Assembly (NCBI GenBank): GCA_003218475.1
Contig: QHNR01000111.1
Location: 1-43,348, forward strand
Origin: Verrucomicrobiota bacterium
GTDB lineage: Bacteria > Verrucomicrobiota > Verrucomicrobiia > Chthoniobacterales > UBA10450
Reading direction: 5' to 3'
Length of the DNA stretch: 43,348 bases
In this document: piece by piece, positions 1-43,348 of the stretch
Numbering within the stretch: the stretch's first letter is position 1
Layout of the letters: the number at the start of each line of letters is the position of its first letter
Position numbers and translations under genes: made by a program
Notes under the pieces: generated by a model
What the model saw: the letters and a program-made list of their open reading frames with translations, nothing else
Databases searched by the model: none
Told to the model about the DNA's origin: nothing

Positions 1-837
1 CAGGCCGGACCAAACAATCAATTCACGCAGTTTTTGTCATTGGAACTTACGCCGTCGATTTTCGAGTGCGAGATCGCTCCGGCGCGCACATTTGTTTACT
101 ACGAGGACGTTGAGCCACTCATGGAGAAAAATTTGATCAAGGGCGGCAGCCTCGAAAATGCGATTGTCGTGCGCGGCGAGGCGGTTCTCAGCAAGGAACC
201 ATTGCGTTTTGCCGACGAATTCGTCCGGCACAAAATTCTCGACGTCATCGGCGATCTCGCGCTCGTCGGGCGCCGTATCCGAGGTCATGTAGTGACAGTA
301 AAGCCCGGCCATGCTGCGAATGCGGATCTAGCCCGGGCAATCGCTCGCGAGCAGACCCAGAGAAGCGCGATGAGCGCACCGCGCGCGATCCCAATAGGCG
401 ATTCCGGTCTGGACACTGGCGAGGTGATGAAGATCCTTCCGCACCGCTACCCTTTTTTGATGGTTGACCGGGTCATCGGCTTCGAGGGCGAAAACAAAAT
501 TACGGCCATAAAATCCATCACGATTAACGAGCCGTTTTTTCAGGGGCATTTCCCCGGTCATCCAGTCATGCCTGGAGTAATGCAAGTCGAAGCGATGGCG
601 CAGGTCGCCAGCATCCTGTTGTTTAAATTGACGAAGACTTCGAGTCGCGTCGGCTATTTCATGAGTGCGGACCAGGTGAAATTTCGCAAACCAGTCTTTC
701 CGGGCGATACGATTTTCATTCACGCGGAGCTGACGAGGGCGCGTGGCAATCGCATGGCGAAAACGAAGTGCTACTGCGTAGTAAACGACGCTGTCGTTTC
801 CGAAGGCGAACTGATGTTCACGTTCCTCGATAAATGA
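1..837 (+). CDS. lpxC/fabZ: Bifunctional LpxC/FabZ, 3' part
   Basis: Fusion of UDP-3-O-acyl-GlcNAc deacetylase (LpxC, the committed step of lipid A synthesis) and (3R)-hydroxyacyl-ACP dehydratase (FabZ). The frame is open back to base 1, so the TTG at 34 in the ORF track is not the start and the gene begins outside the window. The first ~100 residues are the LpxC C-terminal half, with motif FADEFVRHKILDVIGDL and zinc-site region KPGHAANADLA. A linker follows, then a full FabZ hotdog domain starting near MKILPHRYPFLMVDRV. The helix HFPGHPVMPGVMQVEAMAQ carries the catalytic His and Glu. Such fusions are known in Bacteroidota and Verrucomicrobiota. The stop overlaps lpxA by 4 bp (ATGA), so the two are probably translationally coupled. 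Confidence 0.96.
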   Translation, partial: QAGPNNQFTQFLSLELTPSIFECEIAPARTFVYYEDVEPLMEKNLIKGGSLENAIVVRGEAVLSKEPLRFADEFVRHKILDVIGDLALVGRRIRGHVVTVKPGHAANADLARAIAREQTQRSAMSAPRAIPIGDSGLDTGEVMKILPHRYPFLMVDRVIGFEGENKITAIKSITINEPFFQGHFPGHPVMPGVMQVEAMAQVASILLFKLTKTSSRVGYFMSADQVKFRKPVFPGDTIFIHAELTRARGNRMAKTKCYCVVNDAVVSEGELMFTFLDK

Positions 838-1613
838 GCGACGTGCAGATTCATCCGACGGCTATTATTGATCCGGGAGCAGAAATCGGTGCGGGGACTA
901 TCGTCGGACCGTATTCTGTGATCGGACCCGATGTAGTGCTCGGCCCAAATTGCTGGCTCCAACATCATGTCACGCTCTGCGGCCCGATGAAGGCTGGAGC
1001 GAAAAATAGATTTTACGCGTACTGCTCCATCGGCCAGCAAACACAGGATTTAAAATATCGCGGCGAACCGACCTATCTTGAAATCGGCGACGAAAACACG
1101 TTCCGCGAATTCGTGACGGCACACCGCAGCACCACGAGCGAAGGCAAAACGCGAATCGGCAATCACGGAAACTTTCTCGCTTACAGTCACATCGGACACG
1201 ATTGCACCGTGGGCGATCACGTCATTTTTTCCAACAACGGCACATTGGGCGGCCACGTGCAGGTAGGAGACCATGCGATGATGGGCGGCCTCACAGCGGT
1301 GCATCAATTTTGTCGAATTGGGCGGTTCGCGATCACCGGTGGCTGTTCGAAAATTGTGCAGGACGTTCCGCCGTTCATGATCGCCGATGGCAACCCGGCG
1401 GAAATTCGTGGGATCAATCTGGTCGGCTTGGAGCGCAAGAATTTCCCGCCCCAAAGCGTGAAACTGATCAAGGAAGCCTTTCGCGTGATTTTTCGCTCCA
1501 AATACAATAGGCGTCAGGCAATCGAAGCGATGCAAAAGGAATTGCCTCAGACGCAAGAAATCACCGAAATCATCACGTTCATCGAGCAAAGCGAGCGCGG
1601 GATTATTCGGTGA
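834..1613 (+). CDS. lpxA: Acyl-ACP--UDP-GlcNAc O-acyltransferase LpxA
   Basis: First enzyme of lipid A synthesis: it moves an R-3-hydroxyacyl chain from ACP to the 3-OH of UDP-GlcNAc in the cytoplasm. The 259 aa length is normal for the family. The N-terminal two thirds is a left-handed beta helix of hexapeptide repeats (IIDPGAEIGAGTIVGPYSVI). The catalytic His lies in AYSHIGHDC, and the family motif GGLTAVHQFCRIGRFA is present. The C-terminal helical domain starts near LVGLERKNFP. The start overlaps the stop of lpxC/fabZ by 4 bp, giving an operon of successive lipid A steps. Confidence 0.97.
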   Translation: MSDVQIHPTAIIDPGAEIGAGTIVGPYSVIGPDVVLGPNCWLQHHVTLCGPMKAGAKNRFYAYCSIGQQTQDLKYRGEPTYLEIGDENTFREFVTAHRSTTSEGKTRIGNHGNFLAYSHIGHDCTVGDHVIFSNNGTLGGHVQVGDHAMMGGLTAVHQFCRIGRFAITGGCSKIVQDVPPFMIADGNPAEIRGINLVGLERKNFPPQSVKLIKEAFRVIFRSKYNRRQAIEAMQKELPQTQEITEIITFIEQSERGIIR

Positions 1614-1618
1614 GATTG

Positions 1619-1710
1619 AACCACGGATGACGCGGATAACACGGGTCCGAACACAGATATCCTCCTTGTGCGGTACGCGGGCTTCTAAGCCTGCGTAGTT
1701 CGGTCCCGCG
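1619..1710. repeat. Intergenic low-complexity and palindromic sequence
   Basis: The gap between lpxA and the convergent hydrolase begins with a stutter of ACGGATGACGCGGATAACACGG type. It then carries an imperfect inverted repeat, ACGCGGGCTTCTAAGCCTGCGT. The hairpin could also end transcription of both convergent genes, but no clear T-run follows it. Confidence 0.4.
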
Positions 1711-1711
1711 T

Positions 1712-2566
1712 TTAGAATCTGAGCTTCAGTCCGTCATAGGCGATACGCACACCATTCGGTAGTCGAGATTCAGCGGATTGTGGAAGGTCATGGCAGATGT
1801 GCGTGAAATAAGTCGCCTTGGGCTTTACGAGAGCAGCGACTTCCACTGCCTGGCCTACGCTCAGATGTGTCGGATGCGGCCTGTCCCGCAACGCATCGAT
1901 GATCAGAACTTTGACGCCAGAGATAAGATCGACAATCGCATCCGGCACCGCGCTGCAGTCGCTTAGGTAAGCGACAAGTTTTTGATTCGCGCGCGAGAAA
2001 AGATAACCATTCACGATCGAGTCGCCATGCGGCACCGGCAACGGAGTGATCAACGTCTCGCCAAGTTTGAACGGCCCATCAATGATGTGCGATTCGGGTT
2101 TGAGATAATATGAAACCGGATTGCTTGTCTTGAACGCAAACTGAAACACACGTTCCAAGTCACGCATCGTTTCGGCCGATGCATAGACCGGCATCGAACC
2201 GCGCGCGTGCGAAAAGCGCCGGAGATCGTCGAAACCCATGATGTGGTCGGTGTGCGAGTGTGTGAAAATCACCGCATCCACGTTGCGGATATTTTCGCGC
2301 AACGCCTGTGTTCTGAAATCCGTTCCGGTATCCACCACCCATGAACACTCCGGCGTTTCGATATAAATCGAGGAACGAAGCCGGTTGTCACGCGGGTCGG
2401 GCGAGCGACAGACGTTGCAATCGCAACCAATCATCGGCACACCCTGCGATGTGCCCGTCCCAAGGAATGTAACCGCAAGTTGAGAGTTGAAAGTTGATTG
2501 TTGAGAGTTTGAAATCTTCAGGAGTCGAACTGTTAACTCGCAACGAATAACTCTCAACCTCCCCAA
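1712..2566 (-). CDS. MBL-fold metallo-hydrolase, PhnP-like
   Basis: Metallo-beta-lactamase-fold phosphodiesterase-type hydrolase. It opens with FLGTGTSQGVPMIGCDCNVC, whose Cys pattern is typical of PhnP-like enzymes (cyclic phosphate phosphodiesterases). The metal motif HSHTDH follows near residue 103, then a conserved PHGDS, SDCSA and a C-terminal THICHDL. The substrate cannot be read from sequence; a cyclic nucleotide or phosphoribosyl cyclic phosphate is a family-based guess. The start is uncertain. The track ORF begins with TTG, and the first ~30 codons translate a repeated CTCAAC-type sequence, so the real start is probably near LAVTFLG at about 2476-2490. It diverges from recN. Confidence 0.85.
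   Translation of the reverse strand: MGRLRVIRCELTVRLLKISNSQQSTFNSQLAVTFLGTGTSQGVPMIGCDCNVCRSPDPRDNRLRSSIYIETPECSWVVDTGTDFRTQALRENIRNVDAVIFTHSHTDHIMGFDDLRRFSHARGSMPVYASAETMRDLERVFQFAFKTSNPVSYYLKPESHIIDGPFKLGETLITPLPVPHGDSIVNGYLFSRANQKLVAYLSDCSAVPDAIVDLISGVKVLIIDALRDRPHPTHLSVGQAVEVAALVKPKATYFTHICHDLPQSAESRLPNGVRIAYDGLKLRF
2475..2558. repeat. CTCAACT-type low-complexity repeat
   Basis: Between the hydrolase and recN, blocks of the form AACTCTCAAC, AATCAACTTTC and AACTCTCAAC recur (read on the minus strand), ending in ATAACTCTCAACC next to the recN start. The stretch translates poorly and probably is not coding, although the hydrolase ORF runs through it. Confidence 0.5.
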
Positions 2567-4230
2567 TGCCCGCCATTCTCACTCTATTGCGGATCAAGAA
2601 TCTCGCGCTCGTGGAAGAACTTCAGTGGCAGATGGGGCCGGGGTTCATCGCTGTCACTGGTGAAACCGGCGCGGGGAAATCGATCATCATTGGGGCGCTG
2701 CAACTCTTGCTCGGCGAGCGCGCGGATAAATCGCTGATCCGCGCCGGGGCTGATCTCTGCACGGTTGAGGCGGTTTTTAGCGGAACCGATCTACAAAATC
2801 TCAACCCGCAACTTGTCGAAGCTGGAGTCGAGCCGTGCGAGAACGATCTCATCCTAAAGCGCACGCTCTCCTCAACCGGAACTAATCGGCAGTTCATTAA
2901 CGGCTCACCAACGACATTATCGATTCTGAAAAACCTGGGCGATGAACTCGTCGATCTTCACGGGTCGCACGATCACCAATCATTGCTCTCGCCGGAGACA
3001 CAATTGAGCTTGCTTGATTCGTTCGCGCACGCCGAAGAGCAACTCGATGGATATCGAAAGCATCATCGGCAGCTACAGACGCTACTGGCGGAGCATGCCG
3101 CGCTCGACACCGCGGAAACAGCACGCGAACAGGAGCTGGATCTGCTTCGTCATCAGATCACCGAAATCAAGTCAGCGAACCTGGTCGCAGACGAAGAACA
3201 GGAAATCGAGAAGCGGTATAAACTTACCAGCAACAGCAAACGGCTGATCGAGCTCGCCAGCGCAATCGTCAACAAACTTTCCGAAACCGATAATTCCGTC
3301 CTTTCGCAGCTCGCGGAAACTCAGCGGCTACTTCGCGAACTGGAAAGGATCGATGGCTCAATTGGGCAATTTTCATCGGCTCATGCCGCGAGTGTCGTTG
3401 AGCTTTCGGAAATCGCCCGCGCGCTTTCCGCGTATGCCGAAAAACTCGATCTCGACCCACAACAACTCGCTGCGCTCGAGCAACGCGTCTCGCTTTTTGA
3501 AACGTTGAAACGCAAATATGGCGGCTCAATCGCCGAAGTAATCGCGTTCGGCGAGCGCGCGACGGAACGGATGCGGAAAATTGAAGGACGAGATATGGAG
3601 TTGGAACGTCTGGCCAAAGAAATCGAGAATGTTCGCGCGCAAATGAATCGCGCCGGTGAAGCACTGCGCAAACTGCGAGTAAAAGCTGCTCCGAAACTTT
3701 CCGAAAACATCCGGCGCAACTTACGCGACCTCGGTTTCCGACAATCCGAATTCGAAGCAAAACTCAGCGCGCTCGAGGAGCCACGCCCGAATGGATTCGA
3801 CTCGGCGGAATTGCTCTTCTCGCCGAATCCAGGCGAGCCGCTGAGACCGCTTCGCGCCATCGCATCCAGCGGCGAAATCTCGCGGTTGATGCTGGCGATC
3901 AAATCAGCGCTGGCGGCACAAGACGCGATTCCCCTGCTCGTGTTCGATGAAATCGACACAAACGTTGGCGGCGAAATCGCGCACGCGGTGGGCGCGAAAA
4001 TGCGAACATTAGGACGCGATCATCAGGTGATTTGCATCACCCATTTGCCTCAAGTGGCTGCGACTGCCTCTTCACATTTCGTCGTGACGAAGGATGTCGC
4101 ACGCGGCCGCACGTTCTCTGATTTGCATGAAGTCACCGGCAAAGCGCGCCAGGAAGAAATCGCGCGGATGCTCGGCGGCAAAAGCGAATCGGCACTCAAG
4201 CTCGCAGCGAACCTCTTAAAACAAGAGTAA
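2566..4230 (+). CDS. recN: DNA repair protein RecN
   Basis: SMC-like ATPase of recombinational double-strand break repair. Residues 1-50 hold the N-terminal ATPase half with Walker A GETGAGKS. A His-rich turn DLHGSHDHQSLL follows, which is conserved in RecN. The middle ~300 residues are Glu/Leu/Arg-rich and of coiled-coil character. The C-terminal half has the ABC signature-like SSGEISRLMLAIKSAL, Walker B LLVFDEIDTNVGG and the switch region ICITHLPQVAA. The 554 aa length is normal. The ATG at 2566 is the only good start. It lies head to head with the hydrolase, so both promoters must sit in or near the repeat-rich gap. Confidence 0.97.
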   Translation: MPAILTLLRIKNLALVEELQWQMGPGFIAVTGETGAGKSIIIGALQLLLGERADKSLIRAGADLCTVEAVFSGTDLQNLNPQLVEAGVEPCENDLILKRTLSSTGTNRQFINGSPTTLSILKNLGDELVDLHGSHDHQSLLSPETQLSLLDSFAHAEEQLDGYRKHHRQLQTLLAEHAALDTAETAREQELDLLRHQITEIKSANLVADEEQEIEKRYKLTSNSKRLIELASAIVNKLSETDNSVLSQLAETQRLLRELERIDGSIGQFSSAHAASVVELSEIARALSAYAEKLDLDPQQLAALEQRVSLFETLKRKYGGSIAEVIAFGERATERMRKIEGRDMELERLAKEIENVRAQMNRAGEALRKLRVKAAPKLSENIRRNLRDLGFRQSEFEAKLSALEEPRPNGFDSAELLFSPNPGEPLRPLRAIASSGEISRLMLAIKSALAAQDAIPLLVFDEIDTNVGGEIAHAVGAKMRTLGRDHQVICITHLPQVAATASSHFVVTKDVARGRTFSDLHEVTGKARQEEIARMLGGKSESALKLAANLLKQE

Positions 4231-4311
4231 CCCGCGAATTACGCGAATAGACGCGAAGAAGAATTTCTTTTGAATCCATTCGCGTTCATCAGTGTGATTC
4301 GCGAGTACAAA

Positions 4312-4902
4312 TTATTTTGTCACCGCTCCGAGTGGCAGGACGACCTTGCCGAAAACTTCGTTGAGCACCTGCGCCAGCCCGGCGTAAATTGCCGAGAAAC
4401 CGCAGAAGATTCCCTCGTAGCCTGTCAAATGCTTGAAGTCCGGGCCTGCGCTTATGTAATCGCCTATGGCGAGAAGGAAAAAAAGAATGGTCAGCGAACC
4501 AAAAACGACCTGCCCGGCGACGTGCATTCGGAATGTGCCAATGAACATCACTGCAGTGAACAAGCCCCACATTGCAAGATATGCAGCCATTGCGGTGTCA
4601 TTGGAGGGTGTGGCCCATCCTAACTTCGCCAGGATAATCAACGTCACCAGAGAGAGCCAGAACAAGCCGTAGGAAAGAAACGCAGTTGTGGCAAAGGTAT
4701 TGCCTTTCCGCCATTCCATGATGCCGGCGACAATTTGCGCGGCCCCGCCATAACAAATTCCCATCGCCAGGATCATGCTGTTCAGTTCGTACAACCCCGC
4801 GTTATGGAGATTCAGCAATACAGTAGTCATGCCAAAGCCAAGCAGCCCAAGTGGCGCCGGATTGCCTGTTGTATCTCTAAGTTCGATAACAGATTCATTC
4901 AC
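4312..4902 (-). CDS. satP: Acetate/succinate transporter, GPR1/FUN34/YaaH family
   Basis: Small inner-membrane uptake protein for acetate or succinate. It has the family motif NPAPLGL near the N-terminus and six hydrophobic segments, for example [20 protein letters not shown] and [20 protein letters not shown] chose the GTG at 4902 (196 aa) because it gives the usual length and begins just before NPAPLG. The track start at 4959 is a TTG that adds a Cys/Arg-rich stretch not expected in the family. It diverges from the oxidoreductase gene across a short gap that should hold both promoters. Confidence 0.92.
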
Positions 4903-5013
4903 GGCGCAGCCAGTCTGCCGAAAGAAAGATCCACAACGCAACAACAATATCGGAGGCAAACGATTTAGCTTGTCGATGCGGCAGGGCTGAAATTATCGTG
5001 CGAGTTCTCCCAT

Positions 5014-6195
5014 ATGATTAGACGTGATTATCTCATCATTGGTGCCGGCATTGCCGGAGCAAGCGCATGCGAAGGAATTCGCAAATACGACAAACGCGGC
5101 TCCGTGACACTGGTTGGCGCTGAAGTTTTTCCCCCTTACAAGCGGTGGATACTTTCGAAGACCTTTTTGCGCGAAAAGGACCCTAATCTCAAGAAATTGC
5201 AGGAACCCGACGAGCGCTGGTTCGAAACGCACAAGATCGAGACCCGGTTCGCTACAGCCGTAACACAATTCAACATCGAGCGGCGTTTGGCCGTGCTTGC
5301 CAACGGGGAAACTATTGAATTCAACAAAGCATGCCTGGCGATGGGCAGCCGCCCGGTGCGACCACCCGTGGCCGGGGTTAATCTCGGCAACGTTATTTAC
5401 CTGCGAACGGTCCGCGACGCCCTCGCTTTGAAAGAGATGGCAAGCGTGGAGCGAGGCATCATGGTCGTGGGCGGCGGACTACTTGCATGCGAGGCGGCAG
5501 CGAGTCTGCGAATGATGAAACTGAAGATCGGTCTGATGCATCGTGATCCGTACTTGTTGAACCGCTATCTGGATCCTGAAACCGGAGCATGGCTGACTGA
5601 TCACTTTGCCAAACACAGCGTGGTTCTCTCGATGGGCGAAAGTCTCAACGGCTTCGAAGGCAAAACCGTTTTGCGCAATATCCAGACAAAAAGCGGCAAC
5701 CGCTTCCCAGTCGGTCTCGCTGTGGTTGCGTGCGGCGCAGAACCGAATCTTCACCTGGTCCGCAACACGCCACTATCGGGACCGCACGGCTCCCCTGTCA
5801 CTGAATATCTCGAGACAGAAGAAAAGGGAATTTACGCCGTTGGCGACCTGGCATTTTATCCGGACCGGATCATGGGTGGTGTGCGGCGTCAGACACACTG
5901 GGAAAACGCGCGCGAACAGGGCCTCGTTGCCGGCGCGAACATGACAGGTAAAAAGCGGATTCGCTATGAGCAGGTTCCCTGTTTTTGGACAGAGATGTTC
6001 GATTTGCGGATGGATTTTGTCGGCGATTTCAGTGTCTTGCCGACCCGTGTCGACCTTCAAGGCGCCTATGCAAAGAAAAAGTTTATCGCCCGCTATTATC
6101 AAGGAGACAAACTGCGGGCCATTCTGCTTTGCCAGCAAGCGCAACGTGACGTGGATTCTGCCAAGACGCAGTTGCGCCAAGCGCTGGGGAAATAA
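5014..6195 (+). CDS. FAD-dependent NAD(P)H oxidoreductase (ferredoxin-reductase type)
   Basis: Pyridine nucleotide-disulfide reductase fold of 393 aa. The N-terminal FAD dinucleotide motif is IGAGIAGASA, the NAD(P) motif is VVGGGLLACEAA near residue 152, and the second FAD contact is KGIYAVGDLAF near residue 270. The conserved YKRWILSKTFL region matches AIF- or rhodocoxin-reductase-like enzymes, and a C-terminal domain of Reductase_C type appears to follow. It probably passes electrons from NAD(P)H to a small redox protein, but no partner ferredoxin or oxygenase lies in the window. No active-site CxxxxC is visible, which argues against a disulfide reductase. Confidence 0.88.
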   Translation: MIRRDYLIIGAGIAGASACEGIRKYDKRGSVTLVGAEVFPPYKRWILSKTFLREKDPNLKKLQEPDERWFETHKIETRFATAVTQFNIERRLAVLANGETIEFNKACLAMGSRPVRPPVAGVNLGNVIYLRTVRDALALKEMASVERGIMVVGGGLLACEAAASLRMMKLKIGLMHRDPYLLNRYLDPETGAWLTDHFAKHSVVLSMGESLNGFEGKTVLRNIQTKSGNRFPVGLAVVACGAEPNLHLVRNTPLSGPHGSPVTEYLETEEKGIYAVGDLAFYPDRIMGGVRRQTHWENAREQGLVAGANMTGKKRIRYEQVPCFWTEMFDLRMDFVGDFSVLPTRVDLQGAYAKKKFIARYYQGDKLRAILLCQQAQRDVDSAKTQLRQALGK

Positions 6196-6210
6196 AAGCG
6201 TTCCAACGGA

Positions 6211-6705
6211 TCAGTGCATATCAGCTGGGATTTCAAACCCCGAATTGCTCACACTTACGAGCTTCCAATCCCACGGCTTCCCCGAAAGACGATGCCACTC
6301 CAGCTCGAAGGGCGTGGGCAATTTGTTGACGCGTTCATCGAGCACTTCCATTACGCCATCGTCGCTGCTGTAGAGCGTGATCTTGCCAATCCACACTGCG
6401 CGCCGCGCGTCAACCTGCACGGCAGGATCAGATGCCATGATCCTGGAGCCACGTATCCATCGAAAGCCTTCTCGCATGCGTTCGAGGACGCGCATCCGAT
6501 CGTCGCCCCACTGATCGTGATAATCGTTTCCTACAAAATCGGCCACAGCCTCCCAGTTTCTGTGTTCGATCGCATGAAAGAAATTCTCGGTGTGCAACCG
6601 AACCTGATGCTCAGGTCGCCAGAGCCAGATCAGATATAGCCCAATGCAAAGGATCAAGACCAACCCGCCAAAGAATCCGCCACGGAACGTAATCGTCACA
6701 GGCAC
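6211..6705 (-). CDS. Membrane-anchored NTF2/SnoaL-like hypothetical protein
   Basis: 164 aa, GTG start. One N-terminal membrane helix (GFFGGLVLILCIGLYLIWLW) is followed by a soluble domain that starts with a helix containing FFHAIEHRNWEAVADFVG. That is the usual opening of SnoaL/NTF2-like cone folds. Several Trp-rich strands end the protein. No catalytic residues can be named. It lies convergent with the FAD oxidoreductase and just downstream of the tail-tube-like gene on the same strand. Function unknown; the fold call is tentative. Confidence 0.7.
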   Translation of the reverse strand: MPVTITFRGGFFGGLVLILCIGLYLIWLWRPEHQVRLHTENFFHAIEHRNWEAVADFVGNDYHDQWGDDRMRVLERMREGFRWIRGSRIMASDPAVQVDARRAVWIGKITLYSSDDGVMEVLDERVNKLPTPFELEWHRLSGKPWDWKLVSVSNSGFEIPADMH

Positions 6706-6750
6706 ACCCTTATTTTTCCCGAGAGCCCGGCCCGGTTAGCGGCTGAACGG

Positions 6751-7272
6751 CTACGGTTTCTTGAAGGATGGCTCGACCGGTTCCTTTACCGATTGGTCTC
6801 GCTCCCAGCCTTCATTCTCCAGCTTGATGTGCTCGATCGCGATCGCATTCGCATTGGCATCGAGATCGGGCAGGATTTCGTATTCTGAAACCCAGCAGCG
6901 ATAAATCTTATAGGCAAGGACCAGTTGTCCGGCCTCGTTATAGAGTTCCAGCACGATATCTTTACGGAAGTCTTTCAGAGAAACTTCTGCCCCAAAGCCG
7001 GCACCAAAGCTCCACACTTTGTTGGCCCAATTCTCGAATTCCGGATCGTGGGTGACACCACGCTCAAGGGTGATCGGCTCGAATTCGGTGACGCCGGGAG
7101 ATTTACGGCTCGTATTGGGATCACCGCCTTCGCGATGAAGAATGACTTCCGTGGTGCGTCGCAGCCCGCTTATTTTGCTAACGCCGGCAACGTAACGGCC
7201 ATCCCACTTGATGCGAAACTTAAAATTCTTGTAGGGATCAAAACGCTTCGGGTTAACCGTAAATTCAGCCAT
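6751..7272 (-). CDS. Phage tail tube protein, T4 gp19 / eCIS inner-tube family
   Basis: 173 aa. The pattern NFKFRIKWDGRYVAGVSKIS, then TEVILHREGG, ITLERGVTHD and a C-terminal LENEGWERD matches the T4 gp19-like 'conserved phage tail region' family. That family forms the inner tube of contractile tails and of extracellular contractile injection systems. No sheath, baseplate, spike or AAA+ ATPase gene is near: neighbours are an NTF2-like protein and creD, both unrelated. The frame is clean, with no sign of decay. It is therefore an orphan tube gene, either left over from a lost tail cluster or kept for another role. Confidence 0.85.
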   Translation of the reverse strand: MAEFTVNPKRFDPYKNFKFRIKWDGRYVAGVSKISGLRRTTEVILHREGGDPNTSRKSPGVTEFEPITLERGVTHDPEFENWANKVWSFGAGFGAEVSLKDFRKDIVLELYNEAGQLVLAYKIYRCWVSEYEILPDLDANANAIAIEHIKLENEGWERDQSVKEPVEPSFKKP

Positions 7273-7366
7273 AATCAGTGGGTACTTGCGCGCTAATAAA
7301 CCGGCTCGTAAGCGGCGTGTTACGAAAATGAGCCGGATCTGTCAACTTTGCACAGGTGCCGATGGC

Positions 7367-8764
7367 TCAACTCGCGTCACGCGCGTACCAATCCACCTTG
7401 CGCGTCACGTACATGACGATTGCCAGCACGATGAACAGCGCGATTGCGCCCATGAGCAGCGCGTAATCCTGTTGTCGCAACGTAATGTAGAGAAATGTGT
7501 AAACGCCCGTGAGTCCAGCGCCGATCATTAACGTCCGCACACCGCCACCCAGGAAAAAGCGGCAATACCAAGTGATCAATGCCGTCGACGCGACTGCCGC
7601 GATCAGGTAAGCCCAACTGAATCCGATAAATTCCGAAATCGATAATAGCAGCAGGTAAAACAAACAAAGGGCGGCACCCACCATCAGATATTGAAATGGA
7701 TGAATCTTCTGTCGTGCAGTGACTTCAAACAGAAAGAACGTCGTGAAAACGAGCACAAGAAAGAGCACGCCGTATTTGATCGAGCGTTCAACGTACCGAT
7801 ACGCATCCAGGATCGACAGGAACTGCGCTCCGAAAAGTGAATTAGAAACGGCTTGCGTCGTGAATCGCTCGTTGCCAGTACGGCTTGTCCACGATTGCGG
7901 ATAATCGCGTCCATAATACGAAATCTTCCATTTCGCATCGAACCCATCTCGACGCAGTGATCGTTCGGCTGGAAGAAACGCGCCGCGAAAGCCCACATCG
8001 GGCGAGTTTGATCTCAACGTCGCTTCGTTTTGCACGCCGAATGGCGCAAAGAAAATCCCTTCGCTGCCATTAAAATCCAGCGGAATCGAAAACTGAATGT
8101 CGGCTGCAATTGGCTGATCGCTGCCGAGCGGTGCGGTTGCGCCTGTGGTGTAACCCGGAAGCTGCGAACCGGGTAGCATCGGGTGCTTGGTGCCGCCCCA
8201 ATCAAGCAGAATCGTCTCACGTGTCCCGCGTAAATCGTTTATCGCGATGGTGACAAACACATCTTTCCATTGCACGTCCTTCACATCGATCTTGAGCGGA
8301 CCGAAATCGGGCGGCACGAACTTCCCGGAAAGCGTCGTCTGCGCACGATAGACCACCGCATCGTAAATCCCACGATGCAACATTTGTGTTTCCACATTGC
8401 CCGAGACATTCAGGGTTTCAGGCAGAAAATACGCGTTTCCTGTGGCGGTCTCTTCCACTTCACGCCGCTCCATCTTTCCGTCTGGAGCTGGAACTTCTTT
8501 CACCGTTTTGAATTTGTATTGATACGGAATCCCGAGCACTGGCCCGATCACATTTTGTTCCTTCCCCCACGACAAGGTGATATCCGCCACCGCCTCATTG
8601 CGCCGTTGCAATCGCTCCCTTAGCACGCCGGTAATCATTGCCAGCGGAATCAGCAGTACCAACACGAGCGCGCCGACTCCAAGCAATTTGATGATGGTAC
8701 TGTGGCGCCGACCAAACGATGGTTGCGATTTCGGTAATGGTGGTGGGGCTTGGACTTCGGGCAT
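7367..8764 (-). CDS. creD: CreD-family inner membrane protein
   Basis: 465 aa. The N-terminus has a cytoplasmic Pro-rich tail, a membrane helix (LLGVGALVLVLLIPLAMI) and the family segment VADITLSWGKEQNVIGPVLGIPY. A long periplasmic domain of ~270 residues follows. The C-terminus holds about five more membrane helices, beginning near YGVLFLVLVFTTFFLFEV. CreD in enterobacteria is the end target of the CreBC two-component system and is linked to envelope integrity. No creBC genes are here, so regulation is unknown. Confidence 0.92.
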   Translation of the reverse strand: MPEVQAPPPLPKSQPSFGRRHSTIIKLLGVGALVLVLLIPLAMITGVLRERLQRRNEAVADITLSWGKEQNVIGPVLGIPYQYKFKTVKEVPAPDGKMERREVEETATGNAYFLPETLNVSGNVETQMLHRGIYDAVVYRAQTTLSGKFVPPDFGPLKIDVKDVQWKDVFVTIAINDLRGTRETILLDWGGTKHPMLPGSQLPGYTTGATAPLGSDQPIAADIQFSIPLDFNGSEGIFFAPFGVQNEATLRSNSPDVGFRGAFLPAERSLRRDGFDAKWKISYYGRDYPQSWTSRTGNERFTTQAVSNSLFGAQFLSILDAYRYVERSIKYGVLFLVLVFTTFFLFEVTARQKIHPFQYLMVGAALCLFYLLLLSISEFIGFSWAYLIAAVASTALITWYCRFFLGGGVRTLMIGAGLTGVYTFLYITLRQQDYALLMGAIALFIVLAIVMYVTRKVDWYARDAS

Positions 8765-8839
8765 CTCGCGATGTTGAACAAACCAAACGGATTACGCAAT
8801 AGCCTTAACATCAATTCTCTGCGGCTCCGCAAAGTCCGC

Positions 8840-8919
8840 TGTAGCCACGGCCCTGTGGGCCGTTGCCTATCCGTGTGAAGAGCACGCCGGGATGAACCGG
8901 CCACAGGCCGGTAGCTACA
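8840..8919. repeat. Palindromic TGTAGC...GCTACA repeat element, copy 1
   Basis: An 80 bp element with inverted ends TGTAGCCACGGCCC and CCGGTAGCTACA. It contains two G+C-rich hairpins (CGGCCC/GGGCCG and CCGGCC/GGCCGG), like a bacterial interspersed mosaic element. Related copies lie at 30777-30861 and 42334-42408. It separates creD from the methyltransferase. Confidence 0.75.
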
Positions 8920-8936
8920 ATATTTGCGAAATTGCT

Positions 8937-9686
8937 CTAGGCTCCGGTCTGGCGCCATTGCCGGCGAATTCGCACAGCCTCTCGCATGAAATTTGGGTTT
9001 CGAATTATTTTCGTAGGATTCTGCGGGGCTGATTCGCTTCGCTCGAACAGCGACAAGCAATCAATCAAGCGTCTGCCACGCCAGTTAACTAGTTCCTGAG
9101 TGATGCAATGCAGACCGTGCTGCGCGCACAAAGCGCGAAATAAATCAGCGCTCATGCTGGGGTTTCGATGGTGCGCCCAATCGAGAAGTTTCAGCTTGAT
9201 CAACGGTTTTGCTAATGCCTCCGGAAGCCGCTCGCGTGTCGTGTTAACGTATTCCCCGAAATTGGAATGATGAATGAAACCTTTCCCGCCTATTTTCAAC
9301 TTTGTTCCCAGTTCGCGCAGGTACGCTTCCACGATTTCCCGATCCGGATGCACGAAAGAATCGAAACTGAAAACGAAATCGACGGCGCCGTCGGGAATCA
9401 TCGACAACGAGCGGCCATCATTGAGATAGCAGCGCACATGGGAATCACTCGCGAAACGCCTGCGACATGCTTCGATGCATTCGCTTGAGCGATCAACGGC
9501 CCATAGCTGCTGACAATAATCTTTGAGATAATGCGTCCATCGCCCAAACCCCGGAGCAATTTCCAGAATCGTGCCGGTCGGCAGGAAATCGCGAATGCGC
9601 GGAAAAATTGTGCCGGTCCATTGCGCAGCGGAACTGCCCCAGGGCGCCGACCATTCCTCGCCCGCCTCTCTCCAATCGTACTTCAT
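8937..9686 (-). CDS. Class I SAM-dependent methyltransferase
   Basis: 249 aa from the ATG at 9686. Motif I is TILEIAPGFGRWTHYL, followed by the acidic motif LWAVDRSSECI and a motif-IV-like VDFVFSFDSFVH. The last third carries HHSNFGEY. The substrate cannot be read from sequence; the layout resembles methyltransferases found near sugar or small-molecule clusters. The track ORF begins at 9923, but its first ~79 codons translate an interspersed repeat and the tRNA fragment. The MKYDWREAGEEW start is much more likely. Confidence 0.85.
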   Translation of the reverse strand: MKYDWREAGEEWSAPWGSSAAQWTGTIFPRIRDFLPTGTILEIAPGFGRWTHYLKDYCQQLWAVDRSSECIEACRRRFASDSHVRCYLNDGRSLSMIPDGAVDFVFSFDSFVHPDREIVEAYLRELGTKLKIGGKGFIHHSNFGEYVNTTRERLPEALAKPLIKLKLLDWAHHRNPSMSADLFRALCAQHGLHCITQELVNWRGRRLIDCLSLFERSESAPQNPTKIIRNPNFMREAVRIRRQWRQTGA

Positions 9687-9718
9687 TTTTTCGCGACGGG
9701 TCCAAACCATCTCATACG

Positions 9719-9809
9719 TGTCATTCTGAGCGAAGCGAAGAATCTCTGATCCTTTAGACCGAAACACCAGAGGCCTAGACAGAGATGTTTCGCTCCGCTC
9801 AACATGACA
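9719..9809. repeat. TGTCATTC inverted-repeat element, copy 1
   Basis: A 91 bp element whose ends are imperfect inverted repeats of ~30 bp: TGTCATTCTGAGCGAAGCGA at the left and the complement of TGTCATGTTGAGCGGAGCGA at the right. It ends 9 bp before the tRNA fragment at 9819, so it sits exactly at the island edge. Related sequences occur at 33276 and 41369. Confidence 0.75.
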
Positions 9810-9818
9810 GTGGCAGCA

Positions 9819-9864
9819 TGGCTGGGGGCGGAATCGAACCGCCGACACGTGGATCTTCAGTCCA
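9819..9864 (-). other. Left att site: 3' fragment of tRNA-Phe (46 bp direct repeat)
   Basis: These 46 bp equal the 3' end of the intact tRNA-Phe gene at 29412-29457, in the same orientation, with one mismatch at 9855 (tRNA position 37, just 3' of the anticodon). The 5' half of a tRNA is missing, so this is not a working gene. A tRNA 3' end duplicated at a distance, with an integrase remnant beside it, is the classic mark of tyrosine-recombinase integration. Confidence 0.88.
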
Positions 9865-9876
9865 TGTTTCTCACGA

Positions 9877-10244
9877 ATGAACAACATAGGAAATTCTTCC
9901 GGGCGCAAGCGAAAGATCGTCATGTCTGAGAATCTGTTGCAGTGGCTTGCGCCTTATCGCTTGAAGTCCGGTCCGATCTTCGACATCGATCCGCGCAAGC
10001 GAATTGCCAAAGTCGTGAAGGCGTCCCGTGTGAAGTGGAAGCGGAACGGTCTGCGTCACAGTTTCGGCAGCTACCGCATGAGCAAATGAAGAACGAAGGA
10101 CAGGTGGCGCTGGAAATGGGCAACTCCCCGAAAGTTCTGAAAGATCATTACTTCGAGGTTGTCGATGAACGCGCGGCGCGCGAGTACTGGTCAATCAAAC
10201 CACTGCCGACTGACGACCGGAAGATTGTTGCTATCGCATCGTAG
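9877..10244 (+). pseudogene. Tyrosine recombinase (integrase), C-terminal remnant
   Basis: Only the C-terminal catalytic third remains. The first frame (from 9877) carries FDIDPRKRIAKVVKAS and the box-II-like GLRHSFGSYRMSK, then stops at 10087. The next frame continues with NEGQVALEMGNSPKVLKDHY, which holds the late His and the nucleophile-type Tyr. One missing base near 10086 would join the two. No N-terminal arm-binding or core-binding part is seen: the sequence starts within ~15 bp of the tRNA fragment, so the 5' part was lost at the island edge. It can no longer make an active enzyme. Confidence 0.8.
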
Positions 10245-10332
10245 CGACTGCTTTTCCTGCGCGCGCCAAGCTGGAAGCGGAGCGCAAACTAGGCGACTGA
10301 TTGTAATTGGCGGCGCTGGCCGCCGTCGCATT

Positions 10333-10521
10333 TTAACTTTCCTTTGTTGGGTTTGTTGTTTGTGTCGTGTCAGTGGCACCGAACAGCAATTGACGCCCGC
10401 CCTTGACGTCCTGTTTCGGAATCAGGTCATCTAGGCGAATCAATTTACCTTTTTTGCGCTTAGGCCTTTGATTTCCTGATTCTCCCGTGTGCGCATTCTC
10501 TTTGCTCTTCGGTGCACTCAC
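10333..10521 (-). CDS. Small basic ORF with DLxPxxDVKGG motif
   Basis: 62 aa. A Lys/Arg-rich N-terminal half is followed by IRLDDLIPKQDVKGG and a 20-residue Thr/Ser-rich tail. The same motif appears in the ORFs at 12138 and 19341. It resembles a leader ending in a double glycine, as in many secreted or modified peptide precursors, but no C39 peptidase, transporter or modifying enzyme lies in the window. Function unknown. It lies downstream of the DUF5681 gene on the same strand. Confidence 0.55.
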   Translation of the reverse strand: MSAPKSKENAHTGESGNQRPKRKKGKLIRLDDLIPKQDVKGGRQLLFGATDTTQTTNPTKES

Positions 10522-10643
10522 CTGGGCTTCTTGTCTTTCGAGGGATGGAACCTGCTGCTGAGGATTCCTTAATGATCGGCTGCCGACGGTCTCGCGGTTG
10601 CCATAACGTCATGCAGTAGTCATGAAAACATCATGGATGTGGG

Positions 10644-11147
10644 TTAAGCATGGGTAGAACACTGGAGTGGGTATCGACTGTACCTAACGCGTTTTGATGC
10701 GCTGGTGGGTTCAGGACAGCGCCCGGCCGTTGTCCAAACGCTTTGGAAGCGCAGGCATTCGTGGTCAGGTCTCTCGTAGTCAGGCGCTTCATGTCCGTAA
10801 TGCAAAATCAACTTGGTTCGGGGTTGTTCAAGAGTCGCGTCGAGCCTGTCAGGTGGTCGGCCATACGCATATGCAACGAATTCGCGTTGCTTCATCACGT
10901 CTGTGCTCTCTGACCATTGACGGAATATGCGCTCAATTCTCGACATCGTTTCGCCGTGGGCGTCGCTGACCATTTCGCACGAGATTTGTTGCGCCAATTT
11001 ACGAACCTCATCAAATCCACGTGGGCGCCCACTGACGTTTCTCCTTATATCGCCGCCTGTGCTGAACGGTCGCAGATTCGCCCAGCTATTCGGGTGGCTT
11101 CCGCGCCCCTTCCTCAGGTTTTTCTCAGTGTCCTGCGAATCATCCAC
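10644..11147 (-). CDS. DUF5681-like protein
   Basis: 167 aa. The N-terminal NLRPFSTGGDIRRNVSGRPRG is the DUF5681 signature (a Gly/Arg-rich opening common in phage and integrated-element genes). A helical middle follows with SRIERIFRQWSES and FVAYAYGRPPD. The last ~35 residues are rich in Arg, Ser and Thr and may be read past a decayed stop. The family is often found with phage packaging or mobile genes, which fits the position near the integrase remnant. Its molecular role is not known. Confidence 0.65.
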   Translation of the reverse strand: MDDSQDTEKNLRKGRGSHPNSWANLRPFSTGGDIRRNVSGRPRGFDEVRKLAQQISCEMVSDAHGETMSRIERIFRQWSESTDVMKQREFVAYAYGRPPDRLDATLEQPRTKLILHYGHEAPDYERPDHECLRFQSVWTTAGRCPEPTSASKRVRYSRYPLQCSTHA

Positions 11148-11194
11148 TATGAGACGTTATGACACGCGCGATAAAGTGTGTCAAAATTCGGCCG

Positions 11195-11371
11195 CGTGAA
11201 GTACTGGAAAATCATCGCTGACAATCTCAACAGTCTCAATGAGGCGCGATTATGAAAATTCATGTAAGCTTAGCGCGCCCCCCGACAAGATGCCCATTCA
11301 GATTAAGAAAGAGATCGAGCTCGAAATCGCGCACGTCCTCTTCATCGACATTGTCGGCTACTCCAAGCTGC
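11195..11371 (+). pseudogene. Relic: 5' end of a third cyclase gene with its upstream region
   Basis: Bases 11195-11290 match the upstream region of the cyclase at 13548. This includes the GTACTGG..ATCATCGCTGACAA block, itself the 5' end of a small-gene family. Bases 11290-11371 match its first ~27 codons (PIQIKKEIELEIAHVLFIDI, then GYSKL). The similarity then stops and the frame continues into unrelated sequence. This shows that a third cyclase gene or partial copy once lay here. Confidence 0.8.
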
Positions 11372-11504
11372 ATCAAGAAACGCGGTTGGAGCTTGGGTTT
11401 ATGTCTCAACCCCGGATTCTCGCGGGCGAACGATCGTCGTGCCGACGCGCATAGCGGCGAACCGGTAAGCGCACGCGGGCGAGCGGCAACGATACTTTAG
11501 TACC

Positions 11505-12056
11505 GTGAAAACATTCTTTTCGATCGTTCTCGCCGTCGCCGTCTCCCTCGGCACTGTCCAAGCGGGACACGGCGGACATGGCGGACACGGCGGACGCAGC
11601 GGATATCATGGCGGACGCGGCGGACATTTTAGCTCGATATCGCCGCGAGGCGGACACAAGTTCAGCCGAAGTGCGCCGAAATTCAGTCGTGGCACATCGG
11701 GAACATATCGAAATTGGGGTGGCCGCAAATGGAGCGGTGGTAAATGGAGCGCCGGTAAATGGGGCGGCCGCAAATGGGGCGGCGGTGGTAAATGGAGCAG
11801 CGGCAGCTGGGGCGGCGGTAGTTGGGATTGGTACCCCTCTGGGGGCTGGGGCATTCCTTACGCACTTAACTACGGCTATTATTCTTATGGGTATTACCCT
11901 TGGTATAGGTACGGACTTGGTTATCCATTCTACTGGGGTTGGGGCATTCCTTACGTGTACGCGTACTACAGCTTTTATCCTTACTGGTACTATCCTTCGT
12001 ATCGGTACGCTTATGATTATTACAATTGCTCCGTATCAAGAAGGCGATTCTTTTGA
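11505..12056 (+). CDS. Secreted Gly/His/Tyr-rich low-complexity protein
   Basis: 183 aa with a clear signal peptide (MKTFFSIVLAVAVSLGTVQA). The mature part has three zones: GHGGHGG repeats, a Trp/Gly/Lys stretch with WGGRKWSGGKW, and an aromatic tail rich in Tyr, Trp and Pro. It ends SRRRFF. No fold or enzyme motif is visible. The composition suggests a structural or matrix protein outside the cell; His-rich repeats could bind metal. Frames on both strands give long shadow ORFs because of the repetitive G+C-rich codons. Confidence 0.75.
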   Translation: MKTFFSIVLAVAVSLGTVQAGHGGHGGHGGRSGYHGGRGGHFSSISPRGGHKFSRSAPKFSRGTSGTYRNWGGRKWSGGKWSAGKWGGRKWGGGGKWSSGSWGGGSWDWYPSGGWGIPYALNYGYYSYGYYPWYRYGLGYPFYWGWGIPYVYAYYSFYPYWYYPSYRYAYDYYNCSVSRRRFF

Positions 12057-12059
12057 AAC

Positions 12060-12126
12060 CTGACTCCTTGAAATCGCCCGCATGCTCGTGCGTCTCGATC
12101 ACGTTGCCCGCGTCGTCGTAAATTCG
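12060..12126 (-). repeat. Decayed copy of the VIRVYD small-gene 3' module
   Basis: On the minus strand it reads IYDDAGNVIETHEHAGDFKE, the C-terminal module of the small-protein family whose best copy is at 25380-25634. The upstream half of the family is missing here. It lies directly downstream of the Gly/Tyr-rich gene. Confidence 0.75.
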
Positions 12127-12137
12127 TATCTGCCGAA

Positions 12138-12326
12138 TTAGTGGCTGCCTATCGTGCCTGTGCCGCCCGTGATGGGTTTGGATTCGCCCGTAACACCGCC
12201 GCCACCTTTGACGTCTTTTTCTGGCTCCAGGTCACGAATTTCCAAGTCACGAATTTTGGCCTTCTTAAGTCGGCGCCAAACCGAGCGGACTACAACGATA
12301 TTCGGCGATCGGTCCTCCATAACCAA
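12138..12326 (-). CDS. Short ORF with DLEPEKDVKGG leader-like motif, copy A
   Basis: 62 aa. The segment KIRDLEIRDLEPEKDVKGG contains a tandem 5-residue repeat (IRDLE) from a duplicated 15 bp unit. A Gly/Thr/Ser-rich tail GVTGESKPITGGTGTIGSH follows. Copy B at 19341 is identical through GVTGESK, then has a different tail ending in DH. The upstream ~25 codons may not be translated: the first Met is in doubt. The layout resembles a double-glycine leader plus variable core peptide. No biosynthetic partner is seen. Confidence 0.5.
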   Translation of the reverse strand: MVMEDRSPNIVVVRSVWRRLKKAKIRDLEIRDLEPEKDVKGGGGVTGESKPITGGTGTIGSH

Positions 12327-12719
12327 CTATTAGTAGGAACGTTTGCTTTAGGATGTTCAACTGACACATTACTCGCAAGCGTCTTGATCGTCCACCACGC
12401 TTTGAAATCGCCCGCGTGACCGTACGTCTCAATCACGTTGCCCGATTCATCATACACGCGAATCACAGCGCGATGTGAAGTGGCAGCGGCTGCGAGCACT
12501 CTATGGTGTCGGAGAGGCGGTTATTGAATGTGAGCCGTGCTGAAGAAGTGGACACCGCGCCAGGGGAGTCCCCGTAACCTTGGCCTCGCAGTCGCTCAAC
12601 TATCAGTGCCGATTGGAATCCTAATTGCGTTTGGCCCACCGTACCACAGCCGACCGAATGGCAGCGCATCGGAAATCAGATCGACGCCGTGATGATCTTT
12701 GCGCGGGCGGACTTCGTAA
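12138..12719. repeat. Duplicated block, copy A
   Basis: Bases 12177-12480 match 19386-19689 at a constant offset of 7209 with very few mismatches. Bases 12481-12719 match 19769-20007 at offset 7288. The 79 bp at 19690-19768 are absent here. The block holds the DVKGG ORF, a diverged VIRVYD module, a GC-rich spacer and the YEVRPRKD module. The last of these forms the C-terminus of the secreted protein at 12596. Confidence 0.9.
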
Positions 12720-13396
12720 ACGTGTTGTGGGCTAGTCATCACAACGGCCAGCGATTGGTGCCCTGTATCAAACAGCAGCAGACCGGTTACGCGCACTAAC
12801 AGTTTCCCAATTGGATTCTTCTTACTAGGTTTCTTCCAACTAGCGTCGATCAAAGGGTTCAACTCATCTCTAGCGAAGTTCGGGTGGCCATCAAGGCGAA
12901 CACGCGGAGTAAATTCTGCCGTCACGGAATGACGCTCGTCTTTCGCCAACGTGCGATGCTTTATCCTGGGATCAACCAACACGATATGGTTATCCGTGTT
13001 CGCTGGGTCAGTAAGCTCGCAATTTGCGCTTTCGCGGCTTCCTATTCTGGCTGTGAGTGCCCAGGCGACGACCGTGACTTTTTGGCCTTCGCCTAACTGT
13101 TTCAATTCGTCGCGACTTCCATACTGAGTGAGATTCGTTGGATGATGTGGCAGATCTTTCATCCATTGAATGCTTCGCAGGACCGATTGTTCATCGTCCG
13201 ACCGGATATTCTTTCGCTTGTTTAGTTCTGGATCACAGGGGTGATCTGGGTCGGGCGGGCCGCACCCTTCATCCGGGCAGTGGGCAACGTCCGCAATGCC
13301 TTTCGGACAGGGTCTGTCCGGGCAGGGCTGCTGCGGGTTAGCAGGTGCACAGAAAACAAACAACGAGAGAAAAAGTATTGGGAGGATTCGTTTCAT
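12596..13396 (-). CDS. Secreted hypothetical protein with repeat-derived C-terminus
   Basis: 266 aa with a signal peptide (MKRILPILFLSLFVFCAPAN). A Pro/Cys-rich segment (CPDRPCPKG, CPDEGCGPP) follows, then a beta-type domain of about 120 residues with DNHIVLVDP, VTAEFTPRVRLDGHP and LLVRVTGLLLFD. The domain pattern recalls secreted proteins of unknown role found in soil bacteria. The last ~40 residues (YEVRPRKDHHGVDLISDALP onward) lie in the duplicated block and equal the N-terminal module of the small-protein family at 25380 and 28831. The C-terminus was therefore acquired from, or shares origin with, that family. Confidence 0.7.
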   Translation of the reverse strand: MKRILPILFLSLFVFCAPANPQQPCPDRPCPKGIADVAHCPDEGCGPPDPDHPCDPELNKRKNIRSDDEQSVLRSIQWMKDLPHHPTNLTQYGSRDELKQLGEGQKVTVVAWALTARIGSRESANCELTDPANTDNHIVLVDPRIKHRTLAKDERHSVTAEFTPRVRLDGHPNFARDELNPLIDASWKKPSKKNPIGKLLVRVTGLLLFDTGHQSLAVVMTSPQHVYEVRPRKDHHGVDLISDALPFGRLWYGGPNAIRIPIGTDS

Positions 13397-13454
13397 AGCT
13401 GGTTCATATCACTTTGTCATTGCCGTGTGGAGATCAATGAGGCAAAATCCCCCG

Positions 13455-13513
13455 CGTAAAGTACTGGGAAATCATCGCTGACAAGCTCAACAGCCTGAAT
13501 GAGGCGCAATTAT
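13455..13513 (+). pseudogene. 5' fragment of the WEIIADNL small gene
   Basis: It reads KYWEIIADKLNSLNEAQL then stop. This matches the first codons of the small gene at 18330 and the similar fragment at 11198. It lies 35 bp before the cyclase start, so it may now serve as leader or promoter-proximal sequence. Confidence 0.65.
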
Positions 13514-13547
13514 GAAATTCACGTAATCTTAGGGCCCCCCGGACAAG

Positions 13548-15920
13548 ATGCCCATTCAGATCAAGAACGAGATCCAGCTCGAAATCGCCCATGTCTTGTT
13601 CATAGACATTGTAGGCTACTCGAAGCTTTCGATTAGCGACCAGCACGCGGCGGTTGAAGAGCTAACCCGGATTGTTCGCGCGTCGGAACAGTTTCAACGA
13701 GCCGAAGCCGCGAGCCGTTTGACCAGGATCCCAACCGGCGACGGGATGGCGCTGGCATTTTACACGACTCCGGAAGCGCCTGCGCAATGCGCGGTGGAGA
13801 TCAGCCGCGCTCTCAAGGAACATCCGCGTCTGCAACTTCGGATGGGAATCCACAGCGGGCTAGTTGGCGGGGTGGTCGATGTAAACGAACGGGCCAATCT
13901 CGCGGGCGCTGGCCTTAACGTGGCGCAGCGAGTGATGGATTGCGGCGACGCCGGGCACATTCTTCTATCCAAACACGTCGCTGAAGATCTGGAAGAATAC
14001 CAGAGGTGGCGACCGTTCCTGCACGATCTTGGTTCGTGCGAAGTGAACCACGGGGTGCGCGTCTCGGTCGTGAACCTCTATGACGATCAATTCGGCAATG
14101 CGAAGCTGCCGCAGAGATTTGAGACGGCGCAGAAACGCCGGAAGCGTCTGCGCTGGGCGACAATCGCAGCAGCGTTGCTTGCGCTCTCGGCAATTGTCGC
14201 GGGTGCGGTAGTATTTTCCCGTAATCGCGAGCGATCGACGCTGGCAGCGCCGGAGAAAAGCATCGCTGTTCTCCCATTCGGAAACCTGAGCCGCGATGCT
14301 GAGAACGCTTACTTTGCCGAAGGTATCCAGGACGAAATCCTGACGCGTTTATCCAAGATCGCCGACTTGAAGGTCATCTCGCGCACGTCCACACAACATT
14401 ACAAAAGCGCGCCGGAAAACCTGCGTGAGATCGCAAAGCAACTTGGTGTCGCTCACATCCTGGAAGGAAGTGTGCAGAAGAGCGGCGACGCAGTGCGCGT
14501 AAACGTGCAGCTAATCAAAGCAGCGAATGATTCCCATCTTTGGGCCGATACGTTTGATCGCAAATTGACCGATATCTTTTCGGTCGAGAGTGAGGTCGCC
14601 AAATCGATTGCTGAGCAGCTACAGGCGAAACTTACTGGCCAGGAAGAGCAAATCATCGGTGCCAAACCAACAGATAATCCTGAAGCTTACGATGCCTACC
14701 TGCGTGGGCTGGCTTATACCCTAAAGACTGTCGACACACCCGCCAATGCCCTCGCCGCGCAGAAATATCTCAAAGAAGCAGTGCGGTTGGATCCGAAGTT
14801 CGCCCTTGCCTGGGCGCACCTCTCAATCGTTGATTCGCGCAACTACCGCCAACAGAGTCTTCAGCCAACGGTCGCCCTCCGTGAAGAGGCGCGGCAAGCC
14901 GCCGAAACCGCCCTCACTCTTCAGCCCAATCTCGGCGAGGCCGTATTGGCGAAGGGATCCTACTACTACTTTTGTCTGAAAGATTATGACACAGCAGTGC
15001 GTTACTTTGAACAAGCACGTCAACTCCTACCGAATAGCAGCAGAATTCCAGAATCGCTGGCCTATTTGGAGCGGAGGCGAGGCCAGTGGGACAGGAGCGA
15101 GTCGTACTTCAACGAAGCCGAGAAGCTTGACCCGCGCAACCTTCACCTACTCACGCAGCACGCGGTTACCTATATCTCTCGTCGTCGTTTCCCAGAAGCG
15201 CTGCAGAAACTTGACCAGGTTCTGAATATCACACCGGACGACGTGGATGCTCTCGCGCTAAAGGCGCTTATCGCACAAGCCGAGGGTGATCTGCCACGTG
15301 CTGCTGCACTACTCGCTCCGCTGCATCCGAACGCCGACAACCCCGACGCCTTGGGAACACAAGTGTACCAAGCGATCTTGGAGCGCCGCCCTGCACCGGT
15401 CATCCCTCGGCTAAAGGAAATACTCGCCAAGCCCGATCCAGCGTTGGGTTATAGCAATGGCGAGCTGCGCTTTTTTTTAGGCTGGGCGCAGGAAGTCGCC
15501 GGCGACCTTGCCGCCGCCCAGGAAAGTTGGCGACAAGCGCGCAGCGAACTGGAACCTCTCCTCAAAGAACAGCCGGAAAATTATTACCTGATTGGAGATC
15601 TCGCGCTCTTCAATATGGGTCTCGGTGACAAAGCCGCCGCGTTGGCTCTGTCGGAGCGGGCCATGGCCGCGAATCCGATCGAGAAAGACCCCTCGACTGG
15701 TCCTTGGTCGCTCGAGATCCTCGCCCGGGTGGCGGCGCAGATGGGGGAGCCCGACCGCGCCATCGCCGCTTTACAGAAACTACTTTCGATACCGTACGCC
15801 GGCTCAATGAGTACAATCATGCCGCTCACTCCAGCGCTGCTCCGGCTCGATCCAATGTTCGATCCGCTCCGGAGTGACCCGCGTTTTCAGAAACTCGCCG
15901 CGTCGCCCGCGCTGAAATGA
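13548..15920 (+). CDS. Class III cyclase / TolB-like / TPR sensor protein, copy 1
   Basis: 790 aa. Residues 10-190 form a class III adenylate/guanylate cyclase domain with metal Asp20 (FIDIVGYSKL) and Asp65 (PTGDGMAL), plus Asn124 and Arg128 in GLNVAQRVM. The usual substrate-selecting residues are changed (R or I before PTGDG, G before LN), so the product, or activity at all, is uncertain. A membrane helix lies at 201-225. Residues 235-360 hold a TolB-like domain (KSIAVLPFGNLS, AHILEGSVQKSGDAVRVNVQ), and the rest is TPR repeats. The layout suggests an inner-membrane protein with a cytoplasmic cyclase and extracytoplasmic sensing part. It overlaps the next cyclase by 4 bp. Confidence 0.92.
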   Translation: MPIQIKNEIQLEIAHVLFIDIVGYSKLSISDQHAAVEELTRIVRASEQFQRAEAASRLTRIPTGDGMALAFYTTPEAPAQCAVEISRALKEHPRLQLRMGIHSGLVGGVVDVNERANLAGAGLNVAQRVMDCGDAGHILLSKHVAEDLEEYQRWRPFLHDLGSCEVNHGVRVSVVNLYDDQFGNAKLPQRFETAQKRRKRLRWATIAAALLALSAIVAGAVVFSRNRERSTLAAPEKSIAVLPFGNLSRDAENAYFAEGIQDEILTRLSKIADLKVISRTSTQHYKSAPENLREIAKQLGVAHILEGSVQKSGDAVRVNVQLIKAANDSHLWADTFDRKLTDIFSVESEVAKSIAEQLQAKLTGQEEQIIGAKPTDNPEAYDAYLRGLAYTLKTVDTPANALAAQKYLKEAVRLDPKFALAWAHLSIVDSRNYRQQSLQPTVALREEARQAAETALTLQPNLGEAVLAKGSYYYFCLKDYDTAVRYFEQARQLLPNSSRIPESLAYLERRRGQWDRSESYFNEAEKLDPRNLHLLTQHAVTYISRRRFPEALQKLDQVLNITPDDVDALALKALIAQAEGDLPRAAALLAPLHPNADNPDALGTQVYQAILERRPAPVIPRLKEILAKPDPALGYSNGELRFFLGWAQEVAGDLAAAQESWRQARSELEPLLKEQPENYYLIGDLALFNMGLGDKAAALALSERAMAANPIEKDPSTGPWSLEILARVAAQMGEPDRAIAALQKLLSIPYAGSMSTIMPLTPALLRLDPMFDPLRSDPRFQKLAASPALK

Positions 15921-18283
15921 ACATGCCCGCCGAAATTAAGAAAGAGATCGCGCTTGAAATCGCCCATGTCCTGTTCATCGACATTGTTGGCTACTCGAAG
16001 CTTTCGATTAGCGACCAGCACGCGGCGGTTGAAGAGCTAACCCGGATTGTTCGCGCGTCCGAGCAATTTCAACGAGCTGAAGCCGCGAGCCGTTTGACCA
16101 GGATCCCAACCGGCGACGGAATGGCGCTGGCATTTTACACGAGTCCGGAAGCGCCTGCGCAATGCGCCGTGGAGATCAGCCGCGCTCTCAAGGAACATCC
16201 GCGTCTACAACTTCGGATGGGAATCCACAGCGGGCTAGTTGGCGGGGTGCTCGATGTAAACGAACGGGCCAATCTCGCGGGCGCTGGCCTTAACACGGCG
16301 CAGCGAGTGATGGATTGCGGCGACGCCGGGCACATTCTTCTATCCAAACACGTCGCTGAAGATCTGGAAGAATACGAGAAGTGGCAACCGTTCCTGCACG
16401 ATCTTGGTTCGTGCGAAGTGAAGCATGGCGTGCGCGTCTCGGTCGTGAACCTCTATGACGATCAATTCGGCAATGCGAAGCTGCCGCAGAGATTTGAGAC
16501 CGCGCAGAAACGGCGGGTGCGTCTGCGCTGGGCGACAATCGCGGCAGCGTTGCTTGCGCTCGCGGCAATTGTCGCGGGTGGCGTAATATTTTCCCGTAAT
16601 CGCGAGCGATCGACGCTGGCTGCTCCGGAGAAAAGTATTGCCGTGCTTCCATTTGAAAATCTGAGCGAAGACAAAGCCAACGCCTACTTTGCCATGGGCA
16701 TTCAAGATGAAATTCTGACGCGCCTATCCAAGATCGCTGATCTCAAAGTCATCTCGCGTACTTCCACACAACATTACAAAAGCGCGCCGGAAAATCTGCC
16801 GGAGATTGCCAGGCAACTTGGCGTGGCTCACATTCTGGAAGGTAGCGTGCAAAAAAGCGGTGATGCGGTGCGCGTGAATGTGCAGTTGATCAAAGCAGCT
16901 AACGATTCCCATCTTTGGGCCGATACCTTTGATCGTAAACTGACGGACATCTTTTCTGTCGAGAGTGAGGTGGCCAAAGCTATTGCGGACCAGCTTCAAG
17001 CCAACATTTCCCCGACTGAAAAGGCGGCGATTGAGAAAGCCCCGACAACCGATCTTGTCGCATACGACCTTTACCAGCACGCCCAGGCGCTGGTCGCCGA
17101 TACATCCGATGCTATCCATGCAAGGGAGAAGCTGCCTCAGGCAGCACAGCTGCTCAATGAAGCGCTCGCGCGGGATCCGAACTTTTTACAGGCTTGGTGC
17201 CTGCTCTCCAGAGTGCATAGTGTTGCGTACTTTAGGGGCCATGATCACACGCCGGCCCGTCTCGAGCTGGCCAAGACCGCGCTGGATCGCGCTATACGCC
17301 TCCAACCAGACGCGGGTGAAATCCACCTTGCATCGGCGAATTACTACTACCAGGGCTTTCGCGACTACGAGCGCGCCCGCAGCGAACTGGCTATTGCCAG
17401 AAAGACGCTGCCGAACAATGCTGATGCATTCCTGTACACGGGCCTGATCGACCGACGCGAAGGCCACTGGGAAGAAGCAACTCGCAACATGGAGCGCGCT
17501 CTTGAGCTGGACCCGCGCAACTACTTCATTCTCCAGCAACTCGCTTTCGCTTACGGATGGCAGCATCGCTACGCCGAAGCAGCCCGAATCTATGATCGAG
17601 CACTGACGATCGTGCCGGCGGATCCGAATACTCGCATACAGCAGGCGCTGGTTGCGTTGGATTGGCAGGCTGACATCAAACCCTTTCAGACTACCCTGGC
17701 CGGTTTGATGGCTGAAGATCCCAGTATGGCGCTCGATATAGATACGCTCCTGTATTCTTTCTGCGATCGGGCGTGGGCTGCCGCGACCTGGGTCCTGACA
17801 AACTATCCGCGTGAGGGCGCCGCAAATAATGGTGTCAACTATCCGTATGCATATTGGCAGGGCGTCCTTGCTCGCTCCCAGGGTGATTCACGCACAGCGC
17901 GGGTCGCCTTTGCCGCTGCACGCAGAGAAGTCCAAAAGATAGTGGACCAGCAGCCCAATTTCGCGGCTGCTATTAGTCTGTTGGGAATGATCGACGCCGG
18001 TCTCGACAAAAAAGAAGAGGCCCTAAAGGAGGGTCAACGCGCGTGTGAATTGCTGCCCATTTCCAAAGACGCTATCGACGGTGCATCCCTGGCCATGAAT
18101 CTGGCGCAGATCTACACTTGGCTCGGTGATAAAGATCGCGCCATCGAACAGATCGCGACGCTGGAACGCATCCCGAACCCCCTCAGCTATGGTCTTCTCA
18201 AACTGCACCCTTACTGGGACTCACTGCGTGGCGATCCGCGCTTCGAGAAAATCGTTGCCTCGCTCGCGCCGAAAGAACGGTAA
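15917..18283 (+). CDS. Class III cyclase / TolB-like / TPR sensor protein, copy 2
   Basis: 788 aa with the same domain order as copy 1, and a 4 bp start overlap with it. From 15989 to 16620 the DNA is almost identical to 13614-14245 at a constant offset of 2375 without indels. Past the membrane helix it diverges quickly, with many synonymous changes in the TolB-like part. The TPR part is different in sequence. Catalytic-type residues D, D, N and R are kept (GLNTAQRVM). The C-terminus WDSLRGDPRFEKIVASL mirrors copy 1's LRSDPRFQKLAAS. The pair is probably co-transcribed and could give one signal output with two different inputs. Confidence 0.92.
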   Translation: MNMPAEIKKEIALEIAHVLFIDIVGYSKLSISDQHAAVEELTRIVRASEQFQRAEAASRLTRIPTGDGMALAFYTSPEAPAQCAVEISRALKEHPRLQLRMGIHSGLVGGVLDVNERANLAGAGLNTAQRVMDCGDAGHILLSKHVAEDLEEYEKWQPFLHDLGSCEVKHGVRVSVVNLYDDQFGNAKLPQRFETAQKRRVRLRWATIAAALLALAAIVAGGVIFSRNRERSTLAAPEKSIAVLPFENLSEDKANAYFAMGIQDEILTRLSKIADLKVISRTSTQHYKSAPENLPEIARQLGVAHILEGSVQKSGDAVRVNVQLIKAANDSHLWADTFDRKLTDIFSVESEVAKAIADQLQANISPTEKAAIEKAPTTDLVAYDLYQHAQALVADTSDAIHAREKLPQAAQLLNEALARDPNFLQAWCLLSRVHSVAYFRGHDHTPARLELAKTALDRAIRLQPDAGEIHLASANYYYQGFRDYERARSELAIARKTLPNNADAFLYTGLIDRREGHWEEATRNMERALELDPRNYFILQQLAFAYGWQHRYAEAARIYDRALTIVPADPNTRIQQALVALDWQADIKPFQTTLAGLMAEDPSMALDIDTLLYSFCDRAWAAATWVLTNYPREGAANNGVNYPYAYWQGVLARSQGDSRTARVAFAAARREVQKIVDQQPNFAAAISLLGMIDAGLDKKEEALKEGQRACELLPISKDAIDGASLAMNLAQIYTWLGDKDRAIEQIATLERIPNPLSYGLLKLHPYWDSLRGDPRFEKIVASLAPKER

Positions 18284-18329
18284 AGCTCACCATGCTGTTC
18301 TACGAAAAGGAGCCACGCTCGTCGATAAC

Positions 18330-18538
18330 ATGAAAGATTGGGAGATCATCGCTGACAATCTCAGCAAAGCCGATTGGGGCTGTATTTCAGCGATTGAGTC
18401 CAATGGACGAACGATCTGGATTGCGGACGCACATCGCGACGATGGAAAGCGCGTTTCGTTGTGCGTGCGGATGAAAAGTTGAGGGCGTTCGTGGAACTGG
18501 AATCGGCGATTAGGACCGGACGTGAGCCTGTGGCTTGA
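18330..18538 (+). pseudogene. WEIIADNL small-gene family, frameshifted copy
   Basis: It reads MKDWEIIADNLSKADWGCIS, then TIWIADAHRDDGKR. An extra CG near 18450 shifts the frame, so the intact version would continue FVVRADEKLRAFVELESAIR to the TGA at 18536. The current frame stops early (50 aa). Other family pieces lie at 11198, 13455 and 24465. The family is a short soluble protein of unknown function that I have seen as a recurring hypothetical in soil Verrucomicrobiota; no motif gives a role. Confidence 0.7.
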
Positions 18539-18589
18539 CTGGTGGCTTGCGTTTCAACGCGGTTTCAGTCAGCAGCGGAAGATTGCGGA

Positions 18590-18992
18590 AAGTCTGCGAT
18601 TTATTTGCTTGCGCACCAAGCCCTGCGCCAAGCGGCGCTGGGGGGATTGGCTACTGGCCAATCATCCAGAGGCGTGGTGCTTGGTAAGCATTACGCTTGG
18701 TTGTCAGAGCTGCACTGAGGCTCAGGTCATTGCGATCATGCAAAATCCCACGCGCGGGGACATGACTTACCAGCTCGCCGCGCAATTGGCTGCGGCGAAG
18801 CTAAACGTCGCCTGTAATCTTACGGACTTGAGCTGTGTCGCCAGTGCCATCGCGGCCGCTGACGCCTGGCTGTGCTCGCATCCAATAGGCAGCAACGTCA
18901 GGGCCCATAGCCAGGCGTGGAAAGAGATCACGCCGACCTACAACACGCTAGCTGATTACAATAACGGCCTGCTTTGTGCGCGGCCGCGTTGA
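18590..18992 (+). pseudogene. NHPEAW-family secreted protein relic
   Basis: The frame ending at 18992 reads ANHPEAW, then ALGCQ-like and AAQLAAAKLNVACN, AIAAADAWLC and DYNNGLL. This is the pattern of a secreted family that normally carries GYWKNHPEAW. In the frame before it the DNA reads GAGGIGYW directly upstream. One missing base near 18660 would join GYW to NHPEAW. No signal peptide or start is clear. The family's function is unknown; members often sit in surface or Pro/Thr-rich proteins. Confidence 0.6.
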
Positions 18993-19042
18993 CTCTCACC
19001 ACAGGGGCGATAGACTGCGCAGGCAAACAGCAGCCATATTTC

Positions 19043-19088
19043 ACAAATCAGCCGTCATGTTTAATCACGTGGCGCCTCTTGTTTCGCT
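19043..19088 (+). repeat. Decayed copy of the terminator-like repeat
   Basis: AATCAGCCGTCATGTTTAAT resembles the hairpin region at 21653, which is likewise followed by a VIRVYD module on the opposite strand. The two form part of one larger repeated unit. Confidence 0.45.
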
Positions 19089-19096
19089 TGTCACGC

Positions 19097-19285
19097 TCAC
19101 CACTCCTTGAAATCGCCCGCGTGCTCGTGCGTTTCAATCACGGTACCCGCTGCATCGTAAACCCGAATCACAGCATCATGTGAGCGACTGCGAAACTTCG
19201 CATAGTCGATTGCGTTGCTGACTGCGTTTGGCTCGCCGTACCACAGCCGACCGAATGGCAACGCATCGGAAAGTAGATCGGTAGT
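19097..19285 (-). pseudogene. VIRVYD small-protein family, 5'-truncated copy
   Basis: On the minus strand it reads SDALPFGRLWYGEPNAVSNA, IDYAKFRSRSH and VIRVYDAAGTVIETHEHAGD, ending FKEW and a stop. It lacks the YEVRPRKD N-terminus: the similarity ends at 19285. The frame is otherwise intact over ~60 codons, which suggests recent truncation. Confidence 0.7.
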
Positions 19286-19340
19286 GTCCTAATTTGAATT
19301 ACGATTTCGCGTACCGAACGATGGCGCGATTTTATCCTTA

Positions 19341-19535
19341 TTAGTGGTCGCCTGTAGCGCGCGTGGTGCCATTGCCTGTGGTGGATTTGGATTCGCCCGT
19401 AACACCGCCGCCACCTTTGACGTCTTTTTCTGGCTCCAGGTCACGAATTTCCAAGTCACGAATTTTGGCCTTCTTAAGTCGGCGCCAAACCGAGCGGACT
19501 ACAACGATATTCGGCGATCGGTCCTCCATAACCAA
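19341..19535 (-). CDS. Short ORF with DLEPEKDVKGG leader-like motif, copy B
   Basis: 64 aa, identical to the ORF at 12138 through KDVKGGGGVTGESK. The tail then differs: STTGNGTTRATGDH against PITGGTGTIGSH. The stop codon and the His before it are shared. The surrounding ~300 bp are almost identical between the copies, so the change is concentrated after the double glycine. This is expected for a leader/core peptide, but an edge effect of the duplication is also possible. Confidence 0.5.
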   Translation of the reverse strand: MVMEDRSPNIVVVRSVWRRLKKAKIRDLEIRDLEPEKDVKGGGGVTGESKSTTGNGTTRATGDH

Positions 19536-20010
19536 CTATTAGTAGGAACGTTTGCTTTAGGATGTTCAACTGACACATTACTCGCAAGCGTCTTGATCGT
19601 CCACCACGCTTTGAAATCGCCCGCGTGACCGTGCGTCTCAATCACGTTGCCCGATTCATCGTACACGCGAATCACAGCGCGATGTGAAGCCGCATCCTGC
19701 ACATCATTTAGGCGTCGGGGAATCTTTTTTTGCGTGGACAAAATCGACGATTCTGGGTTAAAGTTCTTTGGCAGCGGCTGCGAGCACTCTATGGTGTCGG
19801 AGAGGCGGTTATTGAATGTGGGCCGTGCTGAAGAAGTGGACACCGCGCCAGGGGAGTCCCCGTAACCTTGGCCTCGCAGTCGCTCAACTATCAGTGCCGA
19901 TTGGAGTCCTAATTGCGTTTGGCTCGCCGTACCAGAGCCGACCGAATGGCAGCGCATCGGAAATCAGATCGACGCCGCGGCGATCTTTGCGTGGGCGGAC
20001 TTCATAAGTC
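19341..20010. repeat. Duplicated block, copy B
   Basis: Second copy of the block at 12138-12719. It carries 79 extra bases (19690-19768) between the VIRVYD module and the GC-rich spacer. Here the YEVRPRKD module is not attached to a long secreted protein, but starts from ATG-like sequence near 20020. The copies therefore share the block but not the gene context. Confidence 0.9.
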
Positions 20011-20169
20011 TCCATGCTCACAAACAGCTTTGATGTCCCCATAAAGACATAGGACTAAAGTCCAATATGCGCGTCTCGGGAGTACTGTTAGAGTTGGTTT
20101 GATTACGTCACCCGACGTCCCAACGTACTTTCTGCCGGACTTAAAGGCCGGTTGAGAGGCTTTAACCTT

Positions 20170-20305
20170 CGCTGAGACACCGCCTAACGCGATCTCCAGA
20201 TTCACCCGGAGCCCCGAGGCTTCCGAAATGAGGCCGCTCTTCAAAGCGCCTCCTGAAGAAGGTTCCTCGTTTCGCGCGAATTTGGAGCAGTCAACATCTA
20301 AATGA
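20170..20305 (+). pseudogene. Relic ORF of ETPxNAI...KAPPEEGS type, copy 1
   Basis: An open stretch reads AETPPNAISRF, then RPLFKAPPEEGSSFRANLEQ and a stop. The region at 22266 reads VETPFSAIPEI, then FFQAPREDGSWFRTELD. The protein-level match is better than the DNA match, so both probably derive from a real coding gene. No start or upstream frame is intact. Function unknown. Confidence 0.45.
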
Positions 20306-20315
20306 AAGGCTGTTT

Positions 20316-20573
20316 ATGAAATTCGCTAGCCTCACCAAGTCAATAGCCGTGCCTCACCAAATCCACACCTACGCCGAACTCCGGCAACAGATTCACCACG
20401 ACCTGCGGATTCAACACCCCGAATCGGTCCAACCAAATGGCGAGTCCCCCATCTGTGATTCTTACGAGGTGCGCCTCATGGAACTGCCGATACATTCACG
20501 CCAACGGGATCCAACTAGTCTGTCGCTGATATTCATCGCGCACTTGAACAGGGAATTGGAGGGTAAACAATGA
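20316..20573 (+). CDS. Small hypothetical protein, possibly frameshifted
   Basis: 85 aa starting MKFASLTKSIAVPHQIHTYA, then LRQQIHHDLRIQHPE and CDSYEVRLMEL. No domain is recognised. After LMEL the current frame looks random. The next frame reads DTFTPTGSN, a TAG stop, then SVADIHRALEQGIGG ending with TAA at 20564, just before the next gene. One missing base near 20489 would restore that frame. The protein made today probably has a non-native C-terminus. It overlaps the next ORF by 4 bp, so the two form a small operon. Confidence 0.55.
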   Translation: MKFASLTKSIAVPHQIHTYAELRQQIHHDLRIQHPESVQPNGESPICDSYEVRLMELPIHSRQRDPTSLSLIFIAHLNRELEGKQ

Positions 20574-20971
20574 CGGCGATTCCAGTCCAGTTCAAAGATG
20601 AATCTGTCAAACTCGACGATGTCGAGGAGGGCAGGGTCCTGACGGCGCTCGAAGTCATGTATGAGGGCGGCTCGCTCCACGGCAAGACCGCTGATCTCCC
20701 CTCGCGCGACCTCGAGCGCGTGGTGCTTCGCGTCCACGGGCGTAATCGGCATTTCTTTCAAACCTATGAGCGCACAATCTGCGTCGATATTCGCAGCCGG
20801 CGAACGATCTTTCGCTACGCCGGCCTCACTTCTAAATCCAACAACAGCAGTTGGTGGAAGAGGCTGCTCTGCTACGACTGCCCTGCAAAGAGAAAGAGCG
20901 AAAACGCAAATGAATATCGCGTGCAGTTCGCGGCGCTTCGCATCCGCAAACTGAAGGCCATCCAAATATGA
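20570..20971 (+). CDS. Small hypothetical protein, second gene of a pair
   Basis: 133 aa. It opens MTAIPVQFKDESVKLDDVEE and has ERVVLRVHGRNRHFFQTYER in the middle. The end is Lys/Arg-rich with WWKRLLCYDCPAKRK. No signal peptide or membrane helix is seen, and I do not recognise a family. The 4 bp start overlap with the previous ORF argues for co-translation and for this frame being real. Confidence 0.5.
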   Translation: MTAIPVQFKDESVKLDDVEEGRVLTALEVMYEGGSLHGKTADLPSRDLERVVLRVHGRNRHFFQTYERTICVDIRSRRTIFRYAGLTSKSNNSSWWKRLLCYDCPAKRKSENANEYRVQFAALRIRKLKAIQI

Positions 20972-21017
20972 AATTTTTCTGCTCGCTCGTCGCCCCGCAG
21001 TTTTTTCGTCGATAGAC

Positions 21018-21614
21018 ATGAAGACGATAATGTTGATACTGGCGGCAATAGCGACGATGTCGTTTGCCATGTGCCTAGATGCACAAGGGCAACGCCTTTC
21101 CCTGCCGGAAGGTCAGGCAGACTCGCGAATACCGCTGCCTGCGCAATTTCGGGTTAGCGTGGAGGAAGGCATTATCACGCTGAGGGACATGAACAGTGGA
21201 AAAGTCGTGGGCAGGACGACCTTTGAGAGGTTGGGAGTGGTTACACCAACACAAGATAAACTCCGCCATGTGGCCCTTGATGTCACTGCGGCGGTCGTCG
21301 CTGGAAATGGGAGTAGGGAGCGCATCGTTAACCCCCTTCACAAGGTTTACACAGTCGCGGACCATAAGAAAGGCAAAGCGGCATACGCAACAAGCTTGAG
21401 CATGATGTTGCATTTGTTCTCTCGAGTGACACACAGACGAACGGTCGTTATGAGGCACTCATTGAGGACAGGCCGTGAAAGGTTCCATAGGCAGAGGCCA
21501 CGAAAACCGGCGAAGTTCGTGGCGACTGTGAAAGAGCAGCCGTCGCAAATTCAAAAGGTGAGCGCACAGCTTGAAGTGAGCAAACCGGCGCCGCAAGTGG
21601 TCCACAATCCCTAG
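21018..21614 (+). CDS. Secreted hypothetical protein
   Basis: 198 aa with a signal peptide (MKTIMLILAAIATMSFAMCLDAQ). The middle has FRVSVEEGIITLRDMNSGKV and a Thr/Val-rich beta-type part. The C-terminal ~70 residues are strongly basic (THRRTVVMRHSLRTGRERFH), then Gln/Ser/Pro-rich. No domain is recognised. A terminator-like hairpin follows at 21653. The basic tail could bind nucleic acid or polyanionic polymers, but this is only composition-based. Confidence 0.6.
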   Translation: MKTIMLILAAIATMSFAMCLDAQGQRLSLPEGQADSRIPLPAQFRVSVEEGIITLRDMNSGKVVGRTTFERLGVVTPTQDKLRHVALDVTAAVVAGNGSRERIVNPLHKVYTVADHKKGKAAYATSLSMMLHLFSRVTHRRTVVMRHSLRTGRERFHRQRPRKPAKFVATVKEQPSQIQKVSAQLEVSKPAPQVVHNP

Positions 21615-21652
21615 AGCTGCGGCCGCCAAACAACCAGCAGCATTTCACAATC

Positions 21653-21690
21653 AGCCGTCACGTTTCAGCGCGCGGCGGCTTTTTGTTTTG
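21653..21690 (+). terminator. Rho-independent terminator-like hairpin
   Basis: AGCCG pairs with CGGCT across a GC-rich loop, followed by TTTTTGTTTT, 39 bp after the stop of the secreted protein gene. A weaker copy of the same sequence is at 19043. Confidence 0.6.
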
Positions 21691-21696
21691 CCCGCT

Positions 21697-21783
21697 ACGG
21701 CTCTTTGAACTCACCCGCGTGCTCGTGCGTTTCGATCACGTTGTCCGCTTCATCGTAAACGCGAATCACAGCATCATGTGATC
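21697..21783 (-). repeat. VIRVYD 3' module fused after the RHH-like gene
   Basis: On the minus strand it reads HDAVIRVYDEADNVIETHEH, AGEFKEP and a stop. It begins exactly at the stop of the gene at 21774, so only the 3' module is present. The joint falls at the same point (HDAV) where other copies have RSRSHDAV. Confidence 0.75.
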
Positions 21784-22079
21784 TTTTGCATTTTTCTCCC
21801 GGCGACAAGATCAAGAATTGCTCGGCGCAATTTCTCGCGGTCTGCTGGATTGTCCGCGTCGAGTTTAAGGTTCATCGCCTCCGCCACGGTTTTAGCGTAA
21901 GCAATGCCCTGCTGCTCGACCAATCGCTCCCAGCGTTCATCGGCCATAACCTCGATAAGATTGGAGACGGAACGCTTCTCTAAAGAGGCCATTTGTCCCA
22001 GTTTGTTCCGTTGCTCCTCACGCACCGTCAGGTTGAGCTTCGGTTTGTTCTTGTTCTTCTTGGATTTTGCCACTCCCAC
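21774..22079 (-). CDS. Small ribbon-helix-helix-like protein
   Basis: 101 aa. A Lys/Asn-rich start (SKKNKNKPK) is followed by LNLTVREEQRNKLGQMASLE and KRSVSNLIEVMADERWE. This is the beta-strand plus two-helix layout of CopG/Arc-type DNA-binding proteins. A second helical part ends DREKLRRAILDLVAGRKM. It could be a transcription repressor or the antitoxin of a pair, but no toxin partner is adjacent. A 60 bp piece of its 3' end is duplicated at 29055-29114. Confidence 0.6.
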   Translation of the reverse strand: MGVAKSKKNKNKPKLNLTVREEQRNKLGQMASLEKRSVSNLIEVMADERWERLVEQQGIAYAKTVAEAMNLKLDADNPADREKLRRAILDLVAGRKMQKIT

Positions 22080-22265
22080 GTAAATCGCTCCTCCGATCTC
22101 AAGCGGACAGGGTCTTATAGGCTAAAAAACGTCAGTCGTAAAATGTGTTCTTGAGATGCGTCATATCTCCATATAAAAGGCGTATCCAATAAGATTTCGT
22201 CATCCGACAGTTTCACCTGATCTTCGGCACGGCTGAATAAGCCGCAGGGGCTGGACGTTCGTTGA

Positions 22266-22466
22266 GACACCGTTTAGCGCGATCCCCGAGATCCAACTGG
22301 AGCCCCTGAGTCAGCCAAAGCGACGCCGCTTCTTCCAAGCGCCTCGTGAGGATGGTTCCTGGTTCCGCACGGAACTGGATTGCAGTAGTTCAACAACCCA
22401 ACCTCAACAAAAAATGCAAAAGCAAGCTAACTCATCTATTAAGCCCATTTACTTTGGAACGCATTG
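22266..22466 (+). pseudogene. Relic ORF of ETPxxAI...QAPREDGS type, copy 2
   Basis: It reads VETPFSAIPEIQLEPLSQ, then RRRFFQAPREDGSWFRTELD and runs on to a stop at 22464. It matches the relic at 20170 at protein level. The DNA upstream (22080-22265) holds no ORF that I can support. Confidence 0.45.
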
Positions 22467-23589
22467 ATCCTGGTTTCACTTGTCGCCGTCAGCGCGATTC
22501 CATTCACGCTCGCGCAGCGAAGTAGCATGAAGCAAAGCGCGCAGTTCCAAAAGGCGCTCCCGAGCCAATCCCAAACTTTCACCTTGCCTGGCAGCAGTCT
22601 CGCGCCCGATATGACGGCGTGGAGTCACGCCGGTCCAGCGACTCCAACGCCAACGTGCATACCAAGTCAGTTCCACGTGCTCATCGTCTACAGCGATACC
22701 CTCGCGCCTACCCAATTGCAAAGCCAGATACTGGCCGAGCCAGGGGGTTGCGATAGTTGACCTGTTCGATGCAACCAGCGGTACGCCCACCCTGGGACAA
22801 CTCCAGCAATACCAGATTGTGGTGCCACTCAGCAATATTGCCTCCTCCGGGTTCCAGGATGCGACTACGCTTGGCAACAACTTGGCCGACTACGTGGATG
22901 GCGGTGGCGTGGTGGTCCAGCATGGGTTTACCTTTTACGGCCCGTTCCCGCAGGCAATCAACGGCCGATGGGTGACCGGTAACTACAACCCGTATAACTA
23001 CTCGACGAACTTCCTAGATTTCGGCTTCACCCTGGGGACATTCAACGCGGGGCACCCCCTCATGGCTGGCGTCACCACCCTCCACGCCGGCTTCGCAGAG
23101 AACCTAACGCTTGCTGCTGGAGCGACAGAGGTGGCGCAGACCAACGTCGCCACCTCGCTGGTGGCGTTCCGGCCGGTCAGCGGCGGGCACACCACTGTGG
23201 GTGTCACCGCCTACCTCGGGGTAACCTCGTCCGGGAGCGGAGATTGGGGCAAGGTGATAGCGAACGCCGGCAGGTGGCTGATTGGCGACCCCTGCCCATC
23301 GCCCACGCCGACTCCGACAGCGACAGCCATAGCTACATTCACGCCGACACCGACTGCAACGGCGACCGCCACAGCTACGCTTACATTCACGCCTACACCA
23401 ACTCCAACAGCGACATTCACGCCGACGCCTACAGCTACATTTACCCCGACGCCAACGGCTACGTTTACTCCAACGCCAACAGCGACGGCAACAGCAACGC
23501 CAACGGCAACCTCAACACCTACCCCAACAATTGCACCAAGACCTACACCGACGCCCAGGCCGCGCCCGACTCCCCCGCCTCGGCCATGA
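22464..23589 (+). pseudogene. Secreted protein with Pro-Thr stalk and RPTPPPRP tail, frameshifted
   Basis: Two ORFs (22464-22760 and 22819-23589) are one gene broken by an extra G in a run of five near 22745. Removing it restores ILAEPGVAIVDLFDATSGTP and a single frame of ~375 aa. The start has a signal-like segment (LVSLVAVSAIPFTLAQ). The middle domain contains FHVLIVYSD and YVDGGGVVVQHGF, resembling the ThuA/glutamine-amidotransferase-like or FlgD-type surface domains, but not clearly either. A long TPTPTATATFTPTP stalk follows. The end is RPTPTPRPRPTPPPRP, shared with the protein at 25905. Confidence 0.8.
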
Positions 23590-23650
23590 CCCTGATTCCC
23601 AAGTGACCAGTGATTAGTGCTCGGTGATCAGTTGGGATGACGCGTGTAAT

Positions 23651-23718
23651 GCTCACGGCTCCTTGAAATCGCCGCGATGCTCGTGCGTCTCGATCACGTT
23701 GCCAGCGGCATCGTCTAT
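23651..23718 (-). repeat. VIRVYD 3' module, short copy
   Basis: On the minus strand it reads DDAAGNVIETHEHRGDFKEP and a stop. It begins at the stop codon of the 3D-domain gene, as the copy at 21697 does for the RHH-like gene. Confidence 0.7.
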
Positions 23719-24302
23719 GTTCTTCGCCGGGCGTATTGAAAAAATATGTTGGGCCACGACGACGTCGGCACCGTCCAGTGAACCCTCAAAGCTTGCTGGA
23801 AATCATTAGGCCGGCCTTCCCAAGATGTCGTACCGCTATTGGCAATATTTATTGGCGATGACTTTGGATTTTTTGTAGCCACGAGGCTGGTACCCTGCTT
23901 AGTGCCAGGCGTTAGAATTCGCACCGTCATGAAATGTGGATGCGCTTTTGCCCAGGAGAGCGCCTTCTGTTTGGTATCAAAAAAACGATCGATAACGATT
24001 GCGTTGCGCTCAGCCACAGTCCGTCCGCACGAGCGCGCGGCTTTGCGATAGACCACATCCGGTCCACTGTCTACGGCCACACACGTCGCATCAGGAAAGA
24101 CAACTTTACTGCCATACGGAATTTTCTTTGGATCGACAGCGCAATGCCTTTCGCGCAGCCGTACGCCATTCCAGGCTGCATTCGCCCCTGACCGTTCTCC
24201 AGGCCAGTAAACCGTGACACGCGCGAGTGCCGAATGCTCGCCGGCAAAGGCTTGGCACGCAAAAAGCGAGATGAACCAAGCTGCCGTAATTAGCCGTTTC
24301 AT
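23715..24302 (-). CDS. Secreted 3D (Asp-Asp-Asp) domain protein
   Basis: 195 aa with a signal peptide (MKRLITAAWFISLFACQAFA). The mature part starts LARVTVYWPGE, then GVRLRERHCAVDPKKIPYGS, FPDATCVAVDSGPDV and NAIVIDRFF. These match the double-psi barrel '3D' domain found in MltA and YabE-type cell-wall enzymes. The conserved Asp residues of AVDSG and VIDRF are present. It probably acts on or binds peptidoglycan outside the cytoplasmic membrane. The last ~45 residues, after TVRILTPG, are less typical. Confidence 0.8.
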   Translation of the reverse strand: MKRLITAAWFISLFACQAFAGEHSALARVTVYWPGERSGANAAWNGVRLRERHCAVDPKKIPYGSKVVFPDATCVAVDSGPDVVYRKAARSCGRTVAERNAIVIDRFFDTKQKALSWAKAHPHFMTVRILTPGTKQGTSLVATKNPKSSPINIANSGTTSWEGRPNDFQQALRVHWTVPTSSWPNIFFQYARRRT

Positions 24303-24464
24303 GCCCTTCGCCGATTGCCCCCCTGCCGCTGTAAGTTCGCAGGAAATGGATCAGGGAAAAATGTGGGCAATCGCCTCTATATAAACTTCGGAATTGCGTC
24401 GCGTTTTGGTCCCCTTGTTGCCATTTGTGGAGCGAAACAAAAGCAACTGTCTGGTGAGTAATGA

Positions 24465-24652
24465 ATAATCGCTGACAATCTCAGTAAGGCCGATGGAGTC
24501 GGCACTGCGTCTCAGCGATTGATTCCAACGAGCGAACGATCTGGATTGCAGACGCACATCGCGATAACGGGAAGCGTTTCGTTGTGCACGCGAATGAAAA
24601 GCTAACGGCTTTTCTGAAACTTGAATCGGTGATTCGAGCAGTCAGTCCATAA
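24465..24652 (+). pseudogene. WEIIADNL small-gene family, decayed copy
   Basis: The first part reads IIADNLSKADG. After a frame change it continues VSAIDSNERTIWIADAHRDN, GKRFVVHANEKLTAF and LKLESVIRA to a TAA at 24650. No start codon is left. This copy shows the true C-terminus that the copy at 18330 has lost. The remaining bases from 24303 to 24464 hold no supported gene. Confidence 0.65.
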
Positions 24653-24707
24653 AATCAATTCTGCTCCTCGCACCGGCCAGCGGTTGGCTGGAACGATTGG
24701 TTAGGTC

Positions 24708-25250
24708 TCATGGTGCATATTCACCAACACTATTGTCCGTGAATACAAGCTTCGACACGACCAACGTGGCTTTGACGTCTTCTTTCTTCATCTGCGCGAG
24801 ACGGGCCTGCTCTGGCATCAACTGGTTGATAGGATACTGGCCAGTGGCCGTGATGCTCTGTCCGGCCGGAATAAGATGATCTGGATTGACCTTAATGTCG
24901 TAGATGTGCGAGCCGAGTAAGTCTGCGAACTGGACTGTGGCGTCGATAAACTTAATGTCTTTGTCTGAGTTGTTCTTTAGCGTCAGAGAAATCTCGTACT
25001 TGTAATAGGAGTCTTCTCCGCGAACAAGACGAGCGTCCCACGCTACAAGTTCAAGGGGCGATTTGGTCGCTAAGGCTGGCGTTGGTGACGCGGCGTTCAG
25101 GGGCGATGAAAGCGGCGAAGCCTTCTCAAGTGTGGTTACGCGCTTTTCGAGATCGCTGAGCCGCTTCTCGACGCTTTGGTCTTGCTGCTGGCCGCACACT
25201 GTTGTGCAGACTGCTAGAATAACGCTGGATGCAAGCAGCGGGGATTTCAT
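24708..25250 (-). CDS. Secreted coiled-coil plus beta-domain hypothetical protein
   Basis: 180 aa from the ATG at 25250. It has a signal peptide (MKSPLLASSVILAVCTTVCG) and a short heptad-like coiled coil (VEKRLSDLEKRVTTLEKA). A Ser/Pro-Ala linker follows, then a beta domain with YKYEISLTLKNNSDKDIKFI and TGQYPINQLMPEQAR. The domain looks like FxLYD or similar extracytoplasmic immunoglobulin-like folds with unstressed Asn/Asp turns. The Cys residues near the signal end could make it a lipoprotein, but no clear lipobox is seen. Confidence 0.7.
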   Translation of the reverse strand: MKSPLLASSVILAVCTTVCGQQQDQSVEKRLSDLEKRVTTLEKASPLSSPLNAASPTPALATKSPLELVAWDARLVRGEDSYYKYEISLTLKNNSDKDIKFIDATVQFADLLGSHIYDIKVNPDHLIPAGQSITATGQYPINQLMPEQARLAQMKKEDVKATLVVSKLVFTDNSVGEYAP

Positions 25251-25379
25251 GCGCGCGAGCGTGAGCCTAACTATGATTGGACGAATCTTCGTAAGCAAGT
25301 CACGATTTCTTCGCCTAATTCATGATTGCCAATTAATTGGAGCAAAACATGACAGCGGCGACATGACTGCGCGTCACGC

Positions 25380-25634
25380 TCACCGCTCCTTGAACTCGCC
25401 CGCGTGCTCGTGCGTCTCGATCGCATTGCCCGCGTCATCGTAAACGCGAATCACAGCATCGTGTGAGCGACTGTGAAACTTGGCGTAGTCGATTGCGCTC
25501 GCGACTGCGTTTGGCTCGCCGTACCAAAGCCCGCCGAATGGCAGCGCATCGGAAATCAGATCGACCCCACGATGATCTTTGCGCGGGTGGACCGGGGTCG
25601 GATAAAGAAACGAGCCAATGAGCGCCTCAATCAA
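25380..25634 (-). CDS. VIRVYD small-protein family, best full-length copy
   Basis: 84 aa with a TTG start. It reads HPRKDHRGVDLISDALPFGG, then LWYGEPNAVASAIDYAKFHS, RSHDAVIRVYDDAGNAIETH and ends EHAGEFKER. Only this copy joins the N-terminal and C-terminal modules without a gap. I do not recognise a described domain; the IRVYDxAGNVIETHEH segment looks like a beta hairpin. Partial or decayed copies lie at 12060, 12398, 12596, 19097, 19610, 19905, 21697, 23651 and 28831. Confidence 0.6.
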   Translation of the reverse strand: MIEALIGSFLYPTPVHPRKDHRGVDLISDALPFGGLWYGEPNAVASAIDYAKFHSRSHDAVIRVYDDAGNAIETHEHAGEFKER

Positions 25635-25840
25635 TGACCGACATGGAAGAACGCTTTGCCGGTAACAGTGATGACGGGAGCTTGATTAAGTGTCAGTTTC
25701 CTAGGGGCGCTGGCCCAAGTTCGCCACGGCGAATCTGTTTCGCCTGCGGACGAATTCATCCGTGTGTGCGGACCTACGGCAGACTCACATGAGACAGCCC
25801 CTTAGCGTTAAACGCGTACCCTCGCAACCCATGCCCTTAA

Positions 25841-25878
25841 GGCAGGGAGCTTGCAAGGCTTTTGCTTGCGAGTTCCCG
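25841..25878. repeat. Inverted repeat after the BNR-domain gene
   Basis: GGGAGCTTGCAAG and CTTGCGAGTTCCC form a near-perfect hairpin 27-64 bp downstream of the minus-strand gene at 25905. It lacks a T-run on that strand, so a terminator role is possible but not shown. Confidence 0.45.
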
Positions 25879-25904
25879 CATAAGAACGTCTTTGGGCTTT
25901 ACCG

Positions 25905-28187
25905 TTACGGACGAGGCGGCGGGGTCGGGCGAGGCCTCGGCGTCGGCGTTGGCCTGGGTGGGATCGTCGGCGTGGGCGTGGGGGTTGCTGTTGCTGTAGC
26001 TGTCGGTGTTACAGTCGCTGTTGCTGTTGCTGTTGCTGTCGCCGTCGCCGTGGCTGTTGCTGTGGGAGTAGGCGTGGGCGTGAACGTAGCCGTCGCCGTT
26101 GCTGTTGGTGTTGGTGTCGGAGTGAAGGTAGCTGTAGCTGTTGCTGTTGCTGTTGCTGTGGCCGTAGGCGTGGCTGTGGCCGTCGGCGTAGGCGTAGGCG
26201 TGCCGCATGGACCCGTATACACCGCCCGGTCGACTCCAATATAATCCGCGTGTGTTCCGTTCGGCCCGGCGTTCTCCACAAAATAGCGGAACGCAAGCCG
26301 GCCGGTGGTTGCCGCTGGAACACCGCTGATGGTCACGGTGAAGAGGGTCCAAACGTGCGGATACTGGTCGTCATAGGTCGGATTGATGTCGAGTAACAAG
26401 TTAGTGAAGTCGCCAACGTCGGTCGAGGTTGTCCCTACGTTGGTGCTCGAGCCGTTGGTGCTCATACGCACTTGGAGCCGGTCGGGGAAGAGTGGGGTAG
26501 TCCGCGTGTAGAAGGTGAGCACGGAGCCGTTCACCAGATTTACCACAGGTGTCAACAACCAGTTGCTAATGGTTCCAACGTCCGCGGTGTCATTGAAATT
26601 GGCCGCAATATAGGCAGTGGGCGCCCCATCAAACGCTGGGAACACGGCATTATTTCCCTGGAACCAGTTGGTTACACCCAACGGTTCGCTATGGTTAATC
26701 ATGAACCACCCAGGCAGGTTCGTAATATCGTCGAAGCCTTCGTTGATAGGCGAACAAGAGAGCATGAGTGGGTTCGTGTACAGGTCAAACTGGTGCAACG
26801 TGCCATTCGGGTTCGTGCCATCGCAGTTCGCGTTGTCCGCCCATAGCGTGTAGAGCTTGCCCATGAGTGCGGACAGACCAACGTAGTCACCAAAGTCGAT
26901 GCCGTTGCCCGACGCCGTCGCGTTCGAGAACCCGCCGCTCAAGCGCTGGTTTGGCGCCCAGGTCGCGCCGCCGTCAGTGCTGAAGGTGCCGTAGTATTCC
27001 GCATCGTCGTTAGGAATCATGTTTGTCCCGTTCACGCCGTCGTCATTGCGGCAATCGTGAAAGCCCACTGCCACCGTGCCGGTTGTGGGATCGAGCGCGA
27101 CGTACGGCAAAAACTGGCTCCGCGTGGTCGCGTCGTCGTTCACGCGCACCCGCGCGCTCCAGGTCGCGCCGTCATCACTCGACGTGCGCATGAAAATGTC
27201 GGTGTCGTTGTTCTCGGCGACCGTCTCGTCGGTGTACACCAGGTAGATGCGGTTGTTGAACGGCCCACCGGTCGCGTCCCATACTACCCCGGCCTCAGCG
27301 TCGATCGAGCGTTCGCTCTGCGCCGGGATAAAGTCGAAGCCGCCCACATTAGTGTCCGAAACGGTGACGCGCGGGCCGAAACCGCCCGCTCCCAAACCGT
27401 CCGCGTCTACATTGGCGTAGATCGTCGACGGACCCTCGTCACCATACGGGTTCTGATAGGTCACGATGACCTTGCCGCCACCCGGGCCAGGCCCGACGGC
27501 AATACCTCCGAAGCTGCCAGTCGCTGACGGGATCGCCTGTTGTGCGTTGAAGGGTCCCCAAACACCGAGACCCGTCACTGGCGCCCCACGCGCCACCATA
27601 CTTCCGTTCTGGTTCCAGTCGACCCACACGCTGCCGTTGCCCACAGCGATCGAGGGTTGGTCAATGGGGCCGGTGCCCGCGGTTACCGGTGCACTGAATG
27701 TCACGCCGCCGTCAGTGCTCAAAATCACGTTGATGTGGTTGAGTGTGTTGTTGATGTAGACCAGGAAGAGGTTGCCGAAGGTATCCCAGGCCGCCTGTCC
27801 GTCACAGCACGCCACACCCGTGGCAATCGTGCCGCGCGTCCAGGTCGCGCCGGCATCTGTTGAGTACGCGCGGAAGATGCTGGCTGTGCCGGGGTTGTTC
27901 GAGGTGGCTACGAGGTTGTTTGTGTTGGTCGGGTTGACGTTCACGAAACTCTCAGCCTGGTTGCCGGCCGTGGCGCTGACGTTTACCACCGGCTCCAGGC
28001 AGGTCAGCGGTGTGAACAGATCGATCGGCTTCACTGCACGCTCTTTGGGCTTTATACATTTACGTGGAAGTTCGGGTACATTAATGCCCTCGGTCGCCGC
28101 CAGCACCTGCGCGTGCAAGGTGGATATGGTAGGCGTGAGGAACGCGAAAACGGTGGCAAGCATAGTCAGGCGGAGGCGTGTGTTCAT
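25905..28187 (-). CDS. Secreted BNR-like / choice-of-anchor-J protein with Pro-Thr stalk
   Basis: 760 aa from the ATG at 28187, which starts a signal peptide (MNTRLRLTMLATVFAFLTPT); the track start at 28238 is a read-through. Residues ~50-450 are a sialidase-like beta propeller with Asp-box-type turns (STDAGATWTRG, STDGGVTFSAP, SSDDGATWSAR, STDGGATWAPN). Residues ~460-640 match a choice-of-anchor-J lectin-like domain (INEGFDDITNLPGWFMINH). A TPTPTATATA stalk follows, and the end is RPTPTPRPRPTPPPRP. Likely role: binding or attack of surface glycans. Sialidase activity is not shown, because no catalytic Arg triad or FRIP box is clear. Confidence 0.88.
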   Translation of the reverse strand: MNTRLRLTMLATVFAFLTPTISTLHAQVLAATEGINVPELPRKCIKPKERAVKPIDLFTPLTCLEPVVNVSATAGNQAESFVNVNPTNTNNLVATSNNPGTASIFRAYSTDAGATWTRGTIATGVACCDGQAAWDTFGNLFLVYINNTLNHINVILSTDGGVTFSAPVTAGTGPIDQPSIAVGNGSVWVDWNQNGSMVARGAPVTGLGVWGPFNAQQAIPSATGSFGGIAVGPGPGGGKVIVTYQNPYGDEGPSTIYANVDADGLGAGGFGPRVTVSDTNVGGFDFIPAQSERSIDAEAGVVWDATGGPFNNRIYLVYTDETVAENNDTDIFMRTSSDDGATWSARVRVNDDATTRSQFLPYVALDPTTGTVAVGFHDCRNDDGVNGTNMIPNDDAEYYGTFSTDGGATWAPNQRLSGGFSNATASGNGIDFGDYVGLSALMGKLYTLWADNANCDGTNPNGTLHQFDLYTNPLMLSCSPINEGFDDITNLPGWFMINHSEPLGVTNWFQGNNAVFPAFDGAPTAYIAANFNDTADVGTISNWLLTPVVNLVNGSVLTFYTRTTPLFPDRLQVRMSTNGSSTNVGTTSTDVGDFTNLLLDINPTYDDQYPHVWTLFTVTISGVPAATTGRLAFRYFVENAGPNGTHADYIGVDRAVYTGPCGTPTPTPTATATPTATATATATATATFTPTPTPTATATATFTPTPTPTATATATATATATATATVTPTATATATPTPTPTIPPRPTPTPRPRPTPPPRP

Positions 28188-28357
28188 ATGTGTGTTCTTG
28201 TTGATGCGGCGAGTAGATGGATGGAAGAGAACTCGCAAGCGACGTGATTTTTGAATGATTTGGAAACGGATGTCGAGCCTTATTTTTGTAACTTCAGCGT
28301 ACTGAGTCTCTCCGATTGACCGGAGCTAGAAAAAAGGGATCGTGATCCTGATTCCGT

Positions 28358-28774
28358 ATGAACCTCATGCGCAGCACTACACTCTCTATCGTTGCATCAA
28401 TCGGCCTCCTGGCTGTTCCGGCGACGTCGCGGGCGCAAGTGACTGGTGGAGAACAAAACCCCCATTTCGGCGATACATCCTCAAGAGCTGACGCCGCATC
28501 GCTGCAAAAAAAAGCCACTCAAGCCCAGGCTCGGATTCATGCCAATAAGGACGACCGCGACCAGCTGATGATCGCGGTCAAGACAAACGAGGTAGCCTCG
28601 GCCAAACAAGTCCTCCTCAGAAACGGATTCACCGCTGAAGATTTGGAAAATGCGAAGATTACTCTACGAACGGGCGGAGGAAAGGGAGGCGAAGACGAAA
28701 TAGAGATATCTGCCACCTGTTGTGATCCCAAGGAAATCACAATTCGACGATCGCTGGAGTACTTCACAAAATAA
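28358..28774 (+). CDS. Small secreted protein with GGGKGG and TCC motifs
   Basis: 138 aa. It has a signal peptide (MNLMRSTTLSIVASIGLLAV, cut near SRAQ) and an Ala/Gln/Lys-rich helical part (AASLQKKATQAQARIHANKD). A compact region follows: AKQVLLRNGFTAEDLENAKI, a Gly-rich turn (GGGKGG) and ISATCCDPKEITIRRSLEYF. The NGFTAEDLE part resembles helices of peptide-precursor leaders, but the signal peptide and size argue against a standard RiPP precursor. The vicinal Cys pair is unusual. Function unknown. The long gap to the divergent BNR gene holds no other ORF. Confidence 0.65.
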   Translation: MNLMRSTTLSIVASIGLLAVPATSRAQVTGGEQNPHFGDTSSRADAASLQKKATQAQARIHANKDDRDQLMIAVKTNEVASAKQVLLRNGFTAEDLENAKITLRTGGGKGGEDEIEISATCCDPKEITIRRSLEYFTK

Positions 28775-28830
28775 CCGTTACAGAAACAGGGACGATACCT
28801 GCTAGGCGCCCATGTGAGGTCCATCGATCG

Positions 28831-28959
28831 TTAGGCGTTGGTGACTGCGTCTGGCTCGCCGTACCAAAGCCTGCCGAATGGCAGCGCATCGGAAATTAGA
28901 TCGACGCCGCGATGGTCTTTGCGCGGTCGGACTTCGTAGGTATGGCGTGCTTCCAACAT
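28831..28959 (-). CDS. VIRVYD small-protein family, N-terminal module only
   Basis: 42 aa ORF with ATG start at 28959: MLEARHTYEVRPRKDHRGVD, then SNALPFGRLWYGEPDAVTNA and a TAA. It shows the family's natural N-terminus. The C-terminal module is absent, replaced by a stop right after NA. It is too short for the ORF track. It may be a truncated relic. Confidence 0.5.
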   Translation of the reverse strand: MLEARHTYEVRPRKDHRGVDLISDALPFGRLWYGEPDAVTNA

Positions 28960-29411
28960 CGGTGAGCGAATCGTAAACCAGTCCGTACTTGCCCTACCAG
29001 ACCGTGATGATCGAAAGAGAACGAGAGAATTTCAACCATTCCCTTTTTGCTTTCGCATTTTTCTCCCAGCGACAAGATCGAGAACTGCTCGGCGCAATTT
29101 CTCGCGGTCTGCTAACGCCGTCGAGCGACCCCTCACCAGCTCGCAGCTCGCGACGCATCTGGAGAATCGCAGGTGAAACAATTTCTGAGTTCATGCGCTA
29201 ATCGTATAAGCGAATACGCTTACGAGCGCCTGGCGCTGGGCCTCTGTGAGCTTGCGTTTGCTCTTTTTCACCGCGTCACATCCGGCACAAGGTTGCATGA
29301 CGCTGCATGACACTTTCTTCTCCGCAAACCCGTATTTTCTTTCATTTCAGGGGTTTCATTTCCGGTTTTGAAAACGTTTTTTTTGGCGTTCTACTTATGA
29401 AAAAGTGGGTC
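28960..29411. other. Right end of island: gene-poor stretch
   Basis: No convincing gene. It contains the RHH-gene fragment at 29055-29114. From about 29205 it has a stretch that, on the minus strand, reads KSKRKLTEAQRQALVSVFAY without a start. A T-rich tract (TTTTTTTT at ~29374-29381) lies near the tRNA. I see nothing that would be a second recombinase. Confidence 0.5.
29055..29114 (-). pseudogene. 3' fragment of the RHH-like gene
   Basis: 60 bp matching 21788-21847 at a constant offset of 7267. It reads DREKLRRAVLDLVAGRKMRK on the minus strand. The rest of the gene is absent; upstream sequence is unrelated. Confidence 0.75.
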
Positions 29412-29457
29412 TGGCTGGGGGCGGAATCGAACCGCCGACACGTGGATTTTCAGTCCA
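29412..29457 (-). other. Right att site within tRNA-Phe
   Basis: Right copy of the 46 bp direct repeat. It spans from the 5' strand of the anticodon stem to the tRNA 3' end, the usual crossover segment for tRNA-targeting tyrosine recombinases. Confidence 0.85.
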
Positions 29458-29484
29458 CTGCTCTGCCAACTGAGCTACCCAGCC
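29412..29484 (-). tRNA. tRNA-Phe (anticodon GAA)
   Basis: 73 nt on the minus strand, starting GGCTGGGTAGCTCAG. The anticodon arm has loop CTGAAAA with GAA. The T arm is CGGTTCGATTCCG, and the acceptor pairs GGCTGGG with CCCAGCC plus discriminator A. CCA is not encoded. Bases 29412-29457 (its 3' part) are the right copy of the island's direct repeat. Reconstitution by the element must have kept the gene intact. Confidence 0.97.
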
Positions 29485-29649
29485 GTGATCGACGCCAATC
29501 TCGCGTGGCGTCATGGGGTTCCCACTATCCAACAATCTGGTTAGAGGGCAAGGCCGCGTAGAGACCGAGACGCTCTCACGCTCGAAACATTTTTGCAGAC
29601 GTTTCTGCCATTCATTGTGCCGGTTACATTTGCAGTTACAATCGGCGAC

Positions 29650-30063
29650 ATGAAGAAGATCATTTCCACAAATGAAGCGCCGGCGGCAATCGGACCATAT
29701 TCGCAAGCGGTACGCAGCGGAAGATTCCTCTTTTGTAGCGGCCAGATTCCGCTCGATCCCAAGTCAGGCCAAATCGTTCCCGGCGATATCGCCGCGCAGA
29801 CCCGGCGAGTCTTGGACAACATTGCAGCCCTTTTAAAAGCCGAGGGACTCACTTTTGATAATGTGGTTAAGACGACCATCTTCCTCACAGATCTTGGCGA
29901 CTTCCAAACCGTAAATGAAATTTATGGCTCATACTTCAAACAGAATCCTCCCGCTCGTTCTACTGTCCAGGTTTCTGCGTTGCCGAAAAACGCGAATGTG
30001 GAAATCGAAGTTATCGCCGTAGCGGAAGAGGCCGAGCCAACGGCGTATGATACTTCCGGGTAA
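29650..30063 (+). CDS. ridA: RidA-family enamine/imine deaminase
   Basis: 137 aa from the ATG at 29650; the track start at 29593 adds a hydrophobic stretch absent from the family. RidA removes reactive 2-aminoacrylate and similar imines. Typical features are AIGPYSQAV near the start, FCSGQIPLDP, TRRVLDNIAALLKAEG, VVKTTIFLTDL and FKQNPPARSTVQVSALP with the conserved active-site Arg. The length is a little over the usual ~128 because of a short C-terminal tail. Confidence 0.94.
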   Translation: MKKIISTNEAPAAIGPYSQAVRSGRFLFCSGQIPLDPKSGQIVPGDIAAQTRRVLDNIAALLKAEGLTFDNVVKTTIFLTDLGDFQTVNEIYGSYFKQNPPARSTVQVSALPKNANVEIEVIAVAEEAEPTAYDTSG

Positions 30064-30099
30064 AGATTGAGATTGTTGATGGCGAAAATTTTTCTGCTT

Positions 30100-30198
30100 G
30101 GGGACCGCGGGCATTCTGCCGGCGACTCTCCCAAAAACGCGTGGTTGAAGCTGTCCGGCAACATGCCGGACAGAGCGGGCAAAATGCCCGCGCTCCCC
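30100..30198. repeat. Inverted-repeat element touching the pyrE start
   Basis: A 99 bp element. Its ends are GGGGACCGCGGGCATTCTGC and the complement of GGGGAGCGCGGGCATTTTGC. The interior has a perfect hairpin CTGTCCGGCA-ACA-TGCCGGACAG. It ends 2 bp before the pyrE ATG, in the place where a ribosome binding site should be. Confidence 0.75.
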
Positions 30199-30200
30199 AG

Positions 30201-30767
30201 ATGAGCGAAGATCTCCTCGCGCTCTTCCGCAAGACTGGCGCGCTGCTGGATGGCCACTTTATCTTGCGATCCGGATTGCACAGCCGTGAGTATTTCCAAT
30301 GCGCGATCCTCTTGCAGCACACCGACATCGCTGCGCAGGTGTGCGGCTCGCTCGCCGACAAACTGCGCGAGTTTGATTGCGACACAGTTATCTCCCCTGC
30401 TCTCGGCGGAATTATCGTCGGCCAGGAAGTCGGGCGCTCGTTAGGCAAGCGCCACATCTTTGTTAAAAAAGAAGATGGCAAACTTGTTCTGCGCCGCGGT
30501 TTCCAAATTTCCCTTGACGAAAAATTCTTCGTCATCGAAGACGTCGTCACGCGTGGTGGGCGCGTACAGGAAACGATCAATATTGTCCGCGCTCACGGCG
30601 GTACTGTTTCCGCTGTCGGTGTGATCGTCGATCGAAGCGGCAAAACTAAACCAAATTTCGGGTGCCCGTTTGTCAGCCTTGCCGAAATGAACGTCGAGAC
30701 ATTTCCCGCTGACAATTTACCGTCTGATCTCGCGAAAATTCCGGCGGTCAAACCCGGCAGCAAATAA
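30201..30767 (+). CDS. pyrE: Orotate phosphoribosyltransferase
   Basis: 188 aa from the ATG at 30201. It transfers the PRPP ribose-phosphate to orotate in pyrimidine synthesis. The PRPP motif VIEDVVTRGGRVQETI is clear. Also seen are GHFILRSGLHSREYF, ALGGIIVGQEVGR and HIFVKKEDGKLVLRRGF (substrate loop). The track start at 30141 translates the adjoining repeat (AGQSGQNARAPQ) and is not native. No Shine-Dalgarno is visible before 30201, so initiation may be weak or coupled to upstream reading. Confidence 0.95.
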   Translation: MSEDLLALFRKTGALLDGHFILRSGLHSREYFQCAILLQHTDIAAQVCGSLADKLREFDCDTVISPALGGIIVGQEVGRSLGKRHIFVKKEDGKLVLRRGFQISLDEKFFVIEDVVTRGGRVQETINIVRAHGGTVSAVGVIVDRSGKTKPNFGCPFVSLAEMNVETFPADNLPSDLAKIPAVKPGSK

Positions 30768-30776
30768 GCGCTAAGC

Positions 30777-30861
30777 TGTAGCCACCGGGCTGCGGCCGGT
30801 CACCAGGACTCATCCGATTCACGACCACCTTCACCAGACGGCCCGCAGGGCCGTGGCTACA
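30777..30861. repeat. TGTAGC...GCTACA repeat element, copy 2
   Basis: An 85 bp element with ends TGTAGCCACCGGGC and GCCGTGGCTACA. It contains G+C-rich hairpins (CGGCCC-type), like the copy at 8840. It lies between the pyrE stop and the convergent DUF255 gene and could act as a two-way terminator. Confidence 0.75.
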
Positions 30862-30883
30862 AGGTTTGCTGGGCGGAACGGGA

Positions 30884-33193
30884 TTATTTTGAAAGTAATT
30901 CGGCCAACTCTTTCGTGTTCGTCACGGGCGCTTTGCAGGTAAAATTTTCGCACACGTAAGCGGCTGCTTTTGCATCGACCATCGACATCGCGCGGATGGC
31001 TTCGTTTTTCTCGCCGAGATATTTTTGGCCGTCACTGCCATCGGCCAACAACACGACCGTCTTGGGGACAAAGTGACGATGCACCTCTTTAAGAAGCGCT
31101 TTCGTTTCCTGCGCATCCTTCTTCCCTGCGATCACGATCTGCCGCGGTTTGCTTAAGGAGAAATCGAGCGTGACCAGCAGTTGTGGCATAGCGCTGGGGA
31201 AATGCGACAGGGTGGCTGCAAATGCATCAATCGTTTTTCGCACACAGTCTGCTCCGGCAGCTGCCGGATCATCGCGAAATTGCGATAATCGCAAAAGATT
31301 CAGCGCTGCGACCGAACTCGCAGCCGGCTCCGCGCCGTCATTGTCGTCTTTCATCCGAAGAAACACGCTCCGGTCTTTGCCGCTCGTGCTGAAATAGCCG
31401 CCGTTCTTCTCGTCGAAAAACAAGCGGTCCTGCGTCTCCTGGAGCTGGATTGCAAGCTTTAGCCATTCAATATCGAATGAGGCTTCGTAAAGATCGATCA
31501 GCCCTTGGATAACGAACGCGTAATCGTCAGCGAAACCTTGGATGTCGCTGCGGCCTTGTCGATAATTGCGATACAAAATCTTGCGCGATGAATCGTATAG
31601 CTGCTCGCGCAGAAAATTTGCGGCGCGCGTTGCGATTTCCAAATACCGCGGGTCGTCCAGCACTTGCGCGGCGCGAGCGTATGCGGAGATCATCAGGCCG
31701 TTCCAGGCGGCGATGATCTTATCGTCGAGATGGGGTCGCGGACGTTTGGCACGAATAGCAAACAATTTCTCACGGCTGTGCGCCAGCGCTTTCGCAATGT
31801 CCTCTTTGGTTTTCTGAAAGTGTTCTGCTGTTTCCGCAATTGTGTGACGCTCGATTAAAATGTTCTTGCCGCGGAATTCATCGTGCGGATCGCTTCCTTC
31901 CGGTGCGTTGCCGTGCGCTTGCACGCCATAATGAAAATCAAAAATCTCTGCGGCATCACCCAGCGCTGCGTCGATTTCCTTTTTCGTCCAGATATAGAAT
32001 GCGCCTTCTGCGGTCTTGCCGTGGCCGGGATCGCCGATCCCGACTGCAACGGGGCTATCAGCATCTTCGGCAGAGAAAAAGCCGCCTTCCTTCGATGTCA
32101 TGTCGCGAGCGACGTAATCAAGAATGTCGCGCGCAACTGACTCGAACTCGACCCTCCCCGGCGCTTTCGCGTCCGCCTCTCGGCGCTCATCCCCGGTCGC
32201 GATCCCGACCTGAGGATTGAGGTGAGGGTCACCTAAGATTTGGTGCACGTCGAGATACGCAACGGCGAGCTGTGCCTGATCGTAGAGCATTTTCTCGAAG
32301 TGAGGCACGTGCCAGTAACGATCGACCGAGTAACGATGAAAACCGCCGCCGATGTGATCATGCATTCCCCCCGCCGCCATTTTCCGCAGCGTAAACAAAG
32401 CCCTCTCGAGCGCTTGTTTGCCGGAGTCGCTCTTAGGATCTCGTGCGTAAAATCGCGTCAGGAAATTGAACGTAACTGGCCGTGGAAATTTTGGCGCGTT
32501 ACCAAACCCGCCTTCCTTTGAATCATAGCTGCGGTCAATCTGCCGGTAGGCGGCCTCTAACGTTGCAGCGTCGATTTGGGCTTCGCTCTTTGCGGCCGAT
32601 TGAGATTCTTGCAGTGCCGCAACGATTTTGCCTCCCTGCTCAACAATATTCTCGTGATTTTCTTGCCATGCTGTCGCGATCCGCTCCAGGACTTTTTTAA
32701 ACCCGGGCTGGCCATATCGCTCTTCGGGCGGAAAATAGGTTCCCCCGACAAACGGCTTCAAATCGGGCGTCAACCAAACGCTCATCGGCCACCCGCCACC
32801 GCCGGTCGTCGCTTGGACAAAGGTCATGTAAACGCGATCGACGTCGGGTCGCTCTTCCCGGTCCACCTTGATATTGACGAACTCGCGATTCATGATCGCA
32901 GCCACTTCTTCGCTTTCGAAAGATTCGTGCGCCATGACATGGCACCAGTGGCAGGTGGAATAACCAACCGACAGAAAGATCGGTTTATTTTCTCGACGCG
33001 CCTTGGCGAACGCTTCGTCGCCCCACGGATACCAATCGACTGGGTTATGTGCGTGCTGGAGCAGGTATGGCGATTTCTCGTGTGCAAGCCGATTCGTATA
33101 CTCGGAATGCGCAGGCGTGGGCTCAGCAGAAGCGTCGCTCGATGTCACTAACCACGTTAACGCGAGAAACCCAAAGCGGAAGTAGCTTGTCAT
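30884..33193 (-). CDS. Thioredoxin-like DUF255 / YyaL-family protein
   Basis: 769 aa. It has a signal peptide ([17 protein letters not shown]), then the DUF255 opening [20 protein letters not shown]. The thioredoxin-like site is [15 protein letters not shown] (CxxC). The next ~480 residues are an (alpha/alpha)6-barrel-like part with [40 protein letters not shown] and [14 protein letters not shown], of N-acylglucosamine epimerase type. The family is widespread (spermatogenesis-associated protein 20 in animals), and its reaction is unknown. The signal peptide suggests a periplasmic form. Only one copy is seen. Confidence 0.92.
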
Positions 33194-33275
33194 GCTTTGC
33201 TACTTTAAATCGTTAAACCGTTGATGCGTTAAAGCGGTCAAACGGCAATCTCGAGGCCAAACCTACATCACATTC

Positions 33276-33332
33276 TGTCATTCGGAGCGCCTGCCTAGCC
33301 GTAGCTTTATGCGAAAGCTAGAGGAATGTCTC
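33276..33332. repeat. TGTCATTC inverted-repeat element, copy 2
   Basis: Short element from TGTCATTCGGAGC to GAGGAATGTCTCC, with an inner hairpin TAGCTTT...AAAGCTA. Related to 9719-9809 and 41369-41479. Confidence 0.6.
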
Positions 33333-33392
33333 CAGAAAATGCCGAAGCACGAACGACGAATCGGTCGAGCGGCGGCGCCGTATCTTCTCGTC

Positions 33393-33436
33393 ATTCGTCA
33401 TTGATTCGTCATTGGTAATTCGTCATTCGTCATTCG
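33393..33436. repeat. CGTCATT tandem repeat
   Basis: The 7-mer CGTCATT recurs several times, sometimes with a GATT or GGTAA spacer, right up to the GTG start of the TauE gene. The hydrophobic protein start has no other upstream sequence. Confidence 0.6.
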
Positions 33437-34173
33437 TGGACACCGCGCATCTCGTTCCTCTGTTTTTCGCAATCGGATTGATTGCGTTTCTTTATTCGTC
33501 GGTCGGTCACGCCGGCGCATCGGGTTATATCGCGACGATGACGCTCTTCGGGCTTGCGCCGACGGTCATTCGTCCGACTGCGCTTGTCCTTAACATTTTG
33601 GTTGCGTCCATTGGTGCATTTCAATTTTGGCGTGCCGGTCACTTCTCTTGGAAATTGTTCTGGCCGTTTGCGCTGCTTTCCATTCCGGCCGCGTATATCG
33701 GCGGCTATTTGCAGCCGTCTGCTGCTTTCCTAAGGATTTTGATAGGTATTGTGCTGCTTTTCTCTGCCGCCCGACTTGTGGTTCGCCGGAGCGACCCGCC
33801 GCAAACGTTCCCTCCTTCGCGGCCGGTAGCGATAAGCGTGGGAGCGAGCCTGGGATTTCTTGCGGGTCTCACCGGAACTGGAGGTGGAATATTCCTCACG
33901 CCGCTACTGCTGTTTTGCCGTTGGGCGCACATTCGACAGGCCGCCGCAGTTTCAGCGCTGTTCATTTGGGTGAACTCGATCGCCGGTTTGGTCGGTTATT
34001 TTACAAAAGTTCGTTCCATCCCTTCGCTAGGCCTGATTCTTGCAGCGGCTGCAATTATTGGGGGTACCATCGGTTCGCATTTGGGAAGCAGGCGTTTTGC
34101 CGTCCGAGTGATTTCGCTTTGTCTGGCGACAGTGCTTCTAATTGCGGGAATGAAACTGATTCTTACAAGGTAG
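33436..34173 (+). CDS. TauE/SafE-family sulfite/anion exporter
   Basis: 245 aa from a GTG at 33436. It is a membrane protein with about eight helices in two related halves. The first half has FLYSSVGHAGASGYIATMTL and the second has FLAGLTGTGGGIFLTPLL, the family's paired Gly-rich motifs. It should export small sulfur or organic anions. The track start at 33412 would translate the CGTCATT repeat (VIRHSSF), so the later GTG was chosen. The substrate is unknown. Confidence 0.9.
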   Translation: MDTAHLVPLFFAIGLIAFLYSSVGHAGASGYIATMTLFGLAPTVIRPTALVLNILVASIGAFQFWRAGHFSWKLFWPFALLSIPAAYIGGYLQPSAAFLRILIGIVLLFSAARLVVRRSDPPQTFPPSRPVAISVGASLGFLAGLTGTGGGIFLTPLLLFCRWAHIRQAAAVSALFIWVNSIAGLVGYFTKVRSIPSLGLILAAAAIIGGTIGSHLGSRRFAVRVISLCLATVLLIAGMKLILTR

Positions 34174-34185
34174 GGGCGATTGACC

Positions 34186-34734
34186 TCAATCGCCCGGGCG
34201 CTTCGGGTGAACCGACCCTACCTCCAGTTTCGGCGCGGTCTGTGGAGACCAGGGGTTGGTTTCGTAATCGGATGCGACGATTTGATCGGCGTATTTTTGT
34301 AAAAGCTCGCAAAGCGCGGCGACATCCAATCCGTAATGTCGTGGGGTGAAATTCGATAGATTTCTCTCTGCCAATCGAAACAAACGCACCGCAGGCGGCA
34401 ACCGCCTGCCATGCTTTGCGTGCGAGGGTTGTTCGAACCGCTTCTGAAGATGAACGAAAGCGCCGGCCGCCTGGATTAGTCCTTTAAAATAGTCCGCATC
34501 GCGCGGCTTGGTCTTGAGCCAGAGCTGTTCCAGGACGTCATGTGCTTCGTAATAACGCTGTTCGTTCCAGCAGCGGAAAAACGCGCGGTAAAACGGATGG
34601 TTTGCCATGTCTTTCTCGTCCGGACCGACATCGCCACCGGCCAGCTCAGCCACAAACTGCGAAATCCTCTCGCCTTTGGTCATGGAGCGCTTAATTTGCT
34701 CGCAGCTCAGATAATGAGCAAACCACCAACTCAT
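34186..34734 (-). CDS. DUF309 domain protein
   Basis: 182 aa. It holds the DUF309 signature FRCWNEQRYYEAHDVLEQLW, then KGLIQAAGAFVHLQKRF, of helical type with conserved Glu, His and Trp. The reaction is unknown. The first 17 residues (MSWWFAHYLSCEQIKRS) could be native or upstream; an ATG at 34683 (MTKGERIS) is also good. It lies convergent with the TauE gene, with a very short gap. Confidence 0.85.
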   Translation of the reverse strand: MSWWFAHYLSCEQIKRSMTKGERISQFVAELAGGDVGPDEKDMANHPFYRAFFRCWNEQRYYEAHDVLEQLWLKTKPRDADYFKGLIQAAGAFVHLQKRFEQPSHAKHGRRLPPAVRLFRLAERNLSNFTPRHYGLDVAALCELLQKYADQIVASDYETNPWSPQTAPKLEVGSVHPKRPGD

Positions 34735-34744
34735 CAGCTCTTCT

Positions 34745-34793
34745 GGGGGACACCCTCACCCGCCCCCTCTCCCTCGCGAGGGAGAGGCGATCC
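34745..34793. repeat. CCCTCACCC / GAGGGAGAGG palindromic repeat
   Basis: CCTCTCCCTCGCGAGGGAGAGG is a perfect inverted repeat, preceded by CACCCTCACCC. A related pair lies at 43053-43175. It occupies the gap between the DUF309 gene and the CNNM operon. Confidence 0.7.
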
Positions 34794-34821
34794 TGCGGCG
34801 TGCGCGTCCATGTCATAGAAA

Positions 34822-36084
34822 ATGACTGTCCCCACCCTCGCCGTTTTAGTTGCCGCGATCGCAATCTTGATTTTCTGCTCTGCGCTTTTTTCCGGCGTGG
34901 AGACGGCGCTTTTCTTACTCAAGCCACATCAATTGCGCCGCCTAGAAGCGAATCATGCCGGGCTCACGAAATTCATACAGCTATTCCAAGACAATCCGCG
35001 TCGAGTTCTGAACGTCCTGTTGCTCGGCGACGGATTAGTAAACGTCCTGCTAGTGGTGTTGTGTCTTTTCTTCTTATGGCAGGGCCCGCTGGCTGGACGC
35101 ATTCCGCAATGGCTGGTTGGAATTGCGATCTTTGGCGTCGTAGTGCTGCTCTGCGATTTGATTCCAAAACTTCTGGCGCTTTCGGCGCCTTATAGACTCT
35201 CGGCCATCGGCGCCCTGACGTTGCAGATAGCAATGCCGCTCCTTGACCGCATGGGCCGTGGGCTGGAGACAGTCAGCGCTTATGTGGTCGATCTTCTTAC
35301 GCCTGCGCATCTGCGGACGCGCGTGCGTTTGAGCGACGAGGAACTTGGCACCCTGATTGAGATGGGTGAAGAAGAGGGTGCTTTGTACGAAGGCGAAGCC
35401 GAAATGATTCAGGAAATCATTAAGCTGGGCGACAAAACCGCAAAGGATTGCATGACGCCGCGCGTCGATAGTTTCATGTTGCCGGATGATTTGACCAACG
35501 AAGACGCGATCACGCGCTTAAAAGAGAAGCGTCATCGGCGAGTCCCGGTTTATGCAGATACGCCCGACCAAATTCTCGGGATCATCGATGTGAAACTGTT
35601 CCTGCTCGATGCGTCGGAACATTACACCGAAAAGCTCATCGCTCCCTCGTTCGTTCCCGAGACGATGCATGCGCTCGAATTGCTCAAGCTTTTTGTGACT
35701 CACCCCCAGGGTATGGCAGTGGTGGTTGACGAGTTTGGCGGCACCGAGGGAATCATCACAATGGACGACATCGTGGAAGAAATTCTCAGCGATGCGGTGC
35801 CTCGGGACGATGTCGCCCTTTACATCGAGGCTCTCGGTCACGGTAGATTTCTCGTGAGCGGCAACGCGCGTCTCGACGATTTAAGCGAACATCTTGGTTT
35901 CCGGATCGACGCCGAAGGGATAGACACGATCGGCGGACTTATTTTTACCCGGCTGGGTTATTTGCCGCCATCCGGCACAAAACTCGAGATTCCGCGTCTT
36001 GCTATTACTGTGCGCCGCTCTGGGCGCAAACGAATTGAGGAAGTTCTGCTGGAGAAAACAACTGCGTTCGAGGCTGCGGCATGA
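34822..36084 (+). CDS. CNNM/CBS/CorC_HlyC-domain membrane protein, first of pair
   Basis: 420 aa. Residues 1-170 form the CNNM (DUF21) membrane domain, with four hydrophobic segments (for example VLLLGDGLVNVLLVVLCLFF). A CBS pair follows at ~200-320, with KDCMTPRVDSFMLPDD and the acidic VVVDEFGGTEGIITMDDIVE. The C-terminal ~80 residues are the CorC_HlyC domain (DGRFLVSGNARLDDLSEHLG-like). The family includes Mg2+/Co2+ efflux proteins; older 'hemolysin' names are historic. The 4 bp overlap with the next gene points to co-translation and perhaps a heteromer. Confidence 0.9.
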   Translation: MTVPTLAVLVAAIAILIFCSALFSGVETALFLLKPHQLRRLEANHAGLTKFIQLFQDNPRRVLNVLLLGDGLVNVLLVVLCLFFLWQGPLAGRIPQWLVGIAIFGVVVLLCDLIPKLLALSAPYRLSAIGALTLQIAMPLLDRMGRGLETVSAYVVDLLTPAHLRTRVRLSDEELGTLIEMGEEEGALYEGEAEMIQEIIKLGDKTAKDCMTPRVDSFMLPDDLTNEDAITRLKEKRHRRVPVYADTPDQILGIIDVKLFLLDASEHYTEKLIAPSFVPETMHALELLKLFVTHPQGMAVVVDEFGGTEGIITMDDIVEEILSDAVPRDDVALYIEALGHGRFLVSGNARLDDLSEHLGFRIDAEGIDTIGGLIFTRLGYLPPSGTKLEIPRLAITVRRSGRKRIEEVLLEKTTAFEAAA

Positions 36085-37043
36085 TCGTGTGGTTCATCAT
36101 TTTCTGTTGCTGGGTTGTTTCCTTTTTCTTCAACGGAATTGAGAGCGGCCTGCTCTCGATCGATCCAGTGCGGTTTCGGCAGAATTTGAAGCAGGGTGTA
36201 ACGGCGGCCCGACGGCTGGATCGTCTACTCAAACACCCGGAACGGTTGCTGGCGACCGTTCTGCTCATCACGAACGCAGCCGACATACTTGGTCTGTTGC
36301 TGCTGACGCGCCAACTAGTTCGGTCGTTCGGCTACGCCGGCTTCTTCTTCTCTCTGGCAATCGCGCTTCCGGTTCATCTATTCCTGCTCTTGGTCCTACC
36401 TAAATCGTTGTTCCGGCGATTTCCTTTTCGCGCATTAACTCAGCTTGCAGGTGTACTCGAACTCGCGTCAATGTTGTTTTCACCTCTGCTCGAACTCGGT
36501 TCACGGCTTGGAAAGCTGATCCTGCCAGCTCGTACCGCGAAACACGCGCGACTTTTTGCCGCGCGCGAAGAGCTAAAGCAGATCACCACGGAAAGCGAGC
36601 GCGAGGGCTCTCTTACTCCGACGGAGCGCGCGATGATTCATAGCGTCGTTGACTTTCGCAGTGTCAAAGTTCGCGACGTGATGCTGCCCTCGGCGAAAGT
36701 GGTTGCGTTGCAACCGAGCGCGTCAACTCAGGAAGCACTCGAGCTCGGCGCTGCTTCTGATGTCGATCGTCTGCCGGTGGTTCGACCGGAAGAACAACCT
36801 ACTGGACTGGTCAACGTCCTCGACATCCTGCTGGACCACAACGGAAACAGACCGCTAGGCGATTATGTCCGGCGTATTGTAACCACTACCGAGGAGGAGC
36901 CTGCCTACCGCATTGTGCAACAGTTGCGCGCTGCTCGACTTGGTCTTGCCATCGTCGTGGACAAAGAGAAAAATTTTCGCGGAATCGTCACTATCGACGA
37001 TTTGATTCGGCGGCTCGTTTCTTCGAGCGAGGCGCGGGCCTAA
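36081..37043 (+). CDS. CNNM/CBS membrane protein, second of pair, short form
   Basis: 320 aa. The CNNM membrane half starts IVWFIIFCCWVVSFFFNGIE and the CBS pair follows, with VRDVMLPSAKVVALQP and AIVVDKEKNFRGIVTIDDLI. Unlike its partner it stops after the CBS pair and lacks the CorC_HlyC domain. The acidic DEFGG loop is replaced by DKEKN. It starts in the stop of the first gene (ATGA) and ends overlapping the convergent GH15 gene by 4 bp. Confidence 0.88.
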   Translation: MIVWFIIFCCWVVSFFFNGIESGLLSIDPVRFRQNLKQGVTAARRLDRLLKHPERLLATVLLITNAADILGLLLLTRQLVRSFGYAGFFFSLAIALPVHLFLLLVLPKSLFRRFPFRALTQLAGVLELASMLFSPLLELGSRLGKLILPARTAKHARLFAAREELKQITTESEREGSLTPTERAMIHSVVDFRSVKVRDVMLPSAKVVALQPSASTQEALELGAASDVDRLPVVRPEEQPTGLVNVLDILLDHNGNRPLGDYVRRIVTTTEEEPAYRIVQQLRAARLGLAIVVDKEKNFRGIVTIDDLIRRLVSSSEARA

Positions 37044-38848
37044 TTTCCTCCAGCGAACAATATGTCTTCATCGCCCAGAATTCGGGCGCAACTTACCAGC
37101 GCGACGTGCGAGAAAGCCTGAGGAAAGTTTCCCAGTTGACGCTTCTGACGTGGATCGTACTCTTCAGAGAGCAGTCCCAGATCGTTGCGCAGATCGAGCA
37201 GGCGCTCGAACAATTCTCGCGCTTCTTTTTTCCGGCCCATGAGGTGCCAACAATCGGCCAGCCAAAACGAGCATGGAAGAAATACCCCTTCGGTGCCTGG
37301 CAATCCGTCGACGCCGGTTTGCTGCGGCCGATAGCGTAGCACCAGGCCGTCTTGCATTAGTTCGCGTTCAATCGCTTCGATGGTGCCCCTGACGCGCTCG
37401 TCACTCACCGGAAGAAACCCAGCGAGCGGCATTGTAAGGAGGCTTGCGTCCAAGGCATCAGACCCATAAAACTGGGTGAAAGCTTTCTTCTTCGGGTTGT
37501 AACCGCGGTCACAAACTTCTCCGTGAATTTGGTCCCGAATCTTTTGCCATCGATCAAAGTGCTCGCCTGCCGCGCAGTCGCAGTCCTCAATCAGCTTGAT
37601 CGCACGATCGAATGCCAGCCAGGCCATCATTTTCGAGTGCGTAAAATGCTGGCGAGGGCCACGGACTTCCCAGATTCCTTCATCCGGCTCCTGCCAGTGT
37701 GACTCCAGGAATTTCACCAGCGCGACCATCAGCGCCCAATCAGGTTCGGTCATTTTGATCCCGGCATTATCAGCCTGCCAGATCGCAGCCAGCACTTCGC
37801 CATAGACATCGAGCTGGAACTGCTGTGAAGCTGCATTTCCGATGCGCACCGGCCTGGAGTTTTCATACCCGGACAACCACGGAATCTCGTATTCATCTAG
37901 ACGGCGTTCGCCGCGAACGCCGTAGATAGTTTGCATTTGTGCCGGGCTGCCCGCGATGGCGCGCAGCAGCCATTGGCGCCAGGAAGTAGCTTCCTCGCGA
38001 TAGCCAGCGCGCAGTAACACAAGCAAAATGAGCGCCGCATCTCGCAACCAACAGTATCGATAATCCCAGTTGCGCACGCCTCCTATTTGTTCTGGGAGTG
38101 AAGTGGTAGGCGCTGCAACCAGGCCACCAGTAGGTGCGTAGGTCAATCCTTTCAGCGTCATGAGTGAGCGCACGATCGCATCGCGCCATTTCCCTTCGGT
38201 TTGAAATTGTTTCGCCCAATCTGCCCAAAATATTTCCGTATCGCGCAATGCGTGCTCAGGATTAATCTTTCTCGGCGGATCTGTGTGAGAGGCGAACCAG
38301 GTAAGCACGAAAGGGATACGGTCACCTTTTGCCACGGTGAACTCAGCCACGGTGGTTAAATCTTCCCCGTGCGTTTCAACTGGTGTTCGTAAGATCAAGC
38401 CATCAGGTCCCGCGATTGCCTCGAGTCCGTCAAAACGCTTGCGTCTTCGCACCCACGGAACGATCTGGCCGTAATCGAAGCGGATGATCAGTTCCATCTG
38501 CATCGGCACTTTGCCGCGCAATCCTTCGACGATGCGGATGATGTCCGGATTCTCACCTCGCGGCGGCATGAAATCGATCAGGCGAACGGCCCCGCTCTTG
38601 GTTTCAATTTCTGTTTCGAGAATTAGCGTCTCTCCCCGGTAGCGGCGGCGCGTGCCTTCAACGTTCTCCGCCGGAAAAAACCGCCAGTGCCCATTTTCCT
38701 TGTCGCCGACCAGCGACGCAAAACAAGCGGGGGAATCGAACCGAGGAAAGCAAAGCCAATCAACGCAGCCGTCGTGACTCACCAGCGCGCCGGTCTGCGT
38801 ATCACTGAGAAAAGCGTAGTCCTCGATCTTTGTATGTTCCTTCGCCAC
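37040..38848 (-). CDS. Glycoside hydrolase family 15 protein (glucoamylase/trehalase type)
   Basis: 602 aa. The N-terminal domain opens IEDYAFLSDTQTGALVSHDG, then CVDWLCFPRFDSPACFASL, the usual start of bacterial GH15 trehalase-like proteins. The (alpha/alpha)6 catalytic part has GGVRNWDYRYCWLRDAAL and later GIWEVRGPRQHFTHSKMMAW. FLPCSFWLADCW near the C-terminus carries the late conserved residues. No signal peptide, so cytoplasmic. It probably splits trehalose or alpha-glucans; substrate not shown. No trehalose or glycogen genes are in the window. Confidence 0.93.
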   Translation of the reverse strand: MAKEHTKIEDYAFLSDTQTGALVSHDGCVDWLCFPRFDSPACFASLVGDKENGHWRFFPAENVEGTRRRYRGETLILETEIETKSGAVRLIDFMPPRGENPDIIRIVEGLRGKVPMQMELIIRFDYGQIVPWVRRRKRFDGLEAIAGPDGLILRTPVETHGEDLTTVAEFTVAKGDRIPFVLTWFASHTDPPRKINPEHALRDTEIFWADWAKQFQTEGKWRDAIVRSLMTLKGLTYAPTGGLVAAPTTSLPEQIGGVRNWDYRYCWLRDAALILLVLLRAGYREEATSWRQWLLRAIAGSPAQMQTIYGVRGERRLDEYEIPWLSGYENSRPVRIGNAASQQFQLDVYGEVLAAIWQADNAGIKMTEPDWALMVALVKFLESHWQEPDEGIWEVRGPRQHFTHSKMMAWLAFDRAIKLIEDCDCAAGEHFDRWQKIRDQIHGEVCDRGYNPKKKAFTQFYGSDALDASLLTMPLAGFLPVSDERVRGTIEAIERELMQDGLVLRYRPQQTGVDGLPGTEGVFLPCSFWLADCWHLMGRKKEARELFERLLDLRNDLGLLSEEYDPRQKRQLGNFPQAFSHVALVSCARILGDEDILFAGGN

Positions 38849-38868
38849 AATAATTCTTCCTCTTCCTC

Positions 38869-39447
38869 TTAATCTTCGTCTTCCTCTCTTGCCCGCCGTA
38901 GCCTCGGCGAAGGCGGGTGCTCCTGTTCCGTTTCTTCTGTGATGGCAGCCGTGTCGGCTGCGTCCGCAAGTTTCGCGATCTCCTCAGGCGTCAATCGGAA
39001 CACGGTCCATTCATCCATCGGCTTTGCGCCAAGGGACCGATAAAATTTGATCGCCGGTTCGTTCCAATTGAGCACCGCCCATTCCATCCGCCCGCAGCCA
39101 CGATCACGCGCAATCTTCGCAAGCTCAACAAGCAATACCCGACCATAGCCTTTGCCGCGCTTCTCCAGCTTCACGAATAAGTCTTCGAGATAAAGCCCAG
39201 ATCGCCCGAGCCATGTCGAAAAATTATGAAAGAAAACTGCAAACCCCACCGGCGTTTTTCCTTCAAACGCAAGAAGCACTTCCGCCGCCGGCCGTTCACC
39301 GAACAAAACATCGACAAGCTGTTCTTCCGTCGCACTGACTTCGTGCGGCGCGCGCTCGTACGTAGCCAAATCGCGAATCAGTTCCAGGATGACCGGCACG
39401 TCCTCCACGCGCGCGGGGCGGATCTGAAAATCACCAACATCTTTCAT
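38869..39447 (-). CDS. GNAT-family N-acetyltransferase
   Basis: 192 aa from the ATG at 39447 (MKDVGDFQIRPARVEDVPVI); the track start at 39525 adds an Arg-rich stretch not typical of GNATs. The acetyl-CoA motif is LEKRGKGYGRVLLVELAKIA, with LEDLFV before it and AVLNWNEPAIKFYRSLGAKP after it. It resembles the diamine/thialysine acetyltransferase group by YLEDLFV and WNEPAIKFY. The last ~18 residues (EHPPSPRLRRAREEDED) are partly encoded by a palindromic intergenic-type repeat at 38892-38922. Confidence 0.9.
   Translation of the reverse strand: MKDVGDFQIRPARVEDVPVILELIRDLATYERAPHEVSATEEQLVDVLFGERPAAEVLLAFEGKTPVGFAVFFHNFSTWLGRSGLYLEDLFVKLEKRGKGYGRVLLVELAKIARDRGCGRMEWAVLNWNEPAIKFYRSLGAKPMDEWTVFRLTPEEIAKLADAADTAAITEETEQEHPPSPRLRRAREEDED
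38892..38922. repeat. GCCCGCC...GGCGGGT palindrome inside the GNAT 3' end
   Basis: GCCCGCCGTAGCCTCGGCGA, then AGGCGGGTG forms a hairpin. It looks like an interspersed repeat and codes for the PSPRLRRAR part of the acetyltransferase C-terminus. Confidence 0.6.
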
Positions 39448-39600
39448 CCTAGTGCTGATTGTCCATGACACGCGAACGGAAGCAAACTCGCGTGAAATCC
39501 GACGTCGAACGCAGGGATCGACCAAACCAACTGATCGTGACAGCGCGTATCGAGTTCACGTAAAATCCAAGCTTCAGCGGAAACTCTGCAAGGTCTCCCT

Positions 39601-40226
39601 ATGAAAAAGCGACGCACTGCCCAATCCGCTTTCTTCAGCTTGTGCGTTTTAATTGGCTTGGTCGTCTTTTTTGGTTGGACTTCTTTTGGCGACGTTGGCT
39701 ACGGCAAATCCGCAAACATCAATTCGCACGCATACACGCCATCTGGACGCACGGGTTTACTCTACTGGAGCCACTCCCACGCCCACTGCGACTCCTTGCG
39801 CTTCGGTCGGCGCTTGGACCGAGCAGGCTCCCTCTCCCACCGCTGTCTCGAGAAACGCCGTGTCTTCACAAGGAGGCAACCTTTATAGTTTCGGCGGGAT
39901 CGCCAACAATATCGCTATTGCAAACGCTTACAAATACAGCCCTGGGACCAATACGTGGATGCCGATCGCCTCGCTTCCGGCACCGTGTGGCTGGGTTCAG
40001 CGCCTCAAGCGACGGCACCTACATTTACATTCTTGGCGGCGTGGACCAAAACTTCACGACGACGGCCACGCTTTGGCGCTACGACCCAATCAGCAATACC
40101 TATAACACGAACCTGCCCGATTATACTATTCCCACCTACTTCCACGCCACTGCGTACCTTAACGGCAAAATTTACCGCGTCGCAGGTCGCGAGCGAAGCC
40201 GAACGGGTCAATCGCCCCTACCCTAG
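39601..40226 (+). pseudogene. Secreted Kelch-type protein, frameshifted and 3'-truncated
   Basis: Three frames join to one product. The first gives the start and signal peptide (MKKRRTAQSAFFSLCVLIGL). The second carries ATLATANPQTSI, PTPTATPCASVGAWTEQAPS and the Kelch blade LYSFGGIANN...YKYSPGTNTWMPIASLPAP. The third has FSASSDGTYIYILGGVDQNF, YDPISNTYNT and LNGKIYRVAGR. Two shifts, near 39690 and 40000, are needed. The repeats end abruptly at 40226 beside the aminotransferase stop, so at least half of a Kelch propeller is missing. Such proteins are surface exposed. Confidence 0.8.
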
Positions 40227-41285
40227 CGCGCGACCGATGCGATTTAGACCTTCTTCGAACATTTGTGTATCCGCACCCATGCCGATGCGGAAATGATCGG
40301 GCATTTCAAAGAAGCGACCCGGAACCGCTGAGGTGTCGAATTTCGATCTCAGTCGCTCAAGAAAAACATTTACGTCTCCATTGAGCAACTGCATGAACGC
40401 GGTCGTACCCCAATCGGTCCAAGCGGCGGAAATCGCTGACTGCCGCGCAAGAAAATCCCGGAGCAATTTGCGATCCGCCTCAACGAGGGAGCGCCCTCTT
40501 TCGCGAAGAAGATTCAGGTGATTGAAGGCGGCGACGCTGAGAAGCTCACCCGGGTAAACCGGCGTCGCGCTATAAAGGTCATTCAGGCGGCGCATCTTCC
40601 ACGCGAGACCCGGCTGCGCTAGGATCCATCCGCATCGCAGACCGCTGACACCGTACACCTTCGTTAAGCTGCTGGTCACTACGAACTCCGGCCCCAGATG
40701 AAACGATGTGCGCGGCGTGTCCTCGTAAACCGCATCCAGATAAACCTCATCGACGAGCACTAGCGCGCCGACGCTGCGTGCGATATCACCGATTTCACGC
40801 AGTACCGGCTCCGGAGTAAGCGCACTCGTCGGATTATGAAGATTTGTGATCACGATGAGGCGGGTCTTCGGCGTAATACAACGAAGAACCTCCTTCGCGT
40901 CCACTCCCCAGCCGTTTTCTCCAGCACGCTGAAAGCGCTTCACGTTCGCTTGCAGGTAACGGGCTACATCGAGAATGGGCCCGTATGCCGGATGCTCGAT
41001 TAAAACTTCATCGCCCGGTTCGATGATCGCGGCCATGGCCAGATGATTCGCCATGGAAGTGCCGGCAGACTCTACAACGCAGTCGGGATCGACTCCATTG
41101 TGCGCAGCAATCGCTGCCTGCAGTGGCGGGTAGCCATAGCTGTTGTCGCCATTGATTTCGAGCTCTTTCAGATCGACCGAAAGTTCGCGGAGCGGAAACG
41201 GCGCCACGCCGCTCGTTGCGAGATTGAACCGCGCACGGCTCTGCGTCTTAGACCAATGCATGTAGTCAGAGTGCTTGTATCTCAT
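40218..41285 (-). CDS. PLP-dependent aminotransferase, class I/II
   Basis: 355 aa, a little short for fold type I. Seen: NGDNSYGYPPLQAAIAAHNG (substrate-cofactor region), GTSMANHLAMAAII, HPAYGPILDVARYLQA, NLHNPTSALT (Asn of the NPT motif), VLVDEVYLDAVYED (Asp that binds the pyridine N) and SSLTKVYGVSGLRCGW with the Schiff-base Lys. The C-terminal Arg-type FRIGMGADTQMF is present. The amino donor and acceptor are not clear. The 3' end overlaps the broken Kelch gene. Confidence 0.92.
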   Translation of the reverse strand: MRYKHSDYMHWSKTQSRARFNLATSGVAPFPLRELSVDLKELEINGDNSYGYPPLQAAIAAHNGVDPDCVVESAGTSMANHLAMAAIIEPGDEVLIEHPAYGPILDVARYLQANVKRFQRAGENGWGVDAKEVLRCITPKTRLIVITNLHNPTSALTPEPVLREIGDIARSVGALVLVDEVYLDAVYEDTPRTSFHLGPEFVVTSSLTKVYGVSGLRCGWILAQPGLAWKMRRLNDLYSATPVYPGELLSVAAFNHLNLLRERGRSLVEADRKLLRDFLARQSAISAAWTDWGTTAFMQLLNGDVNVFLERLRSKFDTSAVPGRFFEMPDHFRIGMGADTQMFEEGLNRIGRALG

Positions 41286-41368
41286 GAATGCGCGCCTCTG
41301 AATCTGATGACAATCATCGTGGCATCGAATAATCCATGCTGACGGCGGGGCTTCGAAGAATCCAGTCT

Positions 41369-41479
41369 TGTCATTCCGAGCCCATTCGACTCACTTCGCT
41401 CGCTCAAGGCAAACTCCGCGAAGTCGCCTGCCGAGCCGTAGTCCCGCAACTGCGGGACGAAGGCTGGAGGAATCTCTGA
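41369..41479. repeat. TGTCATTC inverted-repeat element, copy 3
   Basis: A 111 bp element from TGTCATTCCGAGC to GAGGAATCTCTGAA, with inner hairpin GTCCCGCAACTGCGGGAC. It lies between the aminotransferase and the glycosyltransferase and belongs with 9719 and 33276. Confidence 0.75.
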
Positions 41480-41501
41480 ATTTCGGAAACGTGGTACATT
41501 G

Positions 41502-43139
41502 TCACTTTGTTCCAGCGTCAAATTTATAGATTTTGAATTCCGGACTCGCCGCCATCACCGTGGCGCTTTGGGCGAGATGCTGTGCGAATTCAGGATAGTA
41601 ATCCAACCACCAGAACGTATTCGTGGTGAACACTACGTGTGTGGCGCCGCGGCGTCGCAGCTTTTCAAGATCAACAATCGCGTCCTGGCCATCGCTCGGA
41701 ACACCGGCGTAAATCCCGTCTTTTTCCAGAAAATGCCAGCCCTTGCGCTCCGAATAATAAAATATCGTTGGGTCGCCCATGTCGGCGGCAACTATTAACG
41801 CATCGGACGCGGTGATTTTGTCTAATTCCAGACCAGTATCTCGAAGTTGAGCGGCGGACGATTCGTAAAGTGGTCGCAAGTTCACATAGGAAAGAATTGC
41901 AAATGAACCAGTGAGCAGAAGTGACAATATTATCGCGACAGGACGCGAAGCGATTTTCGACGCGAAAAAGGCACAAGCGGCCCCGGCAAATGCAGCTGCG
42001 ACCGGCACCAGAGGAAGTTGATACCATCGGTGGCGATTGCCGTAGCCTAGCGCTACGACGAATAGAACCATAGCAGCCAGCCACCAATCAAAGAGGCGGC
42101 CGTATCTCCCTCGCGGCCCCACGAACAAACCCATGAGCGCCATGACCACCAGAACGGGTGTCAGGCTTGATGTCGCAGTCTGGCGCGCGATGTCCCAGTA
42201 CCACCCCAAACTCTCGATTCGAACACCACCGGCACCGAAGAAATGATGCGGATAAAATCTCTGTGCGATTTGATGCGCATGCCAGTACCAGGCGGCAGAT
42301 GGCAGCAATGTGATAGCCGCGAAGAGAAGCAGTTGTAGCCGGGATCGGTGATCCCGGCTTCTAAGGAGCTTTATTTCGCGTCGGCCGGGATCAGCGATCC
42401 CGGCTACAGTCAGATACGCAAGCGGCGCGAAGATAATAGCGCTTGTAATTTTGATTAGGATCGACAGGGAAATCGCAATCGCTGCCAGAAACAAGGGCGT
42501 CCACTTTTGATCGTGCGTCCAACACAGAAAAAAATATAACCCGATGATCGCGAGAATAAGCGATGGGACGTCTGGCATGAACGAGCGACCGGCAAAAATA
42601 TTCAAAGGCGCGAAACTGAAGAAAAATGTGGCCCAAACCGCTGCTGTGCTGCCGAAAATTTCCCGGACGAGCAAAAAGAAAAATGGCAGGGAAACAGCGA
42701 AGAAAATTACGGCCTGGCCGCGTCCAATCCATTCATGAACACCCGCTAATTTGTAACAAATCGCCGCAACGAACGGCAAAATCGGAAATTCCGTTCCAAC
42801 GTAGCCTGTGGCATCACCGGCCCAATCGATCTGCGGATAAGCAAAATGAAAACCTCGCTGGCTAAAGTTATGCGCAATCGCGGCGACGTCGCTTTGCCGC
42901 CAGCTCCAATGGTCGACGTAGGGTTGATTAATGAAAATCAGCCGCGCCGCGACGGCTAGAATCCAAATAGCTGCCAGAAGTTTGCCAGCGTGGCCATCCC
43001 GCCGCCGGATCCAGAAAACAATCGCAGCTCGGCGCAAGAGAATGCTCCGGAACAATCCGCCTCTCCCCTCAGGCGAGGGGAGAAGATTGAGGTGAGGGGT
43101 CTTCGGCATCATGTAAGCACGAAATAAGCAAACCCTCAC
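41502..43139 (-). CDS. GT39/ArnT-like membrane glycosyltransferase
   Basis: 545 aa in the track. A polytopic protein with at least ten membrane helices. The first periplasmic loop has DHWSWRQSDVAAIAHNFSQR; the acidic residue there is the usual catalytic Asp position of GT-C enzymes. Later parts include LNIFAGRSFMPDVPSL and a C-terminal soluble domain with ATHVVFTTNTFWW. It should move a sugar from a lipid carrier to a lipid or protein acceptor. The start is uncertain: residues 15-28 (PHLNLLPSPEGRGG) translate a repeat, so a start at or after 43055 is likely. A 75 bp repeat is inserted in frame at 42334. Confidence 0.85.
   Translation of the reverse strand: MRVCLFRAYMMPKTPHLNLLPSPEGRGGLFRSILLRRAAIVFWIRRRDGHAGKLLAAIWILAVAARLIFINQPYVDHWSWRQSDVAAIAHNFSQRGFHFAYPQIDWAGDATGYVGTEFPILPFVAAICYKLAGVHEWIGRGQAVIFFAVSLPFFFLLVREIFGSTAAVWATFFFSFAPLNIFAGRSFMPDVPSLILAIIGLYFFLCWTHDQKWTPLFLAAIAISLSILIKITSAIIFAPLAYLTVAGIADPGRREIKLLRSRDHRSRLQLLLFAAITLLPSAAWYWHAHQIAQRFYPHHFFGAGGVRIESLGWYWDIARQTATSSLTPVLVVMALMGLFVGPRGRYGRLFDWWLAAMVLFVVALGYGNRHRWYQLPLVPVAAAFAGAACAFFASKIASRPVAIILSLLLTGSFAILSYVNLRPLYESSAAQLRDTGLELDKITASDALIVAADMGDPTIFYYSERKGWHFLEKDGIYAGVPSDGQDAIVDLEKLRRRGATHVVFTTNTFWWLDYYPEFAQHLAQSATVMAASPEFKIYKFDAGTK
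42334..42408. repeat. TGTAGC...GCTACA repeat, copy 3, in frame in the GT39 gene
   Basis: 75 bp (25 codons) with ends TGTAGCCGGGATC and GATCCCGGCTACA and two GGGATC/GATCCC hairpins. Read on the coding strand it gives AGIADPGRREIKLLRSRDHR and continues SRLQ, a polar insert between two membrane helices. Confidence 0.85.
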
Positions 43140-43175
43140 CCTCCCCTCACCCTTGAGAAGGGAGAGGCGATATAC
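43053..43175. repeat. Pair of CCCTCACC / GGGGAGAGG palindromic repeats
   Basis: CGCCTCTCCCCTCAGGCGAG, then GGGAGAAG at 43058, and CCCTCACCCTTGAGAAGGGA, then GAGGCG at 43141. They are similar to 34745. The first runs into the 5' end of the GT39 ORF. The rest of 43176-43289 holds no supported gene. Confidence 0.65.
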
Positions 43176-43289
43176 GGTGCTGAATAGGATCTACCTCTGC
43201 GCTCTCTCATGCGCATCTTCCAAGCGTCTTGACAGCTGAGGTAAAGTCAATCGGGTACGGTAATCCCAAATCGCACAGTAAGAGTTAGC

Positions 43290-43348
43290 ATGAAAACAGC
43301 GGTTCGCGTTTGTTCTCCGGCACATGTGGGATTTTTGGTGCTGACATT
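43290..43348 (+). CDS. Possible 5' end of a CDS, cut by the window end
   Basis: ATG at 43290 opens a frame that reaches the window end without a stop: MKTAVRVCSPAHVGFLVLT. The hydrophobic stretch could be the start of a membrane or secreted protein. Nineteen codons are too few to name it. No clear ribosome binding site is seen (AAGAG lies 5 bp before). Confidence 0.3.
   Translation, partial: MKTAVRVCSPAHVGFLVLT

Follow-up and report, generated by a model that had tools for sequence, protein, structure and literature searches.

One of the systems closest to the locus analysed here is formed by the group I and II bacteriocin clusters of cyanobacteria (Wang, Fewer and Sivonen 2011, PMC3140520), which share with it a long-type C39 ABC exporter carrying an N-terminal nucleotide-binding (CAP_ED/cNMP) region, a SurA-like rotamase, an HlyD protein and short double-glycine (GG) precursors. 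Small GG-motif proteins and a C39 exporter with a HetC-like domain layout are likewise shared with the EbfG1-4/PteB system of Synechococcus elongatus, whose EbfG products function in biofilm formation (PMC4997328), and the pairing of a C39 ABC exporter with HlyD is also found in NHLP/Nif11-type RiPP export (TIGR03796, TIGR03794). Canonical C39 substrates carry Leu at position -12, Leu or Ile at -7 and a hydrophobic residue at -4 (PMC6363468; consensus in PMC3140520), and charged residues at -7/-12 impair LahT cleavage (PMC6363468).

The window, by which we mean the whole 43,348-nt stretch of contig QHNR01000111.1 that was analysed, comes from a soil Verrucomicrobia genome (assembly GCA_003218475.1). 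The three minus-strand ORFs with the motif D-L-x-P-x-x-D-V-K-G-G to which the earlier note had drawn attention are all present in the sequence, with DLIPKQDVKGG in ORF 10333-10521 and DLEPEKDVKGG in ORFs 12138-12326 and 19341-19535. A six-frame search with the pattern D[LI].P..D[VA].GG gave three matches in the window and none in 150 first-order Markov windows. They belong to a set of short ORFs in which Gly-Gly closes a conserved leader and the C-terminal part after it varies. With a probability of roughly 0.8, we regard them as orphan precursors of an undescribed double-glycine-leader family of Udaeobacter-like and related Chthoniobacterales, which would be cut and exported in trans by an exporter encoded on another contig of the genome, C67. 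Translation of ORFs 12138 and 19341 probably does not begin at the listed TTG codons; the ATG lying two codons further downstream (12320, 19529) fits the M...PNIxVVRSVWRR start of the homologues. The features of the window are as follows.

10333..10521, minus strand: orphan type-A precursor ORF with GTG start, VSAPKSKENAHTGESGNQRPKRKKGKLIRLDDLIPKQDVKGG / RQLLFGATDTTQTTNPTKES, assigned by homology to the operon type-A gene
10396..10521, minus strand: predicted type-A leader with terminal Gly-Gly; cleavage expected after 10396 (GG in 35/39 type-A sequences)
10336..10395, minus strand: predicted exported part RQLLFGATDTTQTTNPTKES (F-G invariant in alignment A2; post-GG dN/dS 0.50)
12138..12320, minus strand: type-C precursor ORF from the likely ATG, MEDRSPNIVVVRSVWRRLKKAKIRDLEIRDLEPEKDVKGG / GGVTGESKPITGGTGTIGSH
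19341..19529, minus strand: type-C precursor ORF, duplicate of 12138, ...DLEPEKDVKGG / GGVTGESKSTTGNGTTRATGDH (95% identical block)
12393..12478, minus strand: fragment of a dispersed repeat of about 176 bp, 67 bp upstream of the first type-C ORF
19602..19687, minus strand: dispersed repeat fragment, 67 bp upstream of the second type-C ORF
19097..19272, minus strand: full dispersed repeat copy, 68 bp downstream of the second type-C ORF

As had been noted earlier, no processing enzyme lies within the window. The sole C39-peptidase ABC exporter of the genome is encoded on contig C67, with two paralogues of the window ORFs downstream, and consists of two cNMP_binding stretches, Peptidase_C39, ABC_membrane and ABC_tran; the C39 domain occupies roughly residues 425-570 and, aligned to solved C39 domains, retains the Cys, His and Asp. 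The gene order of the operon is conserved, comprising a SurA/PrsA-like foldase, the exporter, HlyD, a sigma-54 activator, one type-A gene and one to five type-B genes, whose products combine a conserved leader with a hypervariable, repeat-like core. The AlphaFold model of the first operon gene's product (pLDDT 90) matches SurA/PrsA with E down to 1.4e-6 and low global TM scores, a minority of its family members give weak PPIase Pfam matches, and its N-terminus is not hydrophobic.

In nearly every cluster with both on one contig among the 147 related genomes sampled, exporter and leader ORFs share a strand, with the leader ORFs following 3.4-6.1 kb downstream. Specifically, among the matches listed (150 leader matches), 62 lie within 10 kb of an exporter, and 59 of these 62 show this downstream spacing and shared strand; at least 30 of the 48 exporter contigs carry a leader match. 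Leader and exporter occur together in 42 genomes, the leader alone in 10 (in four of which the operon is broken off at a contig end), the exporter alone in 5 and neither in 90, a co-occurrence with a Fisher p of about 1e-21, not corrected for relatedness. On C67, the sigma-54 gene is followed by a SAM methyltransferase gene before the precursors begin, which places the latter 5.9-6.1 kb away from the C39 domain. The suggested search for a C39/PCAT transporter near the motif led to this downstream-paralogue setting on C67 and in relatives, and the motif, rather than lying always inside longer unrelated proteins, is found in short ORFs adjoining an exporter. Together with the intact Cys/His/Asp residues, this genome context supports the proposed pairing of double-glycine-leader peptides with a C39 exporter, and the peptides are very probably cut after Gly-Gly and exported by the C67 peptidase-transporter. 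Proximity to the exporter holds for the family; the window copies lie on a different contig, unlinked to it, so that only homology suggests that they are used. Four pattern matches on viral contigs were seen, none of them confirmed.

The leaders are strongly basic, with Pro at position -8 in 25/25, Ala or Val at -4 in 22/25, Arg at -12 in 16/25, mostly charged or polar residues at -7 and hydrophobic ones at -10, -13 and -15; the canonical Leu-7/Leu-12 is not found. This basic character and the absence of the canonical C39 recognition residues would also suit cytoplasmic regulators or nucleic-acid binders in which Gly-Gly is not a cleavage site, a reading that we consider highly improbable given the fixed position of the genes downstream of a C39 exporter, the retention of GG in 35 of 39 type-A sequences and the hypervariability of the tails after GG. 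Retention was judged on the type-A set only, which was gathered without GG as a requirement, since the type-B alignment had been picked by a GG-containing pattern; in some type-A copies GG is gone or the frame is broken.

Conservation of the reading frame in relatives, proposed earlier as a check by dN/dS, is borne out by purifying selection on both types found in the window. Type A, with a dN/dS of 0.28 (0.20-0.38) and 0.50 after GG, includes ORF 10333, which is homologous to the single type-A gene of the exporter operons, keeps every conserved residue and has as its nearest relative another off-operon copy (G004:C16, 92% over 268 bp). No match to type A was found in plasmids. Next to ORF 10333 lies a tyrosine-recombinase-like fragment; a search around other copies did not show it there.

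ORFs 12138 and 19341 represent a dispersed type C, with a dN/dS of 0.60 (bootstrap interval 0.41-0.89, bootstrap P(>=1) 0.006), compared with 0.86 and 1.29 in the shifted frames. The earlier description of the three tails as unlike holds for ORF 10333, a separate subtype distinguished by the conserved sequence RQLLFGATDTT after GG, but not for the type-C pair, which shares a tail as a result of recent duplication (95% DNA identity); blocks 12137-12480 and 19340-19689 are 95.4% identical, and blocks 12481-12719 and 19769-20007 are 95.8% identical. This tail, GGVTGESKPxTGGTGTxGSH, recurs in three further paralogues of the genome and in other genomes. With the copy at 19097..19272 as query, the dispersed repeat gave 42 matches in the genome, and across five genomes with orphans a repeat copy lies less than 300 bp from 9 of 20 off-operon copies (0.12 expected) and from 0 of 13 operon copies. 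In view of the exporter's cNMP domains, a connection of the type-C ORFs with the two class III adenylate-cyclase-like genes located between them was considered; it was set aside because about 12 close copies exist in the genome and none was seen tied to other precursor copies.

The association with the repeat raises the possibility, less probable in our view but a serious one, that the operon peptides are real and exported while the window orphans, type C especially, are relics that moved with the repeat and yield no functional product. The block duplication in the window, the weak constraint on the type-C tail (dN/dS 0.80) and the loss of GG in one of the genome's five type-C copies (DVKCG, contig C140) all point in this direction. 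Relics would not, however, be expected to show frames open across many species and a coding-frame dN/dS unlike that of the shifted frames, nor an orphan type-A copy as well preserved as ORF 10333, and we therefore favour functional orphan precursors.

The earlier suggestion that the peptides might be modified fared less well, as the conserved operon genes include none for tailoring. RiPPs modified by an enzyme encoded elsewhere, with the C67 methyltransferase as a possible candidate, would fit the position of that gene next to the precursors, the frequent Ser/Thr/Gly-rich cores and the weak score of the first operon gene against TIGR04500 (46.9 bits, with a cutoff of 180), which represents PPIase-like peptide-maturation proteins. 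We nevertheless consider them unlikely: the conserved operon families of the relatives are the foldase, exporter, HlyD and sigma-54 activator only, without the methyltransferase; LanM, YcaO, radical SAM and ATP-grasp enzymes are absent from the genome's own operon, with no further conserved family in the other operons; and no Cys follows the Gly-Gly in the aligned precursors.

Unmodified orphan precursors thus remain our preferred reading. One dedicated exporter, equipped with two cNMP domains, would use its C39 domain to recognise a short basic leader (...IKVRDLKPxKDAKGG or ...LIRLDDLIPKxDVxGG) and to cut after Gly-Gly, freeing a remainder of 10-45 residues, often rich in Gly/Ser/Thr/His. Exit would proceed via the exporter and HlyD, with an outer-membrane channel supplied from elsewhere, while the SurA/PrsA-like foldase, which has no signal peptide, may hold the precursors or pass them on. 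The sigma-54 activator is the probable controller of the operon; strict or relaxed consensus searches found no sigma-54 (-24/-12) sites upstream of the precursors in 21 clusters or of the type-C genes, and thus no sequence support for co-regulation by this activator. The products are probably extracellular peptides with matrix, contact or signalling functions, where type A, normally one per exporter, would be the conserved component and types B and C the variable repertoire, the window copies being served in trans from C67. It is tempting to speculate, and we consider it possible if somewhat doubtful, that a single cyclic-nucleotide-sensing exporter serves an in-trans repertoire of fixed, variable and repeat-borne orphan peptides with a leader code of hydrophobic residues at -10/-13/-15, a small residue at -4 and Pro at -8, distinct from the known code of Leu-7/Leu-12.

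Udaeobacter-like bacteria are among the commonest in soil, and to our knowledge their chemistry is hardly known. The present family would give them a defined peptide-export system whose precursors can be catalogued for each genome, an example of orphan precursors found in association with a repeat, and a leader with which the limits of variation in C39 recognition can be probed; the processing question is open to a direct test with a single small protease domain and a handful of synthetic peptides. The family appears undescribed, as the earlier note had surmised: window ORFs, paralogues and alignments A2 and A3 have no match above curated cutoffs in Pfam or NCBIfam, the strings KDVKGG, KDAKGG and DLKPKKD were not found in the papers searched, and no literature on such systems in Verrucomicrobia was found.

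Compared with NHLP/Nif11-type export, the scores stay under the cutoffs (best NCBIfam model for the exporter TIGR03796, 541 bits, cutoff 853), there is no nitrile-hydratase-like or Nif11 leader, and the operon has no second ABC subunit. The leaders do not follow the group I and II bacteriocin consensus M(R/K)ELx3E(I/L)x2(I/V)xG(G/A), reading instead D-L-x-P-x-K-D-[AV]-K-G-G; moreover, the operon here includes a sigma-54 activator, the host phylum is another one, and we did not see orphans beside a dispersed repeat described in PMC3140520. Relative to the EbfG proteins, leader and core sequences differ, and each operon here encodes one conserved type-A peptide, accompanied by variable and dispersed peptides.

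The three short minus-strand ORFs (10333, 12138 and 19341) for which the earlier note had described a DLxPxxDVKGG leader-like motif were all recovered in the window as claimed, and the pattern D[LI].P..D[VA].GG matched three times in its six frames vs none in 150 random windows that share its nearest-neighbour composition. The genome of the window (3.16 Mb, 83% complete) carries further precursor copies on contigs C49, C94 and C140 and two on contig C67, where the search for a nearby C39 transporter that the note had proposed found the genome's only C39-peptidase domain beside these two paralogues.

Exporter operon and precursors on contig C67 (locus L018) of the window's genome
13682-14593, minus strand: foldase-like gene, first in operon order
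10572-14006, minus strand: C39 exporter (ORF call; true start probably further in)
9372-10562, minus strand: HlyD-like gene
8353-9357, minus strand: sigma-54 activator
7098-8294, minus strand: methyltransferase
6647-6871, minus strand: type-A precursor ORF
6523-6690, minus strand: type-B precursor ORF, last in order

The exporter combines two cNMP-binding stretches with Peptidase_C39, ABC_membrane and ABC_tran domains, and its C39 domain, when aligned with structures such as 6mpz and 4ry2, shows the catalytic Cys, His and Asp all present. On the opposite strand, adjoining the precursors, a short ORF (6028-6210, plus) carries a leader-like stretch, KLKLNKQTQRDQTLRGQKVDSVKGGF; near the operon, plus-strand ORFs at 2141-2437 and 2768-3274 resemble, by eye, REP-associated (Y1) transposases.

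A leader profile built from eight paralogues and a C39 family search were both applied to 147 related genomes, at least 52 of which have leader matches. Among the 150 leader matches listed, 63 have a strong C39 exporter on their contig, at a distance below 10 kb in 62 cases; 59 are on the same strand, 3.4-6.1 kb downstream (mostly 4.5-5.0 kb). Counted by genome among the matches listed, and without correction for relatedness, 42 carry leader and exporter, 10 the leader only, five the exporter only and 90 neither. In four leader-only genomes (G061, G026, G011 and G037) the sigma-54 gene, joined in two of them by part of HlyD, reaches the end of the contig upstream of the leader ORF, which makes the absence of the exporter look like a gap in the assembly. 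One relative, G009, has two exporter loci (contigs C136 and C82), with a type-A gene at each.

The most specific new point is that the leader is non-canonical. Numbered backwards from the second Gly, it has Ala/Val at -4, Asp at -5, Lys at -6, mostly charged or polar residues at -7, Pro at -8, Leu at -10, Asp at -11, usually Arg at -12, Val at -13 and Ile/Val at -15. Known C39 leaders, in contrast, are hydrophobic at -4, -7 and -12, and LahT cleavage is impaired by a charged residue at -7 or -12 (PMC6363468). Judging by these residues, leader recognition here must either follow a different register or use other contacts.

Three precursor types can be distinguished. Type A (VSxPKxKKNAPAGES...KLIRLDDLIPKxxVxGG, then RQLLFGATDTT) occurs in 48 of the 213 genomes of the order, usually once per genome and per exporter, and Gly-Gly is present in 35 of 39 sequences collected without requiring it. 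Type B (M...KKxIKVRDLKPxKDAKGG) continues into about 8-45 hypervariable residues, within which units like GGSSLDK or GHTGH are often repeated, and numbers one to five copies per operon. Type C (M...PNIxVVRSxWRRxKK...RDLxPxKDVKGG, then GGVxGESKPTTGGTGTTGSH) is usually dispersed, away from the operon. A dN/dS near 1, which the earlier note would have counted against its proposal, was examined: the ratio is 0.28 for type A (bootstrap 0.20-0.38) and 0.60 for type C (0.41-0.89), vs 0.86 and 1.29 in shifted frames of the latter. In both types the tail is less constrained than the leader.

ORF 10333 belongs to type A and lies apart from an exporter, its closest relative being another off-exporter copy in the related genome G004, whereas type C comprises ORFs 12138 and 19341. 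The latter two are, by sequence, copies from a recent duplication (12137-12480 vs 19340-19689, 95.4% identity; 12481-12719 vs 19769-20007, 95.8%). The "unlike tails" of the note thus set ORF 10333 apart from the type-C pair and do not hold between 12138 and 19341, whose tail is common to other paralogues. Beside ORF 10333, at 9942-10244 (plus), lies a fragment judged by eye to resemble a tyrosine-recombinase C-terminus (NEGQVALEMGNSPKVLKDHY; no Pfam match). Between the type-C ORFs stand tandem class III adenylate/guanylate-cyclase-like TPR proteins (13548-15920 and 15917-18283, plus); for this gene there are about twelve close copies in the genome and another tandem pair on contig C130, and a short remnant at 11290-11376 of the window.

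A dispersed repeat of about 176 bp, readable as ...LPFGRLWYGEPNA...DAVIRVYDAAGNVIETHEHAGDFKEW and as part of a protein of about 75 residues ending ETHEHAGDFKEW, is matched at least 42 times across the window's genome, mostly in uniform orientation within a given contig; its reading frame has no Pfam or NCBIfam match.

Copies of the dispersed repeat in the window
12610-12675, minus strand: repeat copy
19097-19272, minus strand: repeat copy
19898-19963, minus strand: repeat copy
21701-21781, minus strand: repeat copy
25380-25555, minus strand: repeat copy
28835-28895, minus strand: repeat copy

The repeat also occurs in six of nine genomes tested. A copy lies within 300 bp of 9 of the 20 off-operon (orphan) precursor ORFs, vs 0.12 expected by chance, and of none of the 13 operon copies. 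Exceptions are the related genome G024, nearly without repeat copies and with no orphan near one, and ORF 10333, 1.9 kb from the nearest copy; the repeat and many orphans thus tend to travel or settle together.

Clustering of the ORFs of 28 loci gave families of the foldase-like protein, exporter, HlyD and sigma-54 activator, each in 25-26 loci, in the conserved order foldase-like, exporter, HlyD, sigma-54 activator, precursors; the numerous remaining families appear to be antisense frames of operon genes or genomic neighbours common to fewer loci. Of the modification enzymes that the note had suggested looking for, none is conserved across the 28 loci, and the methyltransferase is present, among the loci compared, in the window's genome alone. 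The foldase-like protein gives weak PPIase matches at the sequence level (TIGR04500, 46.9 bits); its AlphaFold model (mean pLDDT 90) matches SurA and PrsA in Foldseek with E down to 1.4e-6 and low global TM scores. It is probably cytoplasmic, since none of 19 members has a hydrophobic N-terminus.

The search for type A across 84,980 GTDB species gave 46 loci, of which 45 belong to Verrucomicrobia/Chthoniobacterales/Spartobacteria/Udaeobacter records; the remaining one is a marginal match in an Oscillospiraceae record. In 388 genomes of the phylum, the type B/C profile matched Chthoniobacterales alone, plus one marginal match. The precursors match no Pfam or NCBIfam family above its cutoff, plasmids gave no match for type A and viral contigs none that was confirmed, and our literature search found no paper with the motif. 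The note's idea of double-glycine-leader peptides, probably served by a C39 exporter, was right in substance, and it covers an entire type of operon beyond the three ORFs. Analogy suggests that the products may be unmodified peptides acting outside the cell, in surface life or signalling. The closest known counterparts of the system are EbfG/PteB (PMC4997328) and the cyanobacterial group I/II clusters, which have a long-type exporter, SurA and HlyD (PMC3140520).

Follow-up and report, generated by a model that had tools for sequence, protein, structure and literature searches.

The window, i.e., the whole 43,348-nucleotide stretch of DNA analyzed here, carries on its minus strand a 545-residue open reading frame (ORF) for a membrane glycosyltransferase, and a palindromic element of the GTAG-type REP class lies wholly within that ORF. 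The features of interest are as follows.

41502..43139, minus strand: host gene, an ArnT-like GT-C glycosyltransferase (Pfam PMT_2/PMT)
42334..42408, minus strand: GTAG-REP dimer of 75 bp, encoding residues 245-269 (VAGIADPGRREIKLLRSRDHRSRLQ)
42384..42408, minus strand: first REP in the direction of the gene, TGTAGCCGGGATC-GCT-GATCCCGGC
42359..42383, minus strand: drifting spacer between the hairpins, differing among orthologues by 66% in amino acids and 51% at fourfold sites
42334..42358, plus strand: second REP, inverted, TGTAGCCGGGATC-GGT-GATCCCGGC
8840..8919, no strand assigned: intergenic GTAG-REP dimer of another stem family (TGTAGCCACGGCCC)
30777..30861, no strand assigned: intergenic GTAG-REP dimer of another stem family (TGTAGCCACCGGGC)

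The host protein matched Pfam PMT_2 with 54 bits against a cut-off of 26, and PMT was also matched, while ArnT was the best Foldseek match to its AlphaFold model (5F15, E value of 3.5e-10; also 5EZM), with a GT-C fold; we therefore describe it as an ArnT-like GT-C glycosyltransferase. An earlier, sequence-only reading of this DNA had named the gene GT39, which is right in that it is a membrane glycosyltransferase but approximate as a label. A profile search of solved structures with the host protein returned spurious designed-protein matches only. In the AlphaFold model, numbered as the window residue minus 9, the insert falls at the break between helices 222-239 and 250-286, where the loop has a pLDDT of about 43, in agreement with the earlier placement of the palindrome between transmembrane helices; in the model of an empty homologue, the helices are nearly continuous at this point, with pLDDT values of 81-93. 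The loop is probably on the cytoplasmic side, since both the empty and the REP loop types are basic, following the positive-inside rule. The gene likely starts at an ATG at 43112 or 43109. At 43050-43170, the ORF's N terminus (TPHLNLLPSPEGRGG) and another interspersed repeat overlap; ORF residues 1-23 recur at 96% at G000:C117:3-71, with variants in orthologues. The true start may lie further in.

Two other observations concern the rest of the window. Positions 9819-9885 match part of the tRNA gene at 29412-29484 (84% over 67 nt); this partial copy received no Rfam tRNA call and is possibly the leftover of an integration event. Tandem paralogues with a common start (...EIEL/EIAHVLFIDIVGYSKL) occupy 11278-18283, with 93% at the DNA level between 13545 and 15920 and a third related piece at 11278.

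The 75-bp TGTAGC...GCTACA element at 42334-42408 is made up of two inverted GTAG-type REP hairpins, i.e., is a BIME-like dimer. Its outer arms, of 25 nt each, are 96% complementary and separated by 25 nt, and each arm forms its own hairpin, GCCGGGATC-nnn-GATCCCGGC (TGTAGCCGGGATC-nnn-GATCCCGGC), with both halves consisting of TGTAG, a 9-bp stem, and a 3-nt loop and with the GTAG tag at the hairpin foot. The entire element folds as one long hairpin much stabler than shuffled sequence, evident by an RNA folding energy of -50.3 kcal/mol (z = -8.9), which none of 200 shuffles equaled, and a DNA fold with z = -10.0. Its length is a multiple of three and its frame is free of stops, exactly at the coordinates given by the sequence-only reading. 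In the first arm, just one of the three frames lacks stops (V-A-G-I-x-D-P-G), and the same frame is used in all species carrying this family, termed family A below. The element is interspersed: by BLAST, 47 places across the 3.16-Mb genome match it, with 13 exact single-REP matches in G000, and 46 TGTAG hairpins were counted in 379 kb against none in shuffled sequence, many contigs in that count having been picked for holding the repeat. A tRNA was the sole match of the Rfam search. The dimers at 8840 and 30777, previously proposed to be of the same family, are indeed intergenic and of the same GTAG superfamily, but their stem families differ and they are not copies of the element.

Homologues without the palindrome carry a different, shorter loop at this position; the sequence-only reading had named such homologues with the same loop as evidence that the loop is native, and that comparison was run. 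Four genomes of the genus (G007, G029, G013, and G023) have the short basic loop VWQKWGRNFLRR, and a fifth, G004, has the same loop as far as its partial, truncated contig reaches. Short loops without insert were also found in four outgroup homologues of 49-59% identity (RRFS, QRYG, and RRFG types) and in two distant homologues (Nodosilinea and Zixiibacteriota). In most other orthologues of the genus, a palindromic element is present with its left edge at the identical base. The distance between fixed anchors is 108 nt in the empty class versus 144 nt in the class with A-type elements, so that the 75 bp take the place of some 39 nt of the native loop. Judged from these alignments, the element replaced an unrelated native loop of ~13 residues, for a net gain of 12 residues; the earlier estimate of ~25 added residues is thus correct for what is encoded but overlooks what was displaced. 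The palindrome is, then, inside the ORF, in frame, and absent from these homologues.

At the glycosyltransferase (GT) loop, at least five palindrome families, all with lengths that are multiples of three and all stop-free, occupy the same codon in about 15 species of one genus, distributed as follows.

Family A (GCCGGGATC stems): G000, G022, G014, G016, G018, G025, G019
Family B: G032; G006 starts alike, then runs into a scaffold gap
Family C (longer, with two inner hairpins): G034, G011, G030
Family D: G028; decayed in G033
Family E (non-GTAG): G015

Family A REPs are found in 29 of 35 genomes of the genus and family C REPs in 34 of 35; because both coexist in nearly all genomes, the difference in the slot cannot be put down to whole species having changed their REP family. 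When the insert columns were left out of the gene tree, G016 (family A) and G030 (family C) came out as sisters with support of 98/93, and their flanks are 97-100% identical over hundreds of bases on either side. The two differ only in a patch of ~170 bp that starts at the REP's left edge and ends at codon 283, i.e., the insert plus codons 270-283; given the near-identical flanks, this patch is either an allele swap by short-tract recombination or a local assembly chimera. No donor of the G030 patch turned up; the closest partial matches were the G034 and G011 inserts (80-88%) and the downstream part of G014 (81%). Six of the seven family A spacers share descent, with a mean identity for all seven of 0.47 compared to 0.27 for shuffled spacers (0 of 5,000), and the A-type dimer of G022 has an unrelated spacer, which points to another swap.

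Several other features of this gene were observed. The C-type insert at L014 (G011) has its inner CAAGGA...TCCTTG inverted relative to L011 and L022, with the frame still open, and the palindrome in the same slot at L016 (G015) and L103 is of the non-GTAG family GAAAGCGGCGACATGTCGCCGCTTTC. At L025 (G019), the GT gene is broken by a deletion ending inside the right REP arm, and at L026 (G008), the loop and the downstream part of the gene are deleted with a frameshift; these could be real decay or assembly error. The gene is also a mosaic (L017 versus L019 over codons 191-230 and L010 versus L027 over codons 411-500), with stretches of 70-82% identity in pairs otherwise ~97% identical, and the reverse, a pattern that suggests frequent short recombination between species.

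RAYT-like Y1 transposases, a plausible mover, are frequent, with 11 matches in G000. One RAYT lineage (HVH motif; G016:C57) has A-family REPs on its flanks at a distance of no more than about 100 bp, the genomes with such flanked copies being G016, G015, G027, G014, G034, G020, G009, G025, and G001; of the 11 loci that share 65% identity or more with the G016 RAYT, 9 have A-family REPs within this distance, and more distant RAYTs often have other TGTAG hairpins alongside. The highest-scoring Y1_Tnp genes, with one exception, have no flanking TGTAG REPs. C-type REP pairs in G023 and G013 were considered as RAYT flanks and rejected, since what lies between them is intergenic DNA close to a hemC-like gene. 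In the assembly to which the window belongs, which is 83% complete, the cognate RAYT is represented only by a 43% relative, with no adjoining REP. The association in sister genomes suggests that a RAYT was the original mover.

With RAYTs and many REP families coexisting in each genome, it is conceivable that this loop, as one of a small number of permissive or targeted sites, acquired a separate RAYT-driven insertion in each species, and the G022 dimer, at the same site with an unrelated spacer, is in keeping with this. Such independent transpositions would, however, have to share in the GT gene a left edge identical to the base across families, and they do not account for the common descent of the spacers in six species; moreover, the swapped patch includes about 45 bp of unique coding sequence beyond the REP, and a transposon would not bring that along. 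We consider this alternative rather unlikely.

Compared to the rest of the gene, the arms are strikingly constant at silent sites. Among the seven A-type GT orthologues, fourfold-site differences amount to 2.7% in the arms, compared to 51% for the spacer and 44.8% for the remainder of the gene, and none of 435 other 16-codon windows of the gene has a silent difference as low; part of this conservation reflects selection of cases, because family A was grouped by its arms. Spacer amino acids differ in 66% of comparisons. In the non-A orthologues, the palindromes differ in sequence but are intact and are not A arms in decay; only that of G033 looks decayed. Because the spacers share descent, the freezing of the arms is not due to youth of the element in each species. 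By these comparisons, the arms appear to be maintained as DNA and not as protein, with the peptide not the thing selected. The FtsK loop independently replicates both the family turnover and the silent-site conservation of the arms: across 28 genomes, it holds A, GGCAGGCG, CGCGGGCG, GGCCCCGAAAG, or GAGTCCGG palindromes, degenerate remnants, or nothing, with no palindrome in four genomes, and its arms differ at 4.3% of fourfold sites versus 47.6% and 49.9% in the flanks.

This constancy in two genes, together with the strong fold and the retention of palindromicity while sequence changes between species, would also be expected if the hairpin were selected as an RNA or DNA structure, through mRNA stability, translational pausing, or binding of gyrase or another protein. 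Against this, both-sided changes were seen in 0 of 18 base pairs within family A, a test of six sequences only, so that covariation does not support selection for RNA structure, and absence is tolerated, with no palindrome in five genomes of the genus at the GT loop and in four at FtsK. The lack of compensatory change in these six sequences may be more readily explained by copying from other REPs than by selection for pairing, and we regard structural selection as a rather unlikely cause of the kept arms.

All genomes of the genus used here are metagenome assemblies, and one of them, G006, has a scaffold gap (a run of N) in the GT loop; palindromes of other loci or species might thus have been stitched into the gene during assembly. 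About 15 independent assemblies nonetheless have an in-frame, stop-free element at the same codon, the FtsK loop repeats the pattern, and the spacers share descent. As an explanation of the element's presence, an artefact is largely refuted and very improbable; it may still apply to the single G016/G030 patch, since short palindromes in conserved genes can give rise to assembler chimeras. Nothing was found in favor of a native low-complexity loop that is palindromic by chance, a reading refuted by the shuffles (0 of 200 folding as well), the 47 genomic BLAST places, and the empty homologues with another loop, and so improbable as to be negligible.

The GT gene is one of many hosts. Sixty A-type REP places were fetched from other genomes of the genus regardless of location, and 30-31 of these are intragenic (31 being 52%, with a 95% interval of 39-64%), counting as genes those supported by Pfam or orthologous to such genes. 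All but one are in frame; at L183, the exception, the frame stops shortly beyond the REP. The sampled hosts include DnaE, DnaX, MiaA, a MiaB-like protein, MnmA, RmlD, IspG, ThiC, ArgC, Rho, ABC and MFS transporters, histidine kinases, and others, and the window's own genome has in-frame REPs in FtsK, UvrD, Mfd, a fused 2-oxoacid dehydrogenase, and a YfhO-like protein. In a compact genome, random insertion is expected to fall in coding DNA more than half the time, so that an intragenic share of about half means genes are still avoided. A PurL-like ORF (named by eye) at L082 (G034:C16) has A-family REPs at two separate sites with open frames. The open frames in about 15 species lend indirect support to the view that the element at the GT loop is translated in the cell. 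The sequence-only reading called interspersed palindromes rare inside coding DNA; for this lineage that is wrong, about half the sampled copies being found there, and in-frame GTAG REPs were reported in 2013. The overall interpretation given by that reading is partly supported.

The reading we favor, with a probability of roughly 0.76, begins with GTAG-type REPs as small hairpins thought to be mobilized by RAYT (Y1/HUH tyrosine) transposases. A REP dimer would have entered a short charged inter-helix loop in the ancestor of most of the genus, displacing the native loop, and would owe its survival to a frame without stops and to a loop tolerant of changes in length and sequence. The site would then have served as a slot, in which the palindrome at the same codon was repeatedly replaced by other REP families, at least partly by short-tract homologous recombination with alleles of relatives. 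The REP DNA would have been kept up in one of two ways: through re-seeding or gene conversion, with other REP copies or relatives as the source, or through selection acting on the hairpin as DNA or RNA. Recombination is the putative swapping agent, and the insert is presumably near-neutral for the enzyme.

GTAG REPs inside genes were described by Di Nocera et al. (2013; PMC3733652), most of them in the verrucomicrobium Opitutus terrae; these are often dimers encoding 20-30 residues, often reside in replication or repair genes and also in tRNA genes, and in two Xanthomonas recB genes different REPs occupy about the same site. In-frame GTAG REPs, including those of a verrucomicrobium, are therefore already known, and the present element belongs to this kind: like GTAG REPs and BIMEs, it has a GTAG-tagged hairpin, inverted dimers, interspersed multicopy distribution, several families per genome, and a family-specific Y1 transposase (HUH motif) with the same REP alongside, here in sister genomes (G015, G016, G027, G014, and G034, among others). 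Unlike in that report, site sharing is traced here across the species of a genus, one loop of which holds five families; to this are added an allele-swap tract, a replaced native loop, frozen silent sites in the arms, and an intragenic share of about half among one family's sampled copies. In the literature searched, which included few subscription papers, we found no description of a slot whose families turn over within a genus, nor of the swap tract, the replaced loop, or the freezing of the arms. To our knowledge, REPINs have been studied as extragenic populations, whereas here many copies lie in coding DNA. REPINs are described as repeated REP-derived units that populate genomes and are linked to RAYTs (Bertels and Rainey, 2011; PMC3116915). 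The Rickettsia palindromic elements (Ogata, 2000/2002), an older parallel, are described in PMC10969869 as in-frame palindromes in unrelated housekeeping genes; at ~150 bp, they are set apart by that description from the present 75-bp, RAYT-linked GTAG dimer, and it is because of the GTAG/RAYT link that we place the element with REPs.

Altogether, the locus offers an unusually clean case of a mobile intragenic hairpin that can be traced over one genus through gain, loss of the native loop, swapping, and upkeep at the DNA level, and it makes the persistence of REPs testable as re-seeding, gene conversion, or hairpin selection. More broadly, loops of housekeeping proteins may serve as long-lived REP slots, in which unrelated alleles would be exchanged in frame by recombination and the arms kept by continual re-seeding, so that selfish hairpins persist by turnover and not as neutral fossils, a proposition on which we judge the odds to be even. 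For annotation and structure prediction in soil Verrucomicrobia, REP-encoded loops of about 25 residues should be expected in core proteins.
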